From positions 1 to 45,452 of the forward strand of contig JAFUUL010000104.1 in the NCBI GenBank assembly GCA_017483805.1: DNA of 45,452 bases. The letters are read 5' to 3'. The DNA is from Prevotella sp. (GTDB taxonomy: Bacteria > Bacteroidota > Bacteroidia > Bacteroidales > Bacteroidaceae). Shown here piece by piece: positions 1-45,452 of the stretch. Every line of letters begins with the position of its first letter. Position 1 is the stretch's first letter. The notes beneath the pieces were generated by a model. It was given only the letters and a program-made list of their open reading frames with translations. It had not been told where the DNA came from and did not search any database. A program made the translations under genes and the position numbers.

Positions 1-56
1 GAAAGAAATTGATGCCAGGTCTTTTCGTAACGGGCATCGGCTGTCAGTAATTCCAT
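1..56 (-). CDS. Partial CDS, N-terminus of an unrecognised protein leaving the left edge
   Basis: An ATG at 54-56 on the minus strand opens a frame that stays open to the window edge and reads MELLTADARYEKTWHQFLS, a composition typical of a real protein N-terminus. A good Bacteroidota promoter lies about 30 bases upstream, which supports the start. Only 18-19 residues are visible, too few to name a family, so no function is given. The gene runs leftward out of the window. Confidence 0.6.
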   Translation of the reverse strand, partial: MELLTADARYEKTWHQFL

Positions 57-87
57 TATTTGCACAATCGTTTATAAAGTGAATGCA

Positions 88-118
88 CAAAGGTAATCAC
101 TCTTTAGATTGTATGCAA
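88..118 (-). promoter_or_regulatory. Promoter of the leftward gene at the left edge
   Basis: On the minus strand a TTG (116-118) is followed after exactly 20 bases by TACCTTTG (88-95). This matches the Bacteroidota primary-sigma pattern of TTG/TTTG at -33 and TAnnTTTG at -7. It reads into the partial gene starting at 56. Confidence 0.65.
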
Positions 119-297
119 TATGTAAAAGCGGATACGCTTACGATACGCTTACGATCAGAAGCAGGTTGGAAGCAGGATTGAAACACAATCCTGCTACCCC
201 TAACGCACTGAAAACAAGCACGTTGCCCCTCAGAGAAGCAGGATAGCAGGATTGTCTCGTGTTTTCCCATATGAGCCAACCGAAAAGTGCCGACCCT

Positions 298-356
298 CAC
301 GGGCCGGCGACTTCTGTTTTTGCGGGCCGGCCTACTCTCACGAGCCAGCGGGCCTA
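298..356. repeat. GGGCCGGC-type short repeats
   Basis: GGGCCGGC occurs at 301-308 and again at 324-331, followed by a diverged third copy ending near 356 (cgagccagcgggcc). The units contain the palindrome GCCGGC and can fold on either strand. No gene is associated with them. Confidence 0.45.
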
Positions 357-410
357 ATGTGTCTTTATTAACAATTTAAAAACATTTACTTACCCCAAAG
401 GGGGGGGGAG

Positions 411-470
411 TGCCGACAAAGCGAGGAGTCGAACCTCTCGTCGCACCACCATCTGGGCTGCTTTGCGTCT
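411..470 (-). other. tRNA-like fragment lacking an anticodon arm
   Basis: Read on the minus strand, a T-arm-like piece (GAGAGG-TTCGACT-CCTCG) is followed by CTTTGT, which pairs with GCAAAG about 40 bases earlier, and between them lies a D-arm-like CCCAGATGGTGGTGC. There is no room for an anticodon arm and no CCA, so it is not a working tRNA. It could be a decayed tRNA, the scar of an integration into a tRNA 3' end, or chance. Confidence 0.3.
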
Positions 471-485
471 CTGCGGTATAGAGGA

Positions 486-523
486 AGGTGGGCGCTTGGT
501 GCTATGAGGGCCTGCGCCCACCT
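486..523. other. 10-bp perfect hairpin
   Basis: AGGTGGGCGC (486-495) and GCGCCCACCT (514-523) form a perfect 10-bp stem around an 18-base loop. No T-tract follows on either strand within a few bases, so it is not a standard intrinsic terminator. Confidence 0.45.
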
Positions 524-656
524 CTGGTGAAAATGGTTTTTGAATAAAGAGGGAAGGCTCATGACTCTACAGATTGTAAAAGCCTGCTCATGAGTCTCTG
601 CGGAATCAAAAGCCTTTCCCCCATGTGCTTATTCCTTAATATGTTCCACATACTAG

Positions 657-770
657 TCAAAATTCATCCTCATCGCCATCACTTCCAGCGAGAATTGCCA
701 CCTGATGCTCCATCTTCACTACTTCCATCTCAGGAGTCTGATACTCCATCTTTTTCGTTTCCATTTTCAT
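657..770 (-). CDS. Small acidic peptide of 37 residues, Bacteroidales-type short ORF
   Basis: The frame starting ATG AAA ATG GAA at 770 encodes 37 residues that begin MKMETKKMEYQTPEMEV and end LAGSDGDEDEF. From memory, Prevotella and Bacteroides genomes carry many peptides of this shape: a lysine-rich start, a YxxPxMEVV core, a Q..ILAGS stretch and an acidic C-terminus. Their function is not established. The preceding bases are AT-rich, as at many Bacteroidota starts. A longer in-frame start at 878 exists, but its extra residues look non-coding. No clear promoter is seen directly upstream; the nearest is at 1351, some 580 bases away. Confidence 0.5.
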   Translation of the reverse strand: MKMETKKMEYQTPEMEVVKMEHQVAILAGSDGDEDEF

Positions 771-1194
771 AATCTTTACGTTTAATTTGTTAATAAAATG
801 TTTGGTGAATAAATGATATTTGTCTTCTTTTGTTTCTTCTTTATTCTCGAATGGACACGCAACGGTGCCGACAGACACTCCCCTTGCCGGTCACTTCGAG
901 CAATTCTCAATTTACTAACGGAAACAAAAAAAGACGTGGGAGTTTGTTTCTCTCCGCGCCTATCCCTACTAATCAGGCTGTCGCATTGCCCCTATCTAAG
1001 GATAAGCAACGCAAAGCCTGCCCACGCCGAGCGATATATATACACACACTACGGCCCATATACACCCGACTGGTCTATATACGCAAAGACAGCATGCCCA
1101 TCTTGTCTGGCATACACCTTATTATATATAAGAAGGGAATATGGCCGCAGGGAGATATAAAATCAACCCACGTGAACGCTTTCAGTTGCATCAC
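771..1194 (-). other. Stretch without a recognisable gene
   Basis: Neither strand has an ORF with protein-like composition; the frames present are rich in Cys, Arg and His. The stretch has alternating AT runs (ATATATAT near 1035) and no TAnnTTTG promoter match that I could find. It may be a long leader of the peptide gene ending at 657, if transcription starts near 1345. Confidence 0.35.
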
Positions 1195-1345
1195 CGCTGT
1201 AGATAGATTCAAACTTGCGACATTTGATTAGTACAGACAGGTAACGTTCGAAAACGTCCTTTTGAGACTGGGCGTACAACTGCCCTCAGGTCTCGTTCCA
1301 TCGATGTTATTTTAACGTGCCCACCCTCTCGTGAGCAGGCATTTC
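1195..1345 (-). ncRNA. Candidate structured RNA downstream of a strong promoter
   Basis: Read leftward from the promoter at 1351-1380, three stem-loops follow in a row with no ORF. The first is TGCTCAC/GTGGGCA with a 6-base loop (1318-1337). The second is GAGAC/GTCTC carrying an inner GGGC/GCCC stem (1264-1294). The third is ACGTT/AACGT closed by a TTCG loop (1244-1257). It is not 6S, SRP, RNase P RNA or tmRNA by any conserved core I can recognise. The 3' end is a guess; the transcript may be a leader for the downstream peptide gene. Confidence 0.35.
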
Positions 1346-1350
1346 GGGTG

Positions 1351-1380
1351 CAAAGATAAACATAATTTTCGAACTGCCAA
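1351..1380 (-). promoter_or_regulatory. Promoter reading leftward into the candidate RNA
   Basis: TTG (1378-1380, minus strand), a 19-base spacer and TATCTTTG (1351-1358) match the Bacteroidota consensus closely. Transcription should start near 1344. No protein frame begins within 500 bases downstream. Confidence 0.65.
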
Positions 1381-1423
1381 AGATTTTTAGCAACAAATTA
1401 CGTTTTTGCCCCTATTTTCTTGT

Positions 1424-3475
1424 TTATGCTTCCACCTTGAGGCACATGAGCGTCAGGTCGTCATTGGGCTCGGCACCGCCGCGATGGGTGTCGACGGCCT
1501 TGACGAGTTGCTCTATCACCTGGCGGCTGTTCTCGAAGTTGAGGGCACGCAGGATGGTGAGCATCCGGTCTTCGCCGAACTGCTCCAGGCTGGCGTTCTC
1601 GGCTTCGTTGAGTCCGTCGGTATAGATGAACAGGGGCTTGCCCTTGATGCTCTCTATCTCTTCGCCCTCGAAGCAGATGCCCGGCCAGAGGCCGATGGGG
1701 GCGTTGGACTTCACGCTGAGGAAGTCGCCGTGGTGCTGGCCTCCGCCTATGACGGGCGGGTTGTGGCCGGCATTGCAGAAGAGCAGGCGGCCCGACTGCA
1801 GGTCGACCAAGCCGAGGAACATGGTGACAAACATACCCTGCTCGTTGTCCTCGGCGAGGGCGTTGTTCATGCGGGTCAGTATCTCGGCGGGCTGCATGCC
1901 CTGTGCGGCCAGGGTGCGGAAGAGGCGGATGGTCTGGGCCATGAAGAGGGAGGCGGGCACGCCCTTTCCGCTGGCGTCGCCCACGCAGAAGTAGAGCCGG
2001 TGGCCGTCGAGGAGGTAGCCGTAGAGGTCGCCGCCCACTTCGCGGGCGGGGGTCATGGAGGCATAGAGGTCGAGGCCCTCGCGCTGGGGGAAGACACTGG
2101 GCACCATCGACATCTGAATGTTGCGGGCGATGCGCAGTTCGCTCTCTATGCGCTCTTTGGCGGTGGTGGTCTGCTCCAGTTGGTCGTAGGCTTCCTGCAG
2201 TTGGCGGTGGACACGGCGGCGATAGAGCAGATATATGACCATGAAGACCATGATGAGGGCGAAGGCGATGGCGGTGGCCGTCATCTGCTGACGGCTGAGG
2301 TCGGCCTTCTGCTGGGTGATGGTCATCTCCTTCTGCTGGGTGTCGTAGATGGTGGCCAACTCGGCGGCGTCGGAGTTCTTCTGCCAGGCGATGGCGGAGT
2401 CGAGAGCCTCGCAGATCTGACTGGCCACGGCGTTGGCGGAGTCGGGCCTGCCGGCACCCTTGCAGGCGCGGTACTTGGGCAGCAGGTAACTCTGTATGTT
2501 GTCCAGGGTGGGCTGGTAGCCCCACTGCTCCATCATGCGGTCCAGGTCGGCCAGTATGTCGGCTGCCTCGGCGTAGCGGTGGGCAGCGATGAGGTATTCG
2601 CAGGCATCGGAGCGACCGTCGTCGGTCTGGAAATAGTCGGAGGCCTGATAGTGGCGGTAGGCCTCGGCAGCCTCGTCGTGACGGCCCAGTTCCTCGAGTG
2701 AGTAGGCATGATAGATGTGCAGGCGGGCCCGGTATTCGCTGACGAAGTGCTGCATGGCGTCGGGCCGCTGAGCATAGCGGTCAAGCAGTTCCTCGGTGCG
2801 CCCGAGCCAGGGCTCGGCCTGGTCGAAGAGTTTGACATTGAGGTAGCGTATGGCCACGTTGCCGGTATGGATGATGGCATTGCGCAGTTTGCTGTCGGTG
2901 GTGTCGGCGGCAATGGCCTCGAGATTGTGCTGATAGGCACTCTCGAAGGTGGCGCTGGCCTCATCGAGGCGGCCCAGTTTCATCTGGCAGCGACCCACGG
3001 AGGAGAGCAACATGATGATGGCATCGTTGGTGCCGTTGCCTTGCTCCTCCAGCCGGTTGACGACGGGGACGGCCACACGCAGCGCTCCCTCGTAGTCGTG
3101 GACGATGTAGAGCAGGTCGGCCAGATAGCCTGCCGCCAACTGCTGGTTCTCGGCGTCGGCGGCTGTGTGCGGCGTGGCCTGGAGGGCTTGGCGATAGTAG
3201 TCCTCGGCCTGCTGATACTTCTTCATTTTGTGGTGTGACCAGCCGCGCCAGAGGCCGGCCCCAATGGGCGATATCTCGTGGAGAGCCTCCAGGCTGTCGC
3301 AGAGGACGAGCACGCGGTCTAACTGCCGGCTTTTCACCGCATCGTCTATCAGACTGTCGGCCCTGCTCTCGTCCTGGCTGGATGCGTTGTGGCCAGGTTG
3401 GCAGGCGGCCAGGATGGCGACGGTCAGCACGGCAACGGCGCACTGGGCAAGGGTATGGCTGAGACTGCTGATCAT
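1424..3475 (-). CDS. Membrane-anchored TPR protein with SpoIIE/RsbU-type PP2C phosphatase domain
   Basis: This 683-residue protein probably removes phosphate from a serine or threonine of a partner such as an anti-sigma antagonist. A lipobox-like LAAC ends at Cys25; residues 40-380 are helical TPR-like repeats; 398-418 is a transmembrane helix; 420-455 a coiled coil; 465-681 the SpoIIE domain, with the metal-binding GDASGKGVPASLFM motif near 499-512 and NDDLTLM near the end. This predicts periplasmic sensing and cytoplasmic catalysis. The start at 3475 overlaps the ispG stop as ATGA; longer upstream in-frame starts read through ispG and are less likely. It is the last gene of the operon. No STAS or anti-sigma partner is adjacent, so the target is unknown. 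Confidence 0.85.
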   Translation of the reverse strand: MISSLSHTLAQCAVAVLTVAILAACQPGHNASSQDESRADSLIDDAVKSRQLDRVLVLCDSLEALHEISPIGAGLWRGWSHHKMKKYQQAEDYYRQALQATPHTAADAENQQLAAGYLADLLYIVHDYEGALRVAVPVVNRLEEQGNGTNDAIIMLLSSVGRCQMKLGRLDEASATFESAYQHNLEAIAADTTDSKLRNAIIHTGNVAIRYLNVKLFDQAEPWLGRTEELLDRYAQRPDAMQHFVSEYRARLHIYHAYSLEELGRHDEAAEAYRHYQASDYFQTDDGRSDACEYLIAAHRYAEAADILADLDRMMEQWGYQPTLDNIQSYLLPKYRACKGAGRPDSANAVASQICEALDSAIAWQKNSDAAELATIYDTQQKEMTITQQKADLSRQQMTATAIAFALIMVFMVIYLLYRRRVHRQLQEAYDQLEQTTTAKERIESELRIARNIQMSMVPSVFPQREGLDLYASMTPAREVGGDLYGYLLDGHRLYFCVGDASGKGVPASLFMAQTIRLFRTLAAQGMQPAEILTRMNNALAEDNEQGMFVTMFLGLVDLQSGRLLFCNAGHNPPVIGGGQHHGDFLSVKSNAPIGLWPGICFEGEEIESIKGKPLFIYTDGLNEAENASLEQFGEDRMLTILRALNFENSRQVIEQLVKAVDTHRGGAEPNDDLTLMCLKVEA

Positions 3476-4866
3476 GACTGCCGGTCTTTCTCGATGAGTG
3501 CCAGCAGACGGTCGACGGCCTCGGCCTCGGGGATGTTCTTCTCTACGCACTCCTTCTGGCGGTAGAGGCTTATCTTGCCGCGGCCTGCCCCCACGTAGCC
3601 GTAGTCGGCATCGGCCATCTCGCCTGGGCCGTTGACTATGCAGCCCATGATGCCTATCTTCAGGCCCACCAGGTGGCTGGTGGCAGCCTTGATGCGCTGG
3701 ATGGTGTCCTGCAGGTTGTAGAGCGTGCGGCCGCAGCCGGGGCAGGAGATGTATTCGGTCTTGGTGAATTTGATGCGGGCGGCCTGGAGGATGGCATCCT
3801 CCAAGGAAGTGAATAGTGAATAGTGAATAGTGAAAAGTTTGCTACCGCTCTTAGGGGACAAAGAAAGTTTCGTGGCCTTGCGGTCGATGAGCAGGGCACC
3901 GACGGACATGGCGGCCTTGAGTTGCAGGGTCTCCCAGTCAGGGGCATCGAGGGTGAGGGTGATGGTGTCGTCGTGGATGGACGCTTCGGCCTCCTGACGC
4001 AGACGGGTGCACTCCGGTATCATGTCTACCAACTTGCGGGCAACGGGTATCTCGCACTCGGGCTCCTCGCTGAGCGACACACGGATGGTGTCGCCTATGC
4101 CCTCGGTGAGCAGGGCACCTATGCCCACGGCACTCTTGATGCGGCCGTCCTCGCCTTCGCCGGCCTCGGTGACGCCCAGGTGGAGGGGATAGTGCATATC
4201 CTCCCGGTCCATCGTCTTCACCAGCAGGCGCACGGTGGTGACCATCACCACGGTGTTGGAGGCCTTGATGGAGATGACCACATCGTCGAACTGCTCGCGG
4301 CGGAAGATGCGCAGAAACTCCATGCAACTCTCCACGATGCCCTCGGGGGTGTCGCCATAGCGCGACATGATGCGGTCGGAGAGCGAGCCGTGGTTGACGC
4401 CGATGCGCACGGCGGTGTGGTGCTCCCGGCATATATTAATAAAAGGTACGAGCGTGCGCTCGATCTTCTGCAGTTCGGCCTGATACTCCTCGTCGGTGTA
4501 CTCCAGGTGCTTGAAGGTGCGGCCGGGGTCTACGTAGTTGCCGGGATTGATGCGCACCTTCTCGCAATAGAGCGCCGCCACGTCGGCGGTATGGGCGGTG
4601 AAGTGGACGTCGGCCACGAGGGGTGTCGTGTAGCCGTCCTCCTTCAGGCGGGCCGAGATGTGCTTCATGTTCTCGGCCTCGCGGATGCCCTGAGTGGTGA
4701 AGCGCACCAGTTCGCCGCCGGCATCGATGATGCGCTTGGCCTGGGCCACGCTGGCCTCGGTGTCGTTGGTATCGGTGGTGGCCATCGACTGGATGCGGAT
4801 GGGGTTGTCGCCACCTATAGCGATATTGCCCACATGGGCCACGCTGCTAATTCGTCTTGTACTCAT
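3472..4866 (-). CDS. ispG: 4-hydroxy-3-methylbut-2-enyl diphosphate synthase (MEP pathway)
   Basis: IspG reduces methylerythritol cyclodiphosphate to HMBPP in the MEP isoprenoid pathway with a [4Fe-4S] cluster. The N-terminal TIM barrel is clear (IRIQSMATTDTNDTEA, VRINPGNYVDPGRTF, IRVSLSEEPECEIPVA), and the C-terminal cluster domain has CPGCGRTL and GCIVNGPGEMADADYGYVG. Bacteroidota relatives, as I recall them, are near 600 residues because of an insert domain between these parts. This one has 464, so most of the insert seems to be gone, and the remaining junction contains a heptamer repeat (3809-3836) translated as LFTIHYSLFTS. All visible catalytic motifs remain. It overlaps purE by 20 bases and the phosphatase gene by 4. 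Confidence 0.95.
   Translation of the reverse strand: MSTRRISSVAHVGNIAIGGDNPIRIQSMATTDTNDTEASVAQAKRIIDAGGELVRFTTQGIREAENMKHISARLKEDGYTTPLVADVHFTAHTADVAALYCEKVRINPGNYVDPGRTFKHLEYTDEEYQAELQKIERTLVPFINICREHHTAVRIGVNHGSLSDRIMSRYGDTPEGIVESCMEFLRIFRREQFDDVVISIKASNTVVMVTTVRLLVKTMDREDMHYPLHLGVTEAGEGEDGRIKSAVGIGALLTEGIGDTIRVSLSEEPECEIPVARKLVDMIPECTRLRQEAEASIHDDTITLTLDAPDWETLQLKAAMSVGALLIDRKATKLSLSPKSGSKLFTIHYSLFTSLEDAILQAARIKFTKTEYISCPGCGRTLYNLQDTIQRIKAATSHLVGLKIGIMGCIVNGPGEMADADYGYVGAGRGKISLYRQKECVEKNIPEAEAVDRLLALIEKDRQS
3809..3836. repeat. Heptamer repeat GTGAATA x4 inside ispG
   Basis: Three exact GTGAATA units and a fourth, GTGAAAA, run head to tail from 3809 to 3836. On the coding strand they read TATTCAC and encode part of FTIHYSLFTS. 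The coding direction is the one that contains no stop codons; the other strand has TGA and TAG. Confidence 0.85.
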
Positions 4867-5353
4867 ATTTCACTTCTGCTAATTCCTTGTTAGCCTTCTC
4901 TATCTTTGCCTTCAAGCCGCTCTTGTAGTCCTGCAGGCGCTGGGCCAGGGGCTCGTCGCTGAGGGCCAGCATCTCCACGGCCAGGATGGCGGCATTCTGG
5001 GCACCATTCACACCGACGGTGGCCACGGGGATGCCCGGCGGCATCTGGATGATGCTGAGCATAGCGTCGAGGCCGTCGAGCATACCCTTGATGGGTACGC
5101 CGATGACGGGCAGTGTGGTGCTGGCGGCGATGACGCCGGGCAGGGCGGCAGCCATGCCGGCTCCGGCAATGATGACGCGGATGCCGCGCTCCCGGGCGGT
5201 GCGGGCAAACTGCTCGACGGCATCGGGGGTGCGATGGGCCGAGAGGGCGTTCACTTCAAAGGGCACCTGCATCTCGTCGAGCAACTTGCAGGCTTTCTCC
5301 ATGACGGGCAGGTCGCTCGTGCTGCCCATGATGATACTAACAATTGGTTTCAT
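4847..5353 (-). CDS. purE: N5-carboxyaminoimidazole ribonucleotide mutase
   Basis: PurE class I converts N5-CAIR to CAIR in purine synthesis. The N-terminus has the family signature VSIIMGSTSDLPVMEKA, followed by SAHRTPD and a GAGMAAALPGVIA loop; the middle carries VIGVPIKGMLDGLDAMLSI and the conserved PPGIPVATVGVNGAQNAA. The length of 168 residues is normal. Start is the ATG at 5353, preceded by a spacer made of GTAAAAAG-type repeats. Its 3' end overlaps ispG by 20 bases, which implies co-transcription and perhaps coupled translation. No purK lies in the window. Confidence 0.96.
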   Translation of the reverse strand: MKPIVSIIMGSTSDLPVMEKACKLLDEMQVPFEVNALSAHRTPDAVEQFARTARERGIRVIIAGAGMAAALPGVIAASTTLPVIGVPIKGMLDGLDAMLSIIQMPPGIPVATVGVNGAQNAAILAVEMLALSDEPLAQRLQDYKSGLKAKIEKANKELAEVKYEYKTN

Positions 5354-5360
5354 GCTATAT

Positions 5361-5393
5361 CTTACTTTTTTACCTTTTTACTTTTTTACCTTT
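5361..5393 (-). repeat. GTAAAAAG-type octamer repeat between PAP2 and purE genes
   Basis: Read in the gene direction the spacer is about four units of GTAAAAAG (with AAGGTAAAAAAG variants). It begins at the PAP2 stop codon and ends about 10 bases before the purE ATG. The same repeat, in the same orientation relative to the genes, recurs at 25624-25650 and 35998-36029. Confidence 0.7.
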
Positions 5394-6013
5394 CAGAAGA
5401 ACACTATGCCCACGGTGGCGCAGATGAAGCCTACCAGGAATCCGGCCACCACCTGCGAGAGCGAGTGCTGACGCAGGATGATGCGGGCCGTGCCCAGGAT
5501 GCCGGCCAGGATGAACACCACGCAGAGCCACCACACGGGGTTGAAGGCGAAATACTCGGCAAACACAAACAGGGCTCCGGCCACGCCACCGATGCCGGCG
5601 GTGTGGGTGGAGATCTTCCACCACACGTTGATGATGGCGCAGATGACCTGAATGAACAGGGCCGCCAGGACGATGCTCGACACGAAGTGGTAGATGTGCA
5701 TGCTGTCGAGCGTCCACAGACAGACGCCGTAGCAGACGATGGAGATGCCGTAGGGCACCATGCGGCGGCGCTTCTGGCCCAGTTCGAGCAGCGTCCAGCC
5801 CTGGGCTCGGCGGTAGAGGTGGATGATGAAGGTGGGCAGCAGGATGGTGAACAGGTAGATGATAGTGAGCACCAGCAGGCGATAGGGCAGGGGCAGCAGG
5901 TTGAGGTAACTGAAGGTGAACAGGGCCACGAGTCCTACCATCGGGAGGTAGAACGGGGTGAAGATGAGGCTCACCAGACGGGCGGCATAGATGATGTTCT
6001 TCTCGCGTGTCAT
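5393..6013 (-). CDS. PAP2-superfamily membrane phosphatase
   Basis: This 206-residue protein consists mostly of transmembrane helices and carries the PAP2 signature in two parts: KISTHTAGIGG near residues 133-143 (the S-x-H-T-A motif with the proton-donor histidine) and RIILRQHSLSQVVAGFLVG near 177-195 (R-x5-H-S-x3-V-x-A-G, with the nucleophile histidine). The family removes phosphate from lipid or small-molecule phosphates such as undecaprenyl diphosphate or phosphatidate; the substrate cannot be read from the sequence. The ATG overlaps the rpoN stop by one base (TAATGA), so the two are surely co-transcribed. Next to ispG it could act on an isoprenyl diphosphate, but that is inference. Confidence 0.8.
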   Translation of the reverse strand: MTREKNIIYAARLVSLIFTPFYLPMVGLVALFTFSYLNLLPLPYRLLVLTIIYLFTILLPTFIIHLYRRAQGWTLLELGQKRRRMVPYGISIVCYGVCLWTLDSMHIYHFVSSIVLAALFIQVICAIINVWWKISTHTAGIGGVAGALFVFAEYFAFNPVWWLCVVFILAGILGTARIILRQHSLSQVVAGFLVGFICATVGIVFF

Positions 6014-7512
6014 TACTTTCTCAGTCTTGCTACGGGTATGCCCATTTGCTCACGGTATTTGGCCACGGTGCGGCGGGCTATGGGGTAGCCCTGGGCCTTG
6101 AGTGCCTCGCCCAGGGCCTCGTCGCTCATGGGCTTGCGCTTGTCCTCGGCCTCGATGATGTCGCGCAGGGCGGCCTTGATCTCACGGGTCGACAGTTCCT
6201 CGCCGCTGTCGGTCACGTAGCCGTCGCTGAAGAAAAACTTCAGGGGGAACGTGCCCCAGCGGGTCTGCACATATTTCGAGTTGGACACTCGCGAGATGGT
6301 GCTCAGGTCGAGCCCCGTCTTCTCGGCGATGTCCTTCAGTATCATGGGGCGCAGCAGGCTCTCGTCGCCTTCCTCGAAGAAGCGGTGCTGCCATTGGATG
6401 ATGGCCTTCATGGTCAGGGTCAGCGTGCGGCGGCGGGTCTGTATGGCGTCTATGAAGTTCTGGGCGGCGTCCACCTTCTGCTTGGTGTAGAGCAGGGCCT
6501 CCTTCATCTGTCGGCTCAGCCCGTCCTTGTTCTTCTGGTAGTCCTTCAGCAGGTCGGCAAACGACTGCGACACCTGCAGGTGGGGCATCTCGCCGGCGTT
6601 CAGCGAGAAGGTGACGGTGCCGTCGTCCTGCGTGTCGACGATGAAGTCGGGCGTGATCTGCTGCATCGAGCGGCCGATGGTCTCGCCCATCGATGCGCCG
6701 GGCTTGGGGTTCAGGTGGCGCAGTTCGTTCATCAGGGCCTCCGTCTGTGGGGCGTTCAGTCCCAGGGTCTGCTGTATCTTGTCCCAATGCTTCTTGGTGA
6801 ACTCGTCGAAGTAGTCGCTGATGACGGTCCGCATCAGATCTTTCACCCTCGACTTCTCGCGGCGGTCTATCTGTAGCAGCAGACACTCGCGCAGGTCGCG
6901 TGCTCCGATGCCGGCAGGGTCCAGATGCTGCAGCCGGTGCAGCACGTGCTCCAGTTGGCGGGTGGTCAGGTCGATGCCGTGATAGATAGCCAGTTCCTCG
7001 CAGATGCTGTCCAGCGAGGTGCGCAGCAGGCCGTCGTCGTCGAGCGAACGGATGAGATACTCCATCACGTAGCGCTCCTGGTCCGTCAGTTCCATCTCGC
7101 CCACCTGCTCCAGCAGTTGGTCGTAGAAGGAGAGGCTCTCGCCGTAGACCATTTCCTCGCGCTCCTCGGCACTGGAGCGTCCGCCCTGATAGACGGGCAG
7201 GTCCTCGTCGTCGCGGCCCAGGTTCTCCAGTGCGGCATCCAGCGCGTCGCTGCGCTCCTCGCGTTCCCGCTGGGCGTCGAAGTCGTCGGCAGCATCGGCC
7301 GCATCCTGTGCCTCGGGGCCTTCAGGATAGTCGGCGTAGCCCTCGTCGACGGTAGGCTCCAGGGCCGGGTTGTCGTGCATCTCGGTCTCTATGCGCTCCA
7401 GCAGTTGCTGGAGGGGCATCTCCGTCAACTGCGACTGCAGGAGTTGCTGCTGCGATATGCTCTGCTGCAACCGCTGCTCCAGTTTCTGCTCCTGTATCTG
7501 ACTCTGTGCCAC
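6013..7512 (-). CDS. rpoN: RNA polymerase sigma-54 factor
   Basis: Sigma-54 directs core polymerase to -24/-12 promoters that need an AAA+ activator. The N-terminus is the glutamine/leucine-rich activator-interacting region (residues 1-50, ending METHDNPALEP-like as ETEMHDNPALEP), followed by an acidic linker (55-110), the core-binding domain, a helix-turn-helix region, and near the C-terminus the RpoN box ARRTVAKYREQMG. The length of 499 residues is normal. The start codon is GTG at 7512; the next ATG in frame would remove the conserved N-terminus. Upstream lies a heptamer-repeat spacer with a small hairpin. No sigma-54 activator is present in the window. Confidence 0.95.
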   Translation of the reverse strand: MAQSQIQEQKLEQRLQQSISQQQLLQSQLTEMPLQQLLERIETEMHDNPALEPTVDEGYADYPEGPEAQDAADAADDFDAQREREERSDALDAALENLGRDDEDLPVYQGGRSSAEEREEMVYGESLSFYDQLLEQVGEMELTDQERYVMEYLIRSLDDDGLLRTSLDSICEELAIYHGIDLTTRQLEHVLHRLQHLDPAGIGARDLRECLLLQIDRREKSRVKDLMRTVISDYFDEFTKKHWDKIQQTLGLNAPQTEALMNELRHLNPKPGASMGETIGRSMQQITPDFIVDTQDDGTVTFSLNAGEMPHLQVSQSFADLLKDYQKNKDGLSRQMKEALLYTKQKVDAAQNFIDAIQTRRRTLTLTMKAIIQWQHRFFEEGDESLLRPMILKDIAEKTGLDLSTISRVSNSKYVQTRWGTFPLKFFFSDGYVTDSGEELSTREIKAALRDIIEAEDKRKPMSDEALGEALKAQGYPIARRTVAKYREQMGIPVARLRK

Positions 7513-7514
7513 AG

Positions 7515-7580
7515 TTTAATTCTTAATTGATACTCGGCGAAGCCGATAACTCTTAATTCTTAACTCTTAACTCTTAATTC
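7515..7580 (-). repeat. TTAACTC/TTAATTC heptamer array with an internal hairpin
   Basis: The spacer between rpoN and the upstream gene is almost entirely heptamers of the TTAACTC and TTAATTC type. They are interrupted by TCGGC-GAA-GCCGA (7534-7546), a perfect 5-bp hairpin. The array also supplies the TAA stop of the upstream gene (7574-7576). Confidence 0.75.
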
Positions 7581-8230
7581 ATAAAGTACTCCGTCAACTC
7601 CCGGGCATAGGCATCCAGCACGTTGGGCTCCATGTGGCCGAAGCGCTGCCACACCTGCTGGCAGGGCAGCAGCAGCGGCGTGACGATGACCTCCTCGCGC
7701 TTCAGATAGGGGTCGAAGCGCTGGAAGATGTCCATGATGAGTGCCACGTCGGCCGGCTTCACCTTCAGCAGGCGGGCCAACTGCTGCACCTCCGGCGTCT
7801 CGCTGACCATCGTGGCGGGCGTCAACTGGAAGTAGAGGTTCAGTATCAGGATGAGCATCACTGGCGTGAAGCGCTCGTCTTCGGCCAGCGGCCGGAAGTC
7901 CTTCTCGAAGGTCTCCTGCACCTCCACGCCGCTATAGAAGTCGGTGGCGGCACCGAAGCCCTTCATCTCGCGCAGCAGGCTGACGGCCCGCTGCAGTCGG
8001 CGGGGATTGTTGCTGTAGGTCTGCCAGATGCGCTCCAGGCGCGGCGTCTCCAGCCGGGCTATCTGCTGCATCCGGCTCTGCAGGGCCTGCGGGGCGATGT
8101 GCAACTCGAGGCTCAGGTTCACCATGTCGCGGCTGTAGAGCGGCTTCACCCCCACCGGCTTGCGCAGGTAGAGTTGCAGCAGCAACAGCCAGTAATCGTC
8201 TTGCCAGACAGCGTTCTTGCTCATACTCAT
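7574..8230 (-). CDS. Unrecognised protein of about 218 residues, first gene of the rpoN operon
   Basis: I do not recognise this family. The protein is soluble, helical and rich in leucine and glutamine; it begins MSMSKNAVWQDDYWLLLLQL and has regions LYSRDMVNLSLELHIAPQAL and LLKVKPADVALIMDIFQRFDPYLKR that could be helix-turn-helix or helical-bundle elements, without a clear motif. No signal peptide or membrane segment is seen. The start at 8230 (or 8224, two codons on) lies about 15 bases after a perfect promoter; the longer upstream frame would begin before the transcription start. The stop codon is part of the repeat array shared with the rpoN leader. Its position suggests transcription together with rpoN and the genes beyond. 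Confidence 0.75.
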   Translation of the reverse strand: MSMSKNAVWQDDYWLLLLQLYLRKPVGVKPLYSRDMVNLSLELHIAPQALQSRMQQIARLETPRLERIWQTYSNNPRRLQRAVSLLREMKGFGAATDFYSGVEVQETFEKDFRPLAEDERFTPVMLILILNLYFQLTPATMVSETPEVQQLARLLKVKPADVALIMDIFQRFDPYLKREEVIVTPLLLPCQQVWQRFGHMEPNVLDAYARELTEYFMN

Positions 8231-8244
8231 CTGTTTTATGAGTG

Positions 8245-8276
8245 CAAAGATACAAATAAGTCGGCGAACGAGCAAA
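8245..8276 (-). promoter_or_regulatory. Promoter of the rpoN operon
   Basis: TTTG (8273-8276, minus strand), a 20-base spacer and TATCTTTG (8245-8252) match the Bacteroidota consensus fully. The leader before the first ATG would be under 15 bases. Confidence 0.75.
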
Positions 8277-8304
8277 TGTTTTCCCCTTTTTTTCACTTTG
8301 GCCA

Positions 8305-8323
8305 TACCAACAGTTAGGGATGC
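8305..8323 (+). promoter_or_regulatory. Putative operator copy 1 (shared with the SusC operon)
   Basis: TACCAACAGTTAGGGATGC lies 20 bases upstream of the -33 element of the gene at 8427. It matches the sequence at 20072-20090 at 17 of 19 positions. The core TACCnACAGTTAGGnA has a weak inverted symmetry (TACC/GGnA). A common regulator is inferred; none is encoded nearby. Confidence 0.5.
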
Positions 8324-8343
8324 CAATTACTCCCTGTGTGGTA

Positions 8344-8374
8344 TTGCCCGCCTGCTGAAATCGCCGTACCTTTG
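8344..8374 (+). promoter_or_regulatory. Promoter of the secreted protein gene at 8427
   Basis: TTG (8344-8346), 20 bases and TACCTTTG (8367-8374). The wider sequence GGTATTG, 20 bases ending CGCCG, TAnCTTTGCACC is shared with the SusC-operon promoter at 20019-20049. Confidence 0.7.
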
Positions 8375-8426
8375 CACCTGTTTTTATAAGGTAACTAGGT
8401 TTATTAACTAAAGAAGGATTACGCAA

Positions 8427-10049
8427 ATGAAGAAACTTTTACTTACTCTGATCGTTGCCTTGGCCGCCACATCGGGGCTCAAGGCACAGACCTGGCAATG
8501 GGGCACGGCCTCATGGAACATCGAAGACGGCACGGTGTATGACGGAATCGCCGATTTCAACGAAAAGGGCGGCCTGGTGCTGACCTATACGAACCCTGCC
8601 GAATTCTATCTGACGTTTCTCAACATCATTGCCGTGAGTTACGACCTCTACGTCGATGATGCCACCGAAGCCACCAAGCAGGTGACCACCGGACAGGGCG
8701 GCACCGCCGTCCCGTTCAAGTACGACTTCGTGGAGGGTCACAAGTACAAGATCGTCACCACGGGGGCCGTGCTGGTGCAGGCCAATCTGGCCACCTATTC
8801 CACCGACACGCTCTCAGAGAACACCACCGACTCCTACTCCATCTCGTTCACCATCAAGGGCCCCGAGTTGGTGAAGACCATCGAAGTGGAGGGCTATCAG
8901 TCGCTGAGCATTACTGACCAGAACGAGCAACTCACCTACTCGCTGCTCGATACCGAGGGCATCAAGCAGGCACTGGGCGTGAGCGACATCAGCGAGGCTG
9001 CCGCCTACGGCCTCAACCTGAACGGCTCCTACAACGTGCACCATGCCGACTACTACGACGGCTGGCGCGATGCTGACGGCGAATACACATCCTACAACGG
9101 CGGCTGGGACCAGTACAACGGTCGCAACGCCTATGCCCCCGTCTACTCCATCAAACTGACCGAGGGCGTGGACTCCATTCTCTACTACTTCTATGACTAC
9201 TGGCGCGTGTACGATCCCGAAGAGGGTGGTGAGACCGGCGGTTCGGGCGTGACAACCACCAGCCGTCTGCAGGCCCCTGACACCCACTACAATAGCGTCA
9301 TCTGGGAATACGACAATGGCGACGGCACCACCACTCAGTACACGCGCAACTACCGCGTGGACGAGGGTCAGGACTACAAGGCCTCCTTTGCCATTGTGGC
9401 CAACAAGAAGTATGTCATCATCAACGCCACGCTCCACTTCCTGAGCCAGGAGGACTATGCCGCCCTGCAGGCCGGTCGCAAGTATGAGGGCTTCGTGGGC
9501 ATAGGCACAGCCATAGGTGCCCAGCCGGGTGTTCCCGTGGCCGGCATTGCCACGCAGGAGCAGACCGTCACCATCGAGGATGCCGAGGAGGCAGGACAGG
9601 TGAACATCACCTTCTCTGGCTTCACCGTAGCCGTCCCGCCCATCACCACCGAGAACCTGACCATCACCGCCAAGGCTGAGAAGGCTGCCGACGGCTCGAT
9701 CACCTACAGTTCGGAGCCTCAGCAGATCGGTCTGTCGCTGGGTGCCATGACCGCCTACTATCAGGCCACCATCAAAGGCACGCAGGCTTCAGAGAGCGAG
9801 GCTCCCGTACTGGTGCTCACCCTGGCTCAGGCAGCCACCGTCACCGTTGTGTTCAACACCACCGCCGAACTGGCCTCGGCTGCACTCAGCGCCGAGTATG
9901 CCGCCATCACTTCGGTAGAGGCCGTGAAGATTGCCGCCGAGGCCGCCGAGGTCTACAACCTGAATGGCGTGCGCCAGACGACCATCCAGAAGGGCTTCAA
10001 TCTGGTGAAGCAGGCCGACGGCAGTGTCCGCAAGATTCTGGTGAAGTAA
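8427..10049 (+). CDS. Secreted protein with putative DUF4859-like and calycin-like regions
   Basis: A 540-residue exported protein with signal peptide MKKLLLTLIVALAATSGLKA. Residues about 165-265, rich in Tyr, Trp, Asn and Gly, resemble DUF4859-type domains as I recall them; residues about 390-490 (NITFSGFTVAVPPITTENL and a run of beta-strands) resemble the Bacteroidota calycin-like domain. Both assignments are tentative. The C-terminus (VYNLNGVRQTTIQKGFNLV, ending RKILVK) is like the short C-terminal tails of many Prevotella surface proteins and may be a sorting signal. There is no enzyme motif. It is convergent with the SusC operon and shares an upstream motif with it, so it may bind or display the same nutrient; this is inference. 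Confidence 0.85.
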   Translation: MKKLLLTLIVALAATSGLKAQTWQWGTASWNIEDGTVYDGIADFNEKGGLVLTYTNPAEFYLTFLNIIAVSYDLYVDDATEATKQVTTGQGGTAVPFKYDFVEGHKYKIVTTGAVLVQANLATYSTDTLSENTTDSYSISFTIKGPELVKTIEVEGYQSLSITDQNEQLTYSLLDTEGIKQALGVSDISEAAAYGLNLNGSYNVHHADYYDGWRDADGEYTSYNGGWDQYNGRNAYAPVYSIKLTEGVDSILYYFYDYWRVYDPEEGGETGGSGVTTTSRLQAPDTHYNSVIWEYDNGDGTTTQYTRNYRVDEGQDYKASFAIVANKKYVIINATLHFLSQEDYAALQAGRKYEGFVGIGTAIGAQPGVPVAGIATQEQTVTIEDAEEAGQVNITFSGFTVAVPPITTENLTITAKAEKAADGSITYSSEPQQIGLSLGAMTAYYQATIKGTQASESEAPVLVLTLAQAATVTVVFNTTAELASAALSAEYAAITSVEAVKIAAEAAEVYNLNGVRQTTIQKGFNLVKQADGSVRKILVK

Positions 10050-10058
10050 GCAACCGTA

Positions 10059-10149
10059 GAGTTTGGACGAAGCAAACCCAGAGTTTGGACGAACTAAACC
10101 TGGAGTTTGGACGAAGCAAAGTGGGAGTTTGGACGAACCAAACTCCCAC
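10059..10149 (+). repeat. Four direct repeats of exact 22-bp period
   Basis: GAGTTTGGACGAA occurs at 10059, 10081, 10103 and 10125 without a mismatch, each followed by nine variable bases. The variable part tends to pair back with GTTTG, so every unit can fold. Only the last copy forms a perfect 12-bp stem. Confidence 0.85.
10121..10149. terminator. Bidirectional terminator between convergent genes
   Basis: GTGGGAGTTTGG (10121-10132), loop ACGAA and CCAAACTCCCAC (10138-10149) form a perfect 12-bp stem. The rightward side is followed by TTCTCTTTCT and the leftward side by a weaker TTTGCTTC. It separates the secreted protein gene from the end of the SusC operon. Confidence 0.75.
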
Positions 10150-10169
10150 TTCTCTTTCTGCTGTCCTGA

Positions 10170-11720
10170 TCAGCGCCCCACCCAGGTGGTGCCGCTGAAA
10201 CGCACCTGATAGGGCCATTGCTCGTCGTTGGCCAGACTTTCGGGCGTGTTGACGTCGTTGCCGGCCGAGTTGGTGGTCATGTCCCAGGGGTGGCGCCAAT
10301 GTTCGGTGGGGGCGCCGCTGACCACAAACCACAGGCGCGTGGCATTCTCAGGCACCATGAACGTAGCCGTTCCCTCGCGGTCGGCGTGCATCTCGCCATA
10401 GACGCGGCTGTTGTCGCTCAGCAGGGCCACAAAGCCATAGCGCCAGCCGGCCTTGTCCACCTGATAGGCCCGATAGCCCTTGGCACCGGCTATGCCACGG
10501 AATTCGGCCTTCACCTCGCGTCCCTCCTCGGGCAGGTTCAGCCGGATGACATTGTAGCCATAGTTCTGCGGGCAGAGCGTAGAGTCTATCTGCAGCCAGT
10601 CGTCGCCCACGCTGTTCAGTCGCACGCTGTAGAGATCCTGCAGTCCGCGGCCCCGCTCACGAATGCCGTCGATATCCCAGGTCACGGCCCGGCAGGCATA
10701 GTTGAACATATCGCGGCAGAAGTCCTCCTGCGAGGTGCCCGTGATACGCTGGTAGGCCTCCACGGGATCTTCGGGTCGGGTGGACTCGCGCCACAGGCGG
10801 CCAATGAAGTCCTGGCCGTGCAGTTGGCACCAGTAGTCCTGCACGTAGAAGTTGTAGTAGCGTATCTGCTCGTGCAGCAGGTTCTGGTGGCAAGCCCTGT
10901 AGATGTAACTCGACCAGCCGTCGGCAAACTGCTTCTCCGGGTAGACCTTGTAAGCCTGCCACTGGGCACAACTCTCCCACCAGGCACAGCCGCCCGAGGC
11001 GTTGGGCCCGAAGCCGTAGCGCCAGCCGTGGTCGGTACCGTGGTCGCAGCCCACTATGTACTGGAAGGTGTGGCCAACCTCGTGGGCCGTCGTCACCTGC
11101 GTGTTGGCCGCATCGGGGTTCACGTCCAGCGTGCCCGCCTTGTTGTCAACGCCCGAACCGGTGGCCCGCCACGTGGTCTCGTAGTGCACGAACATACATA
11201 TCTTATAGGTGTCGAGCGTCACCGAACTGTCAGGGTTGGCGAAACCCAGTTGGCGGGTGTTCACGTCCCATATCTTCTCTGCCCGCTCCAACAGGTCCTT
11301 GGGGCTGAAGGCATAGCGGGCGTTGGCCTTCGTCGGGTCGCTGCCAAAGCCTTTCTCCCAGAACACCACGAAATGGGCCGACTGCATGGAGCGGCTGAGG
11401 CTGTACTGGCTGTCGTCGCTGCTGAAGTCGTTGTTGCGCAGATAGTTAGGCCGATAGAGCCCCGGTCCGGGGTTTTGGAAGTAGAACGTGTCCACCTGGG
11501 CATAGTTGCCGCGCTCCTGCGTGCCGTCCTTGTGGAGGACGTAGAAGCGCAGGGCATCGAAGCGGAGCGAATCGCCCTCGTTGACCACATAGGCCTGCTT
11601 GCGTTGCAGGAAGGCTCCATTCATCTTGACCCCATATAGGGTTTGCTGAGCCTGACCATAGGCCAGACCCAGCAGCAAAGTGAGAAATGCGACGCCAAGT
11701 CGCTTCCTTCTTATCATCAT
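10170..11720 (-). CDS. Secreted DUF6055-type putative zinc metallopeptidase
   Basis: This 516-residue protein begins with MMIRRKRLGVAFLTLLLGLA and a cleavable signal ending near YGQA. The middle holds TTAHEVGHTFQYIVGCDHGT, an HExxH zinc motif, and about 40 residues on WWESCAQWQAYKVYPE, where a glutamate could be the third ligand as in gluzincins. This layout fits the DUF6055 family, known to me only as a putative peptidase group. The C-terminal part is probably a beta-sandwich. It is the last gene of the SusC operon, 19 bases after the thioredoxin gene. A surface or periplasmic peptidase would fit a peptide-uptake operon; catalytic activity is inferred. Confidence 0.75.
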   Translation of the reverse strand: MMIRRKRLGVAFLTLLLGLAYGQAQQTLYGVKMNGAFLQRKQAYVVNEGDSLRFDALRFYVLHKDGTQERGNYAQVDTFYFQNPGPGLYRPNYLRNNDFSSDDSQYSLSRSMQSAHFVVFWEKGFGSDPTKANARYAFSPKDLLERAEKIWDVNTRQLGFANPDSSVTLDTYKICMFVHYETTWRATGSGVDNKAGTLDVNPDAANTQVTTAHEVGHTFQYIVGCDHGTDHGWRYGFGPNASGGCAWWESCAQWQAYKVYPEKQFADGWSSYIYRACHQNLLHEQIRYYNFYVQDYWCQLHGQDFIGRLWRESTRPEDPVEAYQRITGTSQEDFCRDMFNYACRAVTWDIDGIRERGRGLQDLYSVRLNSVGDDWLQIDSTLCPQNYGYNVIRLNLPEEGREVKAEFRGIAGAKGYRAYQVDKAGWRYGFVALLSDNSRVYGEMHADREGTATFMVPENATRLWFVVSGAPTEHWRHPWDMTTNSAGNDVNTPESLANDEQWPYQVRFSGTTWVGR

Positions 11721-11739
11721 ACAATGGCTAAAGTTTGGT

Positions 11740-12891
11740 TTACTTTTGAGGGAGTTTTCCGTCCATGGCATCAATCAGCATGCGCAGCAACTCGTCGGTG
11801 GGACGCGAAAGGCGCATATTGCCGGCCTGCGACTGCGCCTGGCGCTTGCCCGACTGGATGTCGTCGACGCGCTGCTGCAGGATGGCCTTCATCTGGTCAC
11901 GGTACTTGGCATCCACCTGGGGCGTGAAGGGCTTGGTCCACTGGGCCAGTTGCATGTCGCCGGCATCCAGCCCGTCGGTAGCCAGGTACTCCCTGATGCG
12001 GTCAAGATAGGCCTGCAGGTCCTTCTGCTTTTCGGCCAGCGTGATGAGTGTCACCAGGCGGTAGTGTTCGGCATCGGGGCGCTTCAGTTCCTTGAGCAGG
12101 GCGATGTAGTCGTTGAACCGCTTCTCGTCGAGCGTGGCCGTGCCGTTCTCCTCATTGATGAGTTGGCGCTGATAGGTGCCCAGCACGTTGCGGATCTTCA
12201 TCTCCACGGGGCGGTTACCTATCTGCGAGGTCAGCGACTCGGGGTTGCGGGCCGTATAGAGGAACGACTCAGAGAAGGGGTTGGTGATGTTGCGCATGAA
12301 GACCACACGCAGTACGCTGTCGGCTGCGAAGGTCTCAGCGCGGCCGGCCAGCAGGGCCTCAGCCACGTCGTTAGCCTCCTGATGCTTGTAGGCGGCGGTC
12401 AGCGTGCCCAGGTATTCCTGCAGGAACTGCGGGTCGCGGTCGCCCGACTTCCAGCGGGCCTCGAGGGCCGACGAGCCGTTGTCCTGGCTCTTCTCCTCCA
12501 CACGCTTGATGAATTCGTCGGCATTGCTGCCGCCCAGGAAGCGGCCAATCTCCTGTGCATCCGCATTGAAGATGACGAAGGTGGGATAGGCCGTGATCTG
12601 CAGACGCTTGGCCAGAGGGGCGCCATAGGCACTCTCCATGTCGATCTGCACGCTGACGAACCGCGGGTTCAGGGCTTGGCCCACTTTCTCCTGGGGGAAC
12701 ACATCGCGGGCCATCATTTTGCAGGGGCCGCACCACTGGGTGTAGGCATCCAGAAAGATGAGTTTGTTTTCTGCCTTGGCCTTGGCCGAAGCCTGTTCGA
12801 GGGTCGTTCCTTCGGGTTCGAAGGCCACCCCCTGGGCCATCATGGTCGCGGTGACCATGAGGGCTGTGAGAGTCATTGTTAGTTTTTTCAT
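11740..12891 (-). CDS. Secreted thioredoxin-fold protein with WCGPC active site
   Basis: A 383-residue exported protein. Signal peptide MKKLTMTLTALMVTATMMAQ; residues about 25-140 are a thioredoxin domain with DAYTQWCGPCKMMARDVF (active-site CGPC) and the cis-proline loop ITAYPTFVIF. The remaining 240 residues are helical, TPR-like and without a recognised motif. Such proteins usually reduce or swap disulfides in the periplasm. The ATG at 12891 is chosen because it opens the signal peptide. Its place between a surface lipoprotein and a putative peptidase suggests it keeps cysteine-containing substrates or partner proteins reduced, but this is not shown by the sequence. Confidence 0.85.
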   Translation of the reverse strand: MKKLTMTLTALMVTATMMAQGVAFEPEGTTLEQASAKAKAENKLIFLDAYTQWCGPCKMMARDVFPQEKVGQALNPRFVSVQIDMESAYGAPLAKRLQITAYPTFVIFNADAQEIGRFLGGSNADEFIKRVEEKSQDNGSSALEARWKSGDRDPQFLQEYLGTLTAAYKHQEANDVAEALLAGRAETFAADSVLRVVFMRNITNPFSESFLYTARNPESLTSQIGNRPVEMKIRNVLGTYQRQLINEENGTATLDEKRFNDYIALLKELKRPDAEHYRLVTLITLAEKQKDLQAYLDRIREYLATDGLDAGDMQLAQWTKPFTPQVDAKYRDQMKAILQQRVDDIQSGKRQAQSQAGNMRLSRPTDELLRMLIDAMDGKLPQK

Positions 12892-12922
12892 TGTCTTTCT
12901 TATTAACGCGTTAGTAATTCTT

Positions 12923-14584
12923 TTATTGCATAGAGAACTTCCAGGCCATGTCAGCCACCCGTCCGGGTATGACATAGTCGTAACTGCTGTTGGTATTCAG
13001 GATGCCGCTGGCAGGATTGATGAGGTACTCGTAGAGGTGGCCCTCACGGGTCTGCTCGTTCCAGGTGGCAATGTGCACCAGATTGTCGGAACGTGGCACC
13101 AGGCCGTAGCCGTAGACCGTGCCGTGGTAGTACTTCATGATGCGCACGCAGGTGACCTGCTCCTGCTCGCTGGGAGCCGTCCAGGCCAGCGTGGCCGGCT
13201 GCTGGCTGTCGTAGGCAAAGTTGTAGACCTTGTTGCCCGCACCATAGTAGACGAAACTGCCCACATGGCTGGCGGCCAGCGTGGTGGCCTCAGTAATCTG
13301 GGGGCAGAGGCCGTCCAGCGGGTAGAGGCCAACGCCGATGTTCTCAGTCAGCGAGTTGGTGCTGGAGAAGTTGGTCACGGCCAGATAGCGTTCGCTGCCC
13401 TTGGCCATGAGCAGATAGTCGAAGGGGCGCAGGCTGACGGCCTGACTGGTGCCGCGGCCCCAGTCGGCCAGCAGCAGCGTCATGCCCGTGTCGTTCACGT
13501 CGAAGGCGGCCACGTCGAGGTTCTGCGGGCCGAACTGCTCCAACTGTGCCTGGTTGTAGCCTGCAAAGAGGAAGCGGTGGTTGGTCTGGTCGTAGACCAC
13601 CACGCCGTAACTCAGCGTGTTGGGCACCTCGGCGTTCCATGCGGCCAACTGGCCCACGCCATCGTCGAACTTGGCCAGGCCGAAGCGGGTGCTGCGGCCG
13701 GAGGAGGCACTGAACGAATAGGTGTTGGTGTAGACGTGATTGTCGTTGATGAGCACCTCGCTGCTCTGACCCGACACCACGGCAGAGCCGTGCTCGCCAT
13801 ACCAGACGGGAGCCTCGCGGTCGGGGGCGTCGTAGAAGAAGTCCTCGAAGGAGAGTGCCTTCTCTATGCCGTTCTCGCTGACGCCCACCAGCGTGCGGTC
13901 GGTGCACAGGCCGATGTAGTTGTTGCCCGATGCCAGCGACACGGCAATGTCGAGACAGCGCACGGGGCGGCCCGGCAGCAGTTCGCCGTTGGTATCCTCG
14001 TAGAGGTTGGTGTAATAGCGGTTGTAGTTGGCGTTCAGTTTGGTCCATGGGTTATAGATGAGGGCCAAGTCGGAGTTGCCCGGCCGGTCGGCACGCTCAT
14101 AGAAGACGAGCCATCCGCCGTCGAACACCTCGCTGACAGCCACCGGCAGTCGGAAGAACTCGCGGATGCCGTCGTTGCGGTTGGTCACCGTCAGTTGTAC
14201 GATGTAGTTGCCGCCCGTGGTGGGCACGGAGGCATGGAGGATGCGCTCGGTGCCGAGCGTGTCGATGCGCGAACTGGCTCCCACACCGGTGACGGCACTG
14301 TAGATGGTCCACAGATAGTCTAATGGGGCATCGTCGCTGCCTGCGACCTGTGAGCCATTGAAATAGACGCGCGGCTCCAGATGGAGCGTGTCGTAGCGCA
14401 TGATGGCATACTCCGGCTGGATGCCGGCATCCAGCGTGTCGATGCTGATGGTGTCCAGTTCGTGGTAGTCGTAGTTGCCTTTGTCGTCATAGCAACCGAC
14501 GAGCTGCAGGAGCACCACGGGAAGTGATAAGTGATGAGTGATGAGTGATAAGTGCCGGGTGATAAGTGATATGTAGTGTTTCAT
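12923..14584 (-). CDS. PKD-like family surface lipoprotein of the Sus operon
   Basis: A 553-residue lipoprotein with lipobox LLQLVGC (Cys near 31). After the cysteine come YDDKGNYDYHELDTISI and a beta-rich PKD-like N-terminal region, then a long beta-propeller-like region with repeats such as WLVFYERADRPGN. This matches the Bacteroidota PKD-like lipoproteins found after SusD and DUF4843 proteins, thought to bind substrate at the cell surface. Oddly, most of the signal peptide (ISLITRHLSLITHHLSL) is translated from a heptamer tandem repeat (14524-14572). The start is the ATG at 14584; no other start would give a signal peptide. The spacing to its neighbours is 28 and 31 bases. Confidence 0.85.
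   Translation of the reverse strand: MKHYISLITRHLSLITHHLSLPVVLLQLVGCYDDKGNYDYHELDTISIDTLDAGIQPEYAIMRYDTLHLEPRVYFNGSQVAGSDDAPLDYLWTIYSAVTGVGASSRIDTLGTERILHASVPTTGGNYIVQLTVTNRNDGIREFFRLPVAVSEVFDGGWLVFYERADRPGNSDLALIYNPWTKLNANYNRYYTNLYEDTNGELLPGRPVRCLDIAVSLASGNNYIGLCTDRTLVGVSENGIEKALSFEDFFYDAPDREAPVWYGEHGSAVVSGQSSEVLINDNHVYTNTYSFSASSGRSTRFGLAKFDDGVGQLAAWNAEVPNTLSYGVVVYDQTNHRFLFAGYNQAQLEQFGPQNLDVAAFDVNDTGMTLLLADWGRGTSQAVSLRPFDYLLMAKGSERYLAVTNFSSTNSLTENIGVGLYPLDGLCPQITEATTLAASHVGSFVYYGAGNKVYNFAYDSQQPATLAWTAPSEQEQVTCVRIMKYYHGTVYGYGLVPRSDNLVHIATWNEQTREGHLYEYLINPASGILNTNSSYDYVIPGRVADMAWKFSMQ
14524..14572. repeat. Heptamer repeat GTGATAA x7 encoding a signal peptide
   Basis: Seven consecutive 7-base units run from 14524 to 14572: GTGATAA, GTGATGA twice, GTGATAA, GTGCCGG, GTGATAA and GTGATAT. 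Three units make 21 bases, so the protein has a 7-residue period (ISLITRH, LSLITHH, LSL). The stop-free strand is the coding strand. Confidence 0.88.
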
Positions 14585-14612
14585 CGCTTCTTGGGTCTTA
14601 GAGGGTTACTAA

Positions 14613-15380
14613 CTAAAAGGTGACAGGTACGCCCGTCTCGTCGGTGAGCGGGGTGTCGTGGGTGGCGTTGTACTCATTGAGCGCACGCTGCATCACCTGC
14701 TGCAAGTAGACGGCATAGGAGACCGACACCACGTTGGTCTCGGTGTTGATGGCCGTAGTAGCATTGTAGTTGATGGTGAAGTCGACGAGTCCCAGCGTCT
14801 CAATCATGAACTGGTATTTCACTCGCGAGTAGATGCCGAAGTAGCGGCTCAGGGCCACCTGGGGGTAGTTGGCCGAGTCCCAACTGTCGGGCTTGGCCAG
14901 GTAGTTCTTCAGTACAACGGAGAACGTCTGGCGTCCCGTAGTGCCCGGAGCAAACTCCGTGTTCTCCTTCACGCGGAAACTGATGTGGCCGTCCTCCTGG
15001 GTGAACAGGTCGGGGCTGGAGAGATTCAGAGCGTTGAAGTGCACCTGATAGGTGCCGCTGATGGCACCGGCAGGCAGCACATACTCCTCGGTGCGCACCG
15101 TGGGCACCACCAGGGCCGAGTCGCCGCCGAAGGCTTCCAACGTGAACGTGCGGTCGTGGTCGGCAGGCACGCCGCTGATCTGGGCATAGAACGTGACGCT
15201 GCCTTCGCCGTAGGCATAGGAGTAGTTGTAGGTGGTCGACTCGTAGACGGCAGCGGCATTGCCCACCCAGATGTTCAGGGCTGTGAACGAGGTGTCGAAG
15301 GTGTCTACCTCCTCATGCTCGCACGAGGTGAATCCGACGAGGGCTGCGCTGAATATTAAGGAATAAAGACGTAGTTTCAT
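14613..15380 (-). CDS. DUF4843-type surface lipoprotein of the Sus operon
   Basis: A 255-residue lipoprotein: MKLRLYSLIFSAALVGFTSC with the lipid cysteine at 20, then an acidic tether (EHEEVDTFDTS) and beta-strands. YNYSYAYGEGSVTFYAQISG, TYQVHFNALNLSS and ISFRVKENTEFAPGTTGRQT resemble the DUF4843 family, which follows SusD in many Bacteroidota operons. It is presumed to sit on the outer leaflet and assist substrate capture. The start at 15380 gives the signal peptide; a longer frame into susD is a shadow. It lies 10 bases after the SusD gene. Confidence 0.82.
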   Translation of the reverse strand: MKLRLYSLIFSAALVGFTSCEHEEVDTFDTSFTALNIWVGNAAAVYESTTYNYSYAYGEGSVTFYAQISGVPADHDRTFTLEAFGGDSALVVPTVRTEEYVLPAGAISGTYQVHFNALNLSSPDLFTQEDGHISFRVKENTEFAPGTTGRQTFSVVLKNYLAKPDSWDSANYPQVALSRYFGIYSRVKYQFMIETLGLVDFTINYNATTAINTETNVVSVSYAVYLQQVMQRALNEYNATHDTPLTDETGVPVTF

Positions 15381-15390
15381 AATGCTCTGT

Positions 15391-16824
15391 TTATTTGTTA
15401 GGTTCGCGCTGTGCGGCTTCGGTCTCGGTGAGCGGCAGGGGGAAGGTGTAGACCTTCTCAGCCACGGCATCCACGCCGGAGTAGAGAATGATGTTGCGGT
15501 TGAGGCGCTTGTAGAGGAAGAACAGTTGGCCCTCGCCCAGGAACTCGCGCCGGTACTCATGGATGAGTTCCTCGTCGAAGTCGTCGGGCAGTTCGGTCAG
15601 CACGGGCAGGTTGCGGGCCACCCGCAGGGTGTTGAGCGTAGCCCGTGCGGCATCGGCGTCGCCGAGCCGGTACTCCGTCTCGCTCTTGATGAGGTAGGCC
15701 TCGGCGATGCGGATGAGGGGCAACTTGTTGCGATAGTAGTCTTCGGTGCTGCTCGGGTCGTCGTACTTCATCAGGTAGCGGTTGTTGGCATGGGTGGCCG
15801 TGCCCGACTTGAAGAGGAAGGTGTAGCGGTAGTCCTGAGTGGCGTTGTCGAAATAGTCCAGCAGACGGTCGCGGGTCACGGCGAAACTGTTCTGGGAGTC
15901 ATCGGAGAAGTAGGCATCGGCCACGCCTGACTTGATGGTCAGGTCGTTCAGGGCAAACAGATGCTCGGAGGCCAGCACGCGGTCGTAGCCAGCCTGCAGA
16001 TTCTCCACCGTGGCCCAGGGGAACTGCTCGCTCTCTATCACCTCGGTGGCTGCATCGAGTGCACTGCGGTAGTCGCCCTTCCACAGATAGACGCGGGCCT
16101 CAAGGGCCCGGACGGCATAGTAGTTCAGGTGCAACTGGCGGTGGAGCAGATAGCCGTTGTCCACCGACTCGGTGATCTCGCGCTCGGTGACGATGGGGTC
16201 GCTGGTGCGGAGCAGGGCTTCGGCAGCCTGCAGGTCTTGCAGGATGGACTCGGTCACCTCTGCCACTGTGAGTTGGGGAAACACCTTGTAGGTCAGGTCG
16301 GTGCTGTAGGGTATCGACAGTTGGTCGGGGTTGACGGCAAAACTCACGCCGAAGCAGCGCAGCAGGTCGAAGTGGAGGAAGGCCCTCAGGGCCAGGGCCT
16401 CGCCCTTGATGACGTCGTGGTTGTCGCGCGAAAAGAGGCCACGGTCGTCATCGATATGAGCCAGCAGATTGTTCACGTTGGCAATGCTGCTGTAGTTGGC
16501 CGACCAGATGCCGCGGATGGCGTTGGTAGGCGATGCAGCATCGTAGTCGTAGGCGGCTGCATCGTCGTATTGTGATGAATAGTAGTAGTCCCACTCTTGG
16601 CCCAGAATGCCGATGAACCCATAGGTGAGTTCCTTGGTATAGGTGCTCGATGTGACCATGGAGGAATAGACGCCGGCCAGGGCCTCCTTATAGCCGCCCT
16701 CGGTGCTGAACAGTTCGGAGTCGTCCACCTGCGAACGAGGCTGAACGTCGAGCCAGTCGTTGCAACCCGACAGCGTGGCGCTGAACAATAAAGCGTAAAC
16801 AACAGAAGAAAAGTATTGTTTCAT
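15391..16824 (-). CDS. susD: SusD/RagB-family substrate-binding lipoprotein
   Basis: This 477-residue lipoprotein would form the lid over the SusC channel and bind the nutrient. MKQYFSSVVYALLFSATLSGC carries the lipobox (Cys21), followed by NDWLDVQPRSQVDDSELFST, a very typical SusD opening; the TPR-like helical part has EALALRAFLHFDLLRCFG and EARVYLWKGDYRSALDAA, and the C-terminal third has IRIAEAYLIKSETEYRLGD and EYRREFLGEGQLFFLYKRLNR. All are family hallmarks. The ATG at 16824 lies 25 bases after the SusC stop. The ligand cannot be predicted from the sequence. Confidence 0.95.
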   Translation of the reverse strand: MKQYFSSVVYALLFSATLSGCNDWLDVQPRSQVDDSELFSTEGGYKEALAGVYSSMVTSSTYTKELTYGFIGILGQEWDYYYSSQYDDAAAYDYDAASPTNAIRGIWSANYSSIANVNNLLAHIDDDRGLFSRDNHDVIKGEALALRAFLHFDLLRCFGVSFAVNPDQLSIPYSTDLTYKVFPQLTVAEVTESILQDLQAAEALLRTSDPIVTEREITESVDNGYLLHRQLHLNYYAVRALEARVYLWKGDYRSALDAATEVIESEQFPWATVENLQAGYDRVLASEHLFALNDLTIKSGVADAYFSDDSQNSFAVTRDRLLDYFDNATQDYRYTFLFKSGTATHANNRYLMKYDDPSSTEDYYRNKLPLIRIAEAYLIKSETEYRLGDADAARATLNTLRVARNLPVLTELPDDFDEELIHEYRREFLGEGQLFFLYKRLNRNIILYSGVDAVAEKVYTFPLPLTETEAAQREPNK

Positions 16825-16849
16825 GATTCTCAATCTATTTAGTCCTCAA

Positions 16850-19800
16850 TTAAAAGGTTGCCGTCAGCGAGAAGGAGAACGAGCGGGCATAGGGGTAACT
16901 GAGTCCGCGCTCGGCCTTCACCGTAGAGAGATGGAACACGTCGTTGATGTAGCCCGTCACGCGCAGCCGTTCCAGATGAGCCTTGCGCAGCCAAGAGCAG
17001 TTCTTGAAGTCGTAGTAGGCCGAGACGCTGGTCAGGTCGAGCATGTTGTTGCGCTGCACGAAGCGGGTCGAGGCGTAGGTGGTGGTGGGCGTACTGGAGA
17101 TGTGCTTGTAGAGGGCCACGTCGCCGGCAGTGTTCCAGGTGTCGCTGAATACGCGGCGGTCCACGTTGTTGGCTATGTTCACGTTCTCCACGCGGTCCAC
17201 CAGCGTCTGGTTGTAGTAGTCGCCGCCCAACTGGTAACTGAACAGCACGCTGAGGCCTGCGCCGCGGTATTCGCCGTTGAGGCCGAAGGTGCCGTGCACC
17301 TTGGGGTTGCTGTCGCCGGCAATGATATAGTCGTCGGTGGTGTAGTCATAGGTGGTCGAGCCGTCTTTCTTGAGGAACATCTCACGGCCGGTGGCGGGAT
17401 CGATGCCCAGCGACTGCACGGCCCAGATGACGCTCATCGACTGTCCCTCCTCGTAGCGGATGATGGGCGAGGTGGTGTTGCGCGAGTCCTGTCCACGGTT
17501 GAACGATGACAGGGCATCGCTGATCTTGCTCACCTTGTTCACGTTGTGGGCGATGCTGCCGTTGAGGCTGAAGTACGACTGTCCTCGGTGGTAGAAGCGC
17601 CAGTTGGCCGTAGCCTCGATGCCCTGGTTCTGCACGTTGCCCAGGTTCTCCATGTAACTGCTGAAGCCCGTAGACGATGGGATGGACATCGAAATAAGGG
17701 CATCGCGGGTGCGGCTGTCGTAGTAGTCGAAGCGCAGGTTCAGCGTGTTCAGGATGCTCAGGTCGAGGCCGATAGTGAAGTCGCCCGTCTGCTGCCACTT
17801 CAGGTAGTCGTTGGGCATGCCCATCAGGTAGGCACCCGAGATGTTGTCGTAGATGATGTTGTCGTAGAACTTATAGGTGGCCTTGGCTTGATAGGGCGAG
17901 AAGTTCTGGTTGCCCGTGAGGCCGTAGGTGATGCGTAACTTGGCCAGCGTGAGCCAGCGCACATCCTTCATGAAGGGCTCCTTGTGCAGGTTCCAGCCCG
18001 CACCGACGCTCCAGAACGTGCCCCAGCGGTTGTCGCTGCCGAAGACCGACGAGCCGTTGAAGCGCAGGCTCAGGTCGAGCAGGTAACGCTCGTCGTAGGA
18101 GTAGTTGGCGGCACCGGTGATGCCCAGCGAGCGGGTGGTGCTCTCCGAGCCGGAGGGCTTGCCGTCCTCGGCATACTGCTTGGCAAAGGTGATATAGTCC
18201 ACGTGGTTGTTCAGGAAGCCCCAGGCCGTCATGCCCTCCGAGTTGGAATCTGACGACTGCAGCGAATAGGCGGCATTCGACAGGAAGAGGTGCTTGCCCC
18301 ACTGGTGGGAGTAGTGGCCCGTCAGGTCGACGCTGACCTTGGTGCTCTCGCCGTTGTTGATGGAGTAACTGCCGCGCTGGAAGTAGCGGTCGCCCGTCCA
18401 GGTGGTGTAGCGGGTGTGGTCGCCGGGATAGAAGTCCTCGCGCTTGTTGCTCTGGTGGGTGTAGCCCACGCGGGCCGTGAAGCGCAGGTCCTCGGTCGGA
18501 CGGTACTCCAGATAGAAGTTCTCCGTTATCTCGGTGTATTTCGAGAAGTTCTTCGTGCCTATCTGCGCATTGTAGAGCGGGTTATAGTAGGTCTGCGTGC
18601 TGCCGTTGGCACCAGGGGTGGTATAGGTGCCCAGCACCTTCTGGATGTTGCCGTTCTCGTCGGTGGCCGAGAAGTAGGGGTTCAGGCCCACGTAGTCGGA
18701 GAACGACCCGTAGGGGCTGTCATCGGCGCGGTTGCCCGTGACCGAGAGGGAGTTGCGGAACATGAACTTCTTGTAGCGGTAGGTCAGGTTGATGTTGCCT
18801 GACACGGTCTGGCGGTCTGACTCCTTCATGACGCCTGCCACCTTATTATATGACAGGGTGGCCGAATAGCGCATCTCCTGCGTGCCGCCCTCAATATAGC
18901 CAGAGTGCTTCTGGCTGATGCCTGTGCGCAGAGGCTGCGACAACCAGTAGGTGTCCACGCCGCGGGCTATGTCGGCGGCAATGCTGTTGTACTGCTCGTC
19001 GAGCAGGGCCTGATAGTAGGGGGCCGTCGACGAGTAGCGGCCGGAGTTCTGCTCCACCTGCAGTTTCTCGGCAGCGTTACATAGGTCGTAACTCGTCAGG
19101 TCGGGGGCCTCGAAACCCAGGTTGCCCGTATAGGTCACACGCAGTTCGCCGGCCTCCGGCTGAATGGTCTCCACCACGATGACGCCATTGCTGGCCTTCG
19201 AACCGTAGATGGCCTTGGCCGCGCCGTCCTTCAGGATGGTCACCGACTTGATGCGGTTGATGTCGAGGTCGAAGATCTGCTGCTGCGACGACTCAAAGCC
19301 GTCGAGTATGAACAGCGGTGCATTGGGGTTGCCGCTGTATTCGCCCTGCAAGCCGCTGAACGAGGCCTTGCCGCGAATGGTGATGTCGGCCATGTAGTTG
19401 GGGTTCGAGCCGTTGATGTTGTTCATGTCGACCACAAACGAAGGGTCGAGGGCCTGGATAGACTTCAGCACGTTGACACCCGACACTTGTTTCAGTTCCT
19501 CCTGTGTATAAGAAGAGGTGGAGCCGGTAAAGGTGGACGACTTGTAGTCGAACAGACCCGTCACCACGACTTCCTCCAGTTGGCTGTTGTTCTGAAGCAC
19601 AATGGAGAGGTTGGCATACACACGCTTGCCGTCGTAGGTTTTCGTCAGGGTCTTCATACCCACATACGAGTAGTCTACGGTGACTCGCCTGTCGCGGGGT
19701 ACCGTCACGGTGAAGCGGCCCTGATTGTCAGCCACGGCACCAGCCTTGGTCTCACGCACATAGACGGAGGCTCCCGGCAGGGGCTCGCCTTGCTCGTCTT

Positions 19801-19993
19801 TGATGGTGCCCTGCAACAGCAACGCGTTTTCCTGCAGGCCCGACAGGGGGCGCTGCGGCGTCACGGTCTGGATGGGCACCGACTCTTGCTTTCCGGCTTT
19901 GTTGTCATCCTGAGCATACAACCTGCTGGCCGTTATCGGGAGCAGCAGAAGAGCCGCTAAAGGTAATCTTAACCTAAGTAGTTTTCTTTTCAT
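16850..19993 (-). CDS. susC: SusC/RagA-family TonB-dependent outer-membrane transporter
   Basis: A 1047-residue transporter. Residues 1-27 are the signal peptide (MKRKLLRLRLPLAALLLLPI and on). About 58-145 is a carboxypeptidase D-like regulatory domain (LQGTIKDEQGEPLPGASVYV), then the TonB-box-like LEEVVVTG, the plug (about 150-275, with LKDGAAKAIYGSKASNGVIVV), and a 22-strand-type barrel ending in FSFSLTATF with a terminal phenylalanine. No extra N-terminal signalling (STN) domain is seen, so it is not itself an anti-sigma-linked sensor. It is the first gene of the operon and has its own promoter (20019-20049) with a possible operator upstream. Confidence 0.95.
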   Translation of the reverse strand: MKRKLLRLRLPLAALLLLPITASRLYAQDDNKAGKQESVPIQTVTPQRPLSGLQENALLLQGTIKDEQGEPLPGASVYVRETKAGAVADNQGRFTVTVPRDRRVTVDYSYVGMKTLTKTYDGKRVYANLSIVLQNNSQLEEVVVTGLFDYKSSTFTGSTSSYTQEELKQVSGVNVLKSIQALDPSFVVDMNNINGSNPNYMADITIRGKASFSGLQGEYSGNPNAPLFILDGFESSQQQIFDLDINRIKSVTILKDGAAKAIYGSKASNGVIVVETIQPEAGELRVTYTGNLGFEAPDLTSYDLCNAAEKLQVEQNSGRYSSTAPYYQALLDEQYNSIAADIARGVDTYWLSQPLRTGISQKHSGYIEGGTQEMRYSATLSYNKVAGVMKESDRQTVSGNINLTYRYKKFMFRNSLSVTGNRADDSPYGSFSDYVGLNPYFSATDENGNIQKVLGTYTTPGANGSTQTYYNPLYNAQIGTKNFSKYTEITENFYLEYRPTEDLRFTARVGYTHQSNKREDFYPGDHTRYTTWTGDRYFQRGSYSINNGESTKVSVDLTGHYSHQWGKHLFLSNAAYSLQSSDSNSEGMTAWGFLNNHVDYITFAKQYAEDGKPSGSESTTRSLGITGAANYSYDERYLLDLSLRFNGSSVFGSDNRWGTFWSVGAGWNLHKEPFMKDVRWLTLAKLRITYGLTGNQNFSPYQAKATYKFYDNIIYDNISGAYLMGMPNDYLKWQQTGDFTIGLDLSILNTLNLRFDYYDSRTRDALISMSIPSSTGFSSYMENLGNVQNQGIEATANWRFYHRGQSYFSLNGSIAHNVNKVSKISDALSSFNRGQDSRNTTSPIIRYEEGQSMSVIWAVQSLGIDPATGREMFLKKDGSTTYDYTTDDYIIAGDSNPKVHGTFGLNGEYRGAGLSVLFSYQLGGDYYNQTLVDRVENVNIANNVDRRVFSDTWNTAGDVALYKHISSTPTTTYASTRFVQRNNMLDLTSVSAYYDFKNCSWLRKAHLERLRVTGYINDVFHLSTVKAERGLSYPYARSFSFSLTATF

Positions 19994-20018
19994 ACGCAGT
20001 CTCTTAGTTTTCGCGGTG

Positions 20019-20049
20019 CAAAGTTACGGCGGTTTTCACGATGCCACAA
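20019..20049 (-). promoter_or_regulatory. Promoter of the SusC operon
   Basis: TTG (20047-20049, minus strand), 20 bases and TAACTTTG (20019-20026). The wider element GGTATTG...CGCCG-TAnCTTTGCACC has the same length and ends as the promoter of the secreted protein at 8344-8374. Confidence 0.75.
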
Positions 20050-20071
20050 TACCTTTGGCGTGGTATTCTTG

Positions 20072-20090
20072 TACCCACAGTTAGGTATGC
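20072..20090 (+). promoter_or_regulatory. Putative operator copy 2 (SusC operon)
   Basis: TACCCACAGTTAGGTATGC lies 22 bases upstream of the -33 of the SusC promoter and is 17/19 identical to 8305-8323. Relative to transcription it is inverted compared with copy 1. It could equally affect the divergent phosphatase promoter at 20150. Confidence 0.5.
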
Positions 20091-20106
20091 ACCCGACAAA
20101 AAAAGA

Positions 20107-20128
20107 AAAGAAAATCGCGATTTTCTTT
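20107..20128. other. 22-base perfect palindrome AAAGAAAATCGC/GCGATTTTCTTT type
   Basis: The 18-base core AGAAAATCGCGATTTTCT (20109-20126) is its own reverse complement and extends by two bases on each side. It ends 21 bases before the -7 box of the divergent phosphatase gene, so it covers that promoter's -33 position; an operator role is possible, as is a terminator-like hairpin. Confidence 0.55.
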
Positions 20129-20149
20129 CTTTTTCTCTCACTTATTTAG

Positions 20150-20157
20150 TAACTTTG
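20150..20157 (+). promoter_or_regulatory. -7 element of the histidine phosphatase gene
   Basis: TAACTTTG at 20150-20157 fits TAnnTTTG. The expected -33 position reads TTC, a weak match. The start codon follows 23 bases later. Confidence 0.5.
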
Positions 20158-20180
20158 CCCGCGGAAAACTGTTAACTTCG

Positions 20181-21482
20181 ATGAAAAGGTTGATCTGGGT
20201 GTTCTGCTTGGTGGCTGCGGCAATGACTGTCGGAGCCCAGACGCCGCGGCAGGAACTCAAGAAGAATCTGCGGCTCTCGGCCAGTAACCTGGCGGTCTAT
20301 CCCGGCCCTCGGCAGCACAAACTGACCCCTGCCCCCGATGGCAAGCGGGCCTTCTACATCAGTCACTTCGGCCGGCACGGCTCGCGCCATCAGACTCGGG
20401 TGCTCGACTTCGAGTATGTGACCAGCGTGCTGCAGAAGGCCGAACAGAACGGCAAACTCTCGCCGCTGGGAGTCGACGTGCTGAGCCGCGTCAGTCTGAT
20501 GCACAAGGACACGGAGCACCGCATAGGCGAACTGACCACGCTGGGTGCCCAGCAGCATCGAGACATCATCAAGCGGATGTACGACCGCTTCCCTTCGGTT
20601 TTCGAGAAAGGCACCCTCGTCGATGCCCGCAGCAGCACCTCGGTGCGCTGCATCCTGTCGATGAACAACGCCCTGATGCAACTTATGCAACTGAATCCCG
20701 ATCTCCGTTTCTTCCAGGATGCCACACTGGCCGACCGCCATTATATGATGCCCTCCGACAAGACTTTGCAGTCTCGGGTTGCAACGGTGGAGACCAAGGA
20801 CAGTTATGTGGCCTACTGCAAGAAGCACAGCCGATGGAGACACGCCGTGGAGCAACTGTTCAACGATACGGCCTACGTCAACCACCACGTCAACGGCGAA
20901 CGACTGAACTACTACCTGTTCCGTCTGGCCTCCGGTCTGCAGAACACGGAACTGAGCCAGCAGATCACGCTCTACGACCTCTTCGATGATGATGACATCT
21001 ATCAGAACTGGCTGCGCGAGAATGCCTTCTGGTATCTCACCTATGGTGCCTCGTCGCTCAACGGAGGTGATCAACCCTTCATAGCCCGCGAACTGCTGCG
21101 CACCATCATCGTGCAGGCCGACAGTTGTCTGCAACTGCGCCACAACTCCGTCCACCTGCGCTACGGCCACGACACCACGCTGATGCCGCTGGTGTGTCTG
21201 CTGGGGCTCGACGGCTACGACCTGGCCACCGACAACCTGGAGCAACTCGAGCGGAGCGGCTGGGTGAACTACCGCATCTTCCCCATGGCCTGCAATGTGC
21301 AGTTCATCTTCTACCGCAAGGATGCCAACGACAAGGATGTGGTCTTCAAGGTACTGCTCAACGAAAACGAGGCCACGCTGCCCCTGAAGACAGACATGGC
21401 CCCGTATTACCACTGGGCAGACTTCCGCGACTATTACCTGCAGCGCATCAATGCCTACGAGGAGAACCACGCGGAAGAATAA
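20181..21482 (+). CDS. Secreted histidine acid phosphatase, clade-2 (phytase/MINPP-like)
   Basis: A 433-residue exported phosphomonoesterase. Signal peptide MKRLIWVFCLVAAAMTVGAQ; the catalytic motif ISHFGRHGSRH near 60-70 gives the RHGxR histidine nucleophile, and LRYGHDTTLMPL near 328-339 gives the HD proton-donor pair. Both mark histidine phosphatase clade 2. Bacteroidota relatives include inositol-phosphate phosphatases, which usually have HAE instead of HD, so substrate is uncertain: phytate, sugar phosphates or other esters. It is a single gene, divergent from the SusC operon, and convergent with sufE 6 bases beyond its end. Confidence 0.85.
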   Translation: MKRLIWVFCLVAAAMTVGAQTPRQELKKNLRLSASNLAVYPGPRQHKLTPAPDGKRAFYISHFGRHGSRHQTRVLDFEYVTSVLQKAEQNGKLSPLGVDVLSRVSLMHKDTEHRIGELTTLGAQQHRDIIKRMYDRFPSVFEKGTLVDARSSTSVRCILSMNNALMQLMQLNPDLRFFQDATLADRHYMMPSDKTLQSRVATVETKDSYVAYCKKHSRWRHAVEQLFNDTAYVNHHVNGERLNYYLFRLASGLQNTELSQQITLYDLFDDDDIYQNWLRENAFWYLTYGASSLNGGDQPFIARELLRTIIVQADSCLQLRHNSVHLRYGHDTTLMPLVCLLGLDGYDLATDNLEQLERSGWVNYRIFPMACNVQFIFYRKDANDKDVVFKVLLNENEATLPLKTDMAPYYHWADFRDYYLQRINAYEENHAEE

Positions 21483-21488
21483 TCAGAC

Positions 21489-21908
21489 TTACTTTGTCGA
21501 GAACGCCAGAGCGTACATCCGCATCTGCTTGACCATTGCCAGCAGACCATTGGAGCGGGTGGGCGACAGGTGCTCGCGCAGTCCTATCTGTTCGATGAAG
21601 TAGAGGTCGGCATCCAGTATCTCCTGTGGCGTGGCATCGCTCAGCACGCGGATGAGCAGGGCCACGATGCCCTTCACTATCAGCGCATCGCTCTCGGCCT
21701 GGAAGTGTATCCGTCCGTCCTGATAGTCGGCCTGCAGCCACACGCGGCTCTGGCAGCCGTCAATCAGGTTCTGCTCCGTCTTGTATTTCTCGTCCAGCGG
21801 CTCCTGCTCGTTGCCCATGTCGATGAGCAGTTGATACTTGTCCATCCAGTCGTCGAAGCCCTGGAACTCCTCGATAATCTCGTCTTGTCGTTCGTTGATT
21901 GTCGTCAT
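21489..21908 (-). CDS. sufE: SufE-family cysteine desulfuration protein
   Basis: SufE accepts persulfide sulfur from the desulfurase SufS for iron-sulfur cluster assembly. The 139 residues fit the family: IIEEFQGFDDWMDKYQLLIDMG at the start, the acceptor cysteine in NLIDGCQSRVWLQAD, and the C-terminal QIGLREHLSPTRSNGLLAM. The start ATG at 21908 follows a TACCTTTG box by about 30 bases. It is transcribed alone, apart from any suf operon in this window. Confidence 0.93.
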   Translation of the reverse strand: MTTINERQDEIIEEFQGFDDWMDKYQLLIDMGNEQEPLDEKYKTEQNLIDGCQSRVWLQADYQDGRIHFQAESDALIVKGIVALLIRVLSDATPQEILDADLYFIEQIGLREHLSPTRSNGLLAMVKQMRMYALAFSTK

Positions 21909-21938
21909 ATCTTATGTCCCTTATTTTCGTTCAGGCTG

Positions 21939-21946
21939 CAAAGGTA
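21939..21946 (-). promoter_or_regulatory. -7 element of sufE
   Basis: TACCTTTG on the minus strand. The -33 position lies inside the TAATTCT repeat and reads ATT, not TTG. A second, divergent TACCTTTG lies at 21991-21998. Confidence 0.55.
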
Positions 21947-21951
21947 CAAAA

Positions 21952-21979
21952 TAATTCTTAATTCTTAATTCTTAATTCA
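21952..21979. repeat. TAATTCT heptamer x4 between divergent promoters
   Basis: Four 7-base units of TAATTCT (the last ending in A) fill the space between the -7 boxes of sufE and the helicase gene and occupy the -33 positions of both. Confidence 0.8.
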
Positions 21980-21990
21980 TAAATATTTCG

Positions 21991-21998
21991 TACCTTTG
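21991..21998 (+). promoter_or_regulatory. -7 element of the DEAD-box helicase gene
   Basis: TACCTTTG followed by CACC, 20 bases before the ATG at 22018. The -33 position is within the repeat and poor. Confidence 0.55.
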
Positions 21999-22017
21999 CA
22001 CCAAAGTCACAACTCGT

Positions 22018-23853
22018 ATGAAGACATTTGAAGAACTGGGCGTCTGCCAGAAGATACGGCAGGCCATCGAGGAAATGGGGTTCGTACAGCCTATGCCCGT
22101 GCAGGAGGCCGTCATCCCGAGTCTATTGGAAAGTCGCCAGGACACCATCGCCCTGGCTCAGACCGGCACCGGCAAGACGGCAGCCTTCGGCATACCGCTC
22201 CTGCAGCGGCTCGACACGACCAACCGCGAGACTCAGTCGCTCATCCTGTCGCCCACACGCGAACTCTGCCTACAGATTGCCGACGACCTGCGCGACTTCT
22301 CCAAATACATGGAGGGCATCCACATCGAGGCCGTCTATGGCGGTGCGGCCATCGAGCCGCAGATTCGCGCCCTGAAGAAGGGCGTGCAGATCATCGTGGC
22401 CACGCCGGGCCGACTCATCGACCTGAAGAACCGCGGCTTTGCCAAGTTGGACCATGTGCACAACATCGTGCTCGACGAGGCCGACGAGATGCTCAACATG
22501 GGCTTCTCTGAGAGCATCAACGAGATATTCGAGTCGCTGCCTGCCGAGCACAACACGCTGATGTTCTCGGCCACCATGAGCCGCGAGGTGGAGCGCATCG
22601 CCAAGAAGTACCTGACCGACCCGCAGGAGATAGTGGTCGGCTCGCGCAACGAGGGGGCCGAAAATGTGAACCATATATATTATATGGTACACGCGAAGGA
22701 CAAATACCTCGCCCTGAAGCGCATCGTGGACTACTATCCCAAGATATTCGCCATCATCTTCTGCCGCACCAAGGTGGAGACGCAGGAGATAGCCGACAAA
22801 CTCATCAAGGACGGCTACAACGCCGAGTCGCTACACGGCGACCTGAGCCAGCAGCAGCGCGACCTGACCATGCAGAAGTTCCGCCAGCACCTTACCCAGT
22901 TGCTCGTGGCTACCGACGTGGCGGCTCGCGGTCTCGACGTGGATGACCTGACCCACGTCATCAACTTCGGACTGCCCGACGACATCGAGAACTACACCCA
23001 CCGCTCGGGCCGCACTGGCCGTGCCGGCAAGAAGGGCACCTCGATCAGCATCGTCCACTCGAAGGAGAAGCACAAGATACGCAGCATCGAGAAGGAGATT
23101 GGCAAGGAGTTCGTCGAAGCCCCCATCCCATCGGCCGAGGAGATCTGCAAGAAACAACTCTACAAGGTGATGGACCAGATCGTGAAGACCGACGTCAACG
23201 ACGATGAGATTGCGCCTTTCATGCAGGACATCAACCGCTACTTCGAGTATATCGACAAGGACGAACTTATCAAGAAGATTGTCAGTCGCGAGTTCGGCCG
23301 CTTCCTCGTCTACTACGCCGATGCGCCAGAACTGGAGAAACCCGTCGCTGAGAAGCGCGAAAAGAAGCCGCAGACCGACAAGCAGAAGCGCATGAACAAG
23401 GCGCAGGAGGGCTTCCACCGGCTGTTCATCAACCTGGGCAAACGCGATGGTTTCTACCCCGGCGAACTGATGCAGACGCTCAACCGCTACGTGGGCGGCC
23501 GGCAGGAGGTGGGCCACATCGACCTGCTCGACACCATCTCCTACTTCGAGGTGCCCGAGAAGGATGCCCGCAAGGTGATGGCACAACTGACGGGCATTCG
23601 CTACAAGGGCCGCGTGGTGCGCTGCAACTCTGAGGATGACAAGGCCCCAGAAGCCAAGGAGGCCAGAAAGCCGCGAGAGCCGAGAGATTCTAGGGAGTCT
23701 AGAAAATCCAGGGAGACTAGGCAATCCAAATCCCGCCGCCGCGATGACTGGCGCGAACTGATGAAGCCCCGCTCCAAACAAGAACTGCGAGGCGAGATCC
23801 CCGACTTCTCCGAGGAAGGCTGGGCCCGCCGCAAACCCAAAAAGAAGAAGTAG
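22018..23853 (+). CDS. deaD: DEAD-box RNA helicase with DbpA-type RNA-binding domain
   Basis: A 611-residue ATP-dependent RNA helicase of the DeaD/CsdA group, likely acting in ribosome assembly and RNA turnover. Motifs in order: the Q motif (FVQPMPVQEAVIP), AQTGTGKT, PTRELCLQIA, TPGRLIDL, LDEADEMLN, SATMS, then VATDVAARGLDVDDL and HRSGRTGRAG. About residues 465-540 are a DbpA-like RNA-binding domain (RLFINLGKRDGFYPGELM ... RYKGRVVRCNSED). The tail is basic and disordered; its segment SRESRKSRETRQSKS is encoded by a 9-base tandem repeat (23689-23733). The methyltransferase gene follows after 15 bases. Confidence 0.95.
   Translation: MKTFEELGVCQKIRQAIEEMGFVQPMPVQEAVIPSLLESRQDTIALAQTGTGKTAAFGIPLLQRLDTTNRETQSLILSPTRELCLQIADDLRDFSKYMEGIHIEAVYGGAAIEPQIRALKKGVQIIVATPGRLIDLKNRGFAKLDHVHNIVLDEADEMLNMGFSESINEIFESLPAEHNTLMFSATMSREVERIAKKYLTDPQEIVVGSRNEGAENVNHIYYMVHAKDKYLALKRIVDYYPKIFAIIFCRTKVETQEIADKLIKDGYNAESLHGDLSQQQRDLTMQKFRQHLTQLLVATDVAARGLDVDDLTHVINFGLPDDIENYTHRSGRTGRAGKKGTSISIVHSKEKHKIRSIEKEIGKEFVEAPIPSAEEICKKQLYKVMDQIVKTDVNDDEIAPFMQDINRYFEYIDKDELIKKIVSREFGRFLVYYADAPELEKPVAEKREKKPQTDKQKRMNKAQEGFHRLFINLGKRDGFYPGELMQTLNRYVGGRQEVGHIDLLDTISYFEVPEKDARKVMAQLTGIRYKGRVVRCNSEDDKAPEAKEARKPREPRDSRESRKSRETRQSKSRRRDDWRELMKPRSKQELRGEIPDFSEEGWARRKPKKKK
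23689..23733 (+). repeat. 9-base tandem repeat in the helicase tail
   Basis: Five 9-base units (TCTAGGGAG, TCTAGAAAA, TCCAGGGAG, ACTAGGCAA, TCCAAATCC) encode S-R-E, S-R-K, S-R-E, T-R-Q, S-K-S. The period of 9 keeps the reading frame whatever the copy number. Confidence 0.7.
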
Positions 23854-23857
23854 TAGC

Positions 23858-23864
23858 AGGAGGT
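23858..23864 (+). promoter_or_regulatory. Full Shine-Dalgarno AGGAGGT before the methyltransferase gene
   Basis: AGGAGGT lies 4 bases before the ATG at 23869. Such a strong site is rare in this window, where most starts have only A-rich leaders. It fixes the start of the gene. Confidence 0.7.
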
Positions 23865-23868
23865 ACCC

Positions 23869-24399
23869 ATGAGAAAACTACGTACGATAGAGATGCAGCG
23901 GCTCTCGGTGGAGGAATTCCGCGAAGCCGAGAAGATGCCGCTGGTGGTCGTGTTGGACGATGTGCGGTCGATGCACAACGTAGGGTCGGTGCTGCGCACG
24001 GCCGATGCCTTCCGGCTGGAGGCCGTCTACCTGTGTGGCATCACCGGTTGTCCGCCTCACAACGAGATTCACAAGACGGCACTGGGGGCGGAGGACAGCG
24101 TCGAGTGGCGCTATTTCCAGACAGCACTTCAGGCTGTCAGCGAACTGCAGGGCCAGGGTGTCACGGTGCTGAGTGTCGAGCAGGCCGAGGGCTCAACGAA
24201 ACTTCCCCAGTTCCGTACGGAACCGGGGAAGTGCTATGCCGTTGTGCTGGGCAACGAGGTGAAGGGTGTCCATCAGGAAGTGATCGATGCCTCCGACGGT
24301 TGTCTGGAGATTCCGCAGTTCGGGACGAAGCACTCGATGAACGTATCCGTCACTGCCGGCATCGTGATCTATCACTTCTTCTTAACTCTTAACTCTTAA
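23869..24399 (+). CDS. SpoU/TrmH-family RNA 2'-O-methyltransferase
   Basis: A 176-residue knotted methyltransferase that would methylate ribose in tRNA or rRNA using SAM. The family's three motifs are visible: [21 protein letters not shown] (with the asparagine and arginine of motif 1), [10 protein letters not shown] (motif 2) and [21 protein letters not shown] (motif 3). The protein is short, with no N-terminal L30-like domain, closer to TrmL/TrmH-type than RlmB. The last residues FFLTLNS and the stop codon come from a TTAACTC repeat. Target RNA and position cannot be told from sequence. It is co-directional with the helicase, which suggests a shared RNA-maturation role. Confidence 0.88.
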
Positions 24400-24402
24400 C
24401 TC
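24382..24402. repeat. TTAACTC x3 supplying stop codons of two convergent genes
   Basis: Three exact TTAACTC units. The methyltransferase stop (24397-24399) and the rubredoxin stop on the other strand (24396-24398) both lie inside it. With period 7 and TAA on both strands, three units give a stop in all six frames. Confidence 0.9.
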
Positions 24403-24557
24403 TCTTCAGAGAAGTCGCCCTTGCCTACACCACAGATGGGGCACACCCAATCCTCGGGAATATCTTCGAATGCCGTTCCGGGGGCAATGCCTCCGTCGGG
24501 ATCACCTACTGCGGGGTCATAGACGTAGCCGCAAACATCACATACATACTTCTTCAT
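24396..24557 (-). CDS. Rubredoxin
   Basis: A 53-residue one-iron electron carrier: [19 protein letters not shown] with CxxCG, then [19 protein letters not shown] and [11 protein letters not shown] with the second CxxC pair, exactly the spacing of classical rubredoxin. It would pass electrons to rubrerythrin, superoxide reductase or similar oxygen-defence enzymes in an anaerobe, none of which is nearby. The ATG at 24557 is 13 bases after the GT9 gene, so it is likely the last gene of that operon. Its 3' end overlaps the convergent methyltransferase gene by 4 bases inside a repeat. Confidence 0.95.
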
Positions 24558-24570
24558 TGTTCTAATCGTT

Positions 24571-25623
24571 TTAGGGGTTAATAATATCTGATATTTTCTC
24601 TACTATCGTTTCGGGCTTGATGCCGGTCAGACAGCGGTAGTCGCCAAACTGGCAGGGCTTCTTGCCGAAGATGCTGCACGGCCGGCAGTCCATGTCCAGT
24701 TGGATGGCGTTAGCCTCGTTTTGTCGCCAGCCCATGAAGCCAGCCATCGGGTGGGTGGCGCCCCAGACAGATACCACCTTGGTGCCCGTGAGCGAGGCCA
24801 TGTGCATATTGGCCGAGTCCATCGACAGCATCACGTCGAGATGAGCCATCAATATGAGTTCCTGGCGCATCGTCTCCAGATGCCAACCTACATTGGTACA
24901 CTGCGGCATCTCCTTGGCCCAACGGGGGAAGTATTCATCCTCCTGCTGACCGCGACCGAAGAGGAAGATGCGGCACCGGGGATAGCGCTCGGTGAGTTGC
25001 CGGATGACCTGCTCCATCAGTTCGGGTGGATACACCTTGCCGATATGGGCGGCAAAGGGCGCGACACCGATCCACGCCTCACCCTCGTGCTTCTCGCCGA
25101 TAGCCTCAGGCAGCGCGTTCAGATAGCCGCCTTCCTCCTGGAAGATGGAGCGGAAGTCGTTGTGGTCAATGGGGAAGCCCAGTTTGGCGAACACCTCGGC
25201 ATAGTTCTCAAACGATGTGGGCATCGGCTTCTTCTGCTTGTTGCTGGGCTTGACCAGTTGCTTGCGCAGTTTGCGGTGCTTGTCGATGTGCTTCACCTTA
25301 AAGTGGCCCAGGTTGAAGCGCATCCGCAGGTATTCAGAGCGGAGCACCGAGTGCAGGTCGGCCACGTGGGTGAACTGCTTGGCGGCCAGACGGCGGTAGA
25401 GGGCATTCAGGCCGTGTATGCCCTTGTATTCGCCCTTCAGGTCGGCCTCCATGAAGTTTACGTTGGGAGCCAGATTCTCAAAGAAGGTACGTGCAAAGGG
25501 TCGGCTCAGCACCGTGATACGCACGTCGGGATAGCGCTTGGCCACAGCCCATACGATGGGCACCGTCATAGCCACGTCGCCCAGTGCCGAAAAGCGTATC
25601 ACAAGTATATGCTGCCGTTTCAC
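24571..25623 (-). CDS. Glycosyltransferase family 9 (heptosyltransferase-like)
   Basis: A 350-residue cytoplasmic enzyme of the ADP-heptose:LPS heptosyltransferase group. It opens [19 protein letters not shown], the conserved phosphate-binding start, and near the end shows the acceptor/nucleotide-sugar signature [20 protein letters not shown] with SVWGATHP. It probably adds a sugar to the LPS or surface-glycan core; donor and acceptor are not known. The start codon is GTG at 25623, the only one giving the family N-terminus; it is embedded in GTAAAAAG-type repeat. A C-terminal cysteine cluster ([12 protein letters not shown]) is common in this family. It lies between DUF4254 and rubredoxin genes. 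Confidence 0.9.
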
Positions 25624-25650
25624 CCTTTTTTACCTTTTTACCTTTTTACT
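25624..25650 (-). repeat. GTAAAAAG octamers between the DUF4254 and GT9 genes
   Basis: About three units of GTAAAAAG in the gene direction. They include the TAA stop of the DUF4254 gene (25646-25648) and run directly into the GTG start of the GT9 gene. Confidence 0.75.
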
Positions 25651-26251
25651 TTTTCCCATACAGTACCGGGTTCGTGCTGGCATCGTTGTACATCTTCATC
25701 TGGCGATACACCTTCATGTACTTCCTGCCCTGCTCGATGTCCTCCAGCAGTTGGTCGATAGCCGTCGAGAGGTCCACCTGCTGCTCCAGTAGCACGTCCA
25801 GTTTAGCCCTGCAGCGCTGGCGATGCTCCTCTGTGGCATCTTCGCGTTCTGCCTGCTCCTGCATGTGCCAGATCTTCAGCGCCAGGATCGACAGACGGTC
25901 TACGGCCCAGGCCGGGCTCTCCGTGTTCAGCCGGGCATCGGGCAGAGGCGTCACGTTGCTATATACCTGACGGAAGTAAGAATCGATGTCCTCCACCAAG
26001 TCCGTGCGGTCTTGGTTCGAGTGGTCTATGCGGCGCTTCAGCGACAATGCATCGGCCAGGTCGATATGCGGGTCGCGAATCAAATCCTCCAGATGCCACT
26101 GAACGGTATCGATCCAGCATTTCAGGTAGAGTTTAAACTCGACGGAGTCACGCTCATAGGGATTCTTGATGGGCGTATCCACATTGTCGGTCAGGTGATA
26201 GTCGCGGATAGCCTGACCGAAAATCTTGTTCGCTTGTTCTGTAAAAGTCAT
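25646..26251 (-). CDS. DUF4254 family protein
   Basis: A 201-residue soluble, all-helical protein with no signal peptide. It opens MTFTEQANKIFGQAIRDYHL and carries SLKRRIDHSNQDRTDLVEDI and AVDRLSILALKIWHM, which match the DUF4254 family. The family has no established biochemical role; from memory it sits beside GT9 glycosyltransferase genes in many Bacteroidota, so a link to LPS or surface-sugar synthesis is inferred. It is the first gene after a good promoter (26282-26312), followed by GT9 and rubredoxin. Confidence 0.85.
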   Translation of the reverse strand: MTFTEQANKIFGQAIRDYHLTDNVDTPIKNPYERDSVEFKLYLKCWIDTVQWHLEDLIRDPHIDLADALSLKRRIDHSNQDRTDLVEDIDSYFRQVYSNVTPLPDARLNTESPAWAVDRLSILALKIWHMQEQAEREDATEEHRQRCRAKLDVLLEQQVDLSTAIDQLLEDIEQGRKYMKVYRQMKMYNDASTNPVLYGKK

Positions 26252-26281
26252 TATTTACTCTTCTTGTTTTGTTTCAACCTG

Positions 26282-26312
26282 CAAATCTACACAATCTTTC
26301 TGAAATTACCAA
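26282..26312 (-). promoter_or_regulatory. Promoter of the DUF4254-GT9-rubredoxin operon
   Basis: TTG (26310-26312, minus strand), 20 bases and TAGATTTG (26282-26289). The leader before the ATG at 26251 would be about 25 bases. Confidence 0.65.
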
Positions 26313-26348
26313 CCTTTTTCGGTTATTTTCTTTCCAGAGAACAAAAAA

Positions 26349-26414
26349 ATGCGCATTATTTTATTCTTGGGAAAGATTTTTGGTGAAATTGTCGGGAAAA
26401 TCTTGGCAGAATGA
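26349..26414 (+). CDS. Possible 21-residue amphipathic peptide
   Basis: ATG at 26349 opens a frame reading MRIILFLGKIFGEIVGKILA plus a final E and TGA. It has three G-K/E-I repeats and would form an amphipathic helix, like some toxin or membrane-active peptides. There is no clear promoter or ribosome site upstream, though the preceding bases are A-rich. It may be chance; I list it as a candidate only. Confidence 0.25.
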   Translation: MRIILFLGKIFGEIVGKILAE

Positions 26415-26474
26415 ATGGTTGAACATCAGGAAGCCGGGGCTGACATCTGCCGAGGGGATGAAAGAACACAAATA

Positions 26475-26505
26475 GAGGCGGATGCCCCTGATGGGTGTCC
26501 GCCTC
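26475..26505 (-). terminator. Terminator of the HU gene
   Basis: GAGGCGGA/TCCGCCTC with an inner CCC/GGG pairing around CTGAT. On the minus strand it follows the HU stop by about 27 bases and is itself followed by TATTTGTGTTCTTT, a moderate T-rich tract. Confidence 0.7.
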
Positions 26506-26531
26506 CTATGTGATTTTATTTTACAAAAGGA

Positions 26532-26804
26532 TTAGTTCAGAGCGTCAGCAAGTTCGGCACCGGCCTTGAACTTAGCAACCTTCTTGGCTGCAATCTTGAT
26601 CTTTGCCTTTGTGGCGGGGTTGATACCCTCGCGAGCGGGACGCTCGTTAACAGCGAATGTGCCAAAACCAACGAGAGCAACCTTGTCACCAGCAATCAGG
26701 GCATCCTTAATAGCGGCTACAGTAGCGTCAAGAGCCTTCTTTGCATCAACCTTTGAGAGACCAGCACCTGCTGCAATCTTCTCCACTAATTCTGTCTTGT
26801 TCAT
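26532..26804 (-). CDS. hup: HU-family DNA-binding protein
   Basis: A 90-residue nucleoid protein that bends and compacts DNA as a dimer. It has the canonical HU pattern: MNKTELVEKIAAGAGLSK, KALDATVAAIKDALIAGDKV, VGFGTFAVNERPAREGINP with the GFGxFxVxxRxAR signature and the beta-arm, and a C-terminal KKVAKFKAGAELADALN. Length is standard. It has its own promoter (26859-26888) and terminator, so it is a single-gene unit. Codon use is stronger and less GC-rich than in the neighbouring operons, as expected for a highly expressed gene. Confidence 0.97.
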   Translation of the reverse strand: MNKTELVEKIAAGAGLSKVDAKKALDATVAAIKDALIAGDKVALVGFGTFAVNERPAREGINPATKAKIKIAAKKVAKFKAGAELADALN

Positions 26805-26858
26805 AATTTTGTTAGATTTTAAAAGTGAAAATTTTAGTTATTTGATGAAATTCTGACG

Positions 26859-26888
26859 CAAATATAAGGGAAAGTATTTAGAAAACAA
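26859..26888 (-). promoter_or_regulatory. Promoter of the HU gene
   Basis: TTG (26886-26888, minus strand), 19 bases and TATATTTG (26859-26866). It is followed by an AT-rich leader of about 50 bases to the ATG at 26804. Confidence 0.7.
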
Positions 26889-26971
26889 ACAAAAAATCAG
26901 AAAAAGTGAGATTTTTAATGAAAAAAAGTTGTTTAGAGCCCCATTTTGACCCTTATAAGAGATATTTTTCG

Positions 26972-26979
26972 TAATTTTG
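26972..26979 (+). promoter_or_regulatory. -7 element of the rhomboid gene
   Basis: TAATTTTG fits TAnnTTTG. The nearest TTTG upstream (26945-26948) is 23 bases away, a little far for a good -33. Confidence 0.5.
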
Positions 26980-27031
26980 CGCCCGAATTAGAATCAGAGA
27001 ATAATTAATCAGCAAATCAGCAATCGACAAG

Positions 27032-27973
27032 ATGTTCCGTAATATACCAACAGTCACAAAGAATCTTCTAATCATCAATGTGATAGTCTATTTGGCGTCG
27101 CTCGTATTTGGTCCTGTGATGGAGAAATACGGAGCGTTGCACTTTTTCCTTGCCTCCGACTGGAATCCTTTGCAGTTTATCACCTATCAGTTCATGCATG
27201 GCAGTTTCACCCATCTGTTCTTCAATATGTTTGCGCTGTGGATGTTCGGCTGTGTGATTGAAAATGTCTGGGGGCCGAGGAAATTCATTTTTTATTACAT
27301 TGCGTGTGGCGTGTTCGCTGGCTTTTGCCAGGAAATCGTGCAGACCATCCAGTTCTATTTCATCGCCACCAGTCAGTTTCCTGAGGCATCGCTTGCTGGC
27401 GTGCTGGAGATTGCACATAATTCGAGCGAGGTCTTGAACAGTTGGCTGACCATCGGTGCGTCGGGTGCCGTCTATGCCATACTGCTGGCTTTCGGCATGA
27501 CTTTCCCCAACGAGCGTATCTTCATCTTCCCGTTGCCTGTACCTATCAAGGCTAAGTGGTTTGTGCTCATCTATGCAGCCATCGAACTCTTTTCTGCCAT
27601 CTCGTCGAGAGGTGACGGCGTGGCCCACATGGCTCATTTGGGCGGTATGCTCTCCGGCTTCCTTCTCATTCTCTATTGGCGCAAGCATCCCGGCAGCCAC
27701 TTCAACCTAAATGGCAGCAGGCAGTTCTTCGACCGCTGGGGCGGCAGAAGCAGGCAGCAGGGGCCTTCGAGAAATACGGGCTACACCATCAACAATGGTC
27801 ATACGGGATTCTCCGGCAATGCCGACTCCACCATCGATATGGACTATAATGCCCGTCAGAAAGAGCGTCAGGAGGAGATTGACAAGATTCTCGACAAGAT
27901 TCGCAAGAGCGGTTACGACAGCCTGACCAAGGAAGAGAAGCAGCGCCTGTTTGAGGCCAGCCATCAACGCTAA
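27032..27973 (+). CDS. Rhomboid-family intramembrane serine protease
   Basis: A 313-residue membrane protease. Six or more transmembrane helices; the catalytic serine lies in TIGASGAVYAILLAFGM (GxSGx motif, near residue 150) and the histidine in GVAHMAHLGGMLSGF (near 200); MHGSFTHLFFNMFALW carries the conserved helix-2 HxxxN. About 80 C-terminal residues are soluble and polar, ending in a charged helix (RQKERQEEIDKILDKIRKSG) of the kind found in Bacteroidota rhomboids. It cleaves membrane proteins within the bilayer; substrates are unknown. The next gene begins 16 bases after its stop. Confidence 0.93.
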   Translation: MFRNIPTVTKNLLIINVIVYLASLVFGPVMEKYGALHFFLASDWNPLQFITYQFMHGSFTHLFFNMFALWMFGCVIENVWGPRKFIFYYIACGVFAGFCQEIVQTIQFYFIATSQFPEASLAGVLEIAHNSSEVLNSWLTIGASGAVYAILLAFGMTFPNERIFIFPLPVPIKAKWFVLIYAAIELFSAISSRGDGVAHMAHLGGMLSGFLLILYWRKHPGSHFNLNGSRQFFDRWGGRSRQQGPSRNTGYTINNGHTGFSGNADSTIDMDYNARQKERQEEIDKILDKIRKSGYDSLTKEEKQRLFEASHQR

Positions 27974-27989
27974 TATATACCCACAGACG

Positions 27990-29078
27990 ATGCTGGACTC
28001 CATCAAGAAAATCGCTGTCAACATGCTGACGGGAGCCTGTGCGATGACCTCGCTGCTTCTGGTTGCTGTCGGCTTCAGCGACCATGTTGATCCTGTCGAT
28101 TACCCGACGCTGGCCTGCCTAGGCCTGACGTTTCCCTTCTTCATCGTAGCCAACCTGGTCATGCTGATCGTCATGCTGCTCTTCAAGTGGAAGCGGGCTT
28201 GGGTGCCGTTACTTGGGTTCGCTTTCGCGTACGTACCCATACGAACCTATCTACCCATACACACGAAGGGTGAGGTGCCCGACAGTTGCATCAAGGTGCT
28301 GTCCTACAATATTTGTGGCTATGGCGGCAACTATAAGTACGAGAATGCTGTCGACACGATTGCCAACTACCTGAGGCGCATCGATGCCGATATCGTTTGT
28401 ATGCAGGAAGAGCAATACATGGGCGGTGGCACCAATCCCTTTGAAGTTTTGAAGACCATCTATTCCTACAACGACACCACCATACTGACCCCACCTGATG
28501 TGGGGTATGTCAATATCCTCGGTATACACACCCGCTACCCAATCCTCAAGAAAGAACGCCTGGCCTATACCTCTGAGTGCAACGGCTCTGTGGCCTATTT
28601 TCTGCAAGTAGGGCAGGACACGCTCATAGTCATCAACAACCACCTGGAGAGCACGCACCTGTCAACGGATGATCGCGATCACTACAAGCAGGTCATCAAT
28701 GGCGGCATGGAGCGTCAGGCGGCCGAAGAGGAGGCACTTCACATCTTGGACCAACTGGGGGTGGGTATGTCGAAGAGGGCCGTGGCGGCCAACGTGGTGC
28801 ACCAGTACGTCCTGGACCATAGTAACTATCCGCTCATTGTCTGTGGCGACTTCAACGACACGCCGATTTCCTATTCCCGGAGGGTCGTCAGTCAGTCGCT
28901 CACCGACTGCTTCGTGGAGTCTGGCTGTGGCTTGGGCCTGTCGTTCAACCAGATAGGATTTACCTTCCGCATCGACCACATCATGTGCTCCAGCCACTTC
29001 CGACCCTATAACTGCACCGTTGACAGCGAGATGGACGCCAGCGACCACAACCCCATCTTTTGTTGGCTGAAGAGGTAG
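27990..29078 (+). CDS. Membrane-anchored endonuclease/exonuclease/phosphatase-fold protein
   Basis: A 362-residue protein with two or three N-terminal transmembrane helices (residues about 8-80, with FPFFIVANLVMLIVMLLF), followed by an EEP domain. The motifs SYNICGYGG, MQEEQ, INNHLEST, VCGDFNDTP and DASDHNPIFCW give the usual Mg-binding Asn/Glu, catalytic His, Asp-Asn and final Asp-His. The family includes nucleases and lipid or sugar phosphodiesterases; the membrane anchor places the catalytic domain at the membrane, perhaps facing the periplasm. The start at 27990 (MLDSIKKIAV) is chosen because the longer frame overlaps the rhomboid gene. Confidence 0.88.
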   Translation: MLDSIKKIAVNMLTGACAMTSLLLVAVGFSDHVDPVDYPTLACLGLTFPFFIVANLVMLIVMLLFKWKRAWVPLLGFAFAYVPIRTYLPIHTKGEVPDSCIKVLSYNICGYGGNYKYENAVDTIANYLRRIDADIVCMQEEQYMGGGTNPFEVLKTIYSYNDTTILTPPDVGYVNILGIHTRYPILKKERLAYTSECNGSVAYFLQVGQDTLIVINNHLESTHLSTDDRDHYKQVINGGMERQAAEEEALHILDQLGVGMSKRAVAANVVHQYVLDHSNYPLIVCGDFNDTPISYSRRVVSQSLTDCFVESGCGLGLSFNQIGFTFRIDHIMCSSHFRPYNCTVDSEMDASDHNPIFCWLKR

Positions 29079-29274
29079 TAAAATTGTAAAAGATTCAGAA
29101 TGCCCGACGGACTTGTTTGGCGGCCTGCTTCCTTGGGAGCCGCTATCGTCTGGGAGTGAGCATGAAGCCAAAAAACGAGTGGCAAAAAGCCCCAGTTAGG
29201 CCTGAAAAGAGAGGTAAATTCCTAAAAAATGAACGAAAATGGGCTGAAAATTTTTCAGTGTGTAAAAAAATCAC

Positions 29275-29282
29275 TATATTTG
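29275..29282 (+). promoter_or_regulatory. -7 element of secDF
   Basis: TATATTTG followed after 46 bases by the ATG at 29329. The -33 region is T-rich (TTTTTC) without a clean TTG. The 190 bases before it (29079-29270) hold no gene. Confidence 0.55.
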
Positions 29283-29328
29283 CAGGCTCATTCGCACGTA
29301 AATTATAATATATAACATAACAAACAAA

Positions 29329-32300
29329 ATGCAAAACAAAGGAATTGTAAAGTTTATTGCAGTCGCACTTATCCTGGTCTGCTGCTTCTATCTTTCCTTC
29401 TCGTTCGTGACTCGCTATCACGAAAACAAGGCAAAGGAGATTGCAGCCCTGTCGGGAGAAGTTGCCAGTGCAGAGTATTTGGATTCGGTTTCGTCCAAGA
29501 ACATTTGGTTCTGGGCTTACAACCTGAAGGAGTGCCGCGAAATGGAAATTGGCCTTGGCCTTGACCTGAAAGGCGGTATGAACGTGATTTTGGAAGTGTC
29601 GGTACCCGACATCATCGACATGCTTTCCGGCCACAAGTCGGAGACCGATGAGGGCTTCCGCAAGGCTTTCGACCTGGCTAAGGCTGACGAGGAAGAGGGT
29701 CAGGGTGACTTTATTGACCTCTTCGTGAACCGTTGGAAGGAAGAAGGCGGTGGCCGTCAGTTGAACACCATGTTTGCCACCATGCAGATGAAGGACAAGG
29801 TGAACAACCGTACTTCTGACGATGACGTGGTGAAGGCTCTCCGTGAGGAGGTGAGTGCCGCCGTCGACAATGCCGAGACCGTCGTTCGCACCCGCGTTGA
29901 TAAGTTCGGTGTCGTGCAGCCCAACATCCAGAAACTGGAAGGCCAGTCGCGCATCATGGTTGAAATGCCTGGCGTGAAGGAGCCCGAGCGCGTTCGCAAA
30001 CTGCTTCAGGGCAGTGCAAATCTAGAGTTCTGGGAGACCTACAACGCTGAGGAGGCTATGCCTTATCTGGCACAACTCAACTCTGCCTACGCTGCTGAAA
30101 TGAGCAATGCCAATGCACAGGCCGACACCGCCAAGGCTGAGCCTCAGGCTGAGGCTGCCGTAGCCGAGCAGGCCGACAGCACCAAGAATGCCCTTGACCT
30201 GGCCGCTGGTCAGGCTCAGCAGGCTACAACTGCCGATAGCCTCCAGATGGAGCGCATCAAGCAGCAGAACCCCCTGCTGGCTTACCTCGACACTCGCTTT
30301 GCCGGTCTGGCCATGATGGGTTATGTCAACGCTCTCGACAAGGCTAAGGTCGACGAGGTGATCAACTCCGACGTGGCTAAGAAGACCCTGCCGAAGGATA
30401 TGAAACTGCTGTGGAGTGCCAAGAGCCAGAAACTGAATGGCGTGAAGGGCGACTTCTATGAACTCTATGCTATCAAGGTGACCGACCCCAGTGGCAAGGC
30501 TCCCCTGTCTGGTGATGTGATCACCAACGCTAAGGACGAGTTCAGCAGCGGTCTGAACGGCAACGAGCCCGTTGTCTCGATGCAGATGAATACTGAGGGC
30601 TCGCGCATCTGGGCCAGCCTGACCAAGGCTAACATCAAGCGTGCCATTGCCATCGTGCTCGATGACATGGTCTATAGCGCTCCTCGCGTGAACGACGAAA
30701 TCACTGGCGGTAGTTCGCAGATTTCTGGTCACTTCACTCCCTCTGAGACCAAGGACTTGGCCAACACGCTCAACTCTGGTAAGATGCCCGCTCCGACCCG
30801 CATCGTGCAGGAGCAGGTGGTAGGTCCTACGCTGGGTGCTCAGTCCATCCAGCAGGGTGTCATCTCGTTCATCGTGGCCTTCCTGCTGCTGATGATCGTC
30901 ATGGTGCTGCTCTACAACTGGATTCCCGGTATGCTGGCTAACTGCGCCCTGCTGTTCAACCTCTTCTTTACTTTGGGTATCCTCACCTCGTTCCAGGCCG
31001 CGCTGACCATGCCTGGTATTGCCGGTATCGTGCTGACGCTGGGTACGGCTGTGGATGCTAACGTGCTGATTTATGAACGTACGAAGGAGGAACTGCGCAA
31101 GGGTCTCAACCTCAAGGAAGCCCTCAATCAGGGTTACTCGAATGCCTTCTCGGCTATCTTCGACTCTAACTTGACTTCGTTGATCACGGGTGTTATCCTC
31201 TATGTCTTCGGTACAGGTCCTATCCGCGGCTTTGCCACCACGCTCATCATCGGTATCTGCGTGTCGTTCTTCACCGCCGTGTTCATGACCCGTCTCGTCT
31301 ACGACAACCGCATGAAGAAGGACAAGTGGCAGAACCTGACGTTCACCACGCCGCTTTCGAAGAACCTCATGCAGGGTACCCACTTCAACTTCATGGGCAA
31401 GTATAAAATGTCTTACATCATCTGGGGTGTTGCCGCCCTGGTCTTCGTGGCCAGTTTCGCATTGCGTGGTCTCGACCAGAGTATCGACTTCACCGGTGGT
31501 CGCAACTATGTGATGACCCTCGACAAGGAAGTGCCTGTTGAGCAGGTGCGCGAGGTGGTGAGCAATGTCTTCGTTGAGGACGACGGCAAGGTGGCTTACA
31601 CCAGCGTGATTGCCCTGGGTGCTTCTTCCGACAAGACCGTACGTATCTCTACCAACTGGAAGATTAAGTCCAACAATCCCGCTGTCGACGATCAGGCTGA
31701 GGATATTCTCTACAACTCGTTGAAGGATGCCGGACTCATCTCTCAGGAGAGCGTCGAGTCGTTCAAGAATCCTGATGTCCGTGAGGGTGGTTCCATCATC
31801 GAGTCTTCTAAGGTAGGTCCTTCGGTGGCTAAGACCATCACCCGTGGTGCTATCATCAGTGTGATCCTGGCCCTGATTGCCATCTTCCTCTACATCCTGC
31901 TGCGCTTCCGCAACGTGGCCTTCTCTATCGGCTCTATTGTTGCCCTGGCCTTCGATGCCCTGATCGTCATCGGCTTCTACTCGCTGCTCCACCACATCGT
32001 GCCGTGGTCACTCGAGGTAGACCAGACCTTCATCGGTGCTATCCTGACCGTGATCGGTTACTCCATCAACGATAAGGTGGTGGTCTTCGACCGTATCCGT
32101 GAGAACATCGGCCTCTATGGCAAGCGCGACCGCAAGACCCTGTTCAACGACTCGCTGAACCAGACGCTGGCTCGTACCATCAACACCTCGGTGACCACCT
32201 TGATCGTGTTGCTCACCATCTTCTTCCTGGGTGGCGACAGCATCCGTTCGTTCTCCTTCGCCATGATTCTGGGTGTTGTCTTCGGTACCCTTTCGTCCAT

Positions 32301-32388
32301 CTTCATTGCTGCTCCCACGGCCTATCTGACCATGAGCAAGAAGGATCGCAAAGAGGAACTGAGCACCGAGACCAAACTGGCCAACTAA
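29329..32388 (+). CDS. secDF: Fused SecD-SecF protein translocase subunit
   Basis: A 1019-residue fusion of the two proton-driven Sec accessory subunits. The SecD half has a first membrane helix (7-27), LDLKGGMNVILEV, the large periplasmic P1 domain (about 80-490, with an alanine- and glutamine-rich insert near 250-300), and the membrane block with LTLGTAVDANVLIYER. The SecF half starts near 690 with IDFTGGRNYVMTLD and ends with the helices containing GYSINDKVVVFDRIRENIG. The fusion is normal in Bacteroidota. It has its own promoter and a strong terminator, and is followed by a convergent tRNA gene. Confidence 0.96.
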   Translation: MQNKGIVKFIAVALILVCCFYLSFSFVTRYHENKAKEIAALSGEVASAEYLDSVSSKNIWFWAYNLKECREMEIGLGLDLKGGMNVILEVSVPDIIDMLSGHKSETDEGFRKAFDLAKADEEEGQGDFIDLFVNRWKEEGGGRQLNTMFATMQMKDKVNNRTSDDDVVKALREEVSAAVDNAETVVRTRVDKFGVVQPNIQKLEGQSRIMVEMPGVKEPERVRKLLQGSANLEFWETYNAEEAMPYLAQLNSAYAAEMSNANAQADTAKAEPQAEAAVAEQADSTKNALDLAAGQAQQATTADSLQMERIKQQNPLLAYLDTRFAGLAMMGYVNALDKAKVDEVINSDVAKKTLPKDMKLLWSAKSQKLNGVKGDFYELYAIKVTDPSGKAPLSGDVITNAKDEFSSGLNGNEPVVSMQMNTEGSRIWASLTKANIKRAIAIVLDDMVYSAPRVNDEITGGSSQISGHFTPSETKDLANTLNSGKMPAPTRIVQEQVVGPTLGAQSIQQGVISFIVAFLLLMIVMVLLYNWIPGMLANCALLFNLFFTLGILTSFQAALTMPGIAGIVLTLGTAVDANVLIYERTKEELRKGLNLKEALNQGYSNAFSAIFDSNLTSLITGVILYVFGTGPIRGFATTLIIGICVSFFTAVFMTRLVYDNRMKKDKWQNLTFTTPLSKNLMQGTHFNFMGKYKMSYIIWGVAALVFVASFALRGLDQSIDFTGGRNYVMTLDKEVPVEQVREVVSNVFVEDDGKVAYTSVIALGASSDKTVRISTNWKIKSNNPAVDDQAEDILYNSLKDAGLISQESVESFKNPDVREGGSIIESSKVGPSVAKTITRGAIISVILALIAIFLYILLRFRNVAFSIGSIVALAFDALIVIGFYSLLHHIVPWSLEVDQTFIGAILTVIGYSINDKVVVFDRIRENIGLYGKRDRKTLFNDSLNQTLARTINTSVTTLIVLLTIFFLGGDSIRSFSFAMILGVVFGTLSSIFIAAPTAYLTMSKKDRKEELSTETKLAN

Positions 32389-32407
32389 GGAACAGACCTC
32401 CCTATAT

Positions 32408-32443
32408 AAAAATATGTACGCACACACGTGCGTACATATTTTT
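32408..32443. terminator. Bidirectional terminator between secDF and tRNA-Arg
   Basis: AAAAATATGTACGCAC (32408-32423), loop ACAC and its reverse complement (32428-32443) form a 16-bp stem with T-rich flanks on both strands. It lies 5 bases from the tRNA 3' end and 20 bases after secDF, and serves both. Confidence 0.8.
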
Positions 32444-32448
32444 TTATG

Positions 32449-32520
32449 TACCCCGACCGAGAATCGAACTCGGAACTAAGCTTTAGGAGAGCCTTGTTAT
32501 ATCCATTTAACTATCAGGGC
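32449..32520 (-). tRNA. tRNA-Arg with anticodon CCT
   Basis: The 72 bases fold as a complete cloverleaf: acceptor GCCCTGA/TCGGGGT with discriminator A, D arm GTTA/TAAC, anticodon stem AGGCT/AGCTT with loop CTCCTAA (anticodon CCT, reading AGG), 4-base variable loop, and T arm CCGAG-TTCGATT-CTCGG. CCA is not encoded. Confidence 0.95.
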
Positions 32521-32537
32521 AAAACACTTTTGCGTTG

Positions 32538-32545
32538 CAAAGGTA
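32538..32545 (-). promoter_or_regulatory. -7 element of tRNA-Arg
   Basis: TACCTTTG on the minus strand, 17 bases before the tRNA 5' end. The -33 position lies in AT-rich repeat-like sequence shared with the divergent cysS promoter. Confidence 0.55.
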
Positions 32546-32588
32546 CAAAATAATTCTTAATTATGAATTATAAATTATAATTTTTTCG

Positions 32589-32596
32589 TACCTTTG
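32589..32596 (+). promoter_or_regulatory. -7 element of cysS
   Basis: TACCTTTG followed by CACC, 30 bases before the cysS ATG. The region to the divergent tRNA promoter (32546-32588) is AT-rich, with TAATTCT and AATTATAA-type repeats. Confidence 0.55.
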
Positions 32597-32626
32597 CACC
32601 CATATTCACGAAAATATGCGTAAATT

Positions 32627-34129
32627 ATGGATTCTAAATTGGTCATTTACAATACCTTGACGCGCCAGAAGGAGCGCTTCGAGCCTATCAATGCCCCCCA
32701 CGTGGGCATGTATGTCTGCGGCCCTACAGTCTATGGTGATCCCCATCTGGGACATGCCCGTCCTGCTATCACGTTCGACCTGGTGTTTCGCTATCTGAAG
32801 CACCTGGGCTATAAGGTGAGGTATGTGCGCAACATCACCGATGTGGGCCATTTGGAGCACGATGCCGACGAGGGCGAGGACAAGATTGCCAAGAAGGCTC
32901 GTCTGGAACAACTGGAGCCCATGGAGATTGCCCAGTATTACACCAACCGCTACCATCAGGCAATGGATGCGCTCGGTGTGTTGCGCCCCTCGATAGAGCC
33001 GCATGCCACTGGCCATATCATCGAGCAGCAGCAACTGGTTCAGCAGATACTGGACAATGGTTTCGCCTATGAATCGAATGGCTCGGTGTACTTCGACATC
33101 GAAGCCTACAACAAGCACTATAAGTATGGTATTCTGAGTGGCCGCTCGCTGGAGAATATCAAGGACGAGAGCCGTGAGTTGGCTGGGGTGGGCGAGAAGC
33201 GCAATCAGGCCGACTTCGCCCTGTGGAAGAAAGCCCAGCCTGAACACATCATGCGCTGGCCATCGCCCTGGAGCGACGGCTTCCCCGGCTGGCACTGTGA
33301 GTGCACGGCCATGGGCCGCAAGTATCTGGGTGAGCAGTTCGACATCCACGGTGGCGGCATGGACCTGGTGTTCCCGCACCATGAGTGCGAGATTGCACAG
33401 GCCGTGGCCTCGATGGGCCATCAGGCAGTCAAGTACTGGATGCACAACAATATGCTGACCATCAATGGCCAGAAGATGGGTAAGTCCTACAACAATTTCA
33501 TCACGCTGGAGCAGTTCTTCACCGGCAACCACCCGTTGCTGGAGAAGGCTTATGGCCCCATGACCATCCGCTTCTTCGTGCTCTCTGCCCACTATCGCGG
33601 CACAGTGGACTTCTCCAATGAGGCCCTGGTGGCTGCCGAGAAGGGACTGGAGAAACTGATGAACGCCCTGGCCGACCTGGAGCGCATCACGCCTTCAGAC
33701 AAGTGTGACCCTGAGACGGAACGCATTGTGAAGGCCCTTCGCCAGAAGTGCTACGACGCCATGAACGACGACTTTGCCACGCCGCAGGTCATCAGTCATC
33801 TGTTCGAAGCCTGCTCGGTGGTGAACAAACTGATTGACCACAAGGCCACCATCTGCGCCGACTGCTTGAAGGAACTGTCGGAGACGATGCACCTCTTCGC
33901 CGTGGATATCCTGGGCCTCAAGGCCAACAGCCAGCAGGCAAATGTCAACGGCCAGAATGCCCGCGAGGAAGCCTTCGGCAAGGTGGTCGACATGGTGCTC
34001 GACCTGCGTGCCAAGGCCAAGGCTGCCAAGGACTGGGCCACCAGCGACCAGATTCGCGACGCACTGGCTGCTGCCGGCTTCGAGGTGAAGGACACCAAGG
34101 ACGGTGTCACATGGAAACTCAACAAATAA
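32627..34129 (+). CDS. cysS: Cysteinyl-tRNA synthetase
   Basis: A 500-residue class I aminoacyl-tRNA synthetase. The HIGH motif appears as HLGH in [14 protein letters not shown], the KMSKS motif as GQKMGKS. Zinc ligands are in [20 protein letters not shown] and FPHHECE. The C-terminal anticodon-binding region ends with the usual TKDGVTWKL. All catalytic parts are present. It is the first gene of a long rightward run, 24 bases before korA. Confidence 0.97.
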
Positions 34130-34153
34130 TACCTATATATAATAAAACAAGTT

Positions 34154-36001
34154 ATGGCTGAAAAACTTGAAGTGAAAGAACTCGACCAGGTGGTCGTGCG
34201 CTTTTCAGGAGACTCCGGCGATGGTATGCAGTTGGCCGGAAACATCTTTTCCACTGTCAGTGCCACCGTTGGCAATGGCATTTCCACATTCCCCGACTAT
34301 CCTGCCGACATCCGCGCCCCGCAGGGGTCGCTGACCGGTGTCAGCGGCTTCCAGGTGCACATCGGTGCCGGCAAGGTCTACACCCCCGGCGACCAGTGCG
34401 ACGTGCTGGTGGCCATGAATGCTGCTGCACTGAAGACGCAGTATCGCTACGCCAAGTCTGATGCTACGATCATCATCGACACCGACTCATTCGGCCCGAA
34501 GGATCTGGAGAAGGCCCAGTTTAAGTCTGAGGACTACCTCGGCGAGATGGGCATCGACCCCGACCGCGTCATCCAGTGCCCGCTGACCACGATGGTGAAA
34601 GACTGTCTGGCCGACTCGGGTATGGACAACAAGGCCATGCTGAAGTGCCGCAATATGTTTGCGCTGGGTCTGGTGTGCTGGCTCTTCGACCGCGACCTGA
34701 ACCTCGTGGCCAACTTCCTGCGTGATAAGTTCGCCAAGAAGCCCGCCATCGCCGAGAATAATATCAAGGTGGTGCAGGCCGGCTATGACTATGGCCACAA
34801 CACCCACTCGAGCGCCGTCAACGTGCGCCGCATCGAGTCGAAGCATAAGGAGCCGGGCCGCTATATGGACATCACCGGCAACAAGGCTACGGCCTATGGT
34901 TTCATTGCCGCTGCCGAGAAGGCCGGCCTGAAACTCTATCTGGGCTCCTATCCCATCACCCCTGCCACCGACGTGCTGCACGAACTGTCGAAGCACAAGT
35001 CGCTGGGCGTGACCACCGTGCAGTGTGAGGACGAGATCAGCGGTGCCGCCTCGGCACTGGGTGCCTCCTTCGCTGGTGCACTGGCTGTGACCAGCACCTC
35101 CGGTCCTGGCATCTGCCTGAAGAGCGAGGCCATGAACCTGGCCGTCATCATGGAGTTGCCCCTCGTGGTGCTCGATGTGCAGCGTGGCGGTCCTGCCACA
35201 GGCCTGCCCACCAAGTCGGAACAGACCGACCTGCTGCAGGTGCTCTTCGGCCGCAACGGCGAGAGCCCCATGCCCGTGCTGGCAGCCACCAGTCCTGCCG
35301 ACTGCTTCGACGCAGCCTACCAGGCTTCTAAGATAGCCCTGGAGCACATGACGCCCGTGGTGCTGCTGACCGATGCCTTTATCGCCAACGGCAGTGGTGC
35401 CTTCAAGTTGCCCGAGATGGCCAAACTCGATGCCATCAATCCGCCTTACGTGCCCGAGGAACTGAAGGGCAAGTGGACGCCCTACATGCGTGCCGAGAAC
35501 GGCACCCGCTACTGGGCCGTGCCTGGTCGTGAGGGCTTCACCCATATCCTGGGCGGACTGGAGAAGGACTCGGAGACGGGTGCCATCTCTACCAACCCCG
35601 AGAACCACGACCTGATGACCCGTCTGCGCCAGCAGAAGATCGACAACATCGTGGTGCCCGACCTGGAGGTGGAAGGCGACGTGGACAACGCCGACCTGCT
35701 CATCGTGGGCTTCGGTTCCACCTATGGTCATCTGCATGCCGCGATGGACGAACTGCGCGCCGCAGGCCACAAGGTGGCCCAGGCTCACTTCAAGTATCTG
35801 AACCCGCTGCCGAAGAACACTGCCGACGTGCTCTCTAAATATAATAAGGTGGTGGTGGCCGAGCAGAACATGGGTCAACTGGCATTCTATCTTAAGGGAA
35901 AACTTAATAATTTCACTCCGTATCAATACAACGAAGTGAAGGGTCAGCCCTTCGTGGTAGAGGAACTCGTGAATGCGTTTACAGAGATCTTGAAAAAGTA
36001 A
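34154..36001 (+). CDS. korA: 2-oxoacid:ferredoxin oxidoreductase, alpha subunit (gamma-alpha fusion)
   Basis: A 615-residue subunit that with KorB oxidises a 2-oxoacid to an acyl-CoA and reduces ferredoxin. Residues about 10-190 are the gamma domain (VVRFSGDSGDGMQLAGNIFS); about 235-480 the alpha domain with GSYPITPATDVLHEL, the loop that holds the thiamine diphosphate, and TSGPGICLKSEAMNLAVIME; the C-terminal part (500-615) is a domain II-like region. 2-oxoglutarate is the likely substrate by family habit, without proof here. Its stop codon is part of a GTAAAAAG repeat that leads to korB. Confidence 0.92.
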   Translation: MAEKLEVKELDQVVVRFSGDSGDGMQLAGNIFSTVSATVGNGISTFPDYPADIRAPQGSLTGVSGFQVHIGAGKVYTPGDQCDVLVAMNAAALKTQYRYAKSDATIIIDTDSFGPKDLEKAQFKSEDYLGEMGIDPDRVIQCPLTTMVKDCLADSGMDNKAMLKCRNMFALGLVCWLFDRDLNLVANFLRDKFAKKPAIAENNIKVVQAGYDYGHNTHSSAVNVRRIESKHKEPGRYMDITGNKATAYGFIAAAEKAGLKLYLGSYPITPATDVLHELSKHKSLGVTTVQCEDEISGAASALGASFAGALAVTSTSGPGICLKSEAMNLAVIMELPLVVLDVQRGGPATGLPTKSEQTDLLQVLFGRNGESPMPVLAATSPADCFDAAYQASKIALEHMTPVVLLTDAFIANGSGAFKLPEMAKLDAINPPYVPEELKGKWTPYMRAENGTRYWAVPGREGFTHILGGLEKDSETGAISTNPENHDLMTRLRQQKIDNIVVPDLEVEGDVDNADLLIVGFGSTYGHLHAAMDELRAAGHKVAQAHFKYLNPLPKNTADVLSKYNKVVVAEQNMGQLAFYLKGKLNNFTPYQYNEVKGQPFVVEELVNAFTEILKK

Positions 36002-36029
36002 AAGGGTAAAAAGGTAAAAAAGTAAAAGA
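35998..36029 (+). repeat. GTAAAAAG octamers x4 between korA and korB
   Basis: GTAAAAGG, GTAAAAAG, GTAAAAAA and GTAAAAGA run head to tail. The first contains the korA stop (35999-36001) and the last ends 2 bases before the korB ATG. Confidence 0.85.
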
Positions 36030-36031
36030 AT

Positions 36032-37036
36032 ATGGCATATACAGCACAAGATTATAAGAAAGGACAGCCTCGGTGGTGCCCGGGATGTGGCGACCACTTC
36101 TTCCTGGCTTCCCTGCACAAGGCAATGGCTGAAATCGGCGTGGCTCCTGAGAATATCGCCGTCATCAGCGGTATCGGCTGTTCCAGCCGTCTGCCCCACT
36201 ATATGGCAACCTACGGTATGAACACCATCCACGGCCGCGCAGCCGCCATCGCCACCGGTGCCAAGGTGGCCAACCCCGACCTGACCGTCTGGCAGGTCAG
36301 CGGCGACGGCGACGGACTGGCCATCGGCGGTAACCACTTCATTCATGCCAACCGCCGTAACATCAACCTGAACATGATTCTGCTTAACAACCGCATCTAC
36401 GGTCTGACGAAGGGCCAGTACAGCCCCACCTCGCCCCGCGGCTTCGTCTCGAAGTCGAGCCCTTACGGCACGGTGGAGGATCCCTTCCGTCCTGCGGAAC
36501 TCTGCTTCGGTGCCCGCGGACATTTCTTTGCCCGTGCCGTGGCTACCGATGCCGCCGGCACGGTGGACATCCTGAAAGCCGCCTACGAGCACAAGGGTGC
36601 CGCCGTCTGCGAGATTCTGCAGAACTGCGTCATCTTCAATGATGGCTGCCACGATGCCGTCTACAACAAGGAGGGCCGCAAGAAGAACGCCATCTACGTG
36701 CGTCACGGTGAGAAACTGGTCTTCGGCGAGAACAACGAGTTCGGACTGGTGCAGCAGGGCTTCGGCCTGAAGGTGGTCGAGATCGGCAAGGACGGCTACA
36801 CGCTGGACGACGTGCTGGTGCACGATGCCCACTGCGAGGACAACACGCTGCAACTGAAACTGGCCCTCATGGGCAATGGCGACGGTTTCCCCATCGCCCT
36901 CGGTGTCATCCGCGACGTGGATGCCCCCACCTACGACGAGGCCGTCCATGCACAGATTGCCGAGGTGTCGGCACAGAAGAAGTACCACACCTTCGAGGAA
37001 CTGCTCGAAACTAACGATATCTGGGAGGTGAAGTAG
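36032..37036 (+). CDS. korB: 2-oxoacid:ferredoxin oxidoreductase, beta subunit
   Basis: A 334-residue thiamine-diphosphate-binding subunit. Cluster cysteines are visible in RWCPGCGDHF, SGIGCSSRLP and ILQNCVIF; the ThDP/Mg motif runs from GDGDGLAIGGNHFIHA to LNNRIYGLTKGQYSPTS. Together with KorA it makes a complete two-subunit enzyme that depends on an outside ferredoxin. The next gene, a transporter, starts just after its stop (TAGTATG), which implies one operon. Confidence 0.95.
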   Translation: MAYTAQDYKKGQPRWCPGCGDHFFLASLHKAMAEIGVAPENIAVISGIGCSSRLPHYMATYGMNTIHGRAAAIATGAKVANPDLTVWQVSGDGDGLAIGGNHFIHANRRNINLNMILLNNRIYGLTKGQYSPTSPRGFVSKSSPYGTVEDPFRPAELCFGARGHFFARAVATDAAGTVDILKAAYEHKGAAVCEILQNCVIFNDGCHDAVYNKEGRKKNAIYVRHGEKLVFGENNEFGLVQQGFGLKVVEIGKDGYTLDDVLVHDAHCEDNTLQLKLALMGNGDGFPIALGVIRDVDAPTYDEAVHAQIAEVSAQKKYHTFEELLETNDIWEVK

Positions 37037-37037
37037 T

Positions 37038-38543
37038 ATGTTTCATATTTATGAAGGCTTCCATCTGGTAGAGACGTATCACAACCTGCGTCACAACCGG
37101 AAATACCATCCCAGCAATACATTTCTGCGCGCCTGCAAGATTGCGCTGGTGGCATTTGTCACGCTCCTGCTCTGGAATATACCTGGCGAATGGTTCGGCA
37201 TCAACAACCTGACCGTTGTCCAGCAGCGCATCATCGCCATCTTCGCCTTTGCCACGCTGATGTGGATCTTCGAGATCGTGTCGTCGTGGGCCACGTCGGT
37301 AGCCATCATCGTCATGATGCTGCTCTTCTGTACCGACAGCGGCATCCTGCCCATGGTCAACGAGGAGGAAGTGGGCACGCTGCTCAGTTACAAGGGTGTG
37401 ATGGCCACGTTTGCCGACCCCGTCATCATGCTGTTCATCGGCGGCTTCGTGCTGGCCATCGCTGCTACGAAGACCGGCCTCGATGCCCAGTTGGCCAAGG
37501 TGCTGCTGAAGCCCTTCGGCACCCGCAGCGAGATGGTGCTGCTCGGCTTCCTGCTCATCACGGGCCTGTTCTCGATGTTCGTCAGCAACACGGCTACTGC
37601 CGCTATGATGCTCACGTTCCTGACGCCTGTGTTCCATCAGTTGCCGCCCGAAGGCAAGGGTCGTGTGGCCCTGGCCATGTCCATCCCCGTGGCCGCCAAC
37701 CTGGGTGGTATGGGTACGCCCATCGGCACGCCCCCTAACACCATCGCCCTGAAGTACCTGAACGATCCCGAGGGCTTGAACCTCGGCCTCGGCTTCGGCC
37801 AGTGGATGATGTTCATGTTCCCGCTGGTGCTGGTGCTGCTGTTCATCAGTTGGCGCATCCTGCTGAAGATGTTCCCCTTCACCCAGAAACGCATCGAACT
37901 GAAGATTGACGGCGGCATGAAGAAAGGCTTCCATGCCAATGTGGTCATCGTGACCTTCTTCGTCACCGTGGCCCTCTGGCTGCTCGACCGCGTCACCGGC
38001 ATCAATTCCTATACCGTGGCCATGATTCCGTTTGCGGTGTTTGCCCTGACGGGCGTCATCACCAAGCGCGACCTGGAGCAGATCAACTGGAGCGTCATCT
38101 GGATGGTGGCCGGCGGCTTTGCCCTCGGCTATGGCCTCAATGCTTCCGGCCTGGCTGCCAATGCCGTGGAGAGCATACCCTTCGGCGAGTTCTCGCCCCT
38201 GCTGATATTGATTCTGGGCGGTCTCATCTGCTACCTGCTCTCCAACTTCATCAGCAATTCGGCCACAGCCGCCTTGCTCATGCCTATCCTCTCCATCGTC
38301 TGCGGAGCCATGGGCGACAAACTGGACCCCATCGGTGGTACGCCCACCGTGCTCATCGGCGTGGCCATCGCCGCATCGTCGGCCATGATCCTGCCCATTT
38401 CCACCCCGCCTAACGCCCTGGCCTATGCCACCACCTATGTGAAGCAGAACGATATGGCCAAGATGGGCATCATCATGGGTGTCCTGTCGATGGTCATGGG
38501 CTTCGGCCTCGTCTATGCGATGGGCGTCCTGCATCTGATTTAA
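37038..38543 (+). CDS. DASS/SLC13-family anion:sodium symporter
   Basis: A 501-residue inner-membrane transporter with about 11-12 transmembrane helices. The two family motifs are present: SMFVSNTATAAMM (near 180) and NFISNSATAALLMP (near 405), each followed by a proline-rich hairpin (GTPIGTPPNTIAL and PISTPPNALAYATTY). The family moves dicarboxylates, citrate or sulfate with sodium. Being directly attached to korAB (one base between genes), it probably moves 2-oxoglutarate, succinate or a similar acid; this is inference. The soluble N-terminal 30 residues (MFHIYEGFHLVETYHNLRHN) are unusual for the family. Confidence 0.9.
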   Translation: MFHIYEGFHLVETYHNLRHNRKYHPSNTFLRACKIALVAFVTLLLWNIPGEWFGINNLTVVQQRIIAIFAFATLMWIFEIVSSWATSVAIIVMMLLFCTDSGILPMVNEEEVGTLLSYKGVMATFADPVIMLFIGGFVLAIAATKTGLDAQLAKVLLKPFGTRSEMVLLGFLLITGLFSMFVSNTATAAMMLTFLTPVFHQLPPEGKGRVALAMSIPVAANLGGMGTPIGTPPNTIALKYLNDPEGLNLGLGFGQWMMFMFPLVLVLLFISWRILLKMFPFTQKRIELKIDGGMKKGFHANVVIVTFFVTVALWLLDRVTGINSYTVAMIPFAVFALTGVITKRDLEQINWSVIWMVAGGFALGYGLNASGLAANAVESIPFGEFSPLLILILGGLICYLLSNFISNSATAALLMPILSIVCGAMGDKLDPIGGTPTVLIGVAIAASSAMILPISTPPNALAYATTYVKQNDMAKMGIIMGVLSMVMGFGLVYAMGVLHLI

Positions 38544-38572
38544 TGTTGAACTGAATTTCTAAAACACATAAT

Positions 38573-41395
38573 ATGATGAACATCAAGAGAATCTTTGCCG
38601 TAGCCCTGCTCTTCGTGGCAGGTTCTACTGCTATGATGGCACAGCAGATGCCACCTATCCCTGTTGACCAGGATGTGAAGATCGGTAAGTTGGACAACGG
38701 CCTGACCTACTACATCCGTCACAACGCCTGGCCCGAGCAGCGCGCCGAGTTCTACATTGCCCAGCGCGTGGGCTCCATTCAGGAGAACGACGACCAGCGT
38801 GGCCTGGCCCACTTCCTGGAGCATATGTGCTTCAATGGCACAGAGCACTTCAAGGGCAACGACATCGTGAAGTGGTGCGAGACCATCGGCGTGAAGTTTG
38901 GCCGCGACCTGAATGCCTATACCTCTATCGACCAGACGGTCTACAATATCTCCAACGTGCCCACCACCCGTGAGGGCATCATCGACTCCTGCCTGCTCAT
39001 CCTGCACGACTGGGCCGACGGCCTGCTGCTGGAGCCCGAGGAGATCGACAAGGAGCGTGGCGTCATCCACGAGGAGTGGCGTCTGCGCACTAGCGCCACC
39101 ATGCGTATGCTGGAGCGCGACCTGCCCCGTCTCTATCCCGACTCTAAGTACGGCCACCGCATGCCTATCGGTCTGATGGAGATTGTCGACAACTTCAAGC
39201 CCGAGGTGCTGCGTGCCTACTATGAGAAGTGGTATCGTCCCGACAACCAGGCCATCATCGTGGTGGGCGATGTCGACGTAGACCAGGTGGAGCAGAAGAT
39301 CAAGACCCTCTTCTCGCCCATCAAGATGCCCGAGAACCCTGCTCCTGTGGTAGCCGAGGCTGTGCCTGACAATAGCGAGGCCATCATCGTTGTCGACAAG
39401 GACAAGGAGATGCAGTACTCCATTGTCGAACTGATGTTCAAGAGCGATCCCATCCCCGATGAGATCAAGGGCAACATGCAGTACCTGCTCATCGACTTTA
39501 TGAAGGATGCCTGCATCAGCATGCTCAACGACCGTCTGAACGAACTGGCCCAGAAGCCCGACTGCCCCTATCTGCAGGGAGGTGCCAGTTACGGCCAGTA
39601 TCTGCTGTCGAAGACGAAGGATGCCTTCGAGGTGAACGTACTGCCCAAGGAGGGTCAGACCGAGGCTGCCGTCCGGGCTGTTGTCGTGGAGGCCCGCCGT
39701 GCTGCCGAGTTTGGTTTCACCGCTACCGAGTACCAGCGCTACAAGTCGAACTTCAACAGCCAGTTGGACAAGGAGTATTCCAATAAGGACAAGCGCTACA
39801 ACTCGCGCTTCGTCAACGAGTATGTGCAGCACTATCTGGCACAGGAGCCCATCCCCTCGCTCGACGACTACTATCAGGTGATGAAGCAGATCGTGCCCAT
39901 GCTGCCCGTCGATGCCATCAATGGCCTGATGAAGGCCTTCGTGTCGGAGAACGACACAAACCTGGTGGTGCTCAACATGAACCAGGAGAAAGAGGGTGCC
40001 GTCTATCCCACCGAGGCTTCGCTGAAGCAGGCCATCGCTGAGGCCCGTGCCCAGCAGATTGAGGCCTATGTGGACAATGTGAAGGACGAGCCCCTGATCA
40101 CCACGCTGCCCAAGGCCGGCACGATTGTGAAGGAAGTGGCAGGCCCGAAGTTCGACTACAAGGAACTGACGCTCTCCAATGGCGCCAAGGTCATCCTGAA
40201 GCAGACCGACCTGAAGAAGGATCAGGTCATCCTCTCTGCCGAGGGCTTTGGCGGTTCGTCGCTCTACGGCGAGAAGGACTTTGCCAACATCAAGATGTTC
40301 GACGATGCCATCGAAGCCAGCGGACTGGGCAACTTCTCTCACACCGAACTGGAGAAGGCTCTGGCCGGCAAGATTGCCTCTGCCAGCCTGTCGCTCAATG
40401 ACAACCGCGCCTTCATCAGTGGCTCGTCTACCCCCACCGACGTGGAGACGATGCTGCAACTGGTCTACCTCTACTTTACCAAGATCAATAAGGACCAGGA
40501 GTCCTACGACAACATGATGAAGACCCAGGAACTCGTGCTGAAGAACAAGTTGCTGCAGCCCGAGGCCGTGTTCAGCGACTCGCTGCGCCTGACCATCAGC
40601 AACCACAGCAAGCGCGAGGCTCCCATCACGATGGAAGACCTGTCGCTGGTGGACTACGACCGCATCCTGCAGATGGCCAAGGAGCAGACGGCCAATGCCG
40701 CTGCCTACACCTTCACCATCGTGGGCAACTACGACGAGGCCACCATCCGTCCGCTCATCGAGCAGTATCTGGCTTCGCTGCCCGGCAACGCCAAGAAGGT
40801 GGTGAAGGGCAAGGACGTCGACTCGATGTTCAAGGGCGAGGTCATCAACGACTTCAAGCGCAAGATGGAGACCCCGAAGGCCATCGCCGTGATGCTTTGG
40901 GCTAACGACAAGATGCAGTACTCGCTGGAGAACATCATCCGTGCCGACATGGCCGGCCAGATCCTGACCATGATCTACACCGAGAAGATCCGCGAGGAGG
41001 CCTCGGCCGCCTACTCAGTGATGGCCCAGGCAGGACTGAGCCGCGACGACTACCGCACCACGGGCACCGTGCTTGTCTACTGCCCCATGAAGCCTGAGAA
41101 GGGCGACATCGCCACCAAGATCATGTTCGAGGAGGTGAACGCCCTGGCACAGAGCGTGGACGAAGAGAAACTGAACAAGGTGAAGGAGTATATGCTGAAG
41201 AACATCGACGACCAGGCCAAGACCAACAACTACTGGATTCGCCAGATCAATCGCCTGCGCGACTTCGGCGTCGACACCCACACCGACTACAAGCAGACCG
41301 TTCAGGCCCAGACGCCTGCCGACATCGCAGCCTACATGAAGGAACTGCTGAAGGCCGGCAACCGTGCCGAGATCATCATGCTGCCGGAAGAGTAA
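38573..41395 (+). CDS. Secreted M16-family zinc peptidase (PqqL-like)
   Basis: A 940-residue exported peptidase with a signal peptide ending near STAMMAQ. The inverted zinc motif HFLEHMCFNGTEHFKG (HxxEH near residue 83) and the downstream glutamate in RGVIHEEWR make the active N-terminal half; the second M16 half (about 540-930) lacks the motif, as usual for the scaffold half. It probably degrades peptides in the periplasm. The double ATG leaves the start open by one codon. It follows the transporter by 29 bases, without an own promoter that I can see, and precedes metK by a heptamer-repeat spacer. Confidence 0.92.
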   Translation: MMNIKRIFAVALLFVAGSTAMMAQQMPPIPVDQDVKIGKLDNGLTYYIRHNAWPEQRAEFYIAQRVGSIQENDDQRGLAHFLEHMCFNGTEHFKGNDIVKWCETIGVKFGRDLNAYTSIDQTVYNISNVPTTREGIIDSCLLILHDWADGLLLEPEEIDKERGVIHEEWRLRTSATMRMLERDLPRLYPDSKYGHRMPIGLMEIVDNFKPEVLRAYYEKWYRPDNQAIIVVGDVDVDQVEQKIKTLFSPIKMPENPAPVVAEAVPDNSEAIIVVDKDKEMQYSIVELMFKSDPIPDEIKGNMQYLLIDFMKDACISMLNDRLNELAQKPDCPYLQGGASYGQYLLSKTKDAFEVNVLPKEGQTEAAVRAVVVEARRAAEFGFTATEYQRYKSNFNSQLDKEYSNKDKRYNSRFVNEYVQHYLAQEPIPSLDDYYQVMKQIVPMLPVDAINGLMKAFVSENDTNLVVLNMNQEKEGAVYPTEASLKQAIAEARAQQIEAYVDNVKDEPLITTLPKAGTIVKEVAGPKFDYKELTLSNGAKVILKQTDLKKDQVILSAEGFGGSSLYGEKDFANIKMFDDAIEASGLGNFSHTELEKALAGKIASASLSLNDNRAFISGSSTPTDVETMLQLVYLYFTKINKDQESYDNMMKTQELVLKNKLLQPEAVFSDSLRLTISNHSKREAPITMEDLSLVDYDRILQMAKEQTANAAAYTFTIVGNYDEATIRPLIEQYLASLPGNAKKVVKGKDVDSMFKGEVINDFKRKMETPKAIAVMLWANDKMQYSLENIIRADMAGQILTMIYTEKIREEASAAYSVMAQAGLSRDDYRTTGTVLVYCPMKPEKGDIATKIMFEEVNALAQSVDEEKLNKVKEYMLKNIDDQAKTNNYWIRQINRLRDFGVDTHTDYKQTVQAQTPADIAAYMKELLKAGNRAEIIMLPEE

Positions 41396-41401
41396 ATTGT
41401 A

Positions 41402-41429
41402 AATTAAGAGTTAAGAATTAAGAGTTAAT
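41402..41429 (+). repeat. AATTAAG/AGTTAAG heptamers x4 in front of metK
   Basis: Four 7-base units between the M16 gene and metK. The last unit (AGTTAAT) provides the first two bases of the metK ATG (41428). Confidence 0.85.
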
Positions 41430-42687
41430 GGGTTATCTATTTTCATCAGAGTCTGTGTCGGAGGGACATCCCGACAAGGTGGCCGACCAGATTTCCGACG
41501 CTATCCTTGACCAGTTCCTGGCCTATGATGACAAGGCTCGCGTGGCTTGCGAGACCTTTGTCACCACAGGTCAGGTGGTCATCATGGGCGAGGTGCGCAG
41601 CGAGGTGTACATCGACCTGCAGACCATCGCCCGCAATACCATCAAGAAGATAGGCTACACCAAGGCCGAGTATCAGTTCGACGGCAACTCGTGCGGCATC
41701 CTCACGGCTATCCACGAGCAGAGTGCCGACATCAACCGGGGTGTCGACCGCGAGGAGGACGACGACCAGGGTGCCGGCGACCAGGGCATGATGTTCGGCT
41801 ACGCCACCAACGAGACCGAGAGTTTCATGCCCGTCTCGCTCGATCTGGCCCACCTCATCATGCGCACGCTGGCCGACATCCGCAAGGAGGGCCAGGTGAT
41901 GACCTACCTGCGCCCCGATGCCAAGAGCCAGGTGACCATCCAGTATAGCGACGAGGGCATCCCCGAGCGCATCGACACCATCGTGGTGTCTACCCAGCAC
42001 GACGAGTTTGCCGACGACGATACCATGCTGGCCCGCATCAAGGACGACGTCATCAACATCCTCATTCCGCGGGTCAAGTCGCAGATTCATAGCGAGAAGG
42101 TGCTCAGCCTCTTCGGCCCCGACATCAAGTACTACGTCAACCCCACGGGCAAATTTGTCATCGGCGGCCCCCACGGCGACACGGGTCTCACCGGTCGTAA
42201 GATCATTGTCGACACCTATGGCGGCAAGGGTGCCCACGGCGGCGGTGCCTTCTCGGGCAAGGACTCCAGCAAGGTGGACCGCTCGGCTGCCTATGCCGCC
42301 CGCCACATCGCCAAGAACATGGTGGCCGCAGGCGTGAGCGACGAGATGCTGGTGCAGGTGAGTTACGCCATCGGCGTGGCCAAGCCCATGAACATCTACG
42401 TGAACACCTATGGCCGCAGCCGCGTGAACATGAGCGATGGCGAGATAGCCAAGCGGATTGAGACGCTCTTCGACCTCCGTCCGAAAGCCATCGAGCGTTC
42501 GCTGAAACTTCGCCAGCCCATGTATCTGGAGACGGCAGCCTATGGCCACATGGGCCGTCAGCCGGAAGTGGTGAAGAAGACCTTCACCAGCCACTACCAC
42601 GAGACGAAGACCATCGACGTGGAACTCTTCACCTGGGAGAAACTGGATCGCGTCGACGACATCAAGAAGGCGTTTGGACTCGACTAA
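41428..42687 (+). CDS. metK: S-adenosylmethionine synthetase
   Basis: A 419-residue enzyme that joins methionine and ATP to SAM. Motifs: [20 protein letters not shown] at the N-terminus, [16 protein letters not shown], and [20 protein letters not shown], the ATP and K/Mg binding signatures. Length is slightly above the typical 385-395, within the Bacteroidota range. The start is the ATG at 41428 within a heptamer repeat. Confidence 0.97.
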
Positions 42688-42724
42688 CACCATAACCCAG
42701 CAGCACATCTTTGACCTGCGCACC

Positions 42725-43498
42725 ATGACGGGTCAGAGTTATTTCGACCGCGACTCCATGTTGACAGCCACCATCCCCCCGGGGGTGAAGGGCTACAGCA
42801 CGGGAGTCGCGGGCGACGCTGTGCCCTATTCCATTGGCAACGACGACATCATGTCGGTCGTCTTGCTCTCCTGCCTTGCCATCGTGACCATCTCGGTGGG
42901 CCGGTCGTGGGGTTTCATCTCCCGCCAGGCCCGTAATTTCTTCTATGCCCCCCACGACACCGATGCCGTGACCGAGACGACATCCGAACTGCGCTTCCAG
43001 GTGGTCATGGTGTTCATCGGCATACTCCTGATGGGCCTCGTCTCCTATATCTATGCCACCGAGACCATTGCCCATCCGTTCAGGATGGGCGACAACTATG
43101 GCCTGATGGGCATCATGGCCGCCATGTTCCTGGCCTACTTCCTGCTGAAGTGGCTGGCCACCTCGGTGGTCAACATGACCTTCTTCGACGGTAAAAAAAA
43201 CGTACAATGGATGAGGCTCCAACTCTTCCTGACTACCATGCAGGGCGGGCTGGTGCTTCCCTTCGTTCTGTTGCTCGTCTACTTTCAGTTTTCCGTCGAA
43301 ATTGTGCTATTATGCTTAGCGGTCGTTCTCTTTTTGAACAAAATGCTAACATTTTATAAGTGCTGGAGCATCTTTTTTAGGCAAAACGGTGGTTTATTGC
43401 AAACTTTTTTGTACTTTTGTGCCCTCGAAATGACGCCCTTGCTCGCTTTTGGCGGTGCGTGGTTGGCGTTGACGGATTTTCTTAAAGTAAATTATTAG
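42725..43498 (+). CDS. DUF4271 membrane protein
   Basis: A 257-residue protein with about six transmembrane helices (for example MSVVLLSCLAIVTISVG, VMVFIGILLMGLVSYIYAT and VLLCLAVVLFLNKMLTFYK) and no catalytic motif. It matches the DUF4271 family, which stands before hemD in many Bacteroidota; its function is not known to me. The ATG at 42725 is chosen, but an in-frame TTG at 42674, overlapping metK by 14 bases, would add 17 protein-like residues and cannot be excluded. Confidence 0.8.
   Translation: MTGQSYFDRDSMLTATIPPGVKGYSTGVAGDAVPYSIGNDDIMSVVLLSCLAIVTISVGRSWGFISRQARNFFYAPHDTDAVTETTSELRFQVVMVFIGILLMGLVSYIYATETIAHPFRMGDNYGLMGIMAAMFLAYFLLKWLATSVVNMTFFDGKKNVQWMRLQLFLTTMQGGLVLPFVLLLVYFQFSVEIVLLCLAVVLFLNKMLTFYKCWSIFFRQNGGLLQTFLYFCALEMTPLLAFGGAWLALTDFLKVNY
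43412..43419 (+). promoter_or_regulatory. Possible internal promoter for hemD
   Basis: TACTTTTG followed by TGCCC within the end of the DUF4271 gene, in a stretch where AT content rises. The -33 match is poor. It could drive hemD, rnpA and yidD separately. Confidence 0.3.
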
Positions 43499-43507
43499 GA
43501 CACAGAA

Positions 43508-44257
43508 ATGATAAAAAAGATTCTGGTTTCTCAGCCCAAGCCAACGAGCGAGAAATCGCCTTATTACGACATTGCCGAGCGATTCGGTGTCGAACTGGTT
43601 TTCAGGCCATTCATCAAGGTGGAGGGAATGTCGGCCCGCGAGTTTCGCACCCAAAAGGTGAACATACTCGACTATACGGCCATTGTTTTTACTTCTCGCC
43701 ACGCCATCGACCACTTCTTTACGCTGGCCAAGGAGTTGCGCGTGCAGATTCCAGAGGACATGAAGTATTTCTGCGTCACCGAGACCATCGCGCTCTACAT
43801 CCAGAAGTATGTGCAGTACCGCAAGCGCAAGGTCTTCTTCGGCAGCACCGGCCGTGTGGACGATCTGCTGCCCACGATGGTGAAGCACAAGACCGAGAAG
43901 TATCTCGTGCCCATGAGCGACGTGCATACCGACTCACTCACCCGTCTGCTCGACTCTAAGAAACTCCAGCACAAGGAGTGCGTGATGTACAAGACCGTCA
44001 GCAACGACTTCACCGAGGAGGAGATCAAGACCTTCGACTACGACATGCTCATCTTCTTCAGCCCCTCGGGCATCGAGTCGCTGACCAAGAATTTCCCCGA
44101 CTTCCAGCAGGGCAACATCGCCATCGCCACCTTCGGCCCGGCCACAGCCAAGGCCGTCCACGATGCCGGACTGCGTCTCGACCTGGAGGCTCCCACAGAG
44201 AAATACCCCTCTATGACCGGTGCCCTGCAGCACTATCTGCTGGTGAATGAGGAATAA
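43508..44257 (+). CDS. hemD: Uroporphyrinogen-III synthase
   Basis: A 249-residue enzyme expected to close hydroxymethylbilane to uroporphyrinogen III in tetrapyrrole synthesis. It fits the weakly conserved HemD fold: ILVSQPKPTSEKSPYYD, TAIVFTSRHAIDHFF, the central VPMSDVHTDSLTRLL, and LIFFSPSGIESLTKNFPDFQ with IATFGPATAKAVHDAGLR. It overlaps rnpA by 11 bases. No other heme gene is adjacent. The family match is good, but HemD proteins diverge strongly. Confidence 0.88.
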   Translation: MIKKILVSQPKPTSEKSPYYDIAERFGVELVFRPFIKVEGMSAREFRTQKVNILDYTAIVFTSRHAIDHFFTLAKELRVQIPEDMKYFCVTETIALYIQKYVQYRKRKVFFGSTGRVDDLLPTMVKHKTEKYLVPMSDVHTDSLTRLLDSKKLQHKECVMYKTVSNDFTEEEIKTFDYDMLIFFSPSGIESLTKNFPDFQQGNIAIATFGPATAKAVHDAGLRLDLEAPTEKYPSMTGALQHYLLVNEE

Positions 44258-44618
44258 GTTCAGAAAGCAGGAGCGCATCGTCAGCCAGAAACTGATCGAC
44301 CAACTCTTTGGCGGAAAAGACAGCCGCTCGCTGTCGGCCTTCCCCCTGAGAGCCGTCTATATGAAGCGGGACAACCCCTGCGCCGAGGCACCTGTGCAGA
44401 TACTCGTCAGCGTGCCCAAGCGTCACCTCAAGCATGCCGTCGACCGCAATCGCGTGAAGCGGCAAGTGCGCGAAGCCTATCGGCTCCAGAAAGACCTGCT
44501 CCCCGAGGGCCAGTCGCTGGCACTCGCCTTCATCTGGCAGACCGACCGATGTCTGCCGTCGGCTGAGGTAGACAGCCGCGTGAAGAGCCTCCTGGAGCGC
44601 ATTGCCCGACGGTTATGA
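44247..44618 (+). CDS. rnpA: Ribonuclease P protein component
   Basis: A 123-residue basic protein that helps the RNase P RNA cleave tRNA leaders. The N-terminus [11 protein letters not shown] and the signature [20 protein letters not shown] (the RNR motif) are typical. The start overlaps hemD by 11 bases and the end overlaps yidD by 4 (ATGA), so translation is probably coupled. In Bacteroidota this gene is not next to rpmH, as is the case here. Confidence 0.94.
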
Positions 44619-44857
44619 GGCGTCTCTGGCACATCATCACCGTCATTCTGAAGTGGATACTGCTGACGCCCATCATCTTCTACCAGCGATGCATCAGCCC
44701 CTTCACCCCGCCGGCCTGCCGTTTCACGCCCACCTGCTCGCAGTATGCCAAGGAGGCCATCATCAAGCACGGCCCCATCCGCGGTCTCGGCTTGGCCATC
44801 TGGCGAATATTGCGCTGCAACCCCTGGGGCGGATCCGGCTACGACCCCGTGCCGTAG
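44615..44857 (+). CDS. yidD: Membrane protein insertion efficiency factor YidD
   Basis: An 80-residue membrane-associated protein that helps YidC insert inner-membrane proteins. The family core is intact: [20 protein letters not shown] with the three cysteines, [21 protein letters not shown] and [14 protein letters not shown]. It has an amphipathic N-terminal helix. The coupling with rnpA is the usual order. A repeat separates it from tyrS. Confidence 0.96.
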
Positions 44858-44868
44858 AAGCCGGAAGT

Positions 44869-44908
44869 CGATATAACGATATGACGAAATAACGATATAA
44901 CGAAAGAA
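44869..44908 (+). repeat. CGATATAA octamers x5 before tyrS
   Basis: CGATATAA, CGATATGA, CGAAATAA, CGATATAA and CGAAAGAA run head to tail and end 2 bases before the tyrS ATG at 44911. Confidence 0.85.
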
Positions 44909-44910
44909 CA

Positions 44911-45452
44911 ATGAGAAAGAACTTCGTTGAAGAACTCCGCTGGCGCGGAATGCTGGCACAGATGATGCCAGGCACAGAAGAACTCCTGCAGAAGGAGATG
45001 GTTACGGCCTACTTGGGCACCGACCCCACGGCCGACTCGTTGCACATCGGACACCTGTGCGGCATCATGATGCTGCGCCACCTGCAGCGCTGCGGCCACA
45101 GGCCTGTCATCCTGGTCGGCGGAGCCACCGGCATGATCGGCGACCCCAGCGGCAAGAGCCAGGAGCGCAACCTGCTGAACGACGATACGCTGCGTCACAA
45201 TCAGGAGTGCATTAAGGCCCAGGTGGCCAAGTTCCTCGACTTCGAGTCGAAAGACGAAAATGCAGCCCTGATGGTGAACAACTACGACTGGATGAAGGAC
45301 TTCACCTTCCTCGATTTCGCCCGCGAGGTGGGCAAGCACATCACCGTCAACTACATGATGGCCAAGGAGAGCGTGCAGCAGCGCCTGAACGGCACGGCCC
45401 GCGACGGCCTCTCGTTCTCCGAGTTCACCTACCAACTCCTGCAGGGCTACGA
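44911..45452 (+). CDS. tyrS: Tyrosyl-tRNA synthetase, 5' part cut by the window edge
   Basis: The frame from ATG 44911 stays open to the end, giving the first 180 residues of a class I synthetase. [18 protein letters not shown] starts it, and the HIGH motif is in [38 protein letters not shown] and [20 protein letters not shown] follow, as in the bacterial TyrRS. The KMSKS loop and the C-terminal S4-like domain lie beyond the edge. Confidence 0.95.

What the first reader, a model, noticed from the sequence alone, without database searches (positions are those of the whole stretch)
8305..20090. Shared 19-base motif links the SusC operon and the secreted protein gene at 8427
TACCAACAGTTAGGGATGC (8305-8323) and TACCCACAGTTAGGTATGC (20072-20090) agree at 17 of 19 bases. 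Each lies 20-22 bases upstream of the -33 element of its promoter, and the two core promoters share GGTATTG and CGCCG-TAnCTTTGCACC at equal spacing. The copies are in opposite orientation relative to transcription, as with a dimeric regulator. No regulator gene is near, so it would be encoded elsewhere. The genes would form one nutrient-uptake regulon.
Basis: partly seen in the sequence, partly recalled or inferred. Interest (0 to 1): 0.75.

Follow-up and report, generated by a model that had tools for sequence, protein, structure and literature searches.

The report
Sulfur-gene operators in a Prevotella relative
Two near-identical DNA signs in front of a nutrient-uptake operon and a secreted-protein gene look like docking sites of a switch that also marks cysteine- and methionine-making genes in many related bacteria, so the two units probably belong to a sulfur-supply response.

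Summary
The 19-mers (17/19 identical; 2 found, 0.06 expected) contain the first of two tandem 16-bp inverted repeats, TACC-N8-GGTA, 22-23 bp apart. The second abuts the -33 element; the shared GGTATTG is its right arm plus TTG. The repeat explains the "opposite orientation". The composite promoter occurs 8 times in the genome (reversed control 0), also before a cysK-DsrE-TusA-encapsulin-cysteine desulfurase operon, thiS-moeB-JAB, metY, an M16 peptidase, an ABC ATPase and a NarL/LuxR-type response regulator gene (RR-A). In 200 congeners the box co-occurs with RR-A or its paralogue RR-B (both 116, RR only 12, box only 15, neither 57); RR-A lies within 10 kb of a box in 21 of 26 cases; 65 of 124 sorted promoters precede cysK, metY, thiS-moeB or DsrE. 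A matrix trained on other species' cysK/metY/thiS promoters finds only these two sites in the window. Best reading: a sulfur-assimilation regulon activated by tandem RR-A dimers, with the SusCD operon and 8427 gene as its outer-surface arm. Regulator, stimulus and direction are inferred; no binding or expression was measured. Novelty: a new regulon of a known regulator family.

The parts
   Evidence: sequence; composite matrix score 60.0 bits, matrix trained without this genome or G142
8328..8343 (+). operator box 2, TACTCCCTGTGTGGTA, abutting the -33 element
   Evidence: box-2 columns are conserved in 53 promoters though not used to select them
8344..8346 (+). -33 TTG
8367..8374 (+). -7 element TACCTTTG
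   Evidence: TAnnTTTG is the published -7 consensus (PMC7366714, passage)
8427..10049 (+). gene of an exported (by its N-terminus) calycin-like protein, 540 aa
   Evidence: ORF; Pfam Calycin_like E 1.8e-4, 22.3 bits, below cut-off 30; no NCBIfam family; orthologue with the same box in G142
   Evidence: composite matrix score 45.4 bits
20050..20065 (-). operator box 2, TACCACGCCAAAGGTA on the minus strand, abutting the -33 element
20047..20049 (-). -33 TTG (minus strand)
20019..20026 (-). -7 element TAACTTTG (minus strand)
16850..19993 (-). SusC/RagA TonB-dependent receptor, 1047 aa, first gene of the operon
   Evidence: NCBIfam TIGR04056 E 3.4e-176, above cut-off; Pfam
15391..16833 (-). SusD-like protein
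   Evidence: Pfam PF14322, PF07980
14613..15560 (-). DUF4843 protein
   Evidence: Pfam PF16132
12923..14584 (-). PKD_2-family protein
   Evidence: Pfam PF16407
11740..12975 (-). thioredoxin-fold protein
   Evidence: Pfam PF13899, PF00085; DsbD and thioredoxin models of NCBIfam below their cut-offs
10170..11774 (-). DUF6055 protein, last gene; converges on the 8427 gene, so the two boxed promoters point inward at one 11.8-kb block
   Evidence: Pfam PF19527 E 1.4e-140; coordinates

Best explanation
The two motifs are operators of a sulfur-assimilation regulon of Bacteroidales. Each promoter carries two tandem 16-bp inverted repeats (7-2-7: TACCwAA-NN-TTwGGTA, then a looser TRCC-N8-GNKA) centred about 65 and 42 bp upstream of the transcription start (start estimated from the -7 box). 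Box 2 touches the -33 element. The most likely protein is RR-A, a 213-aa NarL/LuxR-type response regulator encoded on contig G000:C6 beside the cysteine genes. Two RR-A dimers would bind side by side and recruit RNA polymerase, i.e. activate, probably when cysteine or methionine runs short. The SusCD-DUF4843-PKD-thioredoxin-DUF6055 operon and the 8427 protein would be the cell-surface arm, capturing a sulfur-containing nutrient such as peptides or disulfides. Shown by computation: the composite operator, its fixed geometry, its gene partners, its co-occurrence and linkage with RR-A. Inferred: binding by RR-A, activation rather than repression, the sulfur signal, and the SusCD substrate.
For: (1) Own genome: 8 composite hits, reversed control 0; first genes RR-A, cysK, thiS, M16 peptidase, 8427, susC, metY, ABC ATPase. 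(2) The C6 cluster holds ThiS, ThiF, JAB, CysK, DsrE, TusA, type 2A encapsulin, cysteine desulfurase and a Cys/Met PLP enzyme; a homologous encapsulin-desulfurase pair is induced by sulfur starvation in a cyanobacterium (PMC8049743, passages). (3) 124 distinct promoters: cysK 25, metY 20, thiS-moeB 12, DsrE 8, RR 6, one more thiS, one encapsulin, one hemA-hemD-hemB-...-cysD operon. (4) A matrix from 48 promoters of other species finds, at threshold 10, only the two window sites (60.0, 45.4 bits, plus shifted registers); none above 0 in 10 Markov windows. (5) Genus profile 116/12/15/57, Fisher 5e-24, relatedness not corrected. (6) RR-A within 10 kb of a listed box in 21 of 26 cases, RR-B in 1 of 34. 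(7) Beyond the genus: pattern in 14 of 23 RR+ genomes (21 hits, control 6) and 4 of 18 RR- (5 hits, control 9). (8) RR-A has a GerE domain; D53 and K104 kept in 55 of 55 ungapped rows. E. coli NarL binds 7-2-7 repeats, e.g. TACCCCTAAAGGGGTA, and at ogt needs a tandem pair, one abutting the -35 element (PMC4549865, PMC7419079, passages). (9) SusC orthologues: boxes in own, G142, G062 and (box 1 only) G117, all RR-A+; no composite score above 12 in G006, G156, G160, none with RR-A. (10) Twelve genomes have a Met/Cys-rich short ORF just after a boxed promoter.
Against: No binding or expression was measured. 12 of 128 RR+ genomes lack the strict pattern and 15 of 72 RR- genomes have it (25 hits, control 12); G046, 99% complete, has a boxed cysK and no detected RR. 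Autoregulation is not general: a box before RR-A in 3 of 30 fetched RR-A loci, 7 of 80 named ones, 6 promoters. Only 18 of the 80 named RR-A loci have a matrix hit above 25 within about 3 kb. The receiver scores below Pfam's cut-off (23.7 vs 30.2), and no histidine kinase was recognised by eye beside RR-A. The window boxes are imperfect palindromes (4 or 5 of 8 pairs). The ABC ATPase is nearest PstB, a phosphate transporter part (327.5 vs cut-off 343.2), not a sulfur protein. Nothing in the SusCD operon proves a sulfur substrate. The published P. ruminicola data are ambiguous: all media held cysteine, and a diaminopimelate dehydrogenase gene rose with the cysteine genes. Many hits are orthologous promoters, so conservation is partly shared descent.
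Confidence: 0.72

Rival explanations
1. The operators are real and mark the same sulfur regulon, but the protein that binds them is not RR-A/RR-B; RR-A is merely a linked member.
For: 15 RR- genomes carry the pattern, among them G121 with 4 hits and G038 and G040 with 3 each; RR-A's own promoter lacks the box in most fetched loci.
Against: Co-occurrence at odds ratio 37, linkage 21 of 26, persistence outside the genus, a 7-2-7 operator of the form NarL binds. No rival regulator was profiled, so this is not excluded.
Confidence: 0.18
2. RR-A binds the boxes but as a repressor (box 2 blocks the -33 element), releasing the genes when sulfur is short.
For: Box 2 abuts the -33 element; NarL represses at some promoters (PMC4549865, passages).
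Against: Tandem sites at fixed spacing upstream of the core promoter resemble the activator layout at ogt.
Confidence: 0.2
3. Two promoters that merely share an extended core element or descend from one duplicated promoter, with no common regulator.
For: CGCCGTAnCTTTGCACC and GGTATTG are shared.
Against: The same two boxes recur at the same geometry before unrelated genes: 8 hits vs control 0 here, 336 vs 41 over 200 genomes; no matrix hit above 25 in 52 control loci of 229 kb.
Confidence: 0.03
4. A general glycan/nutrient-uptake (PUL-type) regulon.
For: SusC genes (5) and exported proteins are among the first genes.
Against: 65 of 124 first genes are cysK, metY, thiS-moeB or DsrE; Pfam found no carbohydrate enzyme in the six window operon genes.
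Confidence: 0.07

Closest known systems
NarL and its 7-2-7 operators (E. coli ogt promoter)
   Same: Dimer sites of two inverted 7-mers with a 2-bp spacer, in the engineered narG site also TACC...GGTA; a tandem pair with one site abutting the -35/-33 element.
   Different: Centres 22-23 bp apart instead of 33 bp at ogt; sulfur genes instead of nitrate response; Bacteroidetes core promoter; RR-A is far below the NCBIfam NarL cut-off (40.2 vs 250).
SrpI family 2A encapsulin / cysteine desulfurase systems
   Same: One boxed operon of this genome holds a SrpI-like 2A encapsulin beside a cysteine desulfurase; that pair is induced by sulfur starvation in Synechococcus elongatus (PMC8049743, passages). 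Family 2A desulfurase operons are known from 111 Bacteroidetes (PMC8346489, passages).
   Different: Here the operon also carries CysK, DsrE and TusA and lies under the proposed RR-A operator; no regulator was mentioned in the passages seen.
CysB, CymR and similar sulfur regulators of Proteobacteria and Firmicutes
   Same: Same physiological task, including cysK control (recalled, no call).
   Different: LysR- and Rrf2-type proteins with other operators (recalled); the candidate here is a receiver-GerE protein.
SusR / HTCS / ECF-sigma control of SusCD operons in Bacteroides
   Same: Governs a SusCD operon.
   Different: Those regulators usually sit beside their operons (recalled); none of these types was among the ten window ORFs scanned, which did include sigma-54; the operator here is shared with biosynthetic genes.

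Membership tests
NarL/FixJ (LuxR-type) response regulator, for RR-A | C-terminal GerE/LuxR helix-turn-helix | tested here: met
   PF00196 E 1.3e-16, 60.4 bits vs cut-off 23.5
NarL/FixJ (LuxR-type) response regulator, for RR-A | N-terminal receiver with phospho-acceptor Asp and conserved Lys | tested here: inconclusive
   PF00072 E 5.7e-5 but 23.7 bits, below cut-off 30.2; D53 and K104 in 55 of 55 ungapped rows of 56, D8 in 54 of 55 (55 distinct proteins)
NarL/FixJ (LuxR-type) response regulator, for RR-A | binds the boxes as a dimer | not testable with these tools
   needs EMSA or footprinting
NarL itself (orthologue) | passes the curated NarL model | tested here: not met
   NF007935 40.2 bits vs cut-off 250
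7-2-7 operator | two inverted 7-mers separated by 2 bp | tested here: met
   consensus TACCAaa-NN-tgTGGTA from 53 promoters; the window copies are imperfect, 4 or 5 of 8 pairs
sulfur-gene regulon (susC and 8427 promoters) | same composite operator as cysK/metY/thiS promoters | tested here: met
   60.0 and 45.4 bits with a matrix trained without this genome or G142; no other site above 10 in the window but shifted registers
sulfur-gene regulon (susC and 8427 promoters) | co-expression with cysK/metY under sulfur limitation | not testable with these tools
   no expression data for this organism
cysteine synthase and O-acetylhomoserine sulfhydrylase (boxed genes of this genome) | pass the curated models | tested here: met
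   TIGR01139 cysK 447.6 vs 350.95; TIGR01326 629.1 vs 495.1
family 2A encapsulin (C6 cluster) | SrpI-like shell protein beside a cysteine desulfurase | tested here: met
   PF19307 E 1.5e-113 next to PF00266 E 2.1e-150
SusC/RagA receptor | passes TIGR04056 and TIGR04057 | tested here: met
   588.4 vs 368.25 and 47.1 vs 46.2 bits

The most novel reading that the evidence does not exclude
Bacteroidales run sulfur assimilation through an orphan NarL-type regulator pair (RR-A, RR-B) with diverged half-sites, backed in some species by a translational layer: Met/Cys-rich leader peptides that sense shortage of the two sulfur amino acids. The regulon includes TonB-dependent SusCD importers, so these bacteria have dedicated outer-membrane sulfur scavenging and not only glycan scavenging.
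Probability: 0.4. Interest if true: 0.78.

Novelty: new member of a known kind. Interest (0 to 1): 0.66.

Why it matters
How Bacteroidetes, dominant in rumen and gut, control cysteine and methionine supply was not seen described in the searches made (open-access library, some lists cut). A defined operator and a named candidate regulator make it directly testable, would give a function class to SusCD operons without glycan enzymes, and would tie family 2A encapsulins of Bacteroidetes to a sulfur signal.

Tried and rejected
Loose matching of the 19-mer as evidence was dropped: at 3 mismatches own-genome matches (5) are fewer than for the reversed control (13); at 2 mismatches 74 of 200 genomes match, with many reversed-control matches too, and the frequent TACCGACATTGAGGAATGC form was not followed up. 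Protein homology of the 8427 product gave no other full-length relative in 60 genomes; its G142 orthologue came from the motif. A box for the divergent phosphatase gene (20181) was considered and rejected: the composite scan finds no plus-strand site there. General autoregulation of RR-A was tested and rejected. RR-B as regulator of the window sites is judged less likely: all four arms of the two first boxes have A at half-site position 6, whereas RR-B-only genomes have C there in 35 of 52 half-sites, RR-A-only genomes in 19 of 98; this is confounded with gene type. Chance and duplicated-promoter readings were rejected. I first called the 11-member exported-protein cluster binding-protein-like by eye; the one member scanned (L071:7248-8171) has no Pfam or NCBIfam family, so that name is withdrawn. 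In one search the stretch inspected for L258 and L259 was the wrong one; the whole-locus scan replaces it. Structure prediction and fold searches were not used.

Limits of the counts: the per-genome counts were typed by hand (genome totals 131 and 128 agree with the tool); RR-A and RR-B were split at 53% identity and four fragment matches (G134, G021, G077, G171) were put in B by hand. One search uses only the 150 places that one search listed before its list was cut, and only RR genes of those genomes. Searches fetched a hand-picked part of those places. The 124 promoters include orthologues from near relatives and chance hits; clusters were named by eye, with this genome's CysK, MetY, ThiF, ThiS, DsrE and RR checked by models; the ABC and exported-protein clusters each hold one doubtful member. 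One search left out promoters scoring under 15. The matrix was trained without this genome and G142 but with other near relatives such as G129.
Full report
OBSERVATION. The two 19-mers are present as described and agree at 17 of 19 bases. In the window, with up to 3 mismatches, they are the only matches; shuffles average 0.06. In the assembly (3,626,307 bases, 199 contigs) the exact pattern occurs only at these two places; the next best, with 2 mismatches, lies before a cysK gene on contig C6.

WHAT THE MOTIF REALLY IS. Relatives show that the unit is a 16-bp inverted repeat, TACC-N8-GGTA, often nearly perfect (TACCAACAGTTTGGTA, TACCAAACGTTTGGTA), read equally well on both strands. From its centre to the -7 box the distance is 54.5 bp (8427 promoter) and 53.5 bp (susC promoter). 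Aligning 53 promoters of 70 bp, selected only for TACC, GGTA, TA and TTTG, brings out columns that were not selected: a second, looser repeat TRCC-N8-GNKA at positions 24-39, directly followed by the -33 TTG at 40-42, with the -7 box at 63-70 (4 promoters of 69 bp left out). So each promoter has two tandem 7-2-7 sites, at about -65 and -42 if the start lies a few bases after TAnnTTTG (inference).

OWN GENOME. TACC-N8-GGKA-N43..49-TAnnTTTG has 8 hits, the reversed control 0. First genes: RR-A; cysK (TIGR01139) with DsrE, TusA, a SrpI-like type 2A encapsulin, cysteine desulfurase and a Cys/Met PLP enzyme behind it; thiS with ThiF and JAB; an M16 peptidase; an O-acetylhomoserine sulfhydrylase, metY (TIGR01326); an ABC ATPase nearest PstB but below its cut-off; the 8427 gene; and the susC operon.

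INDEPENDENT TEST ON THE WINDOW. A matrix from 48 cysK, metY and thiS-moeB promoters of other species, leaving out this genome and its near relative G142, was run over both strands of the window. At threshold 10, apart from register-shifted copies, it found two sites only: 60.0 bits at 8305 and 45.4 bits at the susC promoter; ten Markov windows had nothing above 0. In 52 control loci (229 kb; loci of 8427-protein and distant SusC matches) no hit exceeded 25.

GENUS-WIDE. In 200 genomes of the genus (this one included) the strict pattern gave 336 hits in 131 genomes; the reversed control 41 in 37. Of 124 distinct promoters in the loci fetched, first genes fall into: cysK 25, metY 20, thiS-moeB 12, a further ThiF-like protein 4, an exported protein of unassigned family 11, DsrE 8, RR itself 6, an ABC ATPase group 6, SusC 5, a lipoprotein group 4, 8427 2, an SDR 2, and 19 singletons, some surely chance. 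Among the singletons are one thiS, one encapsulin, and one operon of hemA (fused to hemC), hemD, hemB, a hemL-like gene (by eye) and cysD, i.e. siroheme precursors and sulfate activation.

THE REGULATOR. RR-A (L070:1995-2636, G000:C6) has a GerE domain and a weakly scoring receiver; phospho-acceptor D53 and K104 are kept in 55 of 55 ungapped rows of 56 (55 distinct proteins). A paralogue RR-B (46% identical) is on C49. Presence of RR and box across 200 genomes: both 116, RR only 12, box only 15, neither 57; Fisher 5e-24 without correction for relatedness. RR-A lies within 10 kb of a listed box in 21 of 26 cases, RR-B in 1 of 34. In other genera and families of the order, 14 of 23 RR+ genomes have the pattern (21 hits, control 6) and 4 of 18 RR- genomes (5 hits, control 9). 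Results against: a box precedes RR-A itself in 3 of 30 fetched loci and 7 of 80 named loci, and only 18 of those 80 have any matrix hit above 25 within about 3 kb (21 hits, Markov null 0). Half-sites differ: C at position 6 in 35 of 52 half-sites of RR-B-only genomes against 19 of 98 in RR-A-only genomes; in genomes with both, metY keeps C (6 of 8) while other promoters have A (43 of 54). All four arms of the window's first boxes have A.

ORTHOLOGOUS PROMOTERS. SusC relatives of 61% identity or more: G142 (97%) has both boxes with perfect arms; G062 (79%) has both with one mismatch each (34.7 bits); G117 (77%) has a perfect first box but no composite score above 12. All three carry RR-A. G006, G156 and G160 (61-65%) have no composite score above 12 and no RR-A; G160 has RR-B. 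The 8427 orthologue of G142 has the box as well, and the inward-facing pair is kept there.

SULFUR LINK. Twelve genomes (G099, G136, G032, G094, G095, G149, G162, G187, G035, G179, G037, G007) have a short ORF with runs of Met and Cys just after a boxed promoter. In ten the box begins 117-150 nt before the Met-x-Met-xx-Cys-Cys-Cys match; in G032 and G095 it lies in the leader of a boxed promoter. Where seen, the next gene is the unassigned exported protein, followed in L071 by a TonB-receptor (SusC-like) gene. It looks like a leader peptide sensing the sulfur amino acids (inference). The DNA pattern alone is not specific: 57 matches in 48 of 200 genomes against 13 reversed, and 23 of 30 loci fetched with it have no box. 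In P. ruminicola 23 a figure legend reports cysK, an O-acetylhomoserine sulfhydrylase gene and a RagA receptor gene as highest on peptides, compared with ammonium plus 3 mM methionine (PMC5552732, passages). Against a sulfur reading, all media held cysteine, a diaminopimelate dehydrogenase gene rose too, and cysK fell more than tenfold under ammonium limitation. In two other P. ruminicola strains the box precedes cysK and the exported protein (11 hits in 4 genomes, reversed control 2). That the reported RagA is a boxed SusC was not established.

MECHANISM. Most likely two dimers of RR-A bind side by side, box 2 next to the -33 element, and activate. E. coli NarL gives the precedent for 7-2-7 sites and for a tandem pair abutting the -35 element (PMC4549865, PMC7419079, passages). 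Repression at box 2 is not excluded. The substrate of the SusCD operon is unknown; its thioredoxin-fold protein suggests disulfide or peptide sulfur, which is a guess.

NOVELTY. No description of this regulon was seen (open-access library; two searches returned nothing, 35, 72 and 82 showed 15 of 20, 8 of 21 and 8 of 103 papers), nor in the passages seen of seven papers. Regulator family and operator type are known, so I file it as a new member of a known kind: a new regulon.

Noticed in passing
L071, L114, L133, L135, L143, L152, L180, L321, L332, L333, L334, L337: Met/Cys-rich short ORFs (e.g. MKTMMMNRMSMRMCCCCRSNMQMM...) just after a boxed promoter, before an exported protein of unassigned family where that was seen; several run past that gene's start in another frame. 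Candidate sulfur-amino-acid leader peptide.
   Followed up: partly
G000:C49:56342-56974 (L211:6340-6978, minus): Paralogue RR-B, 46-47% identical to RR-A, no box found nearby; RR-B-only genomes have C at half-site position 6 mainly at metY (24 of 28 half-sites) and a C/T mixture elsewhere.
   Followed up: partly
L070:2637-11300: Large sulfur cluster: PLP enzyme, cysteine desulfurase, type 2A encapsulin with cNMP-binding domain, TusA, DsrE, CysK, SDF symporter, JAB, ThiF, ThiS; resembles sulfur-carrier-dependent cysteine synthesis (recalled).
   Followed up: partly
L151:10083-15405 (G149): Boxed promoter before hemA-hemC fusion, hemD, hemB, a hemL-like gene (by eye) and cysD, tying porphyrin/siroheme precursors and sulfate activation to the box.
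   Followed up: partly
L166:256-1122 (G000:C197): Boxed ABC ATPase nearest PstB (327.5 vs cut-off 343.2); a phosphate-like transporter part in a sulfur-type regulon is unexplained.
   Followed up: partly
window 20181-21482: Histidine-phosphatase (branch 2) gene divergent from susC; no composite box on its strand.
   Followed up: partly
window 6013-7512: Sigma-54 factor gene close to the 8427 promoter; no link to the boxes was looked for.
   Followed up: no
window 10170-11774: DUF6055 protein has a match to the NCBIfam Svx/AvrXca model far below its cut-off (54.9 vs 625 bits), so not a member.
   Followed up: no
L362:1061-1399; similar ORF in L067: Small HMA (heavy-metal-associated) domain protein near boxed genes, beside a TonB-receptor-like gene (by eye).
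   Followed up: partly
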